Part shown: one piece after another, positions 1-57,983 of the stretch | Layout of the letters: every line of letters starts with the position of its first letter | Numbering within the stretch: the stretch's first letter is position 1 | DNA from: a virus | Strand: one strand, 5' to 3' | Virus record (IMG/VR): IMGVR_UViG_3300045743_000846 | Coordinates: 1-57,983 of that record | DNA length: 57,983 bases | Position numbers and translations under genes: made by a program | The notes under the pieces: generated by a model | What the model saw: only the letters and a program-made list of their open reading frames with translations | Told to the model about the DNA's origin: nothing | Databases searched by the model: none

Positions 1-1344
1 ATGAATTTTGATGCCCGTACCGCCAAGTCCCTGCCCGCTGGCCAATCCCTTACTTTCCCTGCCTACCCCGGCTTACGCTTTGCAGCAGGCAAGAAATCCC
101 GAAGCTGGATTTATCGCTACAAAAGCCCGATTGATGACATCATGCGCCAGATCAAGATTGGTGCATGGCCTGCCAAGTCTTGGGAAGGTGCGGTGGTGGA
201 ATGGGAGAAACTGCGCGCCATCCGGCAAAATGATCGTGACCCGGCACTGGAGCAACGCGAACAGCGCACCATCAAGAAACAGAAGGAGAAACAACAGGCG
301 GTAGAAACCCAAGCCGCCACCTATACACTTGGCATGCTGATCCAAGACTATTTGACCGGTCACGTTGAGCGCAACCGCCAAGCAAGTAGTGCCAAAAACA
401 TGCGCCATTTGCTGGAATCGATTCCAGCCGACATCGCCAAGTTACCAGCAGCAGGCATCACCCGCAAACAGGCGTTTGACTTGATTTCGGCCCGGGCCGA
501 TACTCCGGTTGCGGCGCAAACCCTGCGCCAGGAATTGGCAGCAGCGTGGAATTATGGCTTGGATGCCGAACTCTTGCCAGAAACCACGCCCAACTGGTGG
601 CAACGCGTGCTCAAGGGCAAACTCAAGAGTCAGGGCAGGAAGATTAACGGCAAGAACATCGGCGCACAAAAGCGCGTGCTGTCAGAAGCAGAGATTGCCA
701 AGCTCATGTTGTGGCTGCCGAATTTTAATTCCCGTAAAATCAGCGACATCCTAACGCTGTATTTATGGACTGGCACCCGTGGCGGGGAAATTGTGGCAAT
801 GGAAGCCAAGGAAATCACGCAAGAGAATGGTCAATGGTGGTGGACGATTCCCAAGCATAAAACCAAGAACGCGCGCCATGCCGGAGCCACGGATTTACGC
901 GTACCGCTGTTTGGTCGGGCCGAGCGGATTGTGCGGCAACGCTTGGAGACGAATCCCACCGGCTTCCTGTTTGCATCGAAGCGCACCATCAAAACAGGTC
1001 ACTTCAGCCAAAGCAGCATCGGCGATGCGGTGAACTTTCATCAGCCCTATTGCCAAAAAGTCCCGACACAAGCACGGCCACGGCTGGAAGTGGTCTATTG
1101 GGCACCGCATGACCTGCGCCGCACCACCCGCACGCTATTGGCGGCAATTGGCTGCCCGGATGCCGTGGCCGAATCGATTCTTGGCCACATGCAAACCGGA
1201 ATTATCGGCATCTACAACCGCTATGCCTATGACAAGGAACGGGTGGAATGGTTGCGCAAACTGAGCGAGAAGCTGGAGCAAATCATTGCAGACGAATCGG
1301 CGGCACAGTCTGAAACCGTGGCAGACTTCTTGCTGGCGGCTTAG
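1..1344 (+). CDS. int: Tyrosine-recombinase prophage integrase (447 aa)
   Basis: Catalyses site-specific integration and, with an excision factor, excision of the prophage. The N-terminal ~90 residues look like the DUF4102 arm-binding domain of P4-type integrases, followed by a core-binding segment at about 105-205. The catalytic set is visible: Arg260 in TGTRGGE, Lys near 285-289 (KHKTKN), His370-x-x-Arg373 in HDLRR, His396 in LGHM and the likely nucleophile Tyr405. The ATG is the first base of the window, so a slightly longer start cannot be excluded, but DUF4102 integrases often begin this close to the domain. The stop overlaps the end of the convergent AlpA-like gene by 4 nt, a typical int/regulator arrangement. 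No att site could be identified because the sequence upstream of int is not in the window. Confidence 0.95.
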   Translation: MNFDARTAKSLPAGQSLTFPAYPGLRFAAGKKSRSWIYRYKSPIDDIMRQIKIGAWPAKSWEGAVVEWEKLRAIRQNDRDPALEQREQRTIKKQKEKQQAVETQAATYTLGMLIQDYLTGHVERNRQASSAKNMRHLLESIPADIAKLPAAGITRKQAFDLISARADTPVAAQTLRQELAAAWNYGLDAELLPETTPNWWQRVLKGKLKSQGRKINGKNIGAQKRVLSEAEIAKLMLWLPNFNSRKISDILTLYLWTGTRGGEIVAMEAKEITQENGQWWWTIPKHKTKNARHAGATDLRVPLFGRAERIVRQRLETNPTGFLFASKRTIKTGHFSQSSIGDAVNFHQPYCQKVPTQARPRLEVVYWAPHDLRRTTRTLLAAIGCPDAVAESILGHMQTGIIGIYNRYAYDKERVEWLRKLSEKLEQIIADESAAQSETVADFLLAA

Positions 1345-1607
1345 TTCTTGTTGTTGGCGCGCCCGCTACTGCTACGCCCGCCGCTACCACGCCGCCCGCC
1401 GGTATTCGGCGGCGGCGGCAAATCCGACACCGGGCGCTGTTCGCTCCATTCCACCAATTCCCGATACAGCCACGCCACCCGATGCGGTGATATTTGCCGT
1501 GGCTTGGGGAATTGGCCATCGCGCACCAAGCGCTGAATCGTGGCCGGGGCCAGTGCAATCACTTCTGGCAACCCGGCCAAATCAATATACAGCGGTTTGC
1601 TTGCCAT
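1341..1607 (-). CDS. alpA: AlpA-family DNA-binding regulator / excisionase-like protein
   Basis: An 88-residue protein whose first ~60 residues match the AlpA/MerR-like winged HTH pattern: an LPEVIALAPATIQRLVRDG segment followed by FPKPRQIS and a W-x-YRELVEW helix. Proteins of this family control prophage integrase genes or act as recombination directionality factors. The C-terminal ~30 residues are low complexity (Pro, Gly, Ser, Arg, Asn). The start is supported by GAGG nine bases upstream and by a well-formed promoter (TTGACT, 17 bp, TACAGT) further upstream. It is convergent with the integrase and overlaps its stop by 4 nt, so the two cannot both be strongly transcribed to the end without interference. 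Confidence 0.88.
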   Translation of the reverse strand: MASKPLYIDLAGLPEVIALAPATIQRLVRDGQFPKPRQISPHRVAWLYRELVEWSEQRPVSDLPPPPNTGGRRGSGGRSSSGRANNKN

Positions 1608-1641
1608 GCAGGAGCCTCAATACAGAATACGAAAGAATCGC

Positions 1642-1670
1642 ACTGTATCACTGGCAAAAACAGAAGTCAA
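1642..1670 (-). promoter_or_regulatory. Sigma70-type promoter of the AlpA-like gene
   Basis: On the minus strand TTGACT (1670-1665) is separated by exactly 17 bp from TACAGT (1647-1642), 35 nt upstream of the ATG. The -35 box lies inside ATGTTTGACTTCTGTTT, a 16-nt core repeated with one mismatch at the rightward early promoter near 3636-3651. An inverted pair TCAAAC/GTTTGA (1667-1672 and 1683-1688) flanks it, suggesting a repressor or AlpA operator. Confidence 0.7.
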
Positions 1671-1714
1671 ACATTTGTTTAAGTTTGATTGAACGCCGCT
1701 TGATTGCTCGCCAC

Positions 1715-2686
1715 CTAATTCACCACATGCATCGCAGCGCGCCTGCCCTCGGGCGAGCTTTCATAGTCGGCCAGCATTTGATCGTCGGTCGCGCCATCGG
1801 TGATGTCGGTCAGCACATCCTGCACTTCCGGGGTTAAGCGGGTGATTTTGTCGATCAGGGTCAGCACTTCGGGAGAAAAGTGGTCGGTAAATTCGATTTG
1901 GTCATAGATCAAATCTTCACAGGCATCATACAATTCGATGGCATCTTGCCGTGCCCATTCCATGCGTTGCAGGTCGGCTTGGCGTTGTTCATCATCGAGC
2001 AATTGATCGACCATGACCTTACCAAACCACACGATTCCCGCCAGCGGCAAATCCAGCCAGCGCCAATCAATGTGGGTTGGCATGGAAAACGCTGCCAAGC
2101 CACCCAGCAGCAAGGCCACGACCAGCGCGGCATAAGCGCATCGGTCATGCCGCGTGGTGGGCAACGCCTTGCGCGGATCAGCTTTAAGCATGCCCTGCGA
2201 AACATAGCCATGCGGGCCAAACACCGGCCATCCGGCAAAAGCGCTGCCATCGTCTGTGGTGCCGGGCCACAGCAAGCGCACGACCTTGGCAAACAGAATG
2301 GCAGAATTGAACGCTTGCCAGGCATCAGGCGCTTGATGCAGGCAGGCCATGGCCAGGCCAAACAGTTGAATCAGGCTGTCATAAAATGCCAAATCCAGCA
2401 TATCGCGCACCAGATCACCCTTGCCCCAGTTTCTGAGCAAGATCAGCCACAGCACGGAAAAAAGCAACAACATGCCATGGCGTAGCGGTTCGCTGGTGGC
2501 GTAGTGCGCTATGTAGTCGGTGGCAAGATTCTGGCCAATGGCGATAAACACCGCTCCCAGGGCCAGACGCTGAAACAGTTCATGAGACAAGGCGGTTTTG
2601 CCGGGTAGGCGTGGCAGACGTGGCAGACGCAACAAAGCAATAACGGTGGTAAAGGCGGTGGCAAAGGCGGTGGCAAGGGCGTGCAT
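1715..2686 (-). CDS. Multi-pass membrane protein, function unknown (323 aa)
   Basis: Not recognised as a named family. It has about four hydrophobic stretches (near residues 40-60, 70-90, 100-130 and 185-220) and a polar, acidic C-terminal half (about 235-323) that looks cytoplasmic and helical. The segment GDLVRDMLDLAFYD, then RLLW, then WPVFGPHG is closely mirrored in the membrane protein at 55089-55937 (GEVGRDLIDLSLYE, RLLW, WPVIGPYG), so the two are distant paralogs near opposite ends of the window. It lies between the repressor and alpA on the same strand and may be expressed in the lysogen; lysogenic conversion or superinfection exclusion is only a guess. No clear Shine-Dalgarno precedes the ATG, so the start is tentative. 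Confidence 0.7.
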   Translation of the reverse strand: MHALATAFATAFTTVIALLRLPRLPRLPGKTALSHELFQRLALGAVFIAIGQNLATDYIAHYATSEPLRHGMLLLFSVLWLILLRNWGKGDLVRDMLDLAFYDSLIQLFGLAMACLHQAPDAWQAFNSAILFAKVVRLLWPGTTDDGSAFAGWPVFGPHGYVSQGMLKADPRKALPTTRHDRCAYAALVVALLLGGLAAFSMPTHIDWRWLDLPLAGIVWFGKVMVDQLLDDEQRQADLQRMEWARQDAIELYDACEDLIYDQIEFTDHFSPEVLTLIDKITRLTPEVQDVLTDITDGATDDQMLADYESSPEGRRAAMHVVN

Positions 2687-2739
2687 GATTACAGCAAGGA
2701 AATATTGATCAGCGGAATTATATCAAGCAAAAGACTTTT

Positions 2740-3540
2740 TTACCCTGCATTCGCTACATTAATTTCTTGCGAGTAATTATCAGTCGAATCAGACGGGATG
2801 GCGGCGCGTAAAATGGCGCGTTGCACGGCTGGCGTGCTGGTGCGATATTGGGCCACCAAGCGCAATTCGAGCCGGGTGCAACCGGTGTCGCTGTCGATTT
2901 CATCATCATCGGGTAGCACATTGGCACAGTGGGCCGCATGGCGCACCACCCGTTGCAGGCCGGGTTTGAGTCCCCGGAAGCCGAGCAACAGCCGTTGTTC
3001 ATCGATGGCAAATGCCGTCAGATCGATATCCGGTGCCGCTGCCACGCGCAAGGGCAAGCGTTCATTGACCGCACGGCAAAACTGCTGCGCCAATTCTTCA
3101 ATCGTCTCTTCATCGGCAATCCGCATCACGCGCACAATCTTGCGCAAGGCGTTTTGTGTGGCCGGGTCGGCAGAACGGTAGCCATCGAGCAGGCTTTGTT
3201 CCACCGGATCAAGCGTGGTGGCAGGCGATGTAGCAGCCACGGGCGCATTGCTTGCCATGGCTGCGCCCATAGTCGCACCCAAATTCGCCCCCAAATCGGC
3301 CCCCAAATTCGCCCCCATAAACCCCTGATCAAAATACATCGGCGGCAGGTTAAGCGTGGCTTCCAGCTTGCGCGCCACCCCCTCACCAAAATTGCGACCT
3401 TCGCGGAAAGTGCCGGACAGCAATTGCGAAGTGCGGGCTTCGGTGCATTCTGCCGCTTCGGAAAAGCGCGGGCGACTGCCGCCAAACTGGTGGGCAATCA
3501 GGTCGTTCAAGCGTTGGCGGCGGTGTGCATGTATGTCCAT
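2740..3540 (-). CDS. CI-like phage repressor
   Basis: The N-terminal 70 residues read as a lambda-type HTH (RRQRLNDLIAHQFGG, then TSQLLSG, then VARKLEATLNLPPMYFD), as in CI/Cro-type repressors. No LexA/CI peptidase Ser-Lys pair is evident; instead there is a low-complexity linker of GANLGADLGANLG repeats and then three copies of a loose motif (GYRSADPATQNAL, GFRGLKPGLQRVV, QYRTSTPAVQRAI). Release from repression may therefore not depend on RecA self-cleavage. The open frame extends upstream to 3627, but the homology begins at MDIHAHRR, so the ATG at 3540 is chosen; an ATG at 3567 is an alternative. It is divergent from the early operon across an AT-rich operator region, the classical repressor position. 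Confidence 0.8.
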   Translation of the reverse strand: MDIHAHRRQRLNDLIAHQFGGSRPRFSEAAECTEARTSQLLSGTFREGRNFGEGVARKLEATLNLPPMYFDQGFMGANLGADLGANLGATMGAAMASNAPVAATSPATTLDPVEQSLLDGYRSADPATQNALRKIVRVMRIADEETIEELAQQFCRAVNERLPLRVAAAPDIDLTAFAIDEQRLLLGFRGLKPGLQRVVRHAAHCANVLPDDDEIDSDTGCTRLELRLVAQYRTSTPAVQRAILRAAIPSDSTDNYSQEINVANAG

Positions 3541-3870
3541 CCCGCCATTAAACCATAGTTTGACCATAAACAACAAACTCAAACAAAAAAAGGAAGATGC
3601 GTGCTTGTCCGCACAAAGATAAAACAAATGCGCATTGTTTGACTTTTGTTTAAACTATTGTTATATTTCACCCCATGATACGTTTCCCTCTTTCCGATTG
3701 CCTGCCATGACACCCTGCAATAGCACCTAAACCGAACTGACATCCGGGCTGCTGGCGCTTGCCAGTCACCGCCCCGGCTTTCTTTTGCTGTCCCCGATGA
3801 TGGCCCCCAGTGCGGCCACGGGGGACGCTTTGCCCAAAATTTGCCGAACCTAGCCCTGAAAGCCTTGCCT
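3541..3870 (+). promoter_or_regulatory. Repressor/early-operon control region with early promoter
   Basis: This non-coding stretch of about 330 nt separates the leftward repressor from the rightward early genes. It contains a sigma70-type promoter, TTGACT (3639-3644), 17 bp, TATATT (3662-3667), reading right. Its -35 box abuts an 18-nt near-palindrome centred on GCGC (3623-3640, AACAAATGC/GCATTGTTT). GTTTGA half-sites occur at 3558-3563, 3579-3584 (reverse) and 3637-3642. The first ~120 nt are AT-rich with poly-A/T tracts. The last ~150 nt are GC-rich leader before the replication gene, without an ORF I would support. Confidence 0.72.
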
Positions 3871-5202
3871 ATGCATTATTACCCTCACAATATTGGCGAC
3901 CATAAAAAATTGACCGCGCACTTCTCGGTGTTGGAGCTGGGCGCATACAGCCTGATGCTGGATCGATATTTCGACACTGAAACGCCATTGCTGGCCGACG
4001 AAAGCCGCCTGTTTCGGCTGTTGCGCCTATCCAGCGCCGAAGAACAACAAGCCGGACGGCGCGTACTGCAAGACATTTTTACCCTGACCGAAGCCGGATG
4101 GCAACATAACGGCTGTGAAAAGGCGATAGCGCACTTTCGCAGCAAGAGCGCGCAATCGGCCCGCGCGGCCAACCTGCGCTGGAAAAAACAAAGCGCGACC
4201 AAGGCCAACAGCCAGCCGGGATTGTTCAAGGCCGACACGGGGGGCAAGGGCGGCAAGGGGGACGGGTATCATGAACTCTACGATCACGACCGCATGCCGC
4301 CACCGCTCGATATCATGGAACCGATAGCGGCGTTTGATTTCGATGACAGGGATGTAAAAGCAGCAAAGGAAGCAACGGCGGCACCCGAGACATGGCAAGC
4401 AAGTCCGGCCCCTGTTGCCGATATGGTGGCAGCTTGGGAAGTACCTGCCGATATGGCGGCACCTTGGGATGTCCCTGCCGACCTGGCCCCGCCATGGGAA
4501 GCCCCGGCCAATATGGTTGCACCATGGGAAGAATCTGCCGCAGCAACCGTTGCCGCGCCAGTCGAACCGGTAGCGCCCGCACTGTGTCCGCAATGCCAAC
4601 GCCATGCGGACGCATTGCCGCACAGCGCACAGGCCGAGATAGCGCCGGAAACCACGCCCGAGCCAGCGCCAACCGCAACCCATACCCTGCCCAATGGCCC
4701 CGATCCAGCGCGTTCCCCATTAAAACCGGCTTCTTTTGTGCCGCCGCAATGCGAACCCTATGCGAACGCATTGCCAACCAGTATACCAATAACCGTAGAC
4801 AGTAAACCTCCACCTATAAGGACATCTCCTAGTGGAGAGAGAGCAAGCGCGAAGCGCTTGCCTGCCAACTGGCAACCGAGCGAACAGGATATTCAATTTT
4901 GCCAAACCGAACGGCCCGATCTGGAGCCGCACGCAGTCGCGGCCAAGTTCCGCGATTACTGGATTGCCGCGCCCGACAGGAACGGCAAGAAAGCCGACTG
5001 GCCCGCCACTTGGCGCAATTGGGTACGCAGTGAGCGCAGCGCGCGTACTGATCGTACCGGCGCGTACCGCAACGCCAGCGAAAAACGCCTTGAATTCTCA
5101 CAACAACTCACCGGACAAACCGACCATGAACACCGAATCTTCGACCTCAACCCCTACCCCGAGCACTGCTCTGCCCATCGCGTGGATCAAATTCCTTTTT
5201 AA
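3871..5202 (+). CDS. DUF1376-type phage replication protein
   Basis: The N-terminal ~95 residues (YYPHNIGDHKKLT, LGAYSLMLDRYFDTE, RLLRL) match the DUF1376/YdaU pattern found in phage replication-initiation genes. A C-terminal module (about 335-400: LPANWQPSEQDIQFC, KFRDYWIAAPDRNGKKADWPATWRNWVRSE) is the Trp-rich domain often paired with it. Between them lies a Pro/Ala-rich linker with four copies of a roughly ten-residue Trp motif of PADMAAPWE type at about 181-221. The start at ATG 3871 is preferred over the TTG at 3841 because the domain begins at MHYYPHN. Its 3' end overlaps the next gene by 77 nt, consistent with translational coupling in the early operon. Confidence 0.78.
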   Translation: MHYYPHNIGDHKKLTAHFSVLELGAYSLMLDRYFDTETPLLADESRLFRLLRLSSAEEQQAGRRVLQDIFTLTEAGWQHNGCEKAIAHFRSKSAQSARAANLRWKKQSATKANSQPGLFKADTGGKGGKGDGYHELYDHDRMPPPLDIMEPIAAFDFDDRDVKAAKEATAAPETWQASPAPVADMVAAWEVPADMAAPWDVPADLAPPWEAPANMVAPWEESAAATVAAPVEPVAPALCPQCQRHADALPHSAQAEIAPETTPEPAPTATHTLPNGPDPARSPLKPASFVPPQCEPYANALPTSIPITVDSKPPPIRTSPSGERASAKRLPANWQPSEQDIQFCQTERPDLEPHAVAAKFRDYWIAAPDRNGKKADWPATWRNWVRSERSARTDRTGAYRNASEKRLEFSQQLTGQTDHEHRIFDLNPYPEHCSAHRVDQIPF

Positions 5203-5848
5203 CAAGATGAATCTGACCTATGGCAAGCGCTTCATCGACCAATGGATTGGCGTAAAACCGGACGCCATGATCGAACACTGGGCGCATGAATTGGCCGGGT
5301 ATTCACGCGAAGAACTGCAAAACGGCTATCTGGCCATGCAAAGCCGCGATTGGCCGCCAACCTTGCCCGAGTTCAAAAAGCTATGCCGCCCGCCACTCGA
5401 TGCGCTGGCCGCGTACTACGAAGCGCTACGCGGCCTCGAAGCACGGCGCAAGGGCCAAATGGGCCATTGGTCACACCCGGCAATTTATTGGGCGGCCTGT
5501 CCGATGACGTTTGACTTATTGCACCAGACTTGGGCCAGCCTGTCCGGGCGCTGGGACAAGGCATTGCACGAACAATTGGCCCAAGGCACATGGCAGCCGA
5601 TTCCCCCGGTGGCACCGGCCTTACCGTATCAACCCGGCAATGCCAACCGAGGCACGGCCAATACGCACGCCTCCCGTGTGCTGGCGCAATTGAACGCACA
5701 TGGAGTAAGCCTGCACGCCAACAGCCGGATCGACCATAAGCGCTGGGCCAAGCGCTTGTTGCAACGGGCCGAACAGGGCGATGTCAACGTCACACCGATC
5801 ATGTTGCGCATGGCCAAAGCCGCGCTGGGGATGATCCATGAAATGTGA
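5126..5848 (+). CDS. Lambda P-like replication protein (helicase-loader candidate)
   Basis: A 240-residue product. Residues ~25-95 contain RFIDQWIGVKPDAMIEHW and SRDWPPTLPEFKKLCRP; the WPPTLPEF signature is typical of phage replication protein P, which recruits the host DnaB helicase. The C-terminal half is helical with a basic segment (HKRWAKRLLQRAEQGD). The open frame extends to 4832, but the segment before 5126 lies inside the DUF1376 gene and is low complexity, so the internal ATG is chosen. The pairing of a DUF1376 protein with a P-like protein supports an initiator plus loader module. The assignment rests on a short motif and context; a DnaT-like role is the alternative. Confidence 0.65.
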   Translation: MNTESSTSTPTPSTALPIAWIKFLFNKMNLTYGKRFIDQWIGVKPDAMIEHWAHELAGYSREELQNGYLAMQSRDWPPTLPEFKKLCRPPLDALAAYYEALRGLEARRKGQMGHWSHPAIYWAACPMTFDLLHQTWASLSGRWDKALHEQLAQGTWQPIPPVAPALPYQPGNANRGTANTHASRVLAQLNAHGVSLHANSRIDHKRWAKRLLQRAEQGDVNVTPIMLRMAKAALGMIHEM

Positions 5849-6110
5849 TTTCTGTTTAACCGATGCCGCACGCCTGAACCGAAACCTGCCGTGTTGCCAG
5901 TTGCGCCAGTTGGCCAATGCGCCACCGCACATCGTGCGCGCAGCCGAAGCGGAACCGGCCAAACGCGGGATAGACGCATTGCGCCAATTTCAGGCGCAAC
6001 TTGATGCAGAAAGAAAGCGGCTGGCCGAGCTGCGCCAGCGTCGTGTGAACCATATCGCCAGCCTGAGCATGAACCACATTGCCCAGGTATTGAATAGCGG
6101 GGAGCCATGA
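5838..6110 (+). CDS. Small early protein with N-terminal Cys cluster
   Basis: A 90-residue protein not assigned to a named family. It starts with CDFC (Cys3, Cys6) and has a second CC pair near residue 19, which could form a zinc site. From about residue 35 it is a charged helix (AQLDAERKRLAELRQRR). It overlaps the P-like gene by 11 nt, so it is translationally coupled within the early operon. Small proteins of this type are common in the early operons of betaproteobacterial prophages; no function is inferred. Confidence 0.6.
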   Translation: MKCDFCLTDAARLNRNLPCCQLRQLANAPPHIVRAAEAEPAKRGIDALRQFQAQLDAERKRLAELRQRRVNHIASLSMNHIAQVLNSGEP

Positions 6111-6191
6111 CCGAACCACAAACCGAACCAAACCGAATCGAAACCACGCAATCAACCTGTATCAACCAACCTCAACAAGGAACCCGCCCCC

Positions 6192-6617
6192 ATGTACTTC
6201 CCGGAAAAGAATTCCCGTGGCCGATTGATCCTGCAAACCCTGCGCCGTGGCCCGATGACGGTATGGCAGGGCATCGAGCAGCACGGCTATTTTGTGACAG
6301 AAGCCCGCCCGAACGGCGTCAAGTATGAAGACATCCTGTACTTGTACTGCCAACTGGTGGAGCGTGGCTGTCTGTTGCGCGACGGCCTGAAATATCGCTT
6401 GAGCAGCGCCGCCAGCAACAAGCTCGATCAACTGAACGCGATCCCGCGCATCACCACCATAGCCGCGCCGCGTGAATTCGACATTTGGAAAGCCCCCGGC
6501 CCCGGCCACCCGAACCGGCTTACCGGGCGCACCACCCGTGTCGATTTTATCCAATTGCCCAAGCCAGCCACCAACCCAGCCACCAACCCAAACAAGGCCA
6601 ACCATGAAACCGCGTGA
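6192..6617 (+). CDS. Hypothetical early protein (141 aa)
   Basis: Not recognised. Residues 1-80 look like a compact, possibly winged-helix, fold (GRLILQTLRRGPMTVWQGIEQ, then YEDILYLYCQLVERGCLLRDG, then KYRLS), a pattern reminiscent of a small DNA-binding or regulatory protein. The C-terminus is Pro/Asn-rich with a short repeat (PATNPATNP). The start is supported by CAAGGAA eleven bases upstream. The 3' end overlaps the next gene by 14 nt. An overlapping frame from 6107 is judged a shadow. Confidence 0.65.
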   Translation: MYFPEKNSRGRLILQTLRRGPMTVWQGIEQHGYFVTEARPNGVKYEDILYLYCQLVERGCLLRDGLKYRLSSAASNKLDQLNAIPRITTIAAPREFDIWKAPGPGHPNRLTGRTTRVDFIQLPKPATNPATNPNKANHETA

Positions 6618-7023
6618 CCCAATTGATGAATATTGCCGTGAATGGGTGATCTGGTGCAGCACCCGCAAATTTTACGCCCAGCCACCCAAGAAAAGCGTAT
6701 TGGCGCGCCTGCAACCGACCCAAACCGGCAAGGAACCGAATGCGCGCAATCATCCCGATATGCAGTACTTCAATATGGCGGTGCATACGCTGGCCGACAT
6801 GGAACCGCATAAAGCGAGCTATCTGGCGTTTGCCGCGCATTATTTGGGCGAAGATGAGGTGGTAAAACGGGTGGCCGACCGGCTGGGGATTGGACGGCAA
6901 ACCTATTACGACCGGGTAAAGCGTTTTGCCAAGGATGCGTACAGCATGAGCCATAGCCTGAAACGCGCTGCCGAACAGCACGGAACAGCAGCCGATGATC
7001 AAGCCAGCGCCGAGGCCGACTAA
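6604..7023 (+). CDS. Putative late-gene regulator (Q-antiterminator-like)
   Basis: A 139-residue protein. It opens with DEYCREWVIWCSTRKFYAQ, continues with FNMAVHTLADM, and has a clear C-terminal HTH at about 85-115 (VADRLGIGRQTYYDRVKRF). This arrangement resembles small phage HTH proteins annotated as antitermination or late regulators. Position supports it: last gene of the early operon, followed by ~250 nt of non-coding DNA with direct repeats and a strong terminator, then the terminase genes. Antitermination at that terminator would switch on the late operon. The open frame extends to 6472, but similarity starts at MKPRDPIDEYC. The call is inference from motif and position. Confidence 0.6.
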   Translation: MKPRDPIDEYCREWVIWCSTRKFYAQPPKKSVLARLQPTQTGKEPNARNHPDMQYFNMAVHTLADMEPHKASYLAFAAHYLGEDEVVKRVADRLGIGRQTYYDRVKRFAKDAYSMSHSLKRAAEQHGTAADDQASAEAD

Positions 7024-7208
7024 TCCCCCAAAAAGGGACTGCAAAACCGGGCCAAAGCTGACCCAAAGCCGGTAAAAATCTGACCCAAAGCCAGTGTACG
7101 GAAAAACCCGGACAAAATAGCACTGGCCGTGCCCGTACAAATCGGGCTAAAATTCGCTCCAATTTGATAGTGTCGAAAACTGTCACTTGCGCCAACAGCG
7201 CTCAATGT
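7024..7208 (+). promoter_or_regulatory. Probable late control region with 13-bp direct repeats
   Basis: Non-coding stretch between the Q-like gene and the late operon. The 13-mer CTGACCCAAAGCC occurs at 7058-7070 and again at 7080-7092, two helical turns apart (22 bp), and GGGCCAAAGC just before (7050-7059) is a weaker third copy. No convincing -35/-10 pair was found, so the late promoter is not pinned down. Confidence 0.5.
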
Positions 7209-7242
7209 AGCCCGCCTGAACCCGTTCAGCGCGGGCTTTTTT
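7209..7242 (+). terminator. Rho-independent terminator before the late operon
   Basis: The left arm AGCCCGCCTGAAC (7209-7221) pairs with GTTCAG-C-GCGGGCT (7224-7237), 13 pairs with one bulged base and a 2-nt gap, followed by a T-rich run. It is oriented rightward and lies immediately ahead of the terminase genes, the position expected of a Q-regulated terminator. Confidence 0.8.
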
Positions 7243-7291
7243 ATTGCCCAATCCGGTAGCCATCCGGCCCCGGTTCAACCGATCCAATCCC

Positions 7292-7486
7292 ATGAACGAA
7301 TCAATCTCCCCCATCTGGTTGCAGATGGCGTTGGCGCTCGCCATGTTGCAGCGCGATTATCAACGCGCCAGTTTGACCACCGCCCGCAGCGCCCTATGGC
7401 AGACACCATGCCATGCACGACAACATGAAGTTACAAAACCGGCCCACATGCTCGACCAGTATGACAGCGCACGGGATGATGCATGA
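7292..7486 (+). CDS. Small hypothetical protein (64 aa)
   Basis: Not recognised. The product starts MNESISPIWLQMALALAMLQRDY and is mildly amphipathic at the N-terminus, charged at the C-terminus. The stop overlaps the ATG of the terminase small subunit gene (ATGA), which argues for translational coupling and so for a real gene. The frame is open back to a TTG at 7244, inside the terminator tail, so the ATG at 7292 is chosen. Shortness keeps confidence modest. Confidence 0.45.
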   Translation: MNESISPIWLQMALALAMLQRDYQRASLTTARSALWQTPCHARQHEVTKPAHMLDQYDSARDDA

Positions 7487-8316
7487 CCGAAGTAAAAACC
7501 CTCAACTGGCCCACCATAGAGAAGGACTATCGCGCCGGAGTCAAATCCCTGCGCTCAATTGCGGCTGAACACGGTGTAACTGAAGGTGCCATTCGCAAGC
7601 GCGCCAAGCGCGATCAGTGGGAACGCGACCTGTCGCAACGGATCAAGGCCAAGGCCGATGACCTGGTACGCAGAGCCACGGTACGCGATTTGGTACGCGC
7701 AGAAACGGCGGTTACCGAGCGCGTACTGGTGGAAGTCAATGCCCAGGTGCAAAAAGATGTGATGATGGCGCACCGTAGCGACATCGGCAAAAGCCGCAAA
7801 TTGGCCATGACCCTGATGCGCGAACTGGAGTTGCAAACCGACAATTTGCCGTTGCTGGAACAGTTTGCCGAAATCATGTTCGCGCCGAACGACAAGGGGC
7901 AGGACAAGCAAAACGAGCTGTACCGCAAACTGATTTCGCTCTCTTCCCGCGCCTCCACCCTCAAAACCATGGCCGACGCCCTAAAAACCCTGATCCTGCT
8001 GGAACGGCAGGCGTTTGGGCTGGACAATTTGCAGGAGCAAGACAATGCCGGGGTGGAATCGGTGATTGCGCGCGTGATGGAAAAACATGGCGGGGCCGAA
8101 TTCGTGGAATCGGCGCAGATGGAATTGCCGTATGAGGAAGAAGAAACGCCCGATTCGGTGCCGGGTGGCTTTGTCGGTTCGGGCGATGCTGGCCAGACTG
8201 CGCCGGTTGACGATGCGGAAGATGCGGAGTGGGATGATGATTTTGTCACTGCTGTGGCTGATGAAGTGGCCGATGCGTTGCCCAACCGATTAGCCAACCG
8301 CGCCAACGCAGGCTAA
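7483..8316 (+). CDS. terS: Terminase small subunit
   Basis: Recognises the packaging site and recruits the large subunit. The N-terminus holds a small HTH (IEKDYRAGVKSLRSIAAEHGVTEGAIRKRAKRDQW, about residues 9-45), the standard DNA-binding start of phage small terminases. A central helical segment (about 50-200) would be the oligomerisation region, and the C-terminal ~60 residues are strongly acidic, as is common. The gene lies 3 nt upstream of the large-subunit ATG. Confidence 0.85.
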   Translation: MTEVKTLNWPTIEKDYRAGVKSLRSIAAEHGVTEGAIRKRAKRDQWERDLSQRIKAKADDLVRRATVRDLVRAETAVTERVLVEVNAQVQKDVMMAHRSDIGKSRKLAMTLMRELELQTDNLPLLEQFAEIMFAPNDKGQDKQNELYRKLISLSSRASTLKTMADALKTLILLERQAFGLDNLQEQDNAGVESVIARVMEKHGGAEFVESAQMELPYEEEETPDSVPGGFVGSGDAGQTAPVDDAEDAEWDDDFVTAVADEVADALPNRLANRANAG

Positions 8317-8319
8317 CCC

Positions 8320-9858
8320 ATGGCGATGCAAACCGAACAAAGCCGCGCCGAGGCACTGGAGCGCACCATTCACGCCTTGCGGCGCGATATGGTCTTGCAC
8401 TGTGAAACCTGCATGCACGTCCAAACCAAAGACGGCAAGCGGGTGCGATTGACGTTCAACCGTGCCCAGCGCCACATTCACCGGCTGATTGAAGAACAAA
8501 GAAAGCGCACCGGCAAGGTACGGGCGATTGTGCTAAAGGGGCGGCAACAAGGGGCTTCTACCTATATCGGTGCGCGCTTTTATTGTCGTTCCAGCATCAA
8601 TTTTGGCCAGAACGCCTTCATCGTGGCGCATGAACAAAAGGCGACCGACAATCTTTTTAGGATGGTCAAGCGCTACCACGCACTTAACCCGTTTTCGCCG
8701 TCAACCAGTGCTACCAATGCCAAGGAACTGGTGTTCGATAAGCTCGATGGCGGCTACAAGCTGGCGACAGCAGGCACCAAGGACGTTGGCCGTTCCAACA
8801 CCGCGCAATTGCTGCACGCTTCCGAATTTGCCTATTGGGACAATGCCCAATTGCATATGGCCGGTTTGGGCAATACCATTTCCGACTTGCCCGGCACGGA
8901 AATTATCATCGAATCGACCGCCAACGGCATTGGCGGCGCATTCCACAGCCTGTGGCAAGACGCCGAAGCCGGGCGCGGTGATTACATCCCGATCTTTGTG
9001 CCGTGGTTTTGGCAACCGGAATATCAGTCCCGCGTGCCAGCCGATTTTGCACTGACGCCGGACGATAGCAAGTATCAAGCCGCCTACGGCCTGAGCTTGG
9101 CCCAAATGGCATGGCGGCGCAGCAAAATTATTACCTATGGCCGGGGCTTTGAATGGCTGTTCGATCAAGAATATCCGGCTACCCCGGCCTTGGCATTCCG
9201 CAGTGCCACGCGTGACCCGCTGATCAATCCTACCACGGTGATGGCTGCCGTCAACAGCCGTTTTAAAGAGCGCTTTGGCGCGTTTGTGATTGGTTGCGAC
9301 CCGGCAGAATATGGCGATGACCGCACCGCCATCTGTTTCCGCCATGGCCGCACCGTCTTTAGAATTGAGTTTCACGAAAAAATGGGGCCGATGGAAGTGG
9401 CCGGTTTGCTGGCCCACTACTGGCGCAAGTTTAACCCTGATGCCTTGCTGGTGGACAAAATCGGCATCGGCAGCGGGATTGTCGGCAGGCTCAAGGAATT
9501 ACACATTCCGGTAATTGGGGTTAACTCTGCCGCCCGTGCCTACGACCACGAGACCTACGCCAATAAACGCGCCGAGATGTGGTACACGCTCAAGGAATGG
9601 TTAGAAGATGGCCCGAACCGCTTACCGAACAATGCCGCCCTGATTGCCGATTTGTCGGCACCGAGTTATAAATATAGCAGCAATGGCAGTCGCCTACTTG
9701 AATCCAAGGAAAGCATGAGAAAGCGCGGTATCCGTTCGCCCGATGGTGCCGATGCGCTGGCGCTCACCTTCGCCGAACCGGTGGTGCCGCGCGCCCTGCG
9801 TGAAACCCGACTTGGCGGGAGTGGCCAACATCAAGCCGCCAGCAATGCCGGGTACTAA
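8320..9858 (+). CDS. terL: Terminase large subunit (ATPase/nuclease)
   Basis: The DNA-packaging motor. A Walker A-like loop, VLKGRQQGAST, lies at about residues 71-81, and the segment HASEFAYWDN near 166-175 fits the Walker B/catalytic Glu region. The C-terminal RNase H-fold nuclease is visible as Asp327 in GCDPAEYGDDR, Asp379 in LLVDKIGIGSG and Asp475/Asp478 in SPDGADALAL. At 512 residues it has normal family length. Directly behind the small subunit and ahead of the portal, it marks the start of the head module. Confidence 0.95.
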   Translation: MAMQTEQSRAEALERTIHALRRDMVLHCETCMHVQTKDGKRVRLTFNRAQRHIHRLIEEQRKRTGKVRAIVLKGRQQGASTYIGARFYCRSSINFGQNAFIVAHEQKATDNLFRMVKRYHALNPFSPSTSATNAKELVFDKLDGGYKLATAGTKDVGRSNTAQLLHASEFAYWDNAQLHMAGLGNTISDLPGTEIIIESTANGIGGAFHSLWQDAEAGRGDYIPIFVPWFWQPEYQSRVPADFALTPDDSKYQAAYGLSLAQMAWRRSKIITYGRGFEWLFDQEYPATPALAFRSATRDPLINPTTVMAAVNSRFKERFGAFVIGCDPAEYGDDRTAICFRHGRTVFRIEFHEKMGPMEVAGLLAHYWRKFNPDALLVDKIGIGSGIVGRLKELHIPVIGVNSAARAYDHETYANKRAEMWYTLKEWLEDGPNRLPNNAALIADLSAPSYKYSSNGSRLLESKESMRKRGIRSPDGADALALTFAEPVVPRALRETRLGGSGQHQAASNAGY

Positions 9859-9977
9859 GCCCGCTGTCATCCGTGCGTGAACCACGCCTGCACTATTGTT
9901 TGCCCCGCTGTTGGCACTGATTTTTGCCCCGCTGTTTCCCCCCTGTTTTTGATGTCTGCACCAACCCACCCGAATCC

Positions 9978-12326
9978 ATGAATCCAACCCAAGCCGAACA
10001 AGAATACATCGCCGCCGCCACGCAAGGCATGATGGACAACAACCCGCGCGCCTACATCGCCCTTGATGCGCTCGGTAGCCTGTTGCTGGCCGAATTCCAT
10101 CAGGCGGTGCAGGAACGGCGCGACACCGAGCAGCGCTGGCTCAAGGATTTGCGCCAATACCGGGGCGTGTATGAGCCGGAAACCGAAGCCAAAATCGGCC
10201 CAAACCGTTCCAAAGCCTTTGTCCGGGCCACCCGGGTAAAAGTCAAGACAGCGGATGCACGCGTCACCGATTTACTGTTTCCGGCCAATTCCGAGCGTAA
10301 CTGGACAGCCGAACCGACGCCCGTACCCGCGATTGACCGCAGCACGCGCCGCCAGTTGATTGCCGCCTTGCGCGAAACCTTGCAGCGCCAGCCCAGCCAG
10401 TCAGAAATCGATGGCGCGATTGCCAAATGGGCCAAGGATGCGGCGCAGCGCATGACCCGCGTGATTGACGACCAACTGACCGAAGCGCGCTACAAAGACA
10501 CCGCCCGTAAAGTCTTGCATTCGGGCCACCTGTACGGCACCGGCATCTTGAAAGCGCCGCTGGTAGAGCGCAAAACCCGCACCAAATACCGGATGCAAAA
10601 AGGCGTTTGGCGCAGCAAAACCGAAGCGTATGTGGTGCCGTTCGTTGATTACGTGCCCTTGTGGCGCTTTTACCCGGACATGAGCGCCACCGAACTGGCC
10701 GAATGCCGCTATGTGTTTGAGCGGCACCTGATGACCCGTGCCCAATTGGCCAAACTGGCGAATAACCCCTCATTCGACGCCGATAAAATCCGCGCTACCA
10801 TCCTGAGCAACCCGCACGGCAGCCAAAGCCCGACCGAATACGACAGCGAAATCCGGCAAATCGGCGAGCGCAGTACCGGCAAAAACGATGGCCGCTACGA
10901 AGTACTGGAACGCTGGGGCTGGCTCGATGGCGAACTGTTGGCCGGGGCCGGGGTGGAGGTGCCAATTGAACGGATGCACGAAACCTTTTTTGCCAATTGC
11001 TGGCTGTTGCCCACTGGTGAAGTGTTAAAAATCGTACTGCAACCGATTAATGGCGTGACCTGGCCGTATCACCTGTACTACGCCGACAAAGACGAAACCA
11101 ATCTGTTTGGCGATGGCTTTGCTGCCATCATGCGCGACGATCAAACCATGATCAACGCCGGAACGCGTATGGTGCTGGACAATGCCGCCCTGACCGCCGG
11201 GCCACAGATCGAAGCCAATCTGCGTTTACTGTCTGCCACCGAGCAGGCCGACCAGATGTACCCCTTTAAAATTTGGGCCAGAAACGGAGAAGACCCCGGC
11301 ACCCCGGCGATTCGTGTATTGAATTTACCCAATGGCTTGGATACGCTGATGCCATTGATCAATATGTTCAAACTCAATGCCGATGATGTGACCGCCATTC
11401 CGCGCTACATGCAGGGAGAAAACGCCACCCAGGGCGCGGCGGGCACCGCTTCCGGCATGTCCATGTTGATGACCAATGCCAGCATCGTCATGAAGGATTT
11501 GATTACCAACTACGATGAAGGCGTCACCCGCACCTTCATTGAAGCGCTGTACCGCTGGAACATGCAATTTAACCCGGACAACCGCATCAAGGGCGATTTC
11601 GACATCAAGGCACGCGGCACTGCGTCACTGATGGCGAAAGAAGTGCGCGCCCAGCAGCTTGACCAATTCGCCGCCACCCTTGGCCCGGATGATGCACCGT
11701 ATATCAAACGCGAAGAACTGCTGCGCCAGCGCGCCGAAGCCCATGATTTGGCTTCCGTGATCAAAACCGAGCAAGAAGTCGCCATGGAGCAAAGTAGCGG
11801 TGCAGCCCAGCAGCAAGCGCAAGCCCAACAGCAGGCGCAACAGATGCAGCAGCAAGCGCAGCAACTGCAAATGGCGCAGGCACAACTTAGCTTAACCAAG
11901 ATGCAAGCCGAAGTCGATAAACTGAATGCCGAAGTTGACCGCATCCGCGCTGTGGCGCTTAAAACCAAGGTTGAAGCGGCCTATGCCGGGATGCAGGCCG
12001 GTGGCGTGGCGACTGAGCGGCCCACCATTGCCCCGGCAGGGGATGCGATTTTACTGGCGGCAGGCTGGCAGGCGGCGCTACCGGCGCAGGGGGCGGCAGG
12101 TGATGGCGCAGTAGGCAATGGAGCAGCGGCAAATGACATGGCGGGGAATGGCACAGGCGCAGCGCCAGCCCTTGCCGATAACGGCTTGCCCACCCCGCCC
12201 GCCATGCCGGATGCTGGCACACCCGCTATCACGCCAGTGCTACCGACCAGCGCACAGGCCGGGGCCAATGTCGGCGAACGGCACGGCATCGAAACTGCGC
12301 GCATTGAAGCGACCAACCCGGCATAA
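9978..12326 (+). CDS. Portal protein
   Basis: A 782-residue portal of the podovirus type: the dodecameric ring through which DNA enters and leaves the head. Supporting features are its position after terL, its length, an early HSGHLYGTGILK segment, FKLNADDVTAIPRYMQG followed by GAAGTASGMSMLM, and a C-terminal helical barrel region rich in Gln/Ala (about 610-680) with the coiled coil TKMQAEVDKLNAEVDRIR. The frame is open to 9924, but the ATG at 9978 gives the usual polar N-terminus. The C-terminal ~130 residues are Ala/Gly/Pro-rich. Part of the Gln-rich coil is copied in the small gene at 12419. Confidence 0.88.
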   Translation: MNPTQAEQEYIAAATQGMMDNNPRAYIALDALGSLLLAEFHQAVQERRDTEQRWLKDLRQYRGVYEPETEAKIGPNRSKAFVRATRVKVKTADARVTDLLFPANSERNWTAEPTPVPAIDRSTRRQLIAALRETLQRQPSQSEIDGAIAKWAKDAAQRMTRVIDDQLTEARYKDTARKVLHSGHLYGTGILKAPLVERKTRTKYRMQKGVWRSKTEAYVVPFVDYVPLWRFYPDMSATELAECRYVFERHLMTRAQLAKLANNPSFDADKIRATILSNPHGSQSPTEYDSEIRQIGERSTGKNDGRYEVLERWGWLDGELLAGAGVEVPIERMHETFFANCWLLPTGEVLKIVLQPINGVTWPYHLYYADKDETNLFGDGFAAIMRDDQTMINAGTRMVLDNAALTAGPQIEANLRLLSATEQADQMYPFKIWARNGEDPGTPAIRVLNLPNGLDTLMPLINMFKLNADDVTAIPRYMQGENATQGAAGTASGMSMLMTNASIVMKDLITNYDEGVTRTFIEALYRWNMQFNPDNRIKGDFDIKARGTASLMAKEVRAQQLDQFAATLGPDDAPYIKREELLRQRAEAHDLASVIKTEQEVAMEQSSGAAQQQAQAQQQAQQMQQQAQQLQMAQAQLSLTKMQAEVDKLNAEVDRIRAVALKTKVEAAYAGMQAGGVATERPTIAPAGDAILLAAGWQAALPAQGAAGDGAVGNGAAANDMAGNGTGAAPALADNGLPTPPAMPDAGTPAITPVLPTSAQAGANVGERHGIETARIEATNPA

Positions 12327-12418
12327 AGCGCGACATGCGCCGCCAAACAACGCCGCGCTTATCTACCGCTTATCTGCCGCTCATCCACCAAGTTATCACC
12401 CAACTGACAAGGATAATC

Positions 12419-12628
12419 ATGACCACAGCCTGTTATGGCGACATTTCGCCGCGCACCATGGCTTTTGTAGAAAAACCGGGGATTCAGAAACACACCATCC
12501 AACACATGGTGTTACAACGGCTTGAAGTGCGGGATACGCAACTTAAAATGATTCAAATGCAAGCTGAAATCGATAGGCTGAAGGCAGAAGTCGAACGCCG
12601 CCGCATCGAACCAACCACGGCAGCATAA
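12419..12628 (+). CDS. Capsid N-arm/portal coiled-coil chimera (69 aa)
   Basis: Residues 1-40 resemble the N-terminus of the major capsid protein (shared YGDISPRT, EK, I, MVL, R at matching spacing), and residues ~42-62 (KMIQMQAEIDRLKAEVERRR) resemble the portal's C-terminal coil. The similarity is visible in the DNA, including the leader CTGACAAGGA (12404-12413 and 14041-14050). The gene has the same Shine-Dalgarno context as the capsid gene, no internal stops, and sits between portal and scaffold. A head-assembly linker or size-control factor is possible; a neutral recombination scar that is still translated is the alternative. Confidence 0.7.
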   Translation: MTTACYGDISPRTMAFVEKPGIQKHTIQHMVLQRLEVRDTQLKMIQMQAEIDRLKAEVERRRIEPTTAA

Positions 12629-12636
12629 GACGGCCC

Positions 12637-12885
12637 ATGCTCACCACACCCGAACAACGCCGCGTCAACTTGCAGGCGACCAGCACCGATTTTGTGGCCT
12701 TCCGCAACAGTGCGCAAACTCGTGAACTGGTGGCCCTGTTGGATGCCATGATCGATCAATACCACGCCGATTTGGCCAGCGTCAAGCCGGAACGGTTGCT
12801 GTATGTGCAGGGCGCACTGGCCCAAGTGATGGCGCTACGTGCGCTGGCCTGTAGCGACAGTTTGCACTTGTCGCCGCTGATTTGA
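12637..12885 (+). CDS. Small head-module protein, unknown (82 aa)
   Basis: Not recognised. It is a predicted all-helical protein (RRVNLQATSTDFVAFRNS, then TRELVALLDAMIDQYHADL, then YVQGALAQVMALRAL). It begins 8 nt after the preceding stop and is followed by a terminator. Small helical proteins commonly sit between portal and scaffold in podovirus-like prophages. Confidence 0.6.
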   Translation: MLTTPEQRRVNLQATSTDFVAFRNSAQTRELVALLDAMIDQYHADLASVKPERLLYVQGALAQVMALRALACSDSLHLSPLI

Positions 12886-12929
12886 GGCACGGCAAGGCAC
12901 GCCACCCGCTTTTATTGTTTTATCCACCG

Positions 12930-12953
12930 ACCCGCCCATGGCGGGTTTTTTTA
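12930..12953 (+). terminator. Terminator upstream of the scaffold gene
   Basis: ACCCGCC (12930-12936), loop CAT, GGCGGGT (12940-12946), then a T tract to 12953. The sequence from GCGGG through the T tract to GAGGAACCCATGC is nearly repeated at 21006-21045 ahead of the holin gene. Confidence 0.75.
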
Positions 12954-12975
12954 TTGTTTGACCCATGAGGAACCC

Positions 12976-13902
12976 ATGCGAAATGAAGAATCCGACCTGC
13001 CCGACCATGACGCCGAATTTGCTGCCGAATTCAACCGGGACGAGCCAAGCGGCACGCCGCCGTCAGCCGGGGCAACGAGCGCGCCGCCAGCGGCTGATAC
13101 CGGCAAAAAATCGAAGACCGCCAAAAAGCCGCGCCAGAAGGTAGGCGATAGCCATATGGCCGAGGCTGGACAAATGGCCCATGAACCGATGCAGGCGGGC
13201 AATGCCGCAAAAATGGCGATGCAGCACGCCGATGAAGCCAAGCGCCTGATGCAAATGGAAGCAAGCTTGCAGGCACGCGCGCGCGAGCTGGATAGCCGGG
13301 AAGCAGCGATGAAGCGGCACGACGGCAAAGCCGGGATGGACAAATCCGGGGCGGGCGGCATGCCAGATGACCATTCCACCGACCCGGCAAGCGACCAAGC
13401 CGACGACCCGATGGCCATCCTTTCCGCTGAATTTGGGGCCGATTTCGGCGATCTGCTGACTCGCGCCATTATCCAAATCTGCCAGCAACAAATCGGCCAC
13501 GGCATGAACAGCCTTGACGCCAAGGTTGAGAGTTTGATTGCCCACCTGAGCCAGGAGCGCCAGCAAAACCACTTGCAAACCATTGCCGCCAGCCACAAGG
13601 ATTTTATGGAAATCGTTGATTCCCCGGCCTTTATGGAGTGGAAAAGCGAACAGGACGCCAGCGGCCAAGCCGATATCGCGCGCGTGATGGAACAAGGCAG
13701 CGCGCAAGAAATCATCGCCATGCTGACCCGGTTTAAGCAGGATCAAGCCGATGACGACGATGATGATGGAAATGCCACCGCTCACGCCAGCGCGCACGAC
13801 CCGGCCATGGCGGCTGCCGAAGGCGTGCGCTCCTCTGGTATCCGTCTGCCCAAAGCCCCCAGTGCGGCAGATGATTTTGCGGCTGCCTGGAACGAAGCCT
13901 GA
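12976..13902 (+). CDS. Scaffolding protein candidate
   Basis: A 308-residue, highly charged, mostly helical protein located directly before the major capsid gene, the usual scaffold position. It has an acidic N-terminus, a Lys-rich patch (GKKSKTAKKPRQK), helices rich in Met/Ala/Glu (about 55-115), a middle segment (MAILSAEFGADFGDLL, then LSQERQQNHLQTIAASHKDFMEIVDSPAFMEW) and an Asp-run near residue 262. No protease motif was seen. The ATG at 12976 is chosen over TTG 12958 because GAGGAA precedes it at proper spacing. The family is not named from sequence; the role is inferred from position and composition. Confidence 0.7.
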   Translation: MRNEESDLPDHDAEFAAEFNRDEPSGTPPSAGATSAPPAADTGKKSKTAKKPRQKVGDSHMAEAGQMAHEPMQAGNAAKMAMQHADEAKRLMQMEASLQARARELDSREAAMKRHDGKAGMDKSGAGGMPDDHSTDPASDQADDPMAILSAEFGADFGDLLTRAIIQICQQQIGHGMNSLDAKVESLIAHLSQERQQNHLQTIAASHKDFMEIVDSPAFMEWKSEQDASGQADIARVMEQGSAQEIIAMLTRFKQDQADDDDDDGNATAHASAHDPAMAAAEGVRSSGIRLPKAPSAADDFAAAWNEA

Positions 13903-14056
13903 ACCAACATCGACCCGGATTGGGCAGTAAGCCGGGCCACGCCGAGGCACCAAGCAACGCCCCAAGTAACGCTCCACCGCAAGCAGCAGCCAGCGCCGTA
14001 CCCGGCTGTTTTCCCGCTTGTTTTTTCACTTATCCCCCACCTGACAAGGACACTCT

Positions 14057-15058
14057 ATGGCCACAACCAGCTATGGCGATATTTCGCCGCGTACCGCCGC
14101 CTACGCAGAAAAGGAATTACTCAAACGCGCCATCCCGTTCATGGTCTTGGAACGCTTTGGCCAAAGCAAGCAATTGCCGAGCAACAAAACCAAAACCGTG
14201 GTATTTCGCCGTTATAACGCACTCGACACCACCCCGACCGCCTTAGTGGAAGGCGTTACCCCCGGTTCGCAAAGCATGACTTCCACCGATGTCACTTGCG
14301 TGCTGACCCAATACGGTTCCCGCATCACGATTACCGACGTGATCATGGATACCCATGAAGATGAGGTATTGAACGAAGCGATTGAAATGTTGGGTGAACA
14401 AGCGCCGCAAGTGATCGAACGCATGCGCTTTGGCGTATTGCGTGCAGGCACCAATGTGGTGTACGGCAACGGGGCCAGCCGCTCTGCCGTGAATACCCCG
14501 ATTACGCTGGCAGCACAGCGGCGCGTGGTCAAAGCCTTAAAACGGCAAAACGCCGAGCAAATCACCAAGGTGATTAAATCTACCCCGGCTTGGGGCACCG
14601 AAGCGGTGGCCAAAAGCTATATTGGCCTGATCCACCCGGACATGGAACCCGATGTGCGCAATATGATTGGGGCCGATGGCAAATCGGTGTTTGTCCCGGT
14701 GGAAAAATACGGTTCGATGGTGCCCTATGAAAACGAAATCGGCAAGGTGGATGATGTGCGCTATCTGTCATCCACCATTTTTACGCCGTTTTTGGATGCA
14801 GGCGGGGCCAAGGGCTTGATGACTTCCACGGGCGGCACCAATGCCGATGTGTATTCGGCACTGTTCATCGGGGCCAATGCCTATGGCGTGGTGGCATTAA
14901 AGGGCATGTTTGCCATGACGCCGTTGGTGGTCAACCCGAAACCGTCCGACTCCGACCCACTGGCCCAGCGTGGCCATGTCGGCTGGAAAGCGTTTCAGGG
15001 CGCGGTGATTCTCAACGATGCATGGATGTGCCGGGGCGAATTTGCCGTGACGGCCTAA
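14057..15058 (+). CDS. Major capsid protein
   Basis: A 333-residue product consistent with an N4-gp56-like or related HK97-fold capsid: an N-terminal arm (YGDISPRTAAYAEKELLKRA), then TKTVVFRRYNALD, VLTQYGSRITITDVIMDTHED, a central VVKALKRQNAEQITKVI helix, and LIHPDMEPDVRNM. The start has a good site (GACAAGGACACTCT then ATG) and the gene sits between scaffold and a small structural gene. The first ~40 codons and the leader are partly copied at 12404-12540. Family is suggested by pattern only; the role is strongly supported by position and length. Confidence 0.85.
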   Translation: MATTSYGDISPRTAAYAEKELLKRAIPFMVLERFGQSKQLPSNKTKTVVFRRYNALDTTPTALVEGVTPGSQSMTSTDVTCVLTQYGSRITITDVIMDTHEDEVLNEAIEMLGEQAPQVIERMRFGVLRAGTNVVYGNGASRSAVNTPITLAAQRRVVKALKRQNAEQITKVIKSTPAWGTEAVAKSYIGLIHPDMEPDVRNMIGADGKSVFVPVEKYGSMVPYENEIGKVDDVRYLSSTIFTPFLDAGGAKGLMTSTGGTNADVYSALFIGANAYGVVALKGMFAMTPLVVNPKPSDSDPLAQRGHVGWKAFQGAVILNDAWMCRGEFAVTA

Positions 15059-15126
15059 GCCTGACGTTTTGATTCACCCATTCCACGTTTCTCCATTCCC
15101 ATTCATTTTTATCCCCAAGGAACCCT

Positions 15127-15615
15127 ATGACCCAACAAGAGAGCAGCATTACCACGCTTGACGATGATGAAGACAACCCCAACCACGGCAACCTCAACCA
15201 CGGACAGCCCGATGACGAGGCGCAAGACGAACACGGCAACGAACACATTGCAGTGGCCGACCATGGCGACCGGATGTGCGGCAGGCGCATGGAGCTGGTG
15301 CTACACGCCGGGGAAGGCGAAGCGGGCCGTCAAGCCGCGTTTATCGGGATTAACACCCATGGTTTTAACATTCCGCGCTCGGTCAAGGTATCGGTGCCGG
15401 TGGAAGTGGTGGAAATTATCGAAAACGCCACCATGACCATTTACGAACAGATAGGAGAAAAGATTTATGAGCGCGAAGTGAAGCGCTTTTCTTATACGGC
15501 GCGGCCCTTGCCCAACCCGGCCTCTGCCGACAAGGCAGGTCTGGCCAAATCCGGCAAGGGCCAAAGTGCCAGCCAGCGCAGCGTATCCGGTAAAAAATCC
15601 GGTCAGGGCCGCTGA
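15127..15615 (+). CDS. Structural protein downstream of the capsid, unknown
   Basis: A 162-residue product with an acidic, His-rich N-terminus (to about residue 50), a central beta-rich stretch (RMELVLHAGEGEAGRQAAFIGINTHGFNIPRSVKVSVPVEVVEII in outline) and a basic Ser/Lys/Gly tail. Its position right after the capsid fits a head decoration or completion protein. AAGGAAC precedes the ATG. Not recognised as a named family. Confidence 0.65.
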   Translation: MTQQESSITTLDDDEDNPNHGNLNHGQPDDEAQDEHGNEHIAVADHGDRMCGRRMELVLHAGEGEAGRQAAFIGINTHGFNIPRSVKVSVPVEVVEIIENATMTIYEQIGEKIYEREVKRFSYTARPLPNPASADKAGLAKSGKGQSASQRSVSGKKSGQGR

Positions 15616-15617
15616 TC

Positions 15618-16253
15618 ATGGCGCAACTGGCTGAATTTTTACCGTATGTGCTGCCATATGCGGCAGGCTGTTCTGCGCCGCTGGCAGAACAGCAAATCCG
15701 GCAAATCTGCATCGACTTTTGTATGCATGTGCCGGTGGTGCAGCTTACGCTTGACCCGCTCGACTTATTGGCCGGACAGCGTGAGTATGATATCGATAGC
15801 CCGCCCGGCAGTGAAACCAGCGACATTTTACAGGCGTGGTTTCAAGGCCAGCCCTTGCCGATTGTTAGCGGCAAGTCCGGTGCAGGGCCGTGGTTTGCAC
15901 CGAACGCCACGCCCGGGCCACCGCTGGCACTGCGCCAGCGTGCCGCCAACACCTTTGAACTGGATCGTGCGCCCGCAGAAAGCCTGTCGCAAGCGTTGAT
16001 TTTGCAGATTGCCACCCGACCCAGCCGCAACAGCAATCAAATTGCCGATATTTTGTTCAACGATTATGCCTATGGCATCGGTCAGGGTGTGGTGGCGCGC
16101 CTGCTGATGATGCCGGGCCATTCCTTTAGTAATCCGGGCATGGCGGCCTACTACCACAGCGAGTATTTACGGGTACGGGCCGAAGCCCGCATCCGGGTAG
16201 CACGCGATTTTAACCCGGTGGCGCTACGGGTTGCGCCACGCGCTTTTGCCTGA
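15618..16253 (+). CDS. Head-tail connector candidate
   Basis: A 211-residue protein starting 2 nt after the previous stop. The pattern AEFLPYVLPYAAGCSAPLAEQQIRQICIDFC at the N-terminus is a helical start seen in podovirus adaptor-like proteins; the central part is beta-rich and the C-terminal helix (YYHSEYLRVRAEARIRVARDF) is basic. It precedes a second adaptor-like gene. No motif fixes the function. Confidence 0.6.
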   Translation: MAQLAEFLPYVLPYAAGCSAPLAEQQIRQICIDFCMHVPVVQLTLDPLDLLAGQREYDIDSPPGSETSDILQAWFQGQPLPIVSGKSGAGPWFAPNATPGPPLALRQRAANTFELDRAPAESLSQALILQIATRPSRNSNQIADILFNDYAYGIGQGVVARLLMMPGHSFSNPGMAAYYHSEYLRVRAEARIRVARDFNPVALRVAPRAFA

Positions 16254-16331
16254 ATCTGCCCTGCAATCGTTTCAGAAGCGTCCCGCAATTCTCCCTGAAT
16301 CATCCTTCAATCCAAACCCCAAGGAATCATC

Positions 16332-16991
16332 ATGCCCCTTGTTACCGTAGCGGCCACGCTCGCGCGCGCCGCCACCTTGCTGCAAGATGTCAGCAACATC
16401 CGCTGGCCGCAAGCTGAATTGCTCGATTGGCTAAACGATGGCCAGCGTGACATTGTTCTCAAAAAGCCCAATGCCAGCGTTAAAAACAGCGCTTTGCCCC
16501 TGCAAGCGGGCACCAAACAAAGCTTGCCAGCCGATGGCGTGCAATTAATCGACATCGTGCGCAACCTGCCCGGTGAGGCGATTCGGTTGGTCAGCCGGGA
16601 AATTCTCGATGCTCAGGTGCCCAACTGGCACAGCAGCACAGCCAGCAGCAGCGTAAAGCACTACTGCTATAGCGAGCTGGACTTAAAAAACTTCTATGTC
16701 TGGCCACCCAACAATGGCAACGGCACGGTGGAATTGATCTATAGCGCAGCACCGGCCAATGCCAGCTTGAACGGGGTGATATCGGTCGATGACATTTACC
16801 AATCGGTCTTGCTCGATTACATCCTGTACCGCGCTTGGAGCAAGGATGCCGAATATGCCTCCGACCCGGCGCGCGCGGCGGCGCATTATGCGGCATTTGT
16901 CAATGCCTTGGGCAGCAAAGCCCAGGTGGAAATGGGTGCATCGCCCAATGCCATGGCAAGTGGCAATCCGAATGTGGTGCGGCACGGTTAG
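16332..16991 (+). CDS. Phage adaptor protein (DUF6682-like)
   Basis: A 219-residue protein with a recognisable adaptor pattern: LLQDVSNIRWPQAELLDWLNDGQRDIV near the N-terminus, a middle beta region (YCYSELDLKNFYVWPP) and LLDYILYRAWSKDAEYA near residue 158-174. Proteins like this form the ring between portal and tail in podoviruses. CCAAGGAATC precedes the ATG. It fits the connector slot between the capsid and tail genes. Confidence 0.72.
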   Translation: MPLVTVAATLARAATLLQDVSNIRWPQAELLDWLNDGQRDIVLKKPNASVKNSALPLQAGTKQSLPADGVQLIDIVRNLPGEAIRLVSREILDAQVPNWHSSTASSSVKHYCYSELDLKNFYVWPPNNGNGTVELIYSAAPANASLNGVISVDDIYQSVLLDYILYRAWSKDAEYASDPARAAAHYAAFVNALGSKAQVEMGASPNAMASGNPNVVRHG

Positions 16992-17076
16992 CCGGTAGCC
17001 GCTTTACCCCGCATTACCCCGCTTTTACTTCGCTTTCCGCCCCAATTTCATTGCTTACCTTGCAAAGGATTAATCC

Positions 17077-17505
17077 ATGCCCGGTTCCCTGTCCGATTAT
17101 CTCGAACAAAACATTATCAACGCCACCTTGCGCGGTGTGGCCTTGCCGCTACCGACCAATGTGTTTCTGGCCCTGTTCACTGCCAGCCCAACCGATGCCA
17201 ATATTACGGCCAATGAAGTCACGCTGGCAGCGTGGCCCGCCTACGTTCGGCAAAATGCAGCCGCAGGCGGGCCGATTGCCAACGGCTGGAGCGCGCCCGT
17301 GAACGGGGTTTCCAACAATGCCTTGCTGCTGACCTTTCCCGCCAATAACGGTGCTGCTGCTGTGACCGTGACCCATATCGGCCTGTATGACGCGGCGACG
17401 GGTGGCAATTTGCTGTATCACAACGTGTTGGCCATCAGCAAAACCATGCAACCGACTGACGTACTGACCTTTCCGGCTAACACCATCAGCATTACGCTGG
17501 ATTAA
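17077..17505 (+). CDS. Tail/virion surface protein, beta-rich
   Basis: A 142-residue protein with a short helix (LSDYLEQNIINATLRG), then VFLALFTASPTDANITANEV and TVTHIGLYDAATGGNLLYHN. This layout recurs in small phage proteins often labelled tail fibre protein. It lies just before the repeat-rich gene, with only 2 nt between stop and ATG. AAAGGATTAATCC precedes the start. Confidence 0.65.
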   Translation: MPGSLSDYLEQNIINATLRGVALPLPTNVFLALFTASPTDANITANEVTLAAWPAYVRQNAAAGGPIANGWSAPVNGVSNNALLLTFPANNGAAAVTVTHIGLYDAATGGNLLYHNVLAISKTMQPTDVLTFPANTISITLD

Positions 17506-17507
17506 GC

Positions 17508-18782
17508 ATGGATGGGGCCAGCCTGAACGGGTTTGAGTTCAATGGCAGTGCCTTGAACGGTGGCAGTGGTGTGCCCGTGCAAACCGGTGCGGCCAGTTTG
17601 TTGGCCGGGGCCGATTTGGTCAGCACGGGTAAAGTCGTGCAAAGCGGCAATGCCAGCGGGGCCAGTGGCATTAGCGCTAGCGCCAGCCTGTCGGCCAATC
17701 CTACCCGACAGGTGCAAGGCGGTAGCCAGATCAGTGCCGGGGCCAACTTGGTGGCCGGGGCTACGCTACGGCAAAGCGCCAGTAGTAATGCAACGGCGGG
17801 GGCCACCCTTTCTGCCAATGCTGTGGTGCTACGTTTTGCCAGTGCGCAATTCTCGGTGCAGGCGCAATTGCAGGCGCAGCCACAGCAAAGCCTGTCCGGG
17901 CAAAGTAGCATCAGTGGCGGGGCCAGCCTGAGCGCCAACCCGGTACGTGTTAGCAGCGGCAATGCCAGCGGTGTGGCCAGTATCAGCGCCGGGGCCAATC
18001 TGGATGGCAATCCGACCCGTGTTATCTCTGCCAGCGCGGCGTTCAGTGGCGGGGCGAACCTGCAAGCCAGCCCGCTAACCAATATTCCGAGCGCCAACTT
18101 GCAAGCCGGGGCCAACCTGCTGGCGAATGGCGTGCTGTTGCGTTCCGGTAGCGCCAGTCTGGTGGCGGGGGCCGGGTTGTTGGGTAACCCGGTACTGGTG
18201 CAACGTGCGGCGGCGGGCATGGCAGGCGGGGCCAGTCTGGTTGCCAATCCGGTGCTGTTAAGGGTTGCCGGGGCCAGTTTGAGCGCGGGGGCCGACCTGA
18301 GCGCGCAAGGGCAACGGCGGCAAGTGGCCAGTAGCAGCGCCAATGCCCAAGCCAATCTTGCTGCGCAGCCGGTACAGGTGCTGGCGGGTAGTGCCACGGC
18401 CAGCGTGGTTAGTAACCTCAATGCGGTTGCTGCCCTGGCACGCTTTGGCAGTAGCAGCATCAGCGCGGGGGCCAGCCTGAATGCCAATGGCCAGCGCCTG
18501 CAAAGTGGCGGTGCGGTGCTGACCGGGCAAGCGGGCCTTGTCGCCAATCCGGTTCGGGTGCAAAGCGGTAGTGTGGCCTGCATTGGCGGAGCCAGTTTGT
18601 CGGCCAATCCGGTATTGCTGTTGATGGGCCAAGCCGCCTTGACGGGTGGGGCCAGTCTGGTTGCGCGTGCCGTGAGCAACATCGCCGCGCATGATCCACC
18701 CGAACGCACCATGTGCCGCATGGCCAGCGAGCGTAGTATGCGCCGCCCGGCCACTGAGCGCACCATGCGGCGCAGCCCGTAA
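17508..18782 (+). CDS. Repeat-rich virion protein (18 tandem motifs)
   Basis: A 424-residue, strongly Ala/Gly/Ser-rich protein built from about 18 imperfect repeats of roughly 20-23 residues with the core [IL]SAGASLSANPV. Regular alternation of small and aliphatic residues suggests a beta-solenoid or fibrous structure. The last ~28 residues switch to a basic ERTMCRM/ERSMRRP/ERTMRRSP repeat, like the DRT-type tails at the ends of other phage tail genes. It sits between tail-type genes, so a virion surface role is likely. The long minus-strand frame across it is a by-product of repeated codon composition. Confidence 0.7.
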   Translation: MDGASLNGFEFNGSALNGGSGVPVQTGAASLLAGADLVSTGKVVQSGNASGASGISASASLSANPTRQVQGGSQISAGANLVAGATLRQSASSNATAGATLSANAVVLRFASAQFSVQAQLQAQPQQSLSGQSSISGGASLSANPVRVSSGNASGVASISAGANLDGNPTRVISASAAFSGGANLQASPLTNIPSANLQAGANLLANGVLLRSGSASLVAGAGLLGNPVLVQRAAAGMAGGASLVANPVLLRVAGASLSAGADLSAQGQRRQVASSSANAQANLAAQPVQVLAGSATASVVSNLNAVAALARFGSSSISAGASLNANGQRLQSGGAVLTGQAGLVANPVRVQSGSVACIGGASLSANPVLLLMGQAALTGGASLVARAVSNIAAHDPPERTMCRMASERSMRRPATERTMRRSP

Positions 18783-18836
18783 CGAATGCCGTATTGGTGT
18801 CTTATTTGATCCACCCTGCCAACCCGAAAGCACACC

Positions 18837-19115
18837 ATGAAACTTGGCAGTTTTACCCAACAGCCGCAAGAGCGCGAATCCTACACGATTGACTATGCCG
18901 ATGATTTAACTGAAGGCGACAACCTGAAACAAGCCAATGCCAGTATCAGCCCGGATGGATTGATGCTCGATGGCTTGTTTGTGCTTGATCCACGGCTACG
19001 GCTGTGGCTCAGGGGCGGCACGGCTGGCGTGAGCTACAAAATCAGCGTGACGGCAGAAACGGAAGATGGACGCATCTTGCTCGATCATTTCTTTCTCAAG
19101 ATTAAGGAGTTTTAA
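18837..19115 (+). CDS. Fibre-tail adaptor-like protein (Gp77-like)
   Basis: A 92-residue beta-rich protein with FTQQPQERESYTIDYADDLTEGD, a central variable part, and YKISVTAETEDGRILLDHFFLKI at the end. The IDYAD...L-x-x-GD pattern followed by a final DGR strand is that of small phage fibre-tail adaptor proteins. It is followed 2 nt later by a fibre-type gene, which fits an adaptor role. Confidence 0.65.
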   Translation: MKLGSFTQQPQERESYTIDYADDLTEGDNLKQANASISPDGLMLDGLFVLDPRLRLWLRGGTAGVSYKISVTAETEDGRILLDHFFLKIKEF

Positions 19116-19117
19116 CT

Positions 19118-19966
19118 ATGCGGCAATTGTTTGCCAATAACACCAATTCGGTGCTGGCCAGCGCGATAACGGCCAGCGCCACCAGTATCACGCTGGCCAG
19201 CGGCAGCGGGGCCAAATTTCCCAATCCGGGCGCGGGAGACTGGTTTTTGCTGACTTTGTTTCAAATGTCTGGCGGTAATGAAACCAATCATGAAATCGTG
19301 CGCTGCACCGCCCGCGCCGGGGATGTGCTGACGATTTTACGCGCCCAGGAAGGGACGACCGCCCGTGCCTTTAACAGTGCCGACCCGGTATCGATGCGCT
19401 TAACCGCTGGCAGTTTGACCCCGGCAGCCTTGGGCGCGATGGATGCCGGGGCATCGCCCAGCAGTTTGGTGTTACTGGCCAGCTTAACGCCCACGGTTGC
19501 GGCAAGCATCGATGCCTTGAACGTGTTTAGCGCAGCTTATGACAATTATTTGATTATTGGCAACGGTATAACGGTGGGCACATCTGACCAATTGTGCTTG
19601 CGTCTGGCCAATGGCGGGGTGGTGGATGCTGCGGCCAATTACTACACGCGTGACATGGCGGCAGGGGGCATCAGTTCTACGACCAGCAGCAGCCAGGGCG
19701 CGGTGTTTCCCAACAATGTATTGGCCGGGGGCAAGGGTGTGTCGTTCTCGCTGACGCTGATGAATGCCAATGATGCGGCCAATTTAAAAGTCATCGAATC
19801 CCGTGCGGTGGGGCAAGTGCTGACCAATCCGGGCTTTTTGGGAATCGGACAATACACGGCCTACACCGCTGCCAATCCGGTGTCGGGCATCCGGCTGTTC
19901 TGGTTGGGGGCCGCCAACTTCGCCGCCAGTGGTTCGATTCGGATTTATGGCATCAAAAATACTTGA
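19118..19966 (+). CDS. Tail fibre-type protein (282 aa)
   Basis: The N-terminal ~110 residues (LFANNTNSVLASAITASATSITLASGSGAKFP, then ILRAQEGTTARAF) form the collar-type domain found at the start of many phage fibres. The C-terminal half is beta-rich and ends SGSIRIYGIKNT, a common last strand in virion surface proteins. AAGGAG precedes the ATG. No enzymatic or chaperone motif was seen. It lies between the adaptor-like gene and a small assembly-type gene. Confidence 0.72.
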   Translation: MRQLFANNTNSVLASAITASATSITLASGSGAKFPNPGAGDWFLLTLFQMSGGNETNHEIVRCTARAGDVLTILRAQEGTTARAFNSADPVSMRLTAGSLTPAALGAMDAGASPSSLVLLASLTPTVAASIDALNVFSAAYDNYLIIGNGITVGTSDQLCLRLANGGVVDAAANYYTRDMAAGGISSTTSSSQGAVFPNNVLAGGKGVSFSLTLMNANDAANLKVIESRAVGQVLTNPGFLGIGQYTAYTAANPVSGIRLFWLGAANFAASGSIRIYGIKNT

Positions 19967-19998
19967 ACACCGTGAAAAAACAATGAGAAAGGCCACCT

Positions 19999-20355
19999 AT
20001 GGCATACAAGGTAGTGTACTGGGACAGTGAAGCACGGCAGCAGCGCGAACGTGATGCCACAGCGGCAGAAGTGCAGGAAATGGACGCGAGACGGGTGGAA
20101 GCAGCCAAGCCGCAAGTGCCGCAGGCGGTGACGATGTTGCAGGCGCGGCTGGTGTTGGTGGCGCAGGGCATGCTGGAGCGGGCCGATGAATTGATCAAGG
20201 GCATACCGGGGCCGGATGGGGATCAAGCGCGCACTTATTGGGAGTTTGCGACTCAGGTGTTGCGAACTGACCCGCTGGTGTTGCTGCTGGCCCGGAATTT
20301 GGGCTTGAGTGAGGCGCAGACTGACCAGTTGTTTGTGGATGCCAGCCGCTTGTAA
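19999..20355 (+). CDS. Small tail-module protein, possible fibre chaperone
   Basis: A 118-residue helical protein: a short YKVVYWDSEARQQRERDATAAEV start, then LVLVAQGMLERADELIKGIPGPDGDQARTYWEFATQV and GLSEAQTDQLFVDA. The IPGP-(D/E)GD-x-AR-x-x-WE-x-A pattern is frequent in small proteins coded just after phage fibre genes, some resembling XkdW. An assembly role is inferred from place. It ends the tail gene run and faces a convergent gene 18 nt away. Confidence 0.6.
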   Translation: MAYKVVYWDSEARQQRERDATAAEVQEMDARRVEAAKPQVPQAVTMLQARLVLVAQGMLERADELIKGIPGPDGDQARTYWEFATQVLRTDPLVLLLARNLGLSEAQTDQLFVDASRL

Positions 20356-20373
20356 GTTGACTTTGTAGCGCCA

Positions 20374-20871
20374 TTACTTGGGCGGTGGTGGGGAACCTCT
20401 TAACGGGCGCTCAAGTTCTGCCAGTGCATCACCGCGTGCGGTTTGATATTGGACAAAGCGCCCGGCCAAGCCATTTTTTTGCGCGACCGGATAGGCAATG
20501 GCATCGCATTTGGCCCATGTCGGATTCAAATCGCGGTTGCATTGTTCCCATGCCTGAAAAACCGGCGCAAGTTCCGGGAAATGCGGCACGACCCGATTAT
20601 TTGCTTCTTCCAACCGTATTGCGGGGTTGAGCGCGGCCACGACTTGGTGCGAAACCTGTACTAAAAGCAATAAAAACAATAGCGGCACTGCCGCCAAGAC
20701 GCCCATTACCTGCCAGACGGCAAATTCTCTGTTCGGCGGCATGAACCGATTAATGGCGCAGGTCAGCAGCAGGCAATCCCCATATCTATCGTTGAACCAG
20801 GATTTTATGGCAATCCAAACCACCTTGAGCCGCCAATATACGACGACAAGCCGATACCAATACGCCCGCAT
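20374..20871 (-). CDS. Membrane protein on the opposite strand (moron candidate)
   Basis: Not recognised. A short basic/aromatic N-terminus (RAYWYRLVVVYWRLKVVW) is followed by one clear membrane segment near VMGVLAAVPLLFLLLLVQV, then a soluble region with three Cys-containing stretches and a Pro-rich end. It is the only minus-strand gene in the virion module and ends against the convergent tail gene. The frame extends to a TTG at 20901; the ATG at 20871 is chosen, though neither has a convincing Shine-Dalgarno. A superinfection-exclusion or lysis-accessory role is speculative. Confidence 0.45.
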   Translation of the reverse strand: MRAYWYRLVVVYWRLKVVWIAIKSWFNDRYGDCLLLTCAINRFMPPNREFAVWQVMGVLAAVPLLFLLLLVQVSHQVVAALNPAIRLEEANNRVVPHFPELAPVFQAWEQCNRDLNPTWAKCDAIAYPVAQKNGLAGRFVQYQTARGDALAELERPLRGSPPPPK

Positions 20872-20994
20872 CGCGGTGCGCAGGATCAAGCGGCGCAGCA
20901 ACCATATTTTTTACGACGTTTATCCATGACAGGCAGGCAAGTAGATTGAGGGATGCGCCATATTGTACCCAAATCCACCGCCCCAACACCCAGC

Positions 20995-21018
20995 GCCCGC
21001 CCCCAGCGGGCTTTTTTT
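20995..21018 (+). terminator. Terminator upstream of the holin candidate
   Basis: GCCCGC (20995-21000), loop CCCCA, GCGGGC (21006-21011), then seven T. Its 3' part and the following ATTGTTTTGCC and GAGGAACCCATGC nearly repeat the unit ahead of the scaffold gene (12940-12979). Confidence 0.72.
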
Positions 21019-21041
21019 ATTGTTTTGCCGATGAGGAACCC

Positions 21042-21272
21042 ATGCCCAACTCTGACACCCTGCTAACCCACAGCGCCAGCGCGCCACCCATGGCGGTAGC
21101 CTTTATCAACCACATCGGCATCAGCCTGCCCGACTTGGTGCAACTGGCCACGCTGATCTACACCAGTCTGTTAATCCTGCACAAGCTATGGCGCATGGCG
21201 CGCGAATGGCGCACGAATCGGGCAAGCACAGCAAACCCAAGCAAACTAAATCCCCCCAAGGAAACCCAATGA
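21042..21272 (+). CDS. Holin candidate
   Basis: A 76-residue protein with a single hydrophobic helix (LPDLVQLATLIYTSLLILHKLW, about residues 26-47) followed by a basic tail (RMAREWRTNRASTANPSKLN). Size, one membrane span and charged C-terminus fit small phage holins, which open the inner membrane at lysis. GAGGAACCC precedes the ATG. The stop overlaps the next start (ATGA). No endolysin or spanin gene adjoins it, which weakens the call. Confidence 0.55.
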   Translation: MPNSDTLLTHSASAPPMAVAFINHIGISLPDLVQLATLIYTSLLILHKLWRMAREWRTNRASTANPSKLNPPKETQ

Positions 21273-23317
21273 ACCCCATCAAAATTGACCGCTTCAACGG
21301 CATCCTGCCGCGCATCCCGGCTTCGCTTCTGCCCGAAGGCCACGCCGCTGCGGCGCAAAACTGTGATTTTGCCTATGGTGAACTGCGCCCAACCCGGCAA
21401 GACGGGCTAATCCGCAATATGGATACCGCCCCTATCGGCAGTGTCTACACCGATGACGGGCTGGTGTTCTTCACCTGGCCCGGCGATGTGAACGCGGTAC
21501 GTTCGCCCCTGGCCAATGACCGGTTCAACCGGCTGTACTACACCACCGGCACCGATTTCCGCGTCACGTCCCGTTCCGGCATGCGGCCCACGGGAGGTGC
21601 GCCAGATAGCAGTTATCGGGTAGGCGTGCCGCGCCCGACTCTGCCCCCGCTGCTGGCCAGTGCCAACCCGTCGCCCTTGAACGCTGTAATCATTACCTTC
21701 ACCTTTCATTACGAAGCGGCGGGGGTTAAATATCAGGAAGGGGTGTTTATTCCTGAGATTGTGACGGCGCTCCGCCAATGGCGCTTCACGCCACCGGCCA
21801 AGGCGTTTACCCTGCCAAGGCGTGACCCGGCCAGCGGTGAATATCCCCCCACGCCAACGTTTGAAACCCCGGCGCAGGCGGTGCCGGTGGTGCGCCTCTC
21901 CGCCAAAAGCCAGCTTGACGACAGCGTGGTGCTTGATCTGTACAGCAGCAATTCCAGTCTGGCCAGCACTTCGGCATGGACGCTGGTACTCGGCAAAACC
22001 GGCAACGGCAACGATTACACGCTTGATCTGGCTCCGAACAACAGCGCTGCCGAACAGGAAGCGCGCAGTTATGTGTATACCTTTGTCAATACCTATGACG
22101 AGGAAGGCCCGCCCAGCCCGCCCGCCAATCTGACCCATGCGCTACTGGCCCCGGTGCAGCTTACGGCATATTCAGCCGGGTTTGGCGGGGAGTTTGCCCC
22201 GCTCAAGGAAATCCGGTTGTATCGCACTGCCAGCGGCGCGGCGGAGCATGTTGCATATTCGGCTGACTATTTTCTGGTGACCACCGTGCCGGTGCTGGCG
22301 CAAGCGGCCAGTGAATGGGCATTTTTGGATGATGTACCGGCCAGCGGTTTGAATGAAGCACTGGCTTCGCTAGATTATTACCCGCCCGACCCGCATTTAA
22401 CCGGTTTGTGTTGCCTGCCGAATGGCATTTTAATGGCGTGGCGCGGCAATGAACTGCATTTTTCGGATGCGTATCAACCCTGGTCTTGGCCCCCGGCCTA
22501 TGTGCTGACCTTTGGCGATGCGAATGTGGTGGGGGCGATTGCCAGCGGCAACGGTGCCTTGATTACCACCACCGGCAAGCCGTACCGCATCGCCGGGATC
22601 AGCCCGGACGCGATGACCCCAACCAGCCTGAACGTGTTGCAGGCCGGGGTATCGAAATGGTCGATTGCCGACTTGAACGGCATGCTGGTCTATGCCAGTC
22701 ATGACGGTTTGGTGGTGTTCGATGGCAATCAACCGAGTCTGGCATTATCGAACCGCTATTTTACCCGTGACGTATGGCGCGCACGCTATGCCAATGGTTT
22801 AGCCAGTATGCGCTTTGCGGTGTGGGATGGGCGCTTGCTGGTGTATTCCGGTGGGGTGGCTGCTTCTGCTGCATTCGTGCCGTTCATGCTCAGTCTGGAT
22901 GAGGCGCAAGGGGCCATGACTGATTTGCCGGGTTTGACGGCACAGTGCAGTTTTATTTCGCCATTGGTCGATCAGTGCTATTTGGTACGCGCTGCGGGCG
23001 TGTATCAATTTGCCGGGGGAGAGGCGGCAACGGCCAGTTGGACATCACGCGAATGGGTTAGCAACCGCCCGCTGAATTATGGCGTGATGCAAGTGTTGGG
23101 TAGCGGGCAATGGTCGCTCAGTTTGTGGGGTGATGGCGTATTGCGGCACCGGCAAGACAATCTGTTCGGTGATCGCGAAGCCGGGCATGGTACGGCGCGC
23201 ACATTTCGCTTGCCGGATGGCTATTTGGCTGAACGCTGGCAAGTGACGGTGCAGGGGCAAGGCGTGCTGCGCGAGGTGCGGATTGCCCAAACCGCCAGCG
23301 AGTTGGCAGGGTATTGA
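21269..23317 (+). CDS. Tail-tube / stabilisation-type virion protein
   Basis: A 682-residue protein. The N-terminus IKIDRFNGILPRIPASLLPEGHAAAAQNCDFAYGELRP in outline, then PGDVNAVRSPLANDRFNRLYYT, and later GLCCLPNGILMAWRGNELHFSD with AIASGNGALITTTGKPYRIAG, is the pattern of large beta-rich podovirus tail-tube or head-stabilisation proteins. The start at 21269 (ATGA overlap with the holin candidate, CAAGGAAACCC upstream) is preferred to the open-frame start at 21188. Assignment is by pattern and position. Confidence 0.68.
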   Translation: MNPIKIDRFNGILPRIPASLLPEGHAAAAQNCDFAYGELRPTRQDGLIRNMDTAPIGSVYTDDGLVFFTWPGDVNAVRSPLANDRFNRLYYTTGTDFRVTSRSGMRPTGGAPDSSYRVGVPRPTLPPLLASANPSPLNAVIITFTFHYEAAGVKYQEGVFIPEIVTALRQWRFTPPAKAFTLPRRDPASGEYPPTPTFETPAQAVPVVRLSAKSQLDDSVVLDLYSSNSSLASTSAWTLVLGKTGNGNDYTLDLAPNNSAAEQEARSYVYTFVNTYDEEGPPSPPANLTHALLAPVQLTAYSAGFGGEFAPLKEIRLYRTASGAAEHVAYSADYFLVTTVPVLAQAASEWAFLDDVPASGLNEALASLDYYPPDPHLTGLCCLPNGILMAWRGNELHFSDAYQPWSWPPAYVLTFGDANVVGAIASGNGALITTTGKPYRIAGISPDAMTPTSLNVLQAGVSKWSIADLNGMLVYASHDGLVVFDGNQPSLALSNRYFTRDVWRARYANGLASMRFAVWDGRLLVYSGGVAASAAFVPFMLSLDEAQGAMTDLPGLTAQCSFISPLVDQCYLVRAAGVYQFAGGEAATASWTSREWVSNRPLNYGVMQVLGSGQWSLSLWGDGVLRHRQDNLFGDREAGHGTARTFRLPDGYLAERWQVTVQGQGVLREVRIAQTASELAGY

Positions 23318-23455
23318 GGCCGATTCACCCAAGGGCAAAGCCCTATCCATCGAACTTCCATCCAAAAAAATAATAAATAGATATCTATACATTCAACAAG
23401 CGAGCACTTCGCATGCAGTCAATCAGCCATAAACCAGCGAAAGGGACAGCAAACG
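23318..23455 (+). other. AT-rich gap before the long tail fibre gene
   Basis: A 138-nt non-coding stretch with a weak hairpin (AGGGC/GCCCT) soon after the preceding stop and an AT-rich block (about 23368-23395, including AGATATCT). It could hold a minor promoter, but no -35/-10 pair with good spacing was found. AAAGGGACAGC before the next ATG serves as ribosome site. Confidence 0.3.
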
Positions 23456-25267
23456 ATGATGGCACAACCCATCAGAAAACAGGTGGCCGGTGTGCCCATG
23501 GCGGCACTGGAAGCGATTACCGACCCGAACACGCGTGAGGTGTTGCGCGCCTTGGTGGATGCGCATCATGTGCGCAATGGCCAAGCCGGGGATGGCGCGC
23601 AGCGCTTTGTGACGGCGCAGGAATTGGGTTTGGTCAAGGGGCAATCCGCTTTAAACACGCTGGCGGCACGGCTTGGGGTGGCCGGTGGCGGAGGTGCTGC
23701 CAATCCGGCCAATGCCCAAGGCGGCATGGGGGCGCAAGCACTGGCCAATCTAATCAATCAATTGCAGGCGCAGATTTTGGAATCAGCCCTGTTCAAGGAT
23801 TTGGGCAGTAAGCTGGCCTTGCTCGATCATGCCTTGATCGATGAAATTACCCAGCGCAGCAATGCGATTGTGAACGAAGCCAATGCCCGGATTGCCGCCT
23901 TGCTGGCCGAAGCCACGGCACGCGGCACGGCGATTACGGAAGAGAGAACTTTGCGCGAGACGGCGCAGGCGTCACTGGCGCAATCGATTAATGAATGGTC
24001 TGCCGTGACCGGGCGCAATGTGGCGGCACTGCAAACCGAGGTAACGGCGCGCACCGATGCGATTTCTGCCGAAGCGACAGAGCGGATCACGCTGGCGGCA
24101 CGGGTGGGCGGTGCGGAATCGGGGATTGGTACGCTGATTAGCACCACCGCCACCATCGCCAGCAGCGCCACGGTGTTGCAAAGCCGGGTGAACCAAACCG
24201 AATCGACGGTGAGCAATTTGTCCAGCAGCAGCGCCGACCACGCGCAGGCGATTAGCCAACTGACTACCCGCACCAGTGGTGCAGAAGCCGGGTTGGCCAG
24301 TGAGCAAGATACCCGGCTGGCGCAAGATAACCTGATCGCCAGCGCGGTGCAAACCATTTGGGCCGCGCTGGGCGGCAATGCCGGGTTGATTCAGGGTGGC
24401 GCATCGATTAGCGTGAACCTGTCCGGCGCGGTGGCCAGCCAGTGGAATCAGGTGCAGGCGGCATTGAAAGATGGCAGCGGCAACTTGATTGCTTCGGCTG
24501 CCATCAAACAAACCACGCAAACGCTGGTGGACAGGCAGGGGCAGATTGAAAGCAAGTGGGTGATTAATCTGGATTCGGGCGGCAATGCGCTGGGCTATCG
24601 GCAAGCCGGGTTTGGCATTAGCGGTTCCAGCAGTGCCGATGGCCCGCAATATGCGTTTGGGGTACAGGCTGATCAATTTTGGATTGCGGCACCGGGCGAT
24701 GCGGCGCAAAGCAGTGCGCCAGCGGCCAAACTGCCGTTTATTGTCAAAACCACGCCGTGGATTGATGGCCAGGGGGTGAGCCAGCCACCGGGCGTGTATT
24801 TAAATGAATTGTTTGCCACCAGTGCCAAGATAGGCCGCGCCCAAATCAACAGCGCCATGATAGGCGAGGCGCAGGTATCGACCCTGCACATTGGCAACAA
24901 TGCGGTAACGGTGCCGTTTACCCAAACCTTTCCCGGTGAAACGGCGGGGCAAGGGGTGAATACGGCGTTGGCGGTGGCCAGCGGCACGATTATGCTTGAT
25001 GCCCCGGCCATGGTGTTTGCCAGTTGTACCGGTTTGATTGCGTATGGGCAAGGCTGGGTGACGGCCAATTCCAATTTGGTGATTGATGGCAGCATTGTCA
25101 GCTTTGGCGGCGGGGCCGAAGCATGGGTTAATGCCGCGCATTCGGGCGGGAAGTATGTGGATGCCGGGCCGTTTCCGCGCACGGTGACGGTGGTGTTGAA
25201 TTTTTTGGCTGATCCACGGGCCAGGATGATTAGCCCGACGATTTTTATTATGGGAGCGAAGCGCTGA
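23456..25267 (+). CDS. Long tail fibre with DUF1983-like C-terminal region
   Basis: A 603-residue protein. The first ~75 residues (MAALEAITDPNTREVLRALVDAHHVRNG) form a compact start; residues ~110-310 are a heptad-rich trimeric coiled coil (repeats such as EVTARTDAISAEATERI and ATVLQSRVNQTESTVSNL). Then YAFGVQADQFWIAAPGD, followed by KIGRAQINSAMIGEAQVSTLHIGNNAV, matches the C-terminal part of lambda J-like and DUF1983 tail proteins. Two in-frame ATGs begin it; either is possible. It likely binds the host surface. Confidence 0.78.
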   Translation: MMAQPIRKQVAGVPMAALEAITDPNTREVLRALVDAHHVRNGQAGDGAQRFVTAQELGLVKGQSALNTLAARLGVAGGGGAANPANAQGGMGAQALANLINQLQAQILESALFKDLGSKLALLDHALIDEITQRSNAIVNEANARIAALLAEATARGTAITEERTLRETAQASLAQSINEWSAVTGRNVAALQTEVTARTDAISAEATERITLAARVGGAESGIGTLISTTATIASSATVLQSRVNQTESTVSNLSSSSADHAQAISQLTTRTSGAEAGLASEQDTRLAQDNLIASAVQTIWAALGGNAGLIQGGASISVNLSGAVASQWNQVQAALKDGSGNLIASAAIKQTTQTLVDRQGQIESKWVINLDSGGNALGYRQAGFGISGSSSADGPQYAFGVQADQFWIAAPGDAAQSSAPAAKLPFIVKTTPWIDGQGVSQPPGVYLNELFATSAKIGRAQINSAMIGEAQVSTLHIGNNAVTVPFTQTFPGETAGQGVNTALAVASGTIMLDAPAMVFASCTGLIAYGQGWVTANSNLVIDGSIVSFGGGAEAWVNAAHSGGKYVDAGPFPRTVTVVLNFLADPRARMISPTIFIMGAKR

Positions 25268-25488
25268 TGGGGATTTTTTATGTGGTGCAGGGGGAGTATT
25301 TGGTGTCGCATGGGTTTGCGCAGGATGGGCAGGAGTGCTTGCAGGCGGGGCCGGGGCAGACGGTGGTGTTGGGGGCGGTGCCGGGGTTTGGGCAGGGGCA
25401 GATGCAGGGGCTGGAACTGGCCCCGCATGCGGGGGCGCGCTGGCATGTGGGGCGGTGTGAGTGGGTGGACGAAGTAATCTCCGTTTGA
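25267..25488 (+). CDS. Small protein coupled to the tail fibre
   Basis: A 73-residue product translated from an ATG overlapping the fibre stop by one base (TGATG). It is Gly/Gln-rich and beta-like (FYVVQGEYLVSHGF, then WHVGRCEWVDEV). Small proteins with a conserved W near the end often follow phage fibre genes. The DNA is unusually G-rich here. It is the last gene before the accessory island. Confidence 0.5.
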   Translation: MGIFYVVQGEYLVSHGFAQDGQECLQAGPGQTVVLGAVPGFGQGQMQGLELAPHAGARWHVGRCEWVDEVISV

Positions 25489-25590
25489 ATTAATGGCGCA
25501 AAGAGCCAAGAGTAGGTTATAATATCGCCATTTAGGTAGCATCCAGTTTCCTACGGTTGCCCCAGTTTGCTACCGCAGTGCGAGTTGAAT

Positions 25591-25619
25591 TTTTCATTCA
25601 CAGCGGCTTCGGCTATAAA
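25591..25619 (+). promoter_or_regulatory. Possible promoter of the first accessory gene
   Basis: TTTTCA (25591-25596), 17-bp spacer, TATAAA (25614-25619), 71 nt upstream of the next ATG. A TATAAT at 25518-25523 is another -10-like box without a partner. Weak -35 match, so tentative. Confidence 0.35.
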
Positions 25620-25689
25620 CCGGTATTCTGGCTTTAAAGATGCCGCTTATTCTAAACTTGAAAAAACCTGAAGAGCCAGATTCTAAAAA

Positions 25690-26367
25690 ATGGGAAACAC
25701 ATGGAAAAGGCAAAAAACGCCTGAAGCGCTTTTAAATGAATCCAAGCCGACTGCCGAGGTTCAGGCACTCTATGATAAATATTGGGCTGAAGTTCAGATA
25801 AGGCAACGCTCTAGCTCCGAGAATTTTGACAAGTCCATTTTAACTTATTCAAGCAGTGGGCTTGCAATTTCACTGACTTTTTTAAAGGATTTTGTACCTG
25901 CCCCGGTAGCAAAAGTATGGCCTAGTTTACTTTACGGCTCTTGGGCCTTGTTTTTATTGGCAACAAGCTTGACCATTATCTCATTTTTAGTCAGCTATAG
26001 GGCGCAAGAGCTATCATTGAAATACGCTGAAGCGTATTTGATTCATGGCGATGTTAATTCGCAAAACAGGAAATCCCCACTTGATGTATTCATTAAGTGG
26101 TCGAATATATTATCGGGTGGGGCTTTCATTGTAGCACTGATACTTACCTCACTTTTTGTGGGCTTAAACTTGGAAAAGAGGAATGAAATGAATTTGAAGA
26201 AGGGAATTGCACAGGACGGAATGCCGACTGCCATAATGCCAACGGTGGGTTCCGGCTTCCAAAAAGGTATGCCAACCGCATCAATGCCACTCGCACCCGC
26301 AAGCCAAAAACCGGCATCACAGCCGACCGGACAGGGGCAAGGTGGGAGTGCAACAAAGACAAAGTAG
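25690..26367 (+). CDS. Accessory membrane protein with Gly/Gln/Lys tail
   Basis: A 225-residue protein. The N-terminal ~45 residues are soluble (ALYDKYWAEVQIRQRSSSENFDKSIL), then three hydrophobic stretches (about 50-67, 75-105 and 142-163), then a Met-Pro repeat tail (DGMPTAIMP, KGMPTASMP) and a basic end. I have the impression of a recurrent phage/plasmid membrane family with the SENFDK...LTxSSxGLA pattern but cannot name it. It lies in AT-richer DNA and has its own possible promoter, as expected for a moron. Confidence 0.65.
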   Translation: MGNTWKRQKTPEALLNESKPTAEVQALYDKYWAEVQIRQRSSSENFDKSILTYSSSGLAISLTFLKDFVPAPVAKVWPSLLYGSWALFLLATSLTIISFLVSYRAQELSLKYAEAYLIHGDVNSQNRKSPLDVFIKWSNILSGGAFIVALILTSLFVGLNLEKRNEMNLKKGIAQDGMPTAIMPTVGSGFQKGMPTASMPLAPASQKPASQPTGQGQGGSATKTK

Positions 26368-26722
26368 GTCACGCATGCTCGCGGTGTCAGCAAGCCCGAA
26401 CCACCCACCTGATTCGGGCTGAATGCTAATTAAAGCCGGGCATAGCTTGCATGGCACATGCCACACCATCAGGAAATGGAAAGAACACACTCTGGTGGAA
26501 GACGGCTCAACCTAAAACTTGTATATGATCACTGGCGGCTTGATAACTACACAAGCAACTGCTGCTGGCCACCGATATGCTCCTGACTTAGACACGCCAC
26601 CCAGCCCGGATAACCGGCACGGGTGGCACATCACTTTTTGCTTTGGCTCGAACCGGTCGGCGGCGGAACGGAGGAAGTACGCCATTGCACCGCGAATAGA
26701 TTGATGAATAGGCGTTATTTAA
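26368..26722. other. Gap between convergent accessory genes
   Basis: About 355 nt between a rightward and a leftward membrane-protein gene. It contains a hairpin with 8-bp arms AGCCCGAA (26393-26400) and TTCGGGCT (26413-26420), which could serve as a bidirectional stop although it lacks a T run. A 61-codon frame (26519-26704) has no ribosome site or recognisable pattern and is not called. Confidence 0.4.
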
Positions 26723-27451
26723 TTACTGCGTAAAAATACCCAGTACAGAAAATGCATACCCACTCTGAAATGCCCAGCCGAAAAGAAGCATAAATATGCA
26801 AGCCACACCACCCGGCAATGGACGAAATCGATTAAAGAATTTCAAAATAACGCTAGGGATATATTTTTGAATTGATGAAAAATTCAATAAAACAGAGATA
26901 TTCATTAGGAAGATACATGTTGCAGTAAAACTTATCAAAATACATCCAGCGAGGTTTCTTAACACCATTCCGTGCCCGTGATCAGTCAATCCATTCCAAA
27001 AGTGCATCGCACCGGTAGACTCATGGCCAAACTGAATTATGGCTGGGCTTAATCCCTGAAAGCCTTGATATGTTAAGAAAATGCCAAAAATTGATCCGGC
27101 AGTGCAAGCTATAGTGGCAACAATATTCGTGTCCGCTGCATATTCACCATTGTAAATTTTTATTGCCGTAAAGGCGACAGGGAATAGTGAAACCGACCAA
27201 GCGCCAAAAATAGCCAAATAAACCATATCTGCATTTCTAATGAATTGCCAGGATGCCCAGGCTACCATAAAAGAGATGCCTATCAAAACAGCCACCATAT
27301 CGCTGCCATTTTCATTTTCTCCAGCAGTCTTTTTAGGCTTCTCATAGTGATGGTGGTGGTGGTGCTCTTCTTGGTGGCTATTTACAACATTGCCGCTCCC
27401 AATTACATTGCTATTGCCAACGATGTTTGTGCTTAAATGATTATTGTTCAC
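26723..27451 (-). CDS. Accessory membrane protein with natural His6 run
   Basis: A 242-residue protein. The N-terminus is an Asn/Gly-type repeat (NIVGNSNVIGSGNVVNS) followed by a six-His run and a basic stretch, then about five membrane segments (from residue ~50 to the end). Short NxxxGxxN repeats before membrane or effector domains are seen in conflict-associated proteins, so a sensor or docking role is possible. GGAG lies 6 nt upstream of a GTG at 27451, which is preferred over the TTG at 27472. It lies 103 nt downstream of the AbiTii-type gene on the same strand. Confidence 0.65.
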   Translation of the reverse strand: MNNNHLSTNIVGNSNVIGSGNVVNSHQEEHHHHHHYEKPKKTAGENENGSDMVAVLIGISFMVAWASWQFIRNADMVYLAIFGAWSVSLFPVAFTAIKIYNGEYAADTNIVATIACTAGSIFGIFLTYQGFQGLSPAIIQFGHESTGAMHFWNGLTDHGHGMVLRNLAGCILISFTATCIFLMNISVLLNFSSIQKYIPSVILKFFNRFRPLPGGVACIFMLLFGWAFQSGYAFSVLGIFTQ

Positions 27452-27553
27452 TATCAACTCCAGATTTACCAATATAAAAATACGTGGGAGTAAAAAATTT
27501 AATCGCCAGCAATGGCGTTTGTGAAAAGTTACGAAGTTTAATCCGCTATAATT

Positions 27554-28444
27554 TTATAACCCATAATATTTTGAGATAGCCCCAGAGAGAATTCCCCCTG
27601 CAACCGCCACACCAATTTCCCACCCTCCCGTTGCCGCTTTCGTGATCATTTTCCCTATCCAATTACTTACCTGTGGGCCAAAATGCTTTGAAGATACTGG
27701 AGGCGGGTCAGCCCGCAAAGCGATTTCTAGCGACTGGATATCATTCTTTTCTACCCCCTTCTCGACAAGAAAATTAGCGAGGGACTGTAAATCATTTGGG
27801 GACACAGTGATGGAATTCGTTTGGGAAATTGTTCCACCACTTACATCACCTAAAACACCTTGGAAATTTTCGATTGTAATTGAATTGTGTGTCATTGCCA
27901 ATTTCCTTTCTTTTTCAGAAAAAGTAATTCCGGTTCCAATAATCCCCTGTCGCTCCAGAGAAAGTGCCCAGTCCAATATTTTCGTTCTAACTGTTTGTAT
28001 AATTCCATAAAACTGATTCACGGGAATCACCAGCACTGGAGCAAAGGCGGGAGGAGTCTGAAAATCCATTAATAATTTCTCCTTCTCTGGCGGAAAAGAT
28101 GACCAGATAGTCCCATTATGCTTATCGGAAACTATTAAGCTATTTATTTCGTCACAGGAACTTGTTACCTCAAGCGTCTGGACCAATTCGGCGACATCTG
28201 GGGGTAAAAAAAATCGCACTAGCCCATGGTAAGGATTTTTAACATTGAGATTCCCAAATAGTAACCTGTAAGGTGGCACCATGTTGTGATGCCGATAACC
28301 ATTTAATTCAAGAATAACCCAGTTTCGAAAATCTTCTAGATTAAGCTTGGTTGCAACCATTAATGCTTTTCGTAACACTTCAGATATCTTAACGCCATCA
28401 TCTGAAGCAAGCTCTTGCAGTTGCAAAACTATTGACTGATTCAT
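27554..28444 (-). CDS. AbiTii-domain protein (abortive-infection type)
   Basis: A 296-residue protein. The N-terminal ~150 residues match the AbiTii pattern: LQLQELASDDGVKISEVLRKALMVATKLN, then FRNWVILELNGY, then VPPYRLLFGN. Residues ~190-215 (NSITIENFQGVLGDVSGGTISQTN) are another recurrent piece of such proteins, and the C-terminus has a Gly-rich membrane-like helix (GWEIGVAVAGGILSGAI). AbiTii domains occur in phage-defence loci, so this prophage may protect its host from other phages; the mechanism is unknown. It is AT-rich relative to the virion genes. Confidence 0.75.
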   Translation of the reverse strand: MNQSIVLQLQELASDDGVKISEVLRKALMVATKLNLEDFRNWVILELNGYRHHNMVPPYRLLFGNLNVKNPYHGLVRFFLPPDVAELVQTLEVTSSCDEINSLIVSDKHNGTIWSSFPPEKEKLLMDFQTPPAFAPVLVIPVNQFYGIIQTVRTKILDWALSLERQGIIGTGITFSEKERKLAMTHNSITIENFQGVLGDVSGGTISQTNSITVSPNDLQSLANFLVEKGVEKNDIQSLEIALRADPPPVSSKHFGPQVSNWIGKMITKAATGGWEIGVAVAGGILSGAISKYYGL

Positions 28445-28831
28445 AAATTACCATCCATATATTTACCAATTATTTAAAACTTTAAGTATGAATTTCACAG
28501 CAAAATAATTTGCAAACTATCACCAGCACCTTCTAAATAATTCCATTGAATTAGTGAAAAGCGAGCATATTGGCAAATCATAACAAAACCGATTAAAAGG
28601 AACGCACAGGAGTAAAAAAATAAAAAATCGCCATATAAATTTTAGTTTTTGCAACCCTCAAAAATATCCTGCTCGAATGTTTGCACCAATCGTAACCGAA
28701 AACGGCGGCGAGATTGCAATAGTCATCATTTTGCCACTGATTAGTAATAAAAACACTTAGTCCCCATACTGTCGTTGTTTTCTTGCTATTTGCGCGGCAT
28801 CTAAGCAACCGAAGCACGCCCGCAGACAACT
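28445..28831. other. AT-rich gap upstream of the AbiTii gene
   Basis: About 387 nt of AT-rich DNA ending exactly where the ~645-bp direct repeat starts (28832). It should hold the leftward promoter for the AbiTii gene, but I could not assign one with good spacing. A 78-codon minus-strand frame (28593-28829) has no ribosome site or recognisable pattern and is not called. The junction at 28832 marks the right edge of island 1. Confidence 0.4.
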
Positions 28832-29477
28832 AAATTCCAAGATTTTTCCAAGTCACTCTTACCATGCCATCCGTCCCCAACCCAAGGAGAACCGGATGCC
28901 CAATTTCAACGCATCGCCCCACTTTCACCACCTGCTGCATTCTCTGCCAGTCGCCCCGGTAGTGGCCGCCATAGCCAGCCAGCCGCACCTGTTCGGCCAG
29001 CACACTGACCGCACCCGCGCCCCCAACTCGCCCCACCGCGAAGCGACCGACATCTGGCTACGCTACAACGACCACCGCAATCTTGGCCCTACCTTTAACG
29101 ATGAACACGATTCGGTGTGGTATCCCGCCTGGTATGCGCTGTCGGAACTGGCCCCGCTGGTATTTGGCCTGATGCACGAAGTGCAGGGCGAACGGCTGGG
29201 CGGCATTCTGATTACCAAACTGCCACCCGGTGGCCAAATCGCCCGCCACAGCGCCCACAGTTGGCACGCCCGCTACTACGACAAGTTTTACATCGCCCTG
29301 CAAAACGCCCCCGGCAGCGTGTTTTCTTTCCCGGATGGCGACATCCACGCCCAAGCCGGGGATTGCTATTGGTTCGACAACAACGTGCCGCACAGCGTCC
29401 ACAACCAGTCCGGGCAAGACCGGCTTTCCCTCATCGGCTGCATTAAAACCGACCTGTTCAAGGAATCCCGCCATGCC
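28832..29477 (+). repeat. Direct repeat copy 1 (oxygenase gene and leader)
   Basis: About 645 bp nearly identical to 31419-32065. It begins with AAATTCCAAGATTTTTCCAA in both copies, includes the same ribosome-binding leader (AAGGAGAACCGG then ATG) and the oxygenase frame, and ends just after CATGC, at the start codon of the cupin gene in copy 2. Here the downstream cupin is missing and unrelated AT-richer DNA follows. Confidence 0.9.
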
Positions 29478-29627
29478 GCCCCACAAAACCAACGGCAAGG
29501 TGGGGGCTTCAATGGCCAAATTTCAGAATACTTGGCCAGACCTGATTCCCTTCACTGCAAGCCTTTATCGACATCTTGCACGAATACATACGAGATTATA
29601 ACCAAAGCATTCGGCAATGTTCTTTGA
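28896..29627 (+). CDS. Degenerate 2-oxoglutarate/Fe(II) oxygenase-like copy
   Basis: Residues 1-190 are nearly identical to the protein at 31483. It is an aspartyl/asparaginyl beta-hydroxylase-type fold: LGGILITKLPPGGQIARH, then GDCYWFDNNVPHSVHNQSGQDRLSLI with distal His166 and Arg176. However the HxD iron motif reads His118-Ser-Ala120, so the Asp ligand is gone; the intact copy has Asp120. The last ~50 residues are unrelated read-through because the repeat ends before the normal stop. It is probably inactive as an oxygenase, unless it works without the carboxylate, as some halogenase-type relatives do. Confidence 0.75.
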   Translation: MPNFNASPHFHHLLHSLPVAPVVAAIASQPHLFGQHTDRTRAPNSPHREATDIWLRYNDHRNLGPTFNDEHDSVWYPAWYALSELAPLVFGLMHEVQGERLGGILITKLPPGGQIARHSAHSWHARYYDKFYIALQNAPGSVFSFPDGDIHAQAGDCYWFDNNVPHSVHNQSGQDRLSLIGCIKTDLFKESRHAAPQNQRQGGGFNGQISEYLARPDSLHCKPLSTSCTNTYEIITKAFGNVL

Positions 29628-30027
29628 GGCATCAAATATCTGTTCAGGATTTAAAATTGTGGCAAGTATCCAACCGTAGGCTATATGTCTAACGTGTATG
29701 TGATCAGGCGGGTCTTGACACAAACCTTTTTCAGTTTTTCGCATACAACCTAGCGCGCATCTCAACGATGCTAAGCGGCAATTGGTTAATGTTGGGGGAG
29801 CCAAAATCCGCTTAGCAAGCGGAAAAGAGTAAAATTGAAAAATAATTTATTTAATATTTTTATAGTAAATTTTAAAACCAATAAATTAACTTTGCGTTGT
29901 TTTACGGAAAATCCCCCAATTTCACAGGTATGTCGCAGTGTGAAGATTGGGGTTTTTCAACGTCATTCTAATCCGATGAAACAACATTCCAAAATAGCTG
30001 GCTAATCGGATAGGCGAGGCAAAACTT
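29628..30027. other. AT-rich gap in the second accessory island
   Basis: Four hundred nt without a supported gene. It contains a very AT-rich block (about 29835-29895) and an inverted pair ATCCGAT/ATCGGAT (about 29972-30011) close to the end of the leftward CHAP-like gene that might act in transcript ending, though no T run follows it on that strand. Nothing else recognised. Confidence 0.4.
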
Positions 30028-31182
30028 TTACTCTTTGTCAGTGTTGGCTGCGTAGAACTCCTTCAGTGAGACAACACTTAAATCAATTGTACGCTCCCAT
30101 GGTGTTTGCCCTCCAGGATGTTTCCAAGTTGGCTTAAAAGGATTGGCTAACCCGCTTCCGGCGTTTGATTGCGCGATGCGTCCCGATGGATTGCCATTTG
30201 CATCCCACTGAACTTCTGTGATGATTGCAGAATGCGAATTGTCATTCTTAAATGCGTACATGCTTGGCCTATAGTTACCAGCTGATTCTTTTCCCAAACC
30301 ATATACTTTGGTTTTGCCGGCACCTTGTAGCACCATTCGGTCAGCAAATTCTTTGCATTGAGCGCGTATCCCCAAAAAAGTAAGCATCTCCCCCTCGCCT
30401 GCGGGGATTGTGCCAGTATAACGTGCAATCATCCTATCAACGGTACTTGCCCGCTCTGTGTCGTTGTAACTGGTATACCTCTTCATTTCAAGTAACATTA
30501 AGGCTTTGATATCCGTCTTCTTGTCCTTGGAAATTACCGGTTTGCCAAGTTTCACCCACTTATCATAGCCGCCAATTTCTTTGGAGGTTACCCAAGTGGC
30601 AAGAACAGTTGCCGTTCGTTTCATGCCAGGCCCATCGCCGGAATAGTCTGTAACCCAGGGTGAACCAGGTATTGACGCGGGGGCATCACTTCCCGCCATA
30701 ACAGTATTGTAGGCTGCGCTCGATATTCCGGGGTGAGAAGTTGGGGAAAATCGCCAACTATTTGACCATGGGCCGACGAGGCCGGTCGAAGTCATTGTTT
30801 TTACCTTCCAGAAATAATCCCGCCCTTTCCACCAAAAATTTGACAAGCCAGTTTTACTGGCAGAGTTGGTTCTGACCACCGTCGTAACACACGAATTATC
30901 GCAAGTACCAACACCATTGGTATCACGGTAGCCTGCGAAATCAATTTTCTCACTCACGACAATGACGTAGGTTGCTTTTTTATCAGCTTGGAAGATGGAC
31001 CACGAAAACGATTGCCCACTGTTAAAAAGCCATTCTGAAGCCTTGTCAGCTGGAGCATTGAGTAACGGAGCAGGCGGCGTCGGAATGGCGGGAGGCTTGG
31101 TTGTTTGAGCTGCCATCGTGTTGGAGCAAACTCCAAGGCTTACCAAAACGGTAAACGAGGCTACGGATGCGCACGGATACAT
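30028..31182 (-). CDS. Exported CHAP/NlpC-like protein with FN3-like domain
   Basis: A 384-residue product with a signal peptide (residues ~1-24, ending TMAAQ), a Pro linker, a fibronectin-type segment (WKGRDYFWKVKTMTSTGLVGPW), then a C-terminal region with Cys in GIRAQCKEFADRM and His in NDNSHSAIITEVQW followed by RIAQSN. That order of Cys, His and polar residue fits a CHAP/papain-like amidase, so a cell-wall or surface target outside the cytoplasm is possible. AAGGGA precedes the ATG at 31182; the frame is open to a TTG at 31203. AT-richer codon use marks it as recently acquired cargo. Confidence 0.6.
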   Translation of the reverse strand: MYPCASVASFTVLVSLGVCSNTMAAQTTKPPAIPTPPAPLLNAPADKASEWLFNSGQSFSWSIFQADKKATYVIVVSEKIDFAGYRDTNGVGTCDNSCVTTVVRTNSASKTGLSNFWWKGRDYFWKVKTMTSTGLVGPWSNSWRFSPTSHPGISSAAYNTVMAGSDAPASIPGSPWVTDYSGDGPGMKRTATVLATWVTSKEIGGYDKWVKLGKPVISKDKKTDIKALMLLEMKRYTSYNDTERASTVDRMIARYTGTIPAGEGEMLTFLGIRAQCKEFADRMVLQGAGKTKVYGLGKESAGNYRPSMYAFKNDNSHSAIITEVQWDANGNPSGRIAQSNAGSGLANPFKPTWKHPGGQTPWERTIDLSVVSLKEFYAANTDKE

Positions 31183-31482
31183 AAATTCCCTTTCGATGAT
31201 CAAGAATCGGTGTTTGTATACTACCCCGAATGATTTCCATCGGTCAACATTTATTTCTATACATATTTGTTGTCACCTTGAATTGTTGCACGCGTGTCCG
31301 ACCTGATAGTGCAACCAATCTGCCATTTACGTTTTTGAGCTGGCACGGCAAGGCCAACACTCCAATCGCATCCCCTAACTATTTTTTGTAAAAAACAACA
31401 AAACCCAGCGTTTCAACAAAATTCCAAGATTTTTCCAAACCAAACTTACCATGCCATCCGTCCCCAACCCAAGGAGAACCGG
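31183..31482. other. Gap between the CHAP-like gene and oxygenase copy 2
   Basis: The first ~235 nt are AT-rich and should carry the leftward promoter of the exported protein; no clear -35/-10 pair was identified. From 31419 the sequence becomes the leader of the repeat, identical in outline to that of copy 1, including the 20-nt start AAATTCCAAGATTTTTCCAA. Confidence 0.4.
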
Positions 31483-32065
31483 ATGCCCAATTTCACCTCA
31501 TCGCCCCACTTTCACCACCTGCTGCACTCCCTGCCAGTGGCCCCGGTAGTGGCCGCCCTTGGCGCGCAACCGCACCTGTTCGGCCAACACCCTGACCGCG
31601 CCCGCGCCCCCAACTCGCCCCACCGCGAAGCGACGGACATCTGGCTACGCTACAACGACTACCGCAATCTTGGCCCCACCTTTAACGATGAACACGATTC
31701 GGTGTGGTATCCCGCCTGGTATGCGCTGCCCGAACTGGCCCCGCTGGTGTTTGGCCTGATGCACGAAGTGCAAGGCGAACGGCTGGGCGGCATTCTGATC
31801 ACCAAACTGCCACCCGGTGGCCAAATCGCCCGCCACACCGACCACAGTTGGCACGCCCGCTACTACGACAAGTTTTACATCGCCCTGCAAAACGCCCCCG
31901 GCAGCGTGTTTTCTTTCCCCGATGGCGACATCCACGCCCAAGCCGGGGATTGCTATTGGTTCGACAACAGCGTGCCGCACAGCGTCCACAACCAGTCCGG
32001 GCAAGACCGGCTTGCCCTCATCGTCTGCATTAAAACCGACCTGTTCAAGGACACACCCCATGCTT
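31419..32065 (+). repeat. Direct repeat copy 2 (oxygenase gene and leader)
   Basis: Partner of 28832-29477, in the same orientation and ~2.6 kb apart. Recombination between the copies would remove the CHAP-like gene and restore a single oxygenase-cupin unit. Confidence 0.9.
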
Positions 32066-32067
32066 GA
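31483..32067 (+). CDS. 2-oxoglutarate/Fe(II) oxygenase, AspH-type
   Basis: A 194-residue protein with an intact facial triad: His118-Thr-Asp120 (ARHTDHSWH) and distal His166 in VPHSVHNQSG, plus Arg176 (QDRLALIV) for 2-oxoglutarate. This matches the aspartyl/asparaginyl beta-hydroxylase family, which hydroxylates protein side chains. The substrate is unknown; a virion or host protein is possible. AAGGAGAACCGG precedes the ATG. Its stop overlaps the start of a cupin gene by 8 nt, so the two are translationally coupled, and the ejection-protein genes follow. Confidence 0.8.
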   Translation: MPNFTSSPHFHHLLHSLPVAPVVAALGAQPHLFGQHPDRARAPNSPHREATDIWLRYNDYRNLGPTFNDEHDSVWYPAWYALPELAPLVFGLMHEVQGERLGGILITKLPPGGQIARHTDHSWHARYYDKFYIALQNAPGSVFSFPDGDIHAQAGDCYWFDNSVPHSVHNQSGQDRLALIVCIKTDLFKDTPHA

Positions 32068-32368
32068 TCTTGCCATCCAACACCATTTTGGCCGCAACGT
32101 GTACGCCAAACAAATGCACCTGCCCGCCGGGCACTTCGCGCAAAGCCACAAACACAGCTTCGATCACCTTTCGATTCTGGCAGTCGGCCATGCGCAGGTA
32201 ACGGTAGACGGCCACACCACCGACTACCCGCCCGGAAGCTGCATTTTGATCCGGGCGCATGCGGTTCACACCATTACCGCCATAACAAGCATCGTGTGGT
32301 TTTGCATTCACGCCACGGACATTACCGATGTTGCCCAAATCGACCACACCTTAATAGAAGGAGCCTGA
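32060..32368 (+). CDS. Single-domain cupin protein
   Basis: A 102-residue protein: YAKQMHLPAGHFAQSHKHSFDHLSIL contains the HxH-type cupin motif 1, and PPGSCILIRAHAVHTITAI supplies motif 2 with a possible third His. A metal-binding role or a sensor for small molecules is typical. It overlaps the end of the oxygenase gene and is followed by the ejection-protein genes 1 nt later, so oxygenase and cupin seem to act in one step, perhaps in modifying a virion component. Substrate not inferable. Confidence 0.72.
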   Translation: MLDLAIQHHFGRNVYAKQMHLPAGHFAQSHKHSFDHLSILAVGHAQVTVDGHTTDYPPGSCILIRAHAVHTITAITSIVWFCIHATDITDVAQIDHTLIEGA

Positions 32369-32369
32369 T

Positions 32370-33071
32370 ATGCCCTGGGCCGCAGCCGCAGCCGTTGCCT
32401 CTGCCGTCGTCGGAGGTGTCGCCGCCAACAAAGCCGCCAGCAAAGCGGCAGATGCCAATCAAAAAGCCATTGATGCCAATGCGTATCAGGGCCAGATTGC
32501 ACTCGATCAATTCGACGACTATAAAACCACGTTTCGCCCGCTGGAACACAGTCTGGCCAGTGACGCACAGCAATACGACAGCGCGCAAGGCTATGAACGT
32601 GCCGCAGGCGAAGCACAAGCCGCTGTGTCCAGCCAGCTTGGGCTGGCCCGCGCCCGCCTGATGCGCACACCCGGCCTTGATCCATCCTCCGCCGCTGCCC
32701 AAGCCGCGCACACCAATCTGGAACTGCACGGTGCCGCCATGGCCGCCACCGAGCAAAATCTGGCGCGCGAACGGGTGCGCGATAAAGCTTTCGCCAGAAA
32801 ACTCGATGCCGCTGGCCTGGGCAGAGGTTTAGTCGCCAACGCATCCACCGGCTTCGCCAATGCCGCCAGCACCGCTTCCAGTCTGGCCCGCGCCAATTTC
32901 AACGAAGGCAACCAAACCGCCGCCGGTATCGGTTCACTGGTTAATGGCGTGGTGGGTGGCTTGTCCAAAGTCAATTGGGACAAGGTGGGCGGGATTTTTG
33001 GCACTGGCGGCAGCGGTGGCAGCACCACCCCGGCCAGCACAGGCGAAACCAACCCAATTTTGGAGATTTAA
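32370..33071 (+). CDS. Ejection (internal virion) protein candidate, gp14-like
   Basis: A 233-residue protein. It opens with an Ala/Val-rich hydrophobic helix (AAAAAVASAVVGGVAANKAASKAADA), continues with ALDQFDDYKTTFRPLEHSL, and has a helical middle and a Gly/Ser-rich end. Podovirus inner-core proteins of the T7 gp14 type share this look. It stands first in the three-gene set ending in the giant protein, as gp14-15-16 do in T7. GAAGGAGCC precedes the ATG. Confidence 0.65.
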   Translation: MPWAAAAAVASAVVGGVAANKAASKAADANQKAIDANAYQGQIALDQFDDYKTTFRPLEHSLASDAQQYDSAQGYERAAGEAQAAVSSQLGLARARLMRTPGLDPSSAAAQAAHTNLELHGAAMAATEQNLARERVRDKAFARKLDAAGLGRGLVANASTGFANAASTASSLARANFNEGNQTAAGIGSLVNGVVGGLSKVNWDKVGGIFGTGGSGGSTTPASTGETNPILEI

Positions 33072-33074
33072 CAT

Positions 33075-34709
33075 ATGGCACTCAACTGGAGCGGCATCGC
33101 CGCCGCCTACCAAGGCTACCAAGACCAGCAACGGCGCGTGGATGACGATGCACGGCGCGCCAAGGCTGACCAAAGGCAAGAGCAAGACAACCAATTCACC
33201 GAACAGGCGCGCAACCAACAACGGCGCGATTGGGAGCGAGAAAACCAAACCCGTTCAGAGGATGACGCCAGCCGTCAGGAACTGGCACGCCAAGCCAGCC
33301 AAGCCGCGACATCACCCGCCGTGCTGCCAGCCGTGGGTGGCTTGCCCACGGCTGCGCCCACGGGCGACGGCAGCACCCCGGCCAATGATCCAAGCACCAG
33401 TACAGGCACCAGCGCAGGCACCAGCGCAGGCACCAGCCCAAGCCCGGCAGCCAGCCCGGCCAGCAATAGCAGCAAAAGCGGCCCCAATTCCACCAGCATC
33501 AGCGCCGCCCTGCCTGCCAGCCCCGGCGGCATTCCGGCCCCGCACAATTTCAATAACATGCTCGATCAGCAACGCCAGTTCTTGAACGGCAAGCTGGCAC
33601 GCGGCACGCTTTCTGCGCAGGATTACAGCACCAGCGTGGCCGCGTTAAATAAGATGCAATCCGAAGGCATCCACGATGCGCTCACCCTGATGGCGCAGGG
33701 CCGCTATGAAGACGGCATCGCCCACTACAACCAAAGCGGCCTGATGCGCGGGGCCAGCATCGTCAAGGGCGAACCCGGCACCACCCAAATCAATGGCCAG
33801 CCAGTGCCAACCCATTTTGTTACGGTGCAAAATGCCGATGGTTCGCGCAGCGTGATGGATGTGGCCAAGGCGCAATACCAAATGCTGGACATGAACAACC
33901 AACTGGCCCATATCGACAAAACGCGCCAAACCGAGATGATGCGGCAACACTATGCTGATAGCGCGCAACTGGGGCGCGATCAATTGTCGCAGCATGCCAA
34001 AGATGCCGCCGCCAGCCGGGCGATTCAAAACGGCCACTTGTCGCTGGCCATGCAACAGTTTAACGCCAGCACGGCACCGGGCTTGATTGGTGCCAAAGAA
34101 AAGGCATTGGGCAGGCCACTTTCCCCGGATGAAAAAGCCACCCTGCTGGGCATCGACACCATGGCCCCGGCGCAGCGCCTGCAATTGCAAAGTGTTTTAA
34201 AAGAGCAGGATCAACTGGCGCAAGCGATTAACCAAGCCCAAGCCAGCGGCACATGGCAAGAAACGGATAAGGATGGCAAATCCAATCCGCTGCTGGTGCG
34301 GCAAGCGGCCCTGACTGGCCAAAGGCGGCAACTGCTGCAAGGTGCGGGGCAAGCTGCGCCGCTTGGCAGCAATCCGCTTGGTTTGACTCTGCCCGGCACT
34401 GGCCCGGCCACTGCCCCGACCACCGCCCCGGCCACGTCCGCCGCTGCCGCGCCTGTGGCCGCACCCATTATCAAATCAGTCGGCGGTATCCGGCCTGCAC
34501 CCACTGCTACACCCGCTGCCACACCAGCGGGCGCAATCGATGTGCGCAATGACCCGATTTTGCTATCACTGCGCAAATCAATCAGCCAGCTTAATCCGCA
34601 AGACCCGGCCAATACCCAAGCCATGATGGCCATCGGCACGGCCATTAACCAACGCATTGAGCAATTGCAGCAAAGCAACGGCAGCATGACCCAACTGATT
34701 ACCCAATAA
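33075..34709 (+). CDS. Ejection (internal virion) protein candidate, gp15-like
   Basis: A 544-residue, mostly helical, polar protein: an N-terminal charged helix (residues ~15-80), a low-complexity Pro/Thr/Ser/Ala linker with tripled TSAGTSAGTSP-like repeats (about 105-155), a central helical domain (FNNMLDQQRQFLNGKLARGTL onward), and a Thr/Ala/Pro-rich stretch (about 430-480) before a final helix. No enzymatic motif. It lies between the gp14-like and giant genes, matching the usual ejection-protein order. Confidence 0.62.
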   Translation: MALNWSGIAAAYQGYQDQQRRVDDDARRAKADQRQEQDNQFTEQARNQQRRDWERENQTRSEDDASRQELARQASQAATSPAVLPAVGGLPTAAPTGDGSTPANDPSTSTGTSAGTSAGTSPSPAASPASNSSKSGPNSTSISAALPASPGGIPAPHNFNNMLDQQRQFLNGKLARGTLSAQDYSTSVAALNKMQSEGIHDALTLMAQGRYEDGIAHYNQSGLMRGASIVKGEPGTTQINGQPVPTHFVTVQNADGSRSVMDVAKAQYQMLDMNNQLAHIDKTRQTEMMRQHYADSAQLGRDQLSQHAKDAAASRAIQNGHLSLAMQQFNASTAPGLIGAKEKALGRPLSPDEKATLLGIDTMAPAQRLQLQSVLKEQDQLAQAINQAQASGTWQETDKDGKSNPLLVRQAALTGQRRQLLQGAGQAAPLGSNPLGLTLPGTGPATAPTTAPATSAAAAPVAAPIIKSVGGIRPAPTATPAATPAGAIDVRNDPILLSLRKSISQLNPQDPANTQAMMAIGTAINQRIEQLQQSNGSMTQLITQ

Positions 34710-34731
34710 ACACGCTATCAAGGATTATTCA

Positions 34732-37700
34732 ATGAATTTAGCGCAAGCACGTTACAAATTGCCGGAATTGGCCGGGTTGGATGACCAATCGGCCCTGGAA
34801 GTGATTCAACAAAACTATTACCCGATGCTGGACAAGCACGACTTGGCCAAACAATTGGGCGTTACCCTGCCCGAGCCACCCGTTAAACAAGCCGGAGTAC
34901 TGCGCACGGCGGGCGATGTCGGCATCAAACTGGCGCAAGGTGTGGTGGATTTGGGCAGTTCTGCTGTTGGCCTCGGTAGTTTGGCTACCGGTGGTTTAGT
35001 CGGCAAGGGCATGCGCGCCGCCGGTTATGACCCGAAGGCCGCCAATGAGATATTGGGCAGTTACCTGTCCGACAGCCAAAAAGCCGCCGATGACAAGGTG
35101 CAGCATGCCGATGGCTTTGTCGATACCCTTGCTGCCTCGCTGCAAAATCCGCGTTCGATACTGGGCAGCATCGCCGAATCGGCCCCCGGCATGCTGGCGG
35201 GCATGGGCGTAAGCAATGCGGTGGCGCGTGGCATTGCCGCCAAAGCCGCCTTGGCCACGGGTGAAGGGGCCGCCGCCAGTGCCAGCGCGCGCGCAGCCGG
35301 GCAAACTGCCAGCCAAGCCGGACGTGCCGCACTGGCAACCGATCTTGGTAGCCAAGCCGCCAGCCGTGCAGTGGATGCTGCCGGGAACAAGCTGTTGGCC
35401 TTGGGTGCGGCCACCGAAGGCGCACAGGCTGCCGGGCAGATTGCCGATGATGCGCAAGCCGCTGGCCGTGCCTATGCCGATTACGCTTTGCCTGCCATCG
35501 CTGCCGGTACATTGACCGGTTCCATTGGCTATGGTGCCGGGCGCTTGTTGGGCGATGCCGCCACCCACATTGCCACCGGGGCCAGATCGACCGGGGTGCG
35601 CGGTAGCCTTGCGGCACGGGTAGGCAAGGAATTATTCAGTGAAGGCGTGTTGGAAGAATTGCCGCAATCGGCGCAAGAACAAGCCTTTACCAATTTGGCG
35701 CAGGGTGAACCGGATGTAATGCACGGCGTGGCCAATGCCGCCGCCACCGGCTTGGTAACCGGTGGCGTAATGGGGGCAGGCATGGGTGCCTTGCAAGGCA
35801 GACATCACCCGGCCAACCCAAGCACCAGCAACCCGGCGCAGCGCAGCAATCCGCCCGTGGTATTGCCGGACAGTGGCCCACTCTCACAGGCGGCCAATGC
35901 CGGGCAACAGGCAACGGCAACCATTCAACCCGCCGCCAGTAGCGCCCCCGCGAAAAATACCGCCGATGCGGGCGACCTGCCGTTAAACAGCGCACCGCCG
36001 TTGTCGCTGGACGAAATCGACGCCCGCATGGCTCAACTGGTAGCGCTTGGCCATGGCCGTTTGGCCAGCCGGGTACGCGATGAACAGGGTAATCTGCAAA
36101 CCGTCCCGGCCATCAAAGGCCGCCGCCTGACGCAGGAAGAAACGGCAGAATACCAAGCCCTGAACCAAGCGCGCCAGCAACGCACCGCCATTCCGCCCGA
36201 GCAACAAGCCGACTACCAAGCCCTGTTGGCACAAGAGCAAGCCGAACAGCAACAAAAAGCCGCCGCCACGCTGGCGCGGCAAGCACAACAGGCGCAACAA
36301 GCACAGCAGGCCCAGCAAGAGGCAGAACTGGCGCAACTGCTGGCCGAGGAACAAGCCGAGCGGCAGGCGCAGGCACAGCAAGCGCAACAAGCACGGGCCG
36401 CACAGGAACGGCAGCAACTTGATATTACCAATGCCATTGTGGCGCATGAACGGCAAACCCGCAGCGAGGCCGAGCGCGCCGCCTTGCGCCAGCAAGTGAT
36501 TAATGATCATTCAATTGCCCCGCAGCAAAAAGTCGCTGCCCTGCAAAAGCTGTATCAATTATCCGGCTACGCCGACCCCAGCCTGTCGGCGCAGGATCGA
36601 CATGAAATCGAGTTGGCCACCGTACCGGTTCGGGCGCTGCCGAATGAATTGATTGACCCGGTACCGGAGCGCAGGCCCGCCACCCATAACAAAACCGTGC
36701 AGCCGAATTTGCAGGCAGTCGATAACGCGATTGCGCAAGGCATGCGCTTGCGCACTGCCAAGGGCAATCTGTTGCACAAAAAGGGTTCGAGTAAAATCTT
36801 TAGGCTGAATGGCGCGCAAAAGGCGTATTACCTGGAACAGATGGCGCGCTTGGCGCAAGGGCAAGCGCAGGAGCCAGCACAGGCAGAACAGGCAGAACAG
36901 GCAGAACAGGTGGCCAATGAACCCGCCCGCACGCCAGCACTGGAAGCCAATGCCGAGCCAGCCGCCGCCCGGGTGGAAAGTCCCGCGCCATTGCTGCCTG
37001 CCGACACCGCCAATGCGGAACCGGCCAGCGTGGCAAACGCACCCGCTACGCCTGCCTTGCCGGATGCGGTGCCAGCGCCCCAAGCTGCACCGGCACCGGC
37101 CAAGGAACTGACTACCCGGCAAGCACTGAACCGCAAAACCGTCAAGGACATGAGCGATGATGAGTTGCGGCAAGCGAAACAGGTGTTAGCCGATAGCCCG
37201 CGTGCGCCAAAAATCGACAAGGAAATGGCCCGCCGGGGCTTGCACGCTGAACCGGCCCCGGCAAGCAGCACGCCTGCCGAAGCGGCACAGCCGCCGATAC
37301 CACAAGGATTTGTTCGGGCGGTGGATGGGCAGGTACAGGCCAATCGGCCCGCTACCGAACCGGTTACCGCGCCAGCGAGCGGATCAAGTGATACCGACCG
37401 CACCAGTCAACCGGCCAAGTCGGCATCCTACTTTGCTGATGCGGCAGTTGAACCCAACCCGTTAACCCAACCCGTGAATGAAAGGGGGGACAAGGGAATA
37501 GTCACTCACCCAATACCCGGTATCGCGCCGGAACCCACGAACACTGCCGACCTGATACAAGGGGCGGCGAACCCGCAGGCTTCAGCACCACAAGCTGGCA
37601 CCCATTCACAAGAGACGATTGGGCGAACGATAGTGTCGCCAGATGACTATCCGCTGGCAGAGTCCGAACGAAGTTATTCCGGCATCAGCCTCCATCCGAA

Positions 37701-40700
37701 TCAGCGTGCGCAGGGGGATCGGGATGAATTTGTCAAAGTGGTGCAGAACACCTATGACGCTGCGAAAAAGTTGGTGATGACAGAAGCGCAACAAGCGGCG
37801 CTTGATGCGGCGATTTCCCGTTTCAAAAATGAGTATCTGCTCGAAACGCGCAAGGTAATTCGAGTGCGTTCGGGTACGTACAGTGCGTTTGTGGCCGGGC
37901 GCTCAAAAATAAACACAAAACAAGCCGATGCGCGCAACCGGGCGTATGACAAGGCACTGGTGGATTTCTTCGGGTGGCAGAAAAATGCAGCGCCACGGGT
38001 GGCGCAGGCGGTGCTTGATGCCCGCACGCCGGAACAATTGGCAGAAGTGGCGCGGGAAAAAGCGGCAAAGGCAGCGGCGCGGCAGGAAAAAAATGATGCG
38101 TTTTTGCGCCGGTTGTTGAATTTTAAGCCGGGTGCAGATACGGTCACACTCGGTGAGGCGAAGCTGACGCGTATAACCTATGACCGGACTGGTCTGCCCA
38201 ATGCGCTGATACTGGAAGAACCGGGTTTGATCAAGGGTGTAACCGATAAGTTCATGATAGTGCCTACCTTGTATGCCAGCAAGGATGCATTGCGGGTAGC
38301 GGTGGAACGGGTGCGCAACGCTGTGCAAGCCGAACCAAGCCTTGAAACGAGCCAAGTCCAGGATTACAACGCTGTGGCGGGGAATGGGGCGGCACATGTC
38401 GAAGCCGGGCGCGTAGAACCGGCAACACCGGCAGTAATTGGGGAATCCATTGCCAAGTCTGCCGCCAATACGCCAATGAACCTGAAACAGGCCAAGGCCG
38501 ATCTGTTGGCGAAAATTGACGAGGAACTTGCCAAGGCACCTGAAAGCGCACGCACTGCCGAACATCGGCTTGCTACCAAATTGGCTGAAGCTGATCTGGC
38601 CGCTGCCCAAGAAAAATACCGGTCTAACCGAACCAACGCCAACGAAAAAGCGGTGTCCGAACTGATGAAAACCGTGGAAGTGCTGCGTACCATGGGCAAC
38701 CGGGTAACCTTCGATGTACCGGGCGATGGTAAATTCACGGTGCTATTTGATAAGCCGCACTTGCAGAAATTCCGCGATAAGGTTGCGGCAAACCCCGGCT
38801 TCAATGATAAAACCCGCCCAGTCAGCAAACCAAAGGCGCTCCCCTTTACCCCGGAAACCACCCTTTTGGATTTGTTGAAAGATGGCGAATTGCAAGCCGC
38901 TTACCAGTTTGCCAAGCAGATTGGAAAACCATTCCGCTTTACCACTGACCGCACCAGCAATGTGCCAAATCTGTATATTAATGCCGCCCCCGTGGATTTG
39001 GTGCCCGGTGTTGCGACCTGGGTTGGCAAGCAAACCAAGCGTGAGCCGAATGGCGGCATCACGCCCACGGCAAGTTGGTATGTGATTGAAAATAGCACAG
39101 GTTCATCGCTGGGTACGGATGGCACGGCACAAGGTGCTATCGCGGCTGCGAAAAAAAGGGTAGCCAACAAAGGCGTTGATCAATTTTTTCAGGCATTGGC
39201 AGAGGCTCCAAAAGTCGAGGAAAGCACGCTGGAACAGCAATGGCTACAGTACCATCATGCGGAAAGCATAGACGATTCGCACACACCGCCGCCTGAAGCC
39301 CCGACACAACAGGAGCCAGCGCCACAGCATGACGCCATTGTCACGCCAGTCATTGCTACACCAACCGATACCCAACAACCCAATCCAGCCATCGAAACGG
39401 CGGCGATTCCAACCAGTGAACCGGAACCGGCAAAGGAAACCGCCCAGTCTGAAGTTGAAGAGCCATTGCGGATTCCAGAAGGATACAAGCCGGTTGGCGA
39501 ATACTACCGATATGACATTCCCACAGAAGGCTATGCCCCGTTCAAAGAAGGGGATCGAGTCAGGATGCTCGAAAGTGGCTGGCGCGGCACCGTCGATTCC
39601 CTGTTTGGGGAAGGGCCAATTTTTTCCAGCGGCATCATTAAATACGACAATGGCACCACGGTAAGGCAGTTTTGGCACCAAGTTGAAGCGGCACCAGAAC
39701 AGGCTACCGTGCAGCCAAGCGCACCAGACAGCGCACAAACCAACGTACCAACCAGCACGCAAGCAGCGGCCAGCCCCGTGAACAGCCTGGCCGCGATTGA
39801 ACAGGTATTCGAGCGGGCCAGCCATGGCCAATTGCCACTGCAAGAGTTTCATGCGGCTTATGCCAGCTTTAACGAACACGAAGCGGCAATCACGGCAGAA
39901 CTCTCTGCCATGAAAAAGGATGAATTGCTGCGCTATGGTGGCCCGGCATTTACTTATCAGAACAGGGATGACAAAAAGGCAGAAGTCGTCAAGGATTTAT
40001 ATAGCACCTTGCGTGAACAATTTGCCTTTGCGCGGGAAAGAACGCTTTCCTACACGCTTTCCGGCAAGAATGAAAGTTGGGAAACCGCGCGCAAGAATGC
40101 AATCGACCAAGCCGTGGCAGACACGACACAGGCCGATCTTGAGCGCTATGCCGCCGACCGGCAAGCGCTGCGCGACAAGCAGGCTGCCAAGCTGGAAGGC
40201 ATGCAAGACCCGAAAACGCTGGACGATTTTATTGGGCTGATGCGGGAAAAGGTGCGTGATGGGATGTCGTTCAAGGCGGCGCGCTTGTCATTGCCCTTGG
40301 CCCAGCGCGCCATGTTCGACAGGCTGACCGCCGAAAAAAGCCAGGCAGAACGGGGCGCGAACAAGGTGCCCGTGCTGCGGGCACCAAATGCCCCGGTTGG
40401 CAGCACCGATATCATCCAGACCAAACACACCAAACACGGCCATGATTTATGGCAATTTAATCTGGAGCAACGGGTGTCACCAGACCAATTCAAGGCATTG
40501 GTGGTGCAAGCCCGGCGCTTGGGTGGGGATTATTCCAGCTATCGCGGCCATGGTGCCATTCCGGGCTGGCAATTTCGCAGCGAGGAATCGGCCAAAGCGT
40601 TCAAGGCGCTGGTGGCAGGCGATACCGGGGCGGCAGAAACCGTTATTCAGGCGCGGCGCGATGCCTTCGCCGATGACCGGACGCAAAGTGCAACCGAGCG

Positions 40701-43700
40701 CCTGAGCGAAATGGCCGATGCGCTGGAACAGTCGGCCACGGCATCGCTCAACCAAGATCGAAAAGCCAATACGGCGCGTCGGGCCGAGATGGCCAGCCGG
40801 GCCGATTCTGCCGCGCGCCATGCTTTGGCGTTGGCCCAGACCATGAAAAACATGGCTGCGGCACTGACCGATGGCAGTGCGCCGTTTTTGCGCCATGTTC
40901 GGCAAAAAACACAGGTGGCGTTTCTGAACAATACGGTTGAGCGGGCATTGCTGGCGCAGTGGCAGGCCAGCGGTAAAGCCTATTTTGAAATTGAGAACCT
41001 GAAAGGCAGCCCGGCCACGGTTGAGGCAGCGGATTATGCCGAATGGCCGACTTATTCTGCATACCGCTCGGACTTGGCCCAGCTTGGCAGGCGCTTGCTT
41101 GAAGTGGATGGCACGCGCATGCTCGGTAAGCAGATTCTGAAGGAAGCCGATGATGTTACTGACGCCTATATGGCATTTGCCAAGAAAAATCTTCATCTGG
41201 TGCGGGGGTTTTCTTCGCAAAGCGGTGGGCCTTTGGTCACAAGCGCCAAGGCTGAAGCCGAAGCGATTATCTACCGTAGCGGGTTCCGGGGCCGGGCAAT
41301 TCCGTTTAGCCCGAAGGCGCGGGAATGGACGGTCATTTATAGCCCGGGCGAAGCGATTGAGCGCGGAATCTGGCCAGGTGACGGCGACAAGCGCATTTCA
41401 CTGGCTGACCAGTTTGGGCGGGAACTGGTGGCCAAGATTGGCCGGGCCAATAATCGGGGAGCCAAGGTAACGGTGCCGTGGCAGTTTGAAAATGCGTATG
41501 AGCGGCAAGCCATGCTGGCGCGCATGGGTATCGAAACCCCGGCAGAATTTCGCGCCACCTTACGCGAGTTCATCAATTTGCAGGGCCAACAACAGGTGGC
41601 CGACCCAATCCGGGAGTTGGAACGCAAAATGGTGGGCCGCACCAACGATGGACTGGACTTTTTTCCGACCGGTGAAGCGGCTGTCGATGAAATGATTGAT
41701 GTGGCCGGGATCGAGCCGGGTATGCGGGTGCTGGAACCGGAGGCGGGCTGGGGCCATATCGCGGAACAGATTCGCCAAGCGGGTGTTGAACCGGATGTGG
41801 TGGAATTGTCGCATGACCGGCGGCAATTGCTGGAAGCCAAGGGTTTTACGGTGGTTGGCCACGATTTTATGGACATTTCGCCCGAGACGCGTGGGCGCTA
41901 TGACCGGATTTTGATGAACCCGCCGTTTTCTGACCGGCGCGATGCCCAGCATGTCATGCATGCTTTTACCTTGCTGGCACCACGCGGGCGACTGGTGGCG
42001 ATCATGGGCGAAGGGGTGTTTTTCGGGCAGGATGCCAAGGCCAAGGCGTTTCGGGAATGGCTGGAATCAGTGGGGGGCACCAGTGAAAAACTGCCGCCGA
42101 ATTCGTTCATGGATGCCAACTTGCCGGTAAATACCAGCGTGAACGCGCGCATGGTGGTGATTGATGCGCCGGAAACCCTGGCTGATGGTGTTGCCGCGCA
42201 GCCTGCGGTACAGCCTGCCGCAACCGAAGCGACCACGGCACCGGCACCAAAGCTATCACAGCGTACTACCGCAGCCGATGCATTGGGCCATACCCCGGCA
42301 TCATTGGCCGCTGCCATGAATGGGGCACTGGCCCGGTATGGTGATCACTTTTTTACCGATTTGCTGGCCACAGGCCGGGTGCAGGTTATCGACCAAGCCG
42401 CCGCGAATGCGATTTTGCATTTTGCCGGGGTTGAATCTGGCGGCAGCGCAACACCTGTTGCGTTTTATAATCCGGCTGACCAAATCACCTATTTTATTGC
42501 CGATGCCATCCCAAGCAATACCAGTGATGCCGCACTGTACGGGCTGGTGTTGCATGAAATTGCCAATCATGCCTTGCAAATGGGGCGCACCGAACCGGAG
42601 TTTGGTCAATTGTTGCGCCAGTTTGCCTTGATGCAAGGGGGCAATGCGCAAGTGGCAGCCGCATTTGCCCGTGCGCGCGAGCTGGGTACGGCACCGGCCC
42701 GACTGGCCGAAGAAGCGCTGGGTTATTATTTGGAGGCGAACCCCACACTGGGGTTTGCCCAAAAGGTATTGGCATGGTGGCGTACCCTATTGCGCAAGCT
42801 GGGGCAAGCCTTGCCAGCGCTGAACCGGTTGCGCTGGTTCCGGGCAGTGCAAGCGCTGTCGGCCCCGGATTTGGTACTGGCGGCGCAGCAAGCATTGCGG
42901 CAAGCACCGTATGTCTTGCCCCTTAATCAGGCTTCGCTGCGTGAGCCTGAGCGGGCACCTGCCATGAGCCAAAGCACACCCAACACCGCACCCAACACCA
43001 CATCAAACAGCCAACTGGTGGCCATCTGGCAACGTATCGGGCAAGCGCAAGACGGGTATCAATATCCGGTGTCATCAGCCAGGGATTTGGCCAGCGTGAT
43101 GCAAAAGGTATTGCCTGATAGCAAAGTGGTACGACTGGACAGGGATGCGCCCAAGGCGCGCAGCCTTGCCAGCTTGCAATGGAAAATAACGATGCCGGAT
43201 GGAAAGCACGCCTATGTGTATGAATTTGGCCGCGATCTGCAAATCGATGCATCGCAACTGGCATCGGGCAGCTCGCGCGGTTCTGCGCTGTATGCCGCGC
43301 TGGCCAATTATGCGTTTAATACCGGCAAGGTGCTGGAGGGGGACAGTGCGGGCCTGTCGCCGGTTGGCCAGATGCGCCGTTTGGAGAACATGATTGCCAG
43401 TGCCATCAAATTCGGCAGCACCGACCACATGCGGCCCCATCCGGCACAAAAGCAGCCTAATTCGGGATTGACCCAGCAAATTGGCTTGCATGGCATTCGC
43501 TGGGCAACCGGTGATTATCAACACAACCTTGCGCAAATGCTCAGGGCTTCGTATGATTATGTATCTTTCCTTGTTCCTGAGATTGGCCATGTCAACTTTA
43601 CCGAGTACGGAGATTTCACCGGAGCAGATGGTGATTTATTCACAGATGATAATTTCCGGCACTTGGCAGAGCGTGCCACCGGCATACTTCACCAGCGCTT

Positions 43701-46700
43701 GGCGGCATCAGGAATTGACACGCCTGCGAAAATTGGAAGCGCAACGCTTAAAAGAGCAGCTATCACCGGAACCATTTTACGCGCAGAACGCAGCCCGGCT
43801 GGGCGAATCCTATTGGGACAGCTTGGCACAGAGTTACACACCCATATAGGGCAGGCGCAACACATTCTGTACAGCCATGGCTTGGGCCGGGCGTTAAACC
43901 AAGCGGCCAACAACATCGCACAGGTACGGCTGCCTGCCGGGTATGTGGTGGGTGATTTGTTCAACCAGTCCGGCCAAATCAGTTGGTGGCACAAAACCAT
44001 AGGAACCATGGACAATTTGGCGCGCCGCCACCGCGAATTTGCCCCGGTGTATGAGTCGGCACAAAGCTTTTTGGGCGATGTGTCGCGCTATGCGGTGGTG
44101 GCTGCCGATGCCGCGCCGACCCTGCTGCCGAAACTGGAGCAGGTCAGGGATATTATCGGGGCCAAGCGCAAGAAGGCAGTCAGCGCGGAAGATACGCGCA
44201 TGATTGCCGCACCGATTTTTGAGGGCACTTTGCTTTGGGCGCGGGATGAGGATGGCGTGCCGGTGCAACTCAAGCAGTTGGAAGACCGGGCCAAGGCCAT
44301 GAGCGTGGATGAGAAAGCCGCGATTTTATTGCGGCAGGGGGTGATCGATGCGCAGCAGCAGGCGGCATGGCAAAAGATGGGGCCAAAGATGGGCCAAAAT
44401 TCGCATGACCGCATCATTGCTGAAAAGTTTGAGCAAAGCCAGTTGCAGGCGGGCATTGTTTGGGAGGATGAGGAATTGCGCACGCTGTTTCACTTGTCGG
44501 AGCCGCAAATTGCGCTGTATCGGGAATTCCGGGCCGGGGTGGATCAAAGTTTGAGCCATTTGACGATTAGCGAAATGCTGAAATTGGGCGGCAAGGAAAC
44601 GGAATTATTGCGTGATGCAGCGATGGCAGCCGAGAATTTGCCGGGTGCGGCCAAGCTGTTGACTGATTACCTGATGGAATTGGCGCAAGCCGAACCGCAA
44701 AACCAAAAGATTTATCTCGATACCGCACAGCAGATTGCCAAGCTGGCCGGGCGTGGCATCGATTTGATGAAGAAGGGCTATGCCCCCTTGTCGCGCTTTG
44801 GTCGCCATGCGGTGTATGTGCAGGAAGACGGGGAACAGGCGTATTTTGGGTTGTTTGAATCGCGCTTTGAGGCGGGCAAGATGGCGCGGAAAATGCGCGC
44901 CAATTACCCGAATGCACAGGTGACGCACGGCACGGTGTCCGATGAAGCCTATAAACTGTTTGCCGGGGTGGCCCCGGAGACGGTGGAATTGTTTGGTGAC
45001 ATGCTGGGGCTGGATCGTTTGGGCGACGATAAGAGCCGGGAACTGTATCAAACCTATTTAAAACTGACCAAGAACAATCGCAGTGCCTTGAAACGGCTGA
45101 TCGAGCGCAAGGGGATTGCCGGGTTCTCGGAAGATGCGGGCCGGGTGTTGGCCGGGTTTATCTATTCCAATGCCCGGCTGACGGCAGGTAACCTGCACCT
45201 GGGCGAGATTGACCGGGCGATTACCGAGATACCGAAGCAGCAAGGGCAATTGATTGATGCCGCAGTGCAGTTGCGCGAGCATATCCGCAACCCGCAAGGC
45301 GGGAATCTGTTGGGTGGGCTGATGTTTGCACAGTTTTTGGGCGGTTCAGTCGCTTCGGCCATGGTCAATTTAACCCAGCCCTTGACCATGACTTTGCCGT
45401 ATTTGAGCCAGTTTGGCGGTGCGCTGGCAGCAGCGCGGCAATTAACCACGGCAGCGCGGGATGCACGGCGGGCCAAAACCGGGGATGCCCGACTGGATGC
45501 GGCTTTGCAATGGGCCACCGAAGAAGGGATTGTGGCCCCGCAAGAGGTGCATTACTTGCGGGCGCAAGCCGCTGGCAAGGGCGCATTGCAAGCCGGGGAT
45601 GGGTCGAAATTGGGCAATGCCCGTGCTACGCTGAACAATGCCGTGGCTAAACTTTCGCTTGGTTGGGGCAAAATGTTTGCACTGGCTGAATTGGCTAACC
45701 GGCGCATTACCTTTATTGCGGCTTATCGCACGGCGCAGGCGCAAGGGTTGCAAAATCCGGCCTTGTTTGCACGCGATGCGGTGACGCAAACCCAGGGCGT
45801 GTACAACAGCGGCAACAAACCGGCTTGGGCGCGCGGTGCGATTGGTGGCTTGGCACTGACCTTTAAACAGTATTCGATTAATTACATTGAATTGCTGTCG
45901 CGCATGGCCATGGCAGGGCAAGCCGGATCAGCCGAGCGTGCCGCTGGCAGGCGCGCCGCTTTGTTAATGGTGGCCGTGCTGTTTTTTCTGTCCGGCGTGG
46001 ATGGTTTGCCGTTTGAAAAGAATCTGGAAGATGTGATCGATGGCATCTTGCAGCGGCTCGGGTATAACTTTGCCAGCAAGCGGCAAAAGCAGGCTTTTTT
46101 AACCGAGGTGTTGGGCGAAGGCGCGGCAGACTTTGTATTAAAAGGGGTATCGAGCCTGCCCGGCATGCCGATTGATGTGGCGGGCCGTTTGGGTATGGGC
46201 AATTTGCTGCCCGGCACCGGGTTATTGACGCAAAAGGCATCGTATACCAGTGACATCGGGGAATTGGCCGGGCCTGCCGGGGATATTGCCAAACGGGTGT
46301 TTACCGGCAGCGGCAAGCTGCTGGGCGGGGATGTGGCCGGGGCGGCGCTGGATGTGGCACCACAAGCGCTACGCAACCTGCAAAAGGGCGTGGATATGCT
46401 GGCCACTGGCCAGTATAACGATGCACGCGGCTATCAGGTCAACCCGGTGACGGTGCCCGAAGCCATCATGAAACTGGCCGGGTTTCAGCCGAACAGCACC
46501 GCCAATATTCAGGATGCCAAGGGGCAAGCATTAAACATGATTGCGCAAACCCGGCTGCGTGCCAACCAGATTCAGGAACATATGGCGCAGGGTATGGCGC
46601 AAGATGACCCGGATAGGGTACGCGAAGCACGGGCTTGGCGCGATGACTGGAATGCCAAGAATCCAGAAACGCCGATACAACTGAATATGCCGGGGGTGTT

Positions 46701-46806
46701 GCACCGGGTGCGCGCCATGCGGCAGGATGCTTTGTTGCGCACCCAGCAGACGGCACCGAAGGCGATTCGGCAGGCGGTGCAGCGCGAATTGTCTCAGGTG
46801 CGGTAA
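34732..46806 (+). CDS. Giant polyvalent virion protein (4024 aa) with MTase and zincin domains
   Basis: One uninterrupted frame, preceded by AAGGATTATTC. In order: hydrophobic Gly/Ala helices (about 50-360) suited to membrane passage; a Gln/Ala coiled coil (about 495-565); a basic domain near 1015-1120; a possible SH3-like segment near 1590-1640 (FKEGDRVRML); an N6-adenine methyltransferase with motif I VLEPEAGWG near 2330 and N2396-PPF; a zincin-like site His2608-Glu-x-x-x-His2613 (LVLHEIANH); and a C-terminal Gly/Ala-rich region (about 3525-4000) with VNLTQPLTMTLPYL and FKQYSINYIELL, resembling the LPD38 domain of large polyvalent proteins. Such proteins are injected with DNA and protect it. 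It probably replaces gp16. Domain edges are approximate. Confidence 0.88.
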   Translation: MNLAQARYKLPELAGLDDQSALEVIQQNYYPMLDKHDLAKQLGVTLPEPPVKQAGVLRTAGDVGIKLAQGVVDLGSSAVGLGSLATGGLVGKGMRAAGYDPKAANEILGSYLSDSQKAADDKVQHADGFVDTLAASLQNPRSILGSIAESAPGMLAGMGVSNAVARGIAAKAALATGEGAAASASARAAGQTASQAGRAALATDLGSQAASRAVDAAGNKLLALGAATEGAQAAGQIADDAQAAGRAYADYALPAIAAGTLTGSIGYGAGRLLGDAATHIATGARSTGVRGSLAARVGKELFSEGVLEELPQSAQEQAFTNLAQGEPDVMHGVANAAATGLVTGGVMGAGMGALQGRHHPANPSTSNPAQRSNPPVVLPDSGPLSQAANAGQQATATIQPAASSAPAKNTADAGDLPLNSAPPLSLDEIDARMAQLVALGHGRLASRVRDEQGNLQTVPAIKGRRLTQEETAEYQALNQARQQRTAIPPEQQADYQALLAQEQAEQQQKAAATLARQAQQAQQAQQAQQEAELAQLLAEEQAERQAQAQQAQQARAAQERQQLDITNAIVAHERQTRSEAERAALRQQVINDHSIAPQQKVAALQKLYQLSGYADPSLSAQDRHEIELATVPVRALPNELIDPVPERRPATHNKTVQPNLQAVDNAIAQGMRLRTAKGNLLHKKGSSKIFRLNGAQKAYYLEQMARLAQGQAQEPAQAEQAEQAEQVANEPARTPALEANAEPAAARVESPAPLLPADTANAEPASVANAPATPALPDAVPAPQAAPAPAKELTTRQALNRKTVKDMSDDELRQAKQVLADSPRAPKIDKEMARRGLHAEPAPASSTPAEAAQPPIPQGFVRAVDGQVQANRPATEPVTAPASGSSDTDRTSQPAKSASYFADAAVEPNPLTQPVNERGDKGIVTHPIPGIAPEPTNTADLIQGAANPQASAPQAGTHSQETIGRTIVSPDDYPLAESERSYSGISLHPNQRAQGDRDEFVKVVQNTYDAAKKLVMTEAQQAALDAAISRFKNEYLLETRKVIRVRSGTYSAFVAGRSKINTKQADARNRAYDKALVDFFGWQKNAAPRVAQAVLDARTPEQLAEVAREKAAKAAARQEKNDAFLRRLLNFKPGADTVTLGEAKLTRITYDRTGLPNALILEEPGLIKGVTDKFMIVPTLYASKDALRVAVERVRNAVQAEPSLETSQVQDYNAVAGNGAAHVEAGRVEPATPAVIGESIAKSAANTPMNLKQAKADLLAKIDEELAKAPESARTAEHRLATKLAEADLAAAQEKYRSNRTNANEKAVSELMKTVEVLRTMGNRVTFDVPGDGKFTVLFDKPHLQKFRDKVAANPGFNDKTRPVSKPKALPFTPETTLLDLLKDGELQAAYQFAKQIGKPFRFTTDRTSNVPNLYINAAPVDLVPGVATWVGKQTKREPNGGITPTASWYVIENSTGSSLGTDGTAQGAIAAAKKRVANKGVDQFFQALAEAPKVEESTLEQQWLQYHHAESIDDSHTPPPEAPTQQEPAPQHDAIVTPVIATPTDTQQPNPAIETAAIPTSEPEPAKETAQSEVEEPLRIPEGYKPVGEYYRYDIPTEGYAPFKEGDRVRMLESGWRGTVDSLFGEGPIFSSGIIKYDNGTTVRQFWHQVEAAPEQATVQPSAPDSAQTNVPTSTQAAASPVNSLAAIEQVFERASHGQLPLQEFHAAYASFNEHEAAITAELSAMKKDELLRYGGPAFTYQNRDDKKAEVVKDLYSTLREQFAFARERTLSYTLSGKNESWETARKNAIDQAVADTTQADLERYAADRQALRDKQAAKLEGMQDPKTLDDFIGLMREKVRDGMSFKAARLSLPLAQRAMFDRLTAEKSQAERGANKVPVLRAPNAPVGSTDIIQTKHTKHGHDLWQFNLEQRVSPDQFKALVVQARRLGGDYSSYRGHGAIPGWQFRSEESAKAFKALVAGDTGAAETVIQARRDAFADDRTQSATERLSEMADALEQSATASLNQDRKANTARRAEMASRADSAARHALALAQTMKNMAAALTDGSAPFLRHVRQKTQVAFLNNTVERALLAQWQASGKAYFEIENLKGSPATVEAADYAEWPTYSAYRSDLAQLGRRLLEVDGTRMLGKQILKEADDVTDAYMAFAKKNLHLVRGFSSQSGGPLVTSAKAEAEAIIYRSGFRGRAIPFSPKAREWTVIYSPGEAIERGIWPGDGDKRISLADQFGRELVAKIGRANNRGAKVTVPWQFENAYERQAMLARMGIETPAEFRATLREFINLQGQQQVADPIRELERKMVGRTNDGLDFFPTGEAAVDEMIDVAGIEPGMRVLEPEAGWGHIAEQIRQAGVEPDVVELSHDRRQLLEAKGFTVVGHDFMDISPETRGRYDRILMNPPFSDRRDAQHVMHAFTLLAPRGRLVAIMGEGVFFGQDAKAKAFREWLESVGGTSEKLPPNSFMDANLPVNTSVNARMVVIDAPETLADGVAAQPAVQPAATEATTAPAPKLSQRTTAADALGHTPASLAAAMNGALARYGDHFFTDLLATGRVQVIDQAAANAILHFAGVESGGSATPVAFYNPADQITYFIADAIPSNTSDAALYGLVLHEIANHALQMGRTEPEFGQLLRQFALMQGGNAQVAAAFARARELGTAPARLAEEALGYYLEANPTLGFAQKVLAWWRTLLRKLGQALPALNRLRWFRAVQALSAPDLVLAAQQALRQAPYVLPLNQASLREPERAPAMSQSTPNTAPNTTSNSQLVAIWQRIGQAQDGYQYPVSSARDLASVMQKVLPDSKVVRLDRDAPKARSLASLQWKITMPDGKHAYVYEFGRDLQIDASQLASGSSRGSALYAALANYAFNTGKVLEGDSAGLSPVGQMRRLENMIASAIKFGSTDHMRPHPAQKQPNSGLTQQIGLHGIRWATGDYQHNLAQMLRASYDYVSFLVPEIGHVNFTEYGDFTGADGDLFTDDNFRHLAERATGILHQRLAASGIDTPAKIGSATLKRAAITGTILRAERSPAGRILLGQLGTELHTHIGQAQHILYSHGLGRALNQAANNIAQVRLPAGYVVGDLFNQSGQISWWHKTIGTMDNLARRHREFAPVYESAQSFLGDVSRYAVVAADAAPTLLPKLEQVRDIIGAKRKKAVSAEDTRMIAAPIFEGTLLWARDEDGVPVQLKQLEDRAKAMSVDEKAAILLRQGVIDAQQQAAWQKMGPKMGQNSHDRIIAEKFEQSQLQAGIVWEDEELRTLFHLSEPQIALYREFRAGVDQSLSHLTISEMLKLGGKETELLRDAAMAAENLPGAAKLLTDYLMELAQAEPQNQKIYLDTAQQIAKLAGRGIDLMKKGYAPLSRFGRHAVYVQEDGEQAYFGLFESRFEAGKMARKMRANYPNAQVTHGTVSDEAYKLFAGVAPETVELFGDMLGLDRLGDDKSRELYQTYLKLTKNNRSALKRLIERKGIAGFSEDAGRVLAGFIYSNARLTAGNLHLGEIDRAITEIPKQQGQLIDAAVQLREHIRNPQGGNLLGGLMFAQFLGGSVASAMVNLTQPLTMTLPYLSQFGGALAAARQLTTAARDARRAKTGDARLDAALQWATEEGIVAPQEVHYLRAQAAGKGALQAGDGSKLGNARATLNNAVAKLSLGWGKMFALAELANRRITFIAAYRTAQAQGLQNPALFARDAVTQTQGVYNSGNKPAWARGAIGGLALTFKQYSINYIELLSRMAMAGQAGSAERAAGRRAALLMVAVLFFLSGVDGLPFEKNLEDVIDGILQRLGYNFASKRQKQAFLTEVLGEGAADFVLKGVSSLPGMPIDVAGRLGMGNLLPGTGLLTQKASYTSDIGELAGPAGDIAKRVFTGSGKLLGGDVAGAALDVAPQALRNLQKGVDMLATGQYNDARGYQVNPVTVPEAIMKLAGFQPNSTANIQDAKGQALNMIAQTRLRANQIQEHMAQGMAQDDPDRVREARAWRDDWNAKNPETPIQLNMPGVLHRVRAMRQDALLRTQQTAPKAIRQAVQRELSQVR

Positions 46807-46848
46807 AGGAACCGTATGGCGCGGTTGACGCGGTGGCTGGCCTGTGTT

Positions 46849-47193
46849 TTATGCCGGGTTGGCCGCTGGTTGTACCTCTAACCCGTCACGCGAACCGTGT
46901 TGTTCTTCCCACACCACCACCCAGTACGGGGCGCGTCCGCGTCCTGTCCATTGCAAGTCTGACTTTTCTGGATGGCGGTAGCGCACCGCCACCGGATTGG
47001 CCGATTTGACCCGCCCCGAACCGGTGGTCAGACCGCCCAACACCGTTTCAAGCGGTACGCCGACTTGCTGGACAATCGCCAGTATCTGCTGCCGTGCATC
47101 GTTGATTGCTTGTTGTTGCTTACGCGGCAATTCGGCTTGTACTTGCTTTTGCAGGGCTTGCAGTTCAAGAAGGGTCATATTGGATAAATCCAT
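46849..47193 (-). CDS. H-NS-family nucleoid protein
   Basis: A 114-residue protein with an N-terminal dimerisation coil (LLELQALQKQVQAELPRKQQ) and the C-terminal DNA-binding signature YRHPEKSDLQWTGRGRAPYWV at about 71-92. H-NS proteins silence AT-rich DNA, so it could keep the accessory islands at 25.5-31.4 kb quiet or modulate host genes. AAAGGA precedes the ATG. It ends 43 nt from the convergent giant gene and is the last gene of the leftward block. Confidence 0.85.
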   Translation of the reverse strand: MDLSNMTLLELQALQKQVQAELPRKQQQAINDARQQILAIVQQVGVPLETVLGGLTTGSGRVKSANPVAVRYRHPEKSDLQWTGRGRAPYWVVVWEEQHGSRDGLEVQPAANPA

Positions 47194-47267
47194 GGTGTTT
47201 TTCCTTTAAGGGTGGGTAAAAAAGTGGAATGCGATGCGGCACGGCGATTTGGCTTGCCACTGCGATG

Positions 47268-47984
47268 CTATTTTACTGGCTTGCCACGCTTGGCCAAGGC
47301 CACGCGCAGAATTTGGCTGATATCGGGGCGGCCCATGCTCTTGGCCAAACCAAGCGTATCCCATTTGCTGGGGTCAAGCCCGGCATCGAGCGCATGTTGC
47401 AATTTGGCAGTGTTGCCGTGTTCGATGACGGTTTGCAATAAGTCGGCATCATGAAAACCGGTGACGCTGCTTTGTTGCAGCAGAAAATCAAACACCGGCA
47501 AGGCAACATCGGCTTGCGCGGCACGGGTGAGCAAAATTTCGGACAGGGTTAATTCGGGCGGGTTGGCGCGGCGGCATGGCAGGCGCAGCAAACCGGCATC
47601 GTCCAATACGGTCAGCTTTGCCAGCACTTCGGTAGGCAGGCCGGACAGTTGCGCCAATAAGAAGGTTTTGGCTTGATCCTGATGCGGGCCATTGCTGGGC
47701 CATTGTTGCCGCAATTGTGGCGCGAGCCGCGCGCGGATCAGGGAAGCAATTGCGCCCTTGGGATTGGCCCACTGGCTGCCGGGCTGCTGCAATAGATCGT
47801 CCAGCCGTGTCCAGTCGAGCCGTTCTTGTCCGATGGGGGGTAACAGTGGTAGCGCGGGCATCGGGCTTGGGCCGGGGTGCGGTGGTTGGTTTTGATGGGC
47901 GTGGCTGATGGCCGGAGCAAGCCGCACGCCCATGGCCAGCAAAAGGGTAGTCAGACAGATAAGAAGTGGCAGGGAACGGCGCAT
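47268..47984 (-). CDS. Exported ankyrin-like protein
   Basis: A 238-residue product with an N-terminal signal or anchor (LPLLICLTTLLLAMGVRLA, about residues 5-23), a Pro-rich linker, and a C-terminal half of helix pairs that read like ankyrin repeats (LLTRAAQADVALPVFDFLLQQ, then DADLLQTVIEHGNTAKLQHALDAGLDP, then GRPDISQILRVALAKRG). AAGGACTGACC precedes the ATG. Between the CobO-like and H-NS-type genes on the same strand. Exported ankyrin proteins sometimes act as immunity or binding partners of toxins; no direct evidence here. Confidence 0.62.
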   Translation of the reverse strand: MRRSLPLLICLTTLLLAMGVRLAPAISHAHQNQPPHPGPSPMPALPLLPPIGQERLDWTRLDDLLQQPGSQWANPKGAIASLIRARLAPQLRQQWPSNGPHQDQAKTFLLAQLSGLPTEVLAKLTVLDDAGLLRLPCRRANPPELTLSEILLTRAAQADVALPVFDFLLQQSSVTGFHDADLLQTVIEHGNTAKLQHALDAGLDPSKWDTLGLAKSMGRPDISQILRVALAKRGKPVK

Positions 47985-48044
47985 GGTCAGTCCTTGAGCA
48001 AAACGGTAAGGGATGAGCGTTGGAAGGGGCGGGTGTTCACAAGG

Positions 48045-48722
48045 CTACCGTTGCGAGCGCGGTGCGCTGGGGGCTTTCATGTCACGCATCTCGATGCAGA
48101 TATCGGCGATGTCCCTCAGTTCAAACGGTGCATGGCGACCGGTCAAGAGCACGGTGAGCTGTGGCGGGCGTTGCTGCAAACCGCGTAGCACGGCATCGAT
48201 ATTCAGGTAATTGTGATGCAGCATCAGGTTGATGTCGTCCAGAATGAGCATGGCCAAATCAGGTTGGTGCATTTTTTCTGTGGCGTATTGCCACGCGTGC
48301 CGGATTAAATCGGTATCCTGCATGCGGTCTTGCTTGTTCCAGGTGCAGCCCCGGCCAAAGGTCTCAAAAACGCACTGCGCATGCTGCCCCAAAAACTGGC
48401 GCGCCGGGCTGTTTTGTGGGGTATCCAGAAATTGCACTACCGCCAGTGGTCGGTTTTGCGCCAATACCGCCATGCCCATGCCGAAAGCGGTGTTCGATTT
48501 GCCCAGTCCATCGCCTGTGAGAACGATGATTTGGCCCGTGGCGGGATTCGCTGCGGCGGTAGCGGGTTGTGGCCTGACCGGGTTTTCCGGGTTGGTGGGC
48601 AGGCTGGCGCGTGGCGCTGGCACTAATTTCTGTTGCCACCGCTGTTGCCATTGGTACTGGCGCTGGGTGTGTTCTTGCATTTCGTTTGGCGGGGTTGTGC
48701 TTGGTTCGGCCAAGGCGGACAT
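48045..48722 (-). CDS. CobO/BtuR-like P-loop protein, divergent
   Basis: A 225-residue protein resembling cob(I)alamin adenosyltransferase of the CobO type: Pro/Gln-rich N-terminus (~60 residues), P-loop TGDGLGKSNTAFGMG (G70-S76), VVQFLDTP, GCTWNKQDR, LILDDINLMLHHNYL, and LTGRHAPFELRDIADICIEMR. Differences from the usual enzyme pattern: TW-x-TQDRE reads TWNKQDRM, the DELN box reads DDIN, and the final FxxGxxAQxGIE-type segment is missing. It may be a repurposed NTPase rather than a vitamin B12 enzyme. AAGGAGATAACG precedes the ATG. No other cobalamin gene is nearby. Confidence 0.7.
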   Translation of the reverse strand: MSALAEPSTTPPNEMQEHTQRQYQWQQRWQQKLVPAPRASLPTNPENPVRPQPATAAANPATGQIIVLTGDGLGKSNTAFGMGMAVLAQNRPLAVVQFLDTPQNSPARQFLGQHAQCVFETFGRGCTWNKQDRMQDTDLIRHAWQYATEKMHQPDLAMLILDDINLMLHHNYLNIDAVLRGLQQRPPQLTVLLTGRHAPFELRDIADICIEMRDMKAPSAPRSQR

Positions 48723-48798
48723 CGTTATCTCCTTAGAATGGGTGATCTTTATCGGTTTTGCGCAAGGTTTGGGCTAACCGGTTCATAGTGGGTTGTCT

Positions 48799-48874
48799 TC
48801 AAAAAAATGGGGAAGGTTGGCCGATTGAGGCACCGCTGCCCAATTCACACGGGCTTTTTTTGCCAACTTCCCCC
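48799..48874 (-). terminator. Long hairpin terminator after the HsdM-like pair
   Basis: On the minus strand GGGGAAGTTGGC (48873-48862) pairs with GCCAACCTTCCCC (48821-48809, one bulge), followed by ATTTTTTTGAAG. The upstream arm lies within the last codons of the HsdM-like gene. A related hairpin ending in the same CCCCATTTTTTTGAA lies just before the first HsdM-like gene. Confidence 0.6.
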
Positions 48875-50512
48875 CGGCACCACACCGGTTCCGGGAACCG
48901 GATTGGTGCCAAATGCCCGCCATACTGCACGGGCGGTGCTACCAGCATCGCTATCGCTACCACTGCTACTACCACTACCACTGCTACTGCTACTACCACT
49001 GCCACTGCTACTACCACTGCTACTACCACTGCCACTGCTACTACTACCACTGCTACTACCACTGCCACTGCTACTACTACCACTGCTACTACTTCCTCTG
49101 CTGCTACTGCTTCTACTGCCACTGTTGCCGCCACCGCTCTCCGGTGGGCTGTTGCCCGCATCTGCCGCGTGGCGTGGTGGGGCATAGTCGGCCAACAACA
49201 GGCTATATTCGTTTGCGGCCAGGTTATCGTTGCCTACCCTGTGCAAATACGGGTGTTGGCCTTGCACCTGACTGGCTTGCCATGCGCGTTTGATGGAGTG
49301 GGCGTCGTAGCGAGGTGGGGCAATGCCCGCACCGAGCAGAGCCGGGATGCGCGGATGGATGAAGGCCACCTGTTTGGCGGTGTTTTGGCCGCGCAACAGC
49401 AGGATCAGGGGCTGTGGGGCAGACTGCCCCTGTTGGCGCGGCAGTTCGATCACGGTATCGAGTTGCTGGTGCTGCACCACATAGCGCCAGAGTACTTGGG
49501 CGTCGGGATCGTGGATCAGGTTTTGTGGCACCACCAGCGCCATGCGCCCGTTTTCGGCAAGGCTGGCCAGCATGTGCCAGATCAGCGCGATTCTGGCATC
49601 TTGCGGAACTTGTACCGGGAAGCGTTGCCAAGTATCAAAGCGGGCAAAGGCATAATCCCATTCGGTGGCTTGCTCGGGCAATTGGCACAGGATCAGGTCA
49701 CTTTTTAATAGTTGTGCGGTTTCGACAGGGCTGCCGGGGGAGTGGATCAGGCTGTTCAGGAGTGGCGCGGTCAGGGTGTCGCCGCGCTGGAGTTGGTGAT
49801 AATCGATTTCTTTGGCCAGCAGGTACAGGGCGGCGCACGCCCATTGGTCGGGGTCGGTGGTTTGGCCACGCAGGCGCAGTAAATGGGTGCGGTTGTGGGC
49901 TTCGACATAGGCTAATACGGCAAACAGCAGTTGACCGGTGCCAAAGGCGGGGTCATATACGCTGTTTCTGCGCAGCGGGGCCAACAAGGTTGCGATGAGT
50001 TTAGCCAGATGGGCGGGCAACGGGTGGGCTTTGGGTAGCAGGTGTGCCATGGCTTGCTGGTAGACGGTTCCGGCGGACAGAAAGGGGGTGGCGGGGATGC
50101 TGCCGAGCAGTTGCATGATGTCGGCCCAAATGCTGTTATCGGCAAAGAGTGCTGCCCATGGGGCATCCGGCCCGAAGCGTTCGGGCCGAAAGATACGGTC
50201 AAGCTGCGGTTGTTGCTGACACAGGGTAAACAGGCTTTGGTGAATCGCGCTGCCAGCGTCATCTTGCCGCCATTGGCAGGCATCGAACAGGCATTCGGGC
50301 GAAAACGGAATCGGGATGGCACTGAGCATATCGGCCACGACGCTGGTTTGCCCGGCGCATTGGCCGGATACGAGTTTGCTTTCTACCCGGTAACGCACCG
50401 AGAGTTGTTGCCACATCAGAAGCGTGACTAATAAATCAGCTCCGATGGTTTGCGGCAAGCCAACCGGCAGGCGCTTTTGGGCTTGATCGAGTTGGATCAG
50501 AAAGGCGCTCAT
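48845..50512 (-). CDS. HsdM-like methyltransferase pseudoenzyme B with Ser/Gly tail
   Basis: A 555-residue protein with the layout of a type I restriction methyltransferase subunit: helical N-terminus (~160 residues), motif I YDPAFGTGQLL (D187 to G193), and HMLASLAENGRMALVVPQ (313-330). Where HsdM has NPPF or NPPY, it reads SDLILCQLPEQ (271-281), so the catalytic Asn-Pro-Pro-aromatic motif is gone. The last ~100 residues are a Ser/Gly-rich, low-complexity tail coded by trinucleotide repeats. It starts at ATG 50512 overlapping the stop of its paralog (TGATG). It could bind AdoMet or DNA without methylating. Confidence 0.75.
   Translation of the reverse strand: MSAFLIQLDQAQKRLPVGLPQTIGADLLVTLLMWQQLSVRYRVESKLVSGQCAGQTSVVADMLSAIPIPFSPECLFDACQWRQDDAGSAIHQSLFTLCQQQPQLDRIFRPERFGPDAPWAALFADNSIWADIMQLLGSIPATPFLSAGTVYQQAMAHLLPKAHPLPAHLAKLIATLLAPLRRNSVYDPAFGTGQLLFAVLAYVEAHNRTHLLRLRGQTTDPDQWACAALYLLAKEIDYHQLQRGDTLTAPLLNSLIHSPGSPVETAQLLKSDLILCQLPEQATEWDYAFARFDTWQRFPVQVPQDARIALIWHMLASLAENGRMALVVPQNLIHDPDAQVLWRYVVQHQQLDTVIELPRQQGQSAPQPLILLLRGQNTAKQVAFIHPRIPALLGAGIAPPRYDAHSIKRAWQASQVQGQHPYLHRVGNDNLAANEYSLLLADYAPPRHAADAGNSPPESGGGNSGSRSSSSRGSSSSGSSSSGSGSSSGSSSSGSGSSSGSSSGSGSSSSSGSGSSSGSDSDAGSTARAVWRAFGTNPVPGTGVVPGGSWQKKPV
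48940..49125. repeat. Coding microsatellite (GCT/ACT/ACC-type triplets)
   Basis: About 185 bp of triplet repeats built from CTGCTACTACCACT and CTGCCACTGCTACT units on the plus strand, encoding the Ser/Gly tail of the HsdM-like protein on the minus strand. As units are multiples of three, slippage would change tail length without shifting frame. Confidence 0.85.
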
Positions 50513-52038
50513 CACAGGTTGTCCAAAGGTTGTTGGTTGGCGGCGGGATAGTCGCGCCAGTTCAGGCTGTACTGCTGGTGGGCGATGCTGCTATGGCTAA
50601 TCGTGCGCACGTTGGGGTGGCTGTGGCGCGATTGGATGGCGTACCAGGCATGCAAGATGGTTTTGGCATCGTAACGGGCCGGGTAATCCGGTTGCGACAG
50701 ATCGGGCTGAATATCGGGCTGAATATCGGAATGGATATCGGCATGAATATCGGGCTGAAGGTCGGGGTCACGGGTCAGATCGGCATCCGGGTCAGCCGCA
50801 ATCGGCGCATTGGTAGAGCCGCTCTGGTTTGGGTTTGACTGAGCCGGAACAATGAAGCTAACGTGCCGCCTTTGGGCTTGTTTGATGCAGATCAGCAGCA
50901 GCAGCGCGCCATCCTGCCTCCAGGGTAACAGCGAGGGCGGCAGATCGATTACGGCAGATAACCCGTTTCTTAGCAGGTATTGCACCAAGGGTTGGGCGCG
51001 GGTATCGGCCAGCACGCTGGCGGGCACGATCAGGGCAATGCGGGCGTTGTGCGGGCGGGCGCAGGCGATGGCGTGCCAGATGTGCGCCAGTTCGGGCGTC
51101 TCGGGCAGGCCATGCGGAAAGCGCTGGGCAAAGATGCCAGCGGCAGCGGGTAAGCGCTCGGGTGTTGATCTTGCGACATGTGCCGCCGTGGCTGAATCTG
51201 GCCCGATGGCGCTTAGGACGATATCGGCGCTACGCAGTGCCTGTAGTGGTGGCATGGTTAGCGGCGCATCCAAAAAGCGGCCCCGGCTCAGGTTGGCGGG
51301 CGGGTAGCCATGGGCCAACAGGCGCAGCTTGGCGAGCGCGAGCTGTTCCGGGTTGGGGTCTTGGCCATACAGGTTCAGACTGGCTTGCACCGGTTCCCCG
51401 GCGCTTTGGGTGGTTTGCGCCAGTTGGGTGGCGCAGGCCATGAGTAAATCCCCTTGACCGCACAGCGGGTCAAGAATGGTTTCATGCGGAAACACTTGTA
51501 CCAGTTGCGCCGCCAGTTGTGCCAGCCGGGGCGGTGCGCCGTCTTCCTGCAAGCCAAGCTGTAGCATGGCGCGCTCCACCAGTGGCCCAAGTGGCATTTT
51601 GGGTTGATACCGGATAGCACCGAGTATGGTCATCAGGCTGGCCAGCACCGGGGTGGCGAACAGTTGGGCGGCAAATTCGCTTTGGTAGCCGAAGCGTTCC
51701 GGCAGCAGGATATCGTTCAGTGCGTGGTCGGGCTGCGCTGCCATCCAGCCATACAGGCTGGTGCGAATTGCGTTGCCGAATTGGCGTAGATCGGGACTGT
51801 GGCAGGCGCTAAACAGGCAGTCGGGGTGAAATTGTAGGGTGCTGGCCAGTGTGGCGGGTGTGCTGTGGCTTGGGGTGGGCCGGTGTTGCCAGGCATCGGA
51901 CAGGCATTTCCACACCAGCAAGGTCAGGATCATTGCACCGCTGGTGGCGCGCGGCATGGCTTTGGGCATCAGGTTTTGGGCTTCTTTGAGCCGGGTCAGT
52001 ATCGGTTGCATGGGTTGCATGGGTTGCGTGGTTGGCAT
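50512..52038 (-). CDS. HsdM-like methyltransferase pseudoenzyme A
   Basis: A 508-residue paralog of the next gene on this strand, with the same N-terminal pattern (GAMILTLLVWKCLSDAW; CLFSAC; LLPERFG), motif I LDPLCGQGD (D190 to D197) and HIWHAIACARPHNARIALIVP. The expected NPP[FY] motif is replaced by ADIVLSAIGPD (271-281). A repeated Asp-Ile linker (DIHADIHSDIQPDIQPD) lies near the C-terminus, at about the place where paralog B has a Ser/Gly tail; both share a terminal RYDA...AW...Y-x-L motif. The ATG at 52038 is chosen; a TTG at 52062 is possible. No HsdS or HsdR is present. Confidence 0.75.
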   Translation of the reverse strand: MPTTQPMQPMQPILTRLKEAQNLMPKAMPRATSGAMILTLLVWKCLSDAWQHRPTPSHSTPATLASTLQFHPDCLFSACHSPDLRQFGNAIRTSLYGWMAAQPDHALNDILLPERFGYQSEFAAQLFATPVLASLMTILGAIRYQPKMPLGPLVERAMLQLGLQEDGAPPRLAQLAAQLVQVFPHETILDPLCGQGDLLMACATQLAQTTQSAGEPVQASLNLYGQDPNPEQLALAKLRLLAHGYPPANLSRGRFLDAPLTMPPLQALRSADIVLSAIGPDSATAAHVARSTPERLPAAAGIFAQRFPHGLPETPELAHIWHAIACARPHNARIALIVPASVLADTRAQPLVQYLLRNGLSAVIDLPPSLLPWRQDGALLLLICIKQAQRRHVSFIVPAQSNPNQSGSTNAPIAADPDADLTRDPDLQPDIHADIHSDIQPDIQPDLSQPDYPARYDAKTILHAWYAIQSRHSHPNVRTISHSSIAHQQYSLNWRDYPAANQQPLDNL

Positions 52039-52070
52039 GAGTTGGCCGGGCGGTGATGTCAATCGGGTTC

Positions 52071-52159
52071 AAAAAAATGGGGGTGACGACGTGGACAGTT
52101 TGGCACGGCCAGTTTGGCACGGCACACCAAGCAGGCCATTCTGTTCGCCATCCCCCCAT
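52071..52159 (-). terminator. Long hairpin (attenuator-like) before HsdM-like A
   Basis: On the minus strand GATGGGGGGATGGCG (52159-52145) can pair with CGTCACCCCCAT (52089-52078), followed by seven T (52077-52071). The loop holds a 14-bp tandem repeat CAGTTTGGCACGGC (52096-52123). The A gene starts within ~35 nt, so the hairpin is in its leader and may attenuate expression. Confidence 0.5.
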
Positions 52160-52199
52160 CAAACCTTGTCGTAGAGGAGACTAAGGATCGGTTGCCGGG

Positions 52200-52670
52200 T
52201 TAATTGGCCAATGGTGGTGGATGGGCAGCGGTGGACAGTGGTAAACCGTGTTCGTTCAGCATCGCTTGCAACAGTTCACCCAAGGCGCTTTGCTCGCGCC
52301 ACAGGGCGGCGCGGGCGCTGACCAGACCATCGAGTTCGGCCAGGGCGGTTTCGTGCTCGCTGCGGCCGGGGGTGGTTTCGGAGAGGTCAAGGGTTTTTTG
52401 CCACATTTCCTGATCCATGCTGGCCAGTTCCACGCTGCCATCGCGTTGTCTTGTCAATACTTCGAGCAAGGCGGTAAAACCGGTGGGAATCGGGTCGCCA
52501 GACGCTACGGCAAAGATGCTGCGGCACGCTGATGTAAAGGCAGAGAAACGCGGTTCCGTGCCAGTCAGACGTTGGTATTCCTGCTCTATCTGCCGCGCCA
52601 ATTTTGCAGATTGCGCGGTGAGGGCTTTGTGTATGAGTTGCAAGTCTATAAAGCTCGGTTGCTTGTTCAT
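52200..52670 (-). CDS. First gene of the leftward block, helical, unknown (156 aa)
   Basis: Not recognised. The product is mostly helical: IDLQLIHKALTAQSAKLARQIEQEYQRLTG, then FTALLEVLTRQRDGSVELASMDQEMW, then a long Glu/Ala-rich helix (ETALAELDGLVSARAALWREQSALGELLQ). It may be a dimerising regulator or scaffold. The frame extends to 52874 with a Pro-rich segment, but AAGG nine bases before the ATG at 52670 and the change of composition support the shorter start. A hairpin with T run lies between it and the HsdM-like gene. Confidence 0.6.
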   Translation of the reverse strand: MNKQPSFIDLQLIHKALTAQSAKLARQIEQEYQRLTGTEPRFSAFTSACRSIFAVASGDPIPTGFTALLEVLTRQRDGSVELASMDQEMWQKTLDLSETTPGRSEHETALAELDGLVSARAALWREQSALGELLQAMLNEHGLPLSTAAHPPPLAN

Positions 52671-53515
52671 CGCGGTGCCTTGATCGTTCGGGGTTGGCTG
52701 GTACGGTCGGGTGATAAGGGGAGCGGGAACCGGTGGCGGTGGGCTAACTGGAGAGATAGATTTTTGCCACCGGCCCCGCTTTGCTACGCTTGGTAAGGCT
52801 GCTGATTGGGCAGCCTTGTTAATCAGGGGCACGGGTTGTGGCCAAGGCTGCGGCGCGCCCGTTTCAGGTAGCACAGCAAGCGGGCCGCTTGGTAACGCAT
52901 GGTGCGGCAGTGGGTTAGCACGCCGGACAGTTTCAGGGCCATGCCCCGGTAACGCGGGCGGGCCATGGCGGCGGGGGCGTGGTGCCGGGCCGCTGCGCGC
53001 CGGGGTTGCGAGTGCTGGCCGGGGCTGTGGGCCGGGCGATGGCTGGCCGGATGTGACCGGCCCATGTGGCGTGGGTGGTGCGTGGTGGCATGTTGCAATG
53101 TATGTTTCTGGTTAAGCATTTTTCAATCTCGGTAGTTTGGTTTGAACTGTGTTCATTAACGCTTGTGGCGCGGCCCCTGTGGTATGCCTTGGCTAGCTGC
53201 TTCGGGCAATGGGGTATTGCAAATGTTTCAAGTTATGGGACGGGTGCAAGGGCTTACTGACCCATGGTGTAAGCTTTCGGCCCTTGCCACCGTCGATGCA
53301 ACCATTTCCCTTACACTGCCATGCAGGTACGATTTGTTCTGCGTGGCAGATACATTTGTGCGTGGGTTTTTGAATGCACCAGGTACTAGCATACCGGCAA
53401 AAAGAGTCATACGCAACACGGAAATTAAATAAATTTCGACAAATGACACTTTTATCGCACCGAGAACGCTTTTTCCGAGGAAAACGCCGGTTAACTTAGA
53501 ATTTTTTGGCGACTG
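52671..53515. other. Long intergenic region upstream of the leftward block
   Basis: About 850 nt without a gene I can support firmly. A minus-strand frame 52823-53119 (98 codons, His-rich start and a basic helix RYRGMALKLSGVLTHCRTM) might be a small basic protein but lacks a good ribosome site, and it would be the first gene of the block if real. The stretch must hold the leftward promoter; the best candidate, TTGCCC-17-CATACC on the minus strand, is weak. A GTGTAAG/CTTACAC inverted pair lies at about 53267-53320. Confidence 0.35.
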
Positions 53516-53544
53516 TTGAAAGATATGACTCATTGTGCAATAAT
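53516..53544 (+). promoter_or_regulatory. Promoter of the first XRE regulator
   Basis: TTGAAA (53516-53521), 17-bp spacer, AATAAT (53539-53544), 47 nt before the ATG at 53591. The -10 and downstream bases (AATAATTGCGACCTATT) match those of the second XRE gene's promoter, so the promoter was duplicated with the gene. Confidence 0.65.
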
Positions 53545-53590
53545 TGCGACCTATTGCCAGACATCCTGTTTATCTCCCCGACATGACCAC

Positions 53591-54055
53591 ATGAATGATG
53601 CGCCCGTGCCAACCGACCAAGCACATCGGATTAAAGTAGAGCGGAAACGGCTGGGCAAGACCCAAGACCAAATCGCGGCATTGTGTGGCGCATCACGCGA
53701 AATGTGGGGGCGCTACGAACGGGGTGCATTTCCGATGCCGGGCAGTGTTTTTCGAGCTTTTGTGGCAGAGGGAGCGAATGCCGATTTTCTGAGGACGGGA
53801 ACCCATGCGCAGGCGTTGACGATGCAGCTAGCGCAGGAAAAGGAAAGCACTGCCGAGGCAACAGGTGCTGCATTTGCCCTGTTGCAGGCTGCATTGGCAA
53901 TCGGCACGCACATTGCGCAGTATGGCAATGATGCCCCGCTGGCATTGACGACAGCCGAGTATGCATTGGTGTTGGCGTACCGCGTGGCGAGCGTTGCACG
54001 CAAGGCTGATTTTCACGATCTGGTGGTGGCGCAAACCGAAAAAAAGAGGGATTAA
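53591..54055 (+). CDS. XRE-type HTH regulator, first of twins
   Basis: A 154-residue protein with an XRE/Cro HTH at residues ~8-60 (RIKVERKRLGKTQDQIAALCGASREMWGRYERG) and a C-terminal helical region (EYALVLAYRVASVARKADFHDLV) probably for dimerisation. The open frame starts at 53516 inside the promoter, so the ATG at 53591 is used. Its neighbour at 54212 is a paralog over the full length. Phage XRE twins of this kind often control moron expression or interfere with the main repressor. Confidence 0.78.
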   Translation: MNDAPVPTDQAHRIKVERKRLGKTQDQIAALCGASREMWGRYERGAFPMPGSVFRAFVAEGANADFLRTGTHAQALTMQLAQEKESTAEATGAAFALLQAALAIGTHIAQYGNDAPLALTTAEYALVLAYRVASVARKADFHDLVVAQTEKKRD

Positions 54056-54158
54056 TGTGATATTTTTTTGAATACCTCTGAAGAAGCACAACCCGATTCG
54101 ATTTTAGGCGCGTCATTTGTTGTATTTTTGATTTTTTATGGTTTGCTAGGCAAAAACC

Positions 54159-54187
54159 TTGTTTCATACGGCGTGTTGTGGAATAAT
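54159..54187 (+). promoter_or_regulatory. Promoter of the second XRE regulator
   Basis: TTGTTT (54159-54164), 17-bp spacer, AATAAT (54182-54187), followed by TCGCTACCTATT, closely like the first XRE promoter. It lies 24 nt before the ATG at 54212. Confidence 0.6.
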
Positions 54188-54211
54188 TCGCTACCTATTA
54201 CACTGTGGCAC

Positions 54212-54781
54212 ATGACTTCGTATACGACAATGAGAGAATCGCTTATTCCTGCCGACCTGACCCATCGGCTCAAAGTAGAACGCAAGCGGCTTGGCAAAAG
54301 TCAGGGCGAAATGGCTGATATGTGCGGCTCCTCGCGGGAAATGTGGGGCAGATATGAACGCGGCACTTATCCTATTTCGGAAGGCGTGTTGCGTGCATTC
54401 ATTGATTGCGGGGCCGATGCCACGTATTTAAGTACCGGCACCCGAGCAACCACCGTGCCGAAGCCACCGCTTGCGCGGGCAGTGCCGGAGGCGCAGCAAT
54501 CCACCATTACCCTGCCTGCCGCCACCGTGGTCGACATCGGCGCGGCCAATGCCAATACGCCCAACAACGGCATGTCTGCCCAAGCTGTGGACATGGCGTT
54601 TCAGGTATTGCATGCCGCGCTGACAGGTGGCCAGCACGCAGGCCAAGCGGACGGCGGCACGCTGCTTCGGGTTTCCCCCGCTGAACACGAACTGGTCATG
54701 GCCTACCGGCAAGCCAGTCTGGATCGCAAGGAGGTTTTTCATGATTTGGTCTTCGCGCAGAAACGCAGGGCAGCACTATGA
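54212..54781 (+). CDS. XRE-type HTH regulator, second of twins
   Basis: A 189-residue paralog of the preceding protein: HTH RLKVERKRLGKSQGEMADMCGSSREMWGRYERG at about 20-52, a longer Ala/Thr/Pro linker, and a matching C-terminal domain (EHELVMAYRQASLDRKEVFHDLVFAQ). Starts at 54212 or at the in-frame ATG 54230 (MRESLIPADL). The longer upstream frame to 54068 covers the promoter and is rejected. Divergence between the two HTHs is mainly in helix 2 and linker, so target sites may overlap. Confidence 0.78.
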   Translation: MTSYTTMRESLIPADLTHRLKVERKRLGKSQGEMADMCGSSREMWGRYERGTYPISEGVLRAFIDCGADATYLSTGTRATTVPKPPLARAVPEAQQSTITLPAATVVDIGAANANTPNNGMSAQAVDMAFQVLHAALTGGQHAGQADGGTLLRVSPAEHELVMAYRQASLDRKEVFHDLVFAQKRRAAL

Positions 54782-54791
54782 AGCACGAATT

Positions 54792-54819
54792 TTGCACGGC
54801 TGAACCTATCCGATATAAT
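54792..54819 (+). promoter_or_regulatory. Strong sigma70-type promoter
   Basis: TTGCAC (54792-54797), 16-bp spacer, TATAAT (54814-54819), a perfect -10. Transcription should start near 54826, ~26 nt ahead of the proline-rich small ORF. Confidence 0.72.
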
Positions 54820-54851
54820 ACTCGCTCTGCCCACCACCTTGCGAGGATATT

Positions 54852-55019
54852 ATGTTTGATTTGCCCATTACCCCCGATGCTGTTTTGCCAGTTTCGCTTG
54901 ATCCCGCTGTTACATCCGGTGGCCCTTACCCGCCGCCGCCACCTAAATTTGCTTTTTTGCCGGTTTCGCTTGACCCCAATATCACACCAGGCTACCCGCT
55001 CCCGCCGCCGCCCAAATAA
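54852..55019 (+). CDS. Proline-rich two-repeat small protein (55 aa)
   Basis: Too short for ordinary gene callers. GCGAGGATATT precedes the ATG, and a near-consensus promoter lies just upstream. The product contains two copies of LPVSLDPx(2)TxGxPxPPPPK (about residues 13-32 and 36-55, the second ending at the stop). Poly-Pro tracts suggest a binding peptide. It is followed by a membrane-protein gene 69 nt later, possibly co-transcribed. No named family recognised. Overlapping frame 54778-55092 is judged a shadow. Confidence 0.6.
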   Translation: MFDLPITPDAVLPVSLDPAVTSGGPYPPPPPKFAFLPVSLDPNITPGYPLPPPPK

Positions 55020-55088
55020 CCCGTCCGTTGGCAACCCGGTGACAGCGCTAGCAAGTAGCCACCCGTTAAACCGTTGCGCGGGGGCACA

Positions 55089-55937
55089 ATGACCGCGCCA
55101 ATCACCCCACCCAAAGTCACGTTAACGGATCGGGTCTTATGTTGGGTTGCCGTTATTTCTATTCAGCTATTGGTTACCTCGCAAGTATTTGGAAACTTCC
55201 CCAATAATCATATGATTTTGGTGGCGAAAGCAGCTATTGAAGTGCTGTCCATTTTACTGTTTTTCCGGATTAACGCGGGTGAGGTCGGGCGCGATCTGAT
55301 TGATTTGTCGCTGTATGAGTTGGCCGTTGAATTGTTGGTGCTATGGGCCTATTTTTTTTCGCCAACAATTTATAAGGTGGCGGCTGATGGGCTGGCGCTT
55401 ATTGTTTCAAACATGTTTTTCTTGGGCGCATTGGGGCGGTTGCTCTGGTGCAGTTTTCATAACGGGCGTTATGCATTGGCCGAATGGCCTGTTATCGGCC
55501 CCTACGGCATTGTATGGCGGCGCAAGTACACCGCCAGCGTCACGGGTGTGCCCGCTTATTTCCGGGTGGTGGCCACACTGATCATTTCGGCGGAAATTGC
55601 CGCCATTTTCTTACCCGCCGATTTTGGCATTTATCAGGCATTACCGGCGTGCATTGGCATGGTGTTGCTATGGCAATTCGCCCGCCCGGTGCGGCAGGAA
55701 GTGGTGGCCACCGTACAAGACGTGAACGAGCAGGCCGACAGGATTGACCAACTTGAAGACATCATCGAACTTGCCGGAAGAAAACTTCGCCCGGATTTGT
55801 TTGAATTCATGCCGCCGCGCGGGGATGTGCCGCCACCGCCAGCCGAAAAAACCAATGCCACCGTCACACCGCTACGCGTGGTGCCGCGCGAACCAGAACC
55901 GCCGAATGAGGGCGACAAGCCGGATAACAGTGGCTAA
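55089..55937 (+). CDS. Multi-pass membrane protein, paralog of 1715-2686
   Basis: A 282-residue protein with about five membrane segments (near residues 15-35, 40-60, 75-95, 100-120 and 155-200) and a polar Pro/Glu-rich C-terminus. GEVGRDLIDLSLYE, GRLLW and LAEWPVIGPYGI parallel matching motifs in the membrane protein at 1715-2686. A G-rich stretch (GCGGGGGCAC) precedes the ATG; the frame extends 5 codons further. It probably shares transcription with the proline-rich small ORF. Function unknown. Confidence 0.7.
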   Translation: MTAPITPPKVTLTDRVLCWVAVISIQLLVTSQVFGNFPNNHMILVAKAAIEVLSILLFFRINAGEVGRDLIDLSLYELAVELLVLWAYFFSPTIYKVAADGLALIVSNMFFLGALGRLLWCSFHNGRYALAEWPVIGPYGIVWRRKYTASVTGVPAYFRVVATLIISAEIAAIFLPADFGIYQALPACIGMVLLWQFARPVRQEVVATVQDVNEQADRIDQLEDIIELAGRKLRPDLFEFMPPRGDVPPPPAEKTNATVTPLRVVPREPEPPNEGDKPDNSG

Positions 55938-56007
55938 CCGGTGCGGGCGCACAAAACGGAGAAGGTTCAACCATTACGATAATGCACGGAAAGCTTGTGC
56001 TGTGTTA

Positions 56008-56274
56008 TTAGCTGACGCGATTGGTATTACCCACAGTCGCCATTAACTTCGCGCCACAACTGGTCTTGTGTCCATCCAGCGCCACCGGTTTGCCATTGAT
56101 CAACCAATTGCCATCACCTTCGGCAATCACGCAATGGTTGTGCCCCGGTAGCGGGCAACTGCATTTATCACCGACACAGGCCAGTGCCTTACCCATCAGG
56201 TTGGTTTGACTTTGCGCGGTTTGTACCGCACCGCCATGGCTAGTTGGGTCGCCCAAGCGAATCGGGGCCACCAT
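56008..56274 (-). CDS. PAAR-domain spike-tip protein
   Basis: An 88-residue protein with the PAAR pattern: PIRLGDPTSHGG at the start, CVGDKCSCPLPGHNHCVIAEGD in the middle and DGHKTSCGAKLMA near the end. PAAR proteins cap the VgrG spike of type VI secretion systems and carry effectors. The ATG at 56274 overlaps the stop of the upstream DUF2875-type gene by one base (TGATG), so the two are coupled. It may be host flank or phage cargo. Confidence 0.82.
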   Translation of the reverse strand: MVAPIRLGDPTSHGGAVQTAQSQTNLMGKALACVGDKCSCPLPGHNHCVIAEGDGNWLINGKPVALDGHKTSCGAKLMATVGNTNRVS

Positions 56275-57983
56275 CAATTTTCCCCTTGCGCTGCGTCATG
56301 CGCAATCAGCGTCCAACTTGCGCCAACTTGTACCAGTTCCGGCGCGCCCGCTACCTTTTGCAGCAGGCTACGATTTTGCTGGATTTGGATGTACGGCAAG
56401 GCTTGCCCTTGGCGCAGCGGGTGGTCGGCACCATATCTTGCATCGGCTGGAGTGCAACGCCAGATGCCGCTTTGTGGACAGGTTTGGCCGGTATTGAGCG
56501 TGGTGCCGAGTGGCACGGCTGGGGCCATGGCCGATAAGGCCGGGATGGCCATTTCAAGCGGTATGGTCGCATCCGGGTCGAAATTATCGGGCAGTGGCTG
56601 GCCGGGGGTAGCGGCTACGCTGGCCGGTTCTACGTTTGCCAGTATGGCTGGTTCGGGCACGGTGGGAATATCACTTAGCACCGGGGCCAGGCCAAAATCA
56701 ATCGGATCACCCGCCGGATGTTTGCGTTTGTCATTGCCGGGGCTGATCACGGTAATGGTGGCTTGGTTTGGATCACGCAAATTGACGGCAACAGACGGGT
56801 TCTTGTTGCGGTAGCTGGCAATCAAGCCCAAATTCCACATCACGAACGGGGATGCAGCACCGGTTTCACCGAGACGGCGATGGATGTTGTAGCCGTTCTT
56901 CGGGTCAAACATATCAAAATGTGGGTCGTTCAGGTGCAGGTTCAGGGACAGCGGCACCACGGCCTTGCCATGGGATGCGTCACCATGGTCGTAGAAGATG
57001 CGCGCCTGTTTTTGCCCTTCCGGTAAGACGCCGAGTGCTGTTTTCCAACCGGCCTGAAATGCCAATTGTTTGTCGTGGTCGCTCATCAAGGTCTTTTTGA
57101 GTTTCGGCTCAAGCGTTGGGTGGCCGTCTTTGTCCTTCATGTAGGTCACGGTAACGGGCCGGTGCAAAATGCCGATGGTGGGCAGGTCGTCAAATTGTTT
57201 GATTTGCCAATCCAGCCAAGTTTCGGGCATGAATTCCGATGGTTTAAAGGGGGGCTTGCCCTTTGGATTGACTTCGTTGTAGGCGTTTGGCCCCTTGCTG
57301 GCGCGCACATATGGGCGCATGGCTTCGATGCGGTCGCGCCGGGCGAGTAGGATGGAGGCGATGCTTTCGGTGGGGTCGCCTTGTTTGTGGTAGCCTTCCG
57401 GGGTGCCGTTCCAGTCACGCACTGCGATGAGCAGGACGGGAACTTCAGGATGGTATTCAAAGAACTGGAATGCACTTTCCAAGACACTTTCCGGCAAGTC
57501 ACTGTATATCGGCTTTCTTATTTGCTTGGTTTGGTGTCCATGCAATCCGGCAGGTTGAAATATGGTGCCAATCCAATCGTAGTCGTCATTTCCTGGGCGT
57601 GTGCGCGTTTCAATCCGTCTGGTTGGCATCACATACACGTTGGGTATTACCCAACCTGCGGTAAAGTAACGGACACAATGCTCAATCGAGTCCGCTTCAC
57701 GTTGCCTGCTAATCAAGCCACGATAAGTGGCGTCCCAATAATAGAATTTTTGATCTTGTGGGACGATGGATTTGTCGCCCGCTTCATCCATCTTGCGCAG
57801 GGCGGTAGATTGCCTGAAATGTTCGATCGAGAGGCCAAGGCCAAGGACATCGAGCGTTTGCAGTCGTTTTTCAGCGGGTATCGTCATTTTTTTTTCGCTT
57901 AATTGGGTTGACAAATCAGTGGCTTGTACCGTCGTGATCAAGAAACCAATCAGGGCGATGATTACCGGATAGAATATTTTCAT
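56274..57983 (-). CDS. DUF2875/Tla3-like type VI lipase-adaptor protein
   Basis: A 569-residue protein with a signal peptide or membrane anchor (residues ~1-22), then LQTLDVLGLGLSIEHFRQ, FFEYHPEVPVLLIAV, ILLARRDRIEAMRPY, FDDLPTIGILHRPVTV, RRLGETGAA and AVNLRDPNQATITVISP. That order is typical of the DUF2875 family, which includes the T6SS lipase adaptor Tla3. The C-terminal ~130 residues are Pro/Ala-rich and end in a small domain. Its ATG is at the last base of the window, so a longer start is possible. Followed by PAAR; likely loads a toxin onto the spike. Confidence 0.78.
   Translation of the reverse strand: MKIFYPVIIALIGFLITTVQATDLSTQLSEKKMTIPAEKRLQTLDVLGLGLSIEHFRQSTALRKMDEAGDKSIVPQDQKFYYWDATYRGLISRQREADSIEHCVRYFTAGWVIPNVYVMPTRRIETRTRPGNDDYDWIGTIFQPAGLHGHQTKQIRKPIYSDLPESVLESAFQFFEYHPEVPVLLIAVRDWNGTPEGYHKQGDPTESIASILLARRDRIEAMRPYVRASKGPNAYNEVNPKGKPPFKPSEFMPETWLDWQIKQFDDLPTIGILHRPVTVTYMKDKDGHPTLEPKLKKTLMSDHDKQLAFQAGWKTALGVLPEGQKQARIFYDHGDASHGKAVVPLSLNLHLNDPHFDMFDPKNGYNIHRRLGETGAASPFVMWNLGLIASYRNKNPSVAVNLRDPNQATITVISPGNDKRKHPAGDPIDFGLAPVLSDIPTVPEPAILANVEPASVAATPGQPLPDNFDPDATIPLEMAIPALSAMAPAVPLGTTLNTGQTCPQSGIWRCTPADARYGADHPLRQGQALPYIQIQQNRSLLQKVAGAPELVQVGASWTLIAHDAAQGEN

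Follow-up and report, generated by a model that had tools for sequence, protein, structure and literature searches.

Origin of a small chimeric gene between the portal and scaffold-like genes of a virus genome

In the head-gene cluster of a virus, a short open reading frame (mini-ORF) follows the portal gene and resembles, in its two halves, two of its neighbours. The question is how such a gene arose and whether it has a function today. The window, meaning the whole stretch of DNA analysed, has 57,983 bases and corresponds to a single virus record. Its head genes follow the order small terminase, large terminase, SU10-type portal, 69-aa mini-ORF, g82, scaffold-like protein and N4-gp56 major capsid protein. 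The last five are located as follows.

9969-12326, + strand: portal protein (PHROG 332 and 1216, Pfam SU10_portal), parent of the 3' part of the mini-ORF
12419-12628, + strand: chimeric mini-ORF of 69 aa, defined by its translation and by DNA similarity to the capsid 5' end and the portal coil
12637-12885, + strand: g82, a conserved 82-aa gene with homologues after the portal gene in about 34 loci
12976-13902, + strand: scaffold-like protein ending in DDFAAAWNEA (PHROG 13678, with no assigned function), the tail being conserved in relatives
14057-15058, + strand: major capsid protein of the N4-gp56 family (TIGR04387, PHROG 1357), parent of the 5' part of the mini-ORF

Membership of the capsid gene in its family was clearly confirmed with NCBIfam TIGR04387 (E 9e-94, 314 bits, cut-off 60). 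The AlphaFold model of the capsid protein (pLDDT 62.7) was too poor to argue from structure. The product of 12976-13902 is called scaffold-like from its position between portal and capsid and from its homologues in relatives. The mini-ORF product, MTTACYGDISPRTMAFVEKPGIQKHTIQHMVLQRLEVRDTQLKMIQMQAEIDRLKAEVERRRIEPTTAA, is encoded exactly by 12419-12628 on the + strand and matched no family above cut-off in Pfam, PHROGs or NCBIfam. In the AlphaFold model, the N-terminus was of low confidence and residues 20-63 formed a single long helix, with pLDDT 93-98 in residues 31-60.

The initial annotation regarded the mini-gene as a chimera of its two neighbours with DNA similarity at both ends, leader included. 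Both points were borne out by alignment. In a blastn search of 12330-12640 against the whole window, 12393-12519 matched 14030-14154 at the capsid 5' end (72.9% over 129 columns, E 5.7e-14), and 12557-12604 matched 11901-11948 in the portal coiled coil (79.2% over 48 nt, E 2.3e-6), the latter match extending ungapped backwards to CAACTTA. The capsid block scored 81 and the coil block 47, while the maxima in 500 dinucleotide shuffles were 31 and 32, respectively. A six-frame search of the record agreed for both halves (E 3.2e-6 and 2.7e-5). The leader of the mini-ORF, CTGACAAGGA, begins at 12404. Altogether four pieces were delimited, two of which, the portal 3'-end block and the g82-start scrap following the portal stop, had been overlooked in the initial annotation.

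12327-12357, + strand: apparent scrap of the g82 start, directly after the portal stop, with broken frame
12393-12526, + strand: capsid-derived part, comprising the leader with AAGGA ribosome-binding site and about 36 codons, copy of 14030-14161
12539-12604, + strand: part derived from the portal coiled coil, copy of 11883-11948
12602-12628, + strand: part derived from the portal 3' end including the stop, copy of 12300-12326

All block junctions of the mini-ORF are in frame. In the tail block, the mini-ORF (CGCATCGAACCAACCACGGCAGCATAA) and the portal gene (CGCATTGAAGCGACCAACCCGGCATAA) agree at 20 of 27 positions over their nine final codons, against a mean of 9.3 for pairs of gene ends of the window in fixed register at the stop; the observed level of 17/24 was reached by none of 50,000 random in-frame 24-mers. 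This support rests on the fixed register, since the tail block does not stand out as a free local alignment and, on that measure, is not closest to the window's own portal gene. The portal end and the g82 scrap (12273-12357) aligned jointly with 12576-12664, including a 15-nt match (CCRAACAACGCCGCG), with a score reached by 1 of 2000 shuffles. The scrap taken by itself was not significant (39 of 2000 shuffles) and gains significance only together with the portal end.

The parents of the two main blocks are found in the same genome. The capsid half scored 81 in alignment with its own genome and 46 with the best fetched locus, and the coil half 47 and 30, respectively. The capsid leaders of relatives differ and CTGACAAGGA is not present there, which indicates that the likeness between the leaders of the mini-ORF and the capsid gene is not general family conservation. 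Taken together, the unshared leader and the higher scores against the window's own genes argue for a duplication within this lineage.

The chimera was absent from all other loci examined (about 170), and none of the capsid-bearing loci among those examined contained a second copy of the capsid start. Degenerate pattern searches revealed no other example of YGDISPRT followed by Met, and none of the coil. Using the mini-protein as query in IMG/VR yielded 24 pattern matches with no relative among them, and g82 as query confirmed no relative. A pattern combining leader and arm retrieved 14 loci, none with the mini-gene; the capsid relatives encoded by six of these show no more than 52% identity across most of their length. 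Among named phages, nothing matched the mini-protein, and capsid relatives reached up to 41% only. The absence of the mini-gene applies to relatives with up to 83% capsid identity, as the searches may leave out records very near that of the window.

The isolated occurrence of the chimera in a single virus record, with no second record containing it, could raise the suspicion of an assembly artefact of the metagenomic contig. However, an assembler could not have produced copies that differ by 21-27% from their parents, so that this explanation is practically negligible. The chimera is real and specific to its lineage, and its origin can be read; it is the product of an ordinary evolutionary process that has left an unusually clear record in the DNA.

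Very probably, an old tandem duplication took place here, and the mini-gene is what survives of its junction. The duplicated segment would have spanned the portal coiled coil, g82 and the scaffold gene up to the capsid 5' end. The portal gene would then have been followed by a first copy of g82 and of the scaffold gene, by a fusion of the capsid start with the portal coil and portal end, and by the second copies of g82 and scaffold before the capsid gene. Most of the first g82 copy and the first scaffold copy would have been lost later, as would an internal part of the fused portal tail; such deletions would leave the capsid leader and arm, the portal coil and the portal end directly before g82. 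The observed succession of capsid 5' end, portal coil, portal 3' end and g82 is the one predicted for such a junction, and the capsid and coil blocks have their parents in the same genome, closer than in any relative. The genome also carries a second large direct duplication, 28827-29476 with 31414-32063 (650 bp, 94%), which was counted in favour of this origin. No intermediate with two copies of g82 or of the scaffold gene was found in about 170 loci; a historical intermediate need not survive.

A stepwise mosaic was considered as well, in which the capsid-start and portal-end fragments were each acquired in an event of their own, either from another phage or through illegitimate recombination. 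Leaders alone do recur in the genome, as 12931-12979 and 20996-21045 display the same terminator-like hairpin and ribosome-binding leader (86% over 50 nt), the former preceding the scaffold gene and the latter a later ATG; short transfers may therefore occur. Nevertheless, a single duplication followed by deletions accounts for the order of all blocks and for the g82 scrap, and the best matches of both main blocks lie in the window's own genes, which makes separate acquisition improbable. The mini-gene is comparable to chimeric genes known from tandem duplication and deletion junctions, in that two neighbouring genes are joined in an open frame confined to one lineage. It differs from them in that its two parents both serve head assembly in a single phage and that a conserved small gene follows the junction directly. 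Literature searches for comparable duplication chimeras returned nothing relevant.

Other features of the window were noted. Each of the repeated segments 28827-29476 and 31414-32063, separated by about 1.9 kb, contains a copy of an Asp/Asn beta-hydroxylase-like gene (PF05118). More diverged direct repeats are located at 53613-53724 and 54252-54363 (72%) and at 54878-54940 and 54950-55012 (76%). A single ORF of 4024 aa covers 34732-46806, and two adjacent ORFs at 48845-52062 on the - strand both match N-6 DNA methylase (PF02384).

With regard to function, the initial annotation had suggested a possible role of the product in bridging portal and capsid or in titrating the capsid arm, and it noted features shared with the capsid N-terminus. 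YGDISPRT, EK, MVL and R are indeed shared, but the mini-protein has lost the greater part of the invariant arm (AAYAEKELLKRA, PF). Residues A14, A17, L21, L22, R24, P27, E32, F34 and G35 are invariant or nearly so in 38 capsids of the family, and they are mostly replaced in the mini-protein. Divergence from the capsid gene is about 15% in the leader and codons 1-13 and 41% in codons 14-35 (Fisher p 0.0017). The pairwise dN/dS between mini-ORF and capsid gene was 0.31, a value too imprecise to decide (bootstrap 0-0.79). An RNA hairpin GGCGA-TCGCC in the YGDISP codons, common to mini-gene and capsid gene, seemed conserved (TCG in 30 of 42) and was rejected because other serine positions show equal bias.

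An assembly factor would be a coiled-coil oligomer showing the capsid-arm motif, binding scaffold or portal or titrating the capsid arm. The retained YGDISPRT and the confidently predicted helix over the portal-like coil would fit such a protein. In phage P22, the N-arm helix of the coat protein is the binding site of the scaffold C-terminus (PMC9965877), and this docking of a scaffold tail on a capsid N-arm is what an assembly factor might exploit by analogy. In this family, nearly all scaffold-like proteins end in a tail resembling DD[YF]AxAWNEA, and in several relatives small proteins beside the portal bear one or two extra copies of it (TDYADAWNRH, LADYAHAWRHDAQ), which was counted for the assembly factor. 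The proteins with scaffold tails in relatives, designated by locus, are given below.

L006, 997-1557
L010, 675-1340
L111, 8637-9056 and 9046-9618
L109, 8473-8799
L007, 2331-2567
L022, 2729-3226

None of these accessory proteins matched a Pfam or NCBIfam family, and their tail looks like a head-targeting tag reused on them. The capsid of P22 is a different one, and the mini-protein lacks a domain match and most of the family-conserved arm residues. Given the loss of most of these residues and the uninformative dN/dS, nothing beyond the resemblance supports bridging or titration. The initial annotation had also proposed to look for the same chimera in related prophages, and its absence from the loci surveyed counts against a conserved modulator of capsid assembly. 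A role as assembly factor is accordingly regarded as unlikely. Even less credit was given to a combined scenario, in which a newborn head-assembly coiled-coil peptide, displaying YGDISPRT, would tune how procapsids nucleate at the portal vertex, with translation of g82 being driven by its ORF as well.

A role of the mini-ORF as translated leader cistron for g82 appears to be the likeliest present function, at a probability slightly short of even. This ranking was based on the frames ending near g82, the contrast in Shine-Dalgarno strength and the 8-nt spacing. The portal stop abuts or overlaps g82 in many relatives. In about 30 of 34 loci, the end of an open frame, be it portal or inserted gene, is found within about 15 nt of where g82 starts, with starts picked by rule and a few TTG starts being doubtful. 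In the window, the mini-ORF stops 8 nt upstream of g82, which itself has a poor duplex with no clear Shine-Dalgarno (-2.0 kcal/mol), whereas the ribosome-binding site of the mini-ORF, copied from the capsid gene, reaches -5.0 kcal/mol. The mini-ORF thus has its own ribosome-binding site and stops near a next gene without a good one. The better preservation of the leader and first 13 codons was also counted for this role. Ribosomes would load at the capsid-type site, read 69 codons and stop just before g82, and the mini-ORF would replace the coupling that the portal gene gives to g82 in relatives, its peptide probably being of little consequence. Against this, it is usual for phage ORFs to stop shortly before the following gene. 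RNA folding around the g82 start was unremarkable (z -0.1). Translational coupling of adjacent genes is established (review PMC12548453). As in known leader cistrons, a short ORF with a good ribosome-binding site ends shortly before a gene with a poor one; the difference is that the putative leader is here derived from structural genes.

The mini-ORF could also be an inert relic of the duplication junction, devoid of function and subject to drift, its frame having stayed open by chance. A neutral frame of 69 codons would stay open with a probability of about 0.16-0.54 (substitutions only, no indels), and for this reason the open frame is no proof that selection keeps it. The lack of the mini-gene in any relative found and the loss of invariant capsid residues point in the same direction, and the dN/dS obtained fits one neutral and one constrained branch. 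Yet the ribosome-binding site and the first codons are unusually preserved, every junction is in frame and g82 itself lacks a good ribosome-binding site. The relic, a serious possibility of roughly one chance in three, was therefore ranked close behind the leader cistron.

The locus offers an unusually legible case of the birth of a phage orphan gene, as both parents, the sequence of events and, it appears, even a remnant of a deleted gene can still be recognised. If the mini-ORF is a leader cistron, a duplication scar would have been kept for the translational coupling it restored and not for a useful peptide. This would represent a way in which small 'genes of unknown function' arise, and other cases of it could be sought elsewhere.
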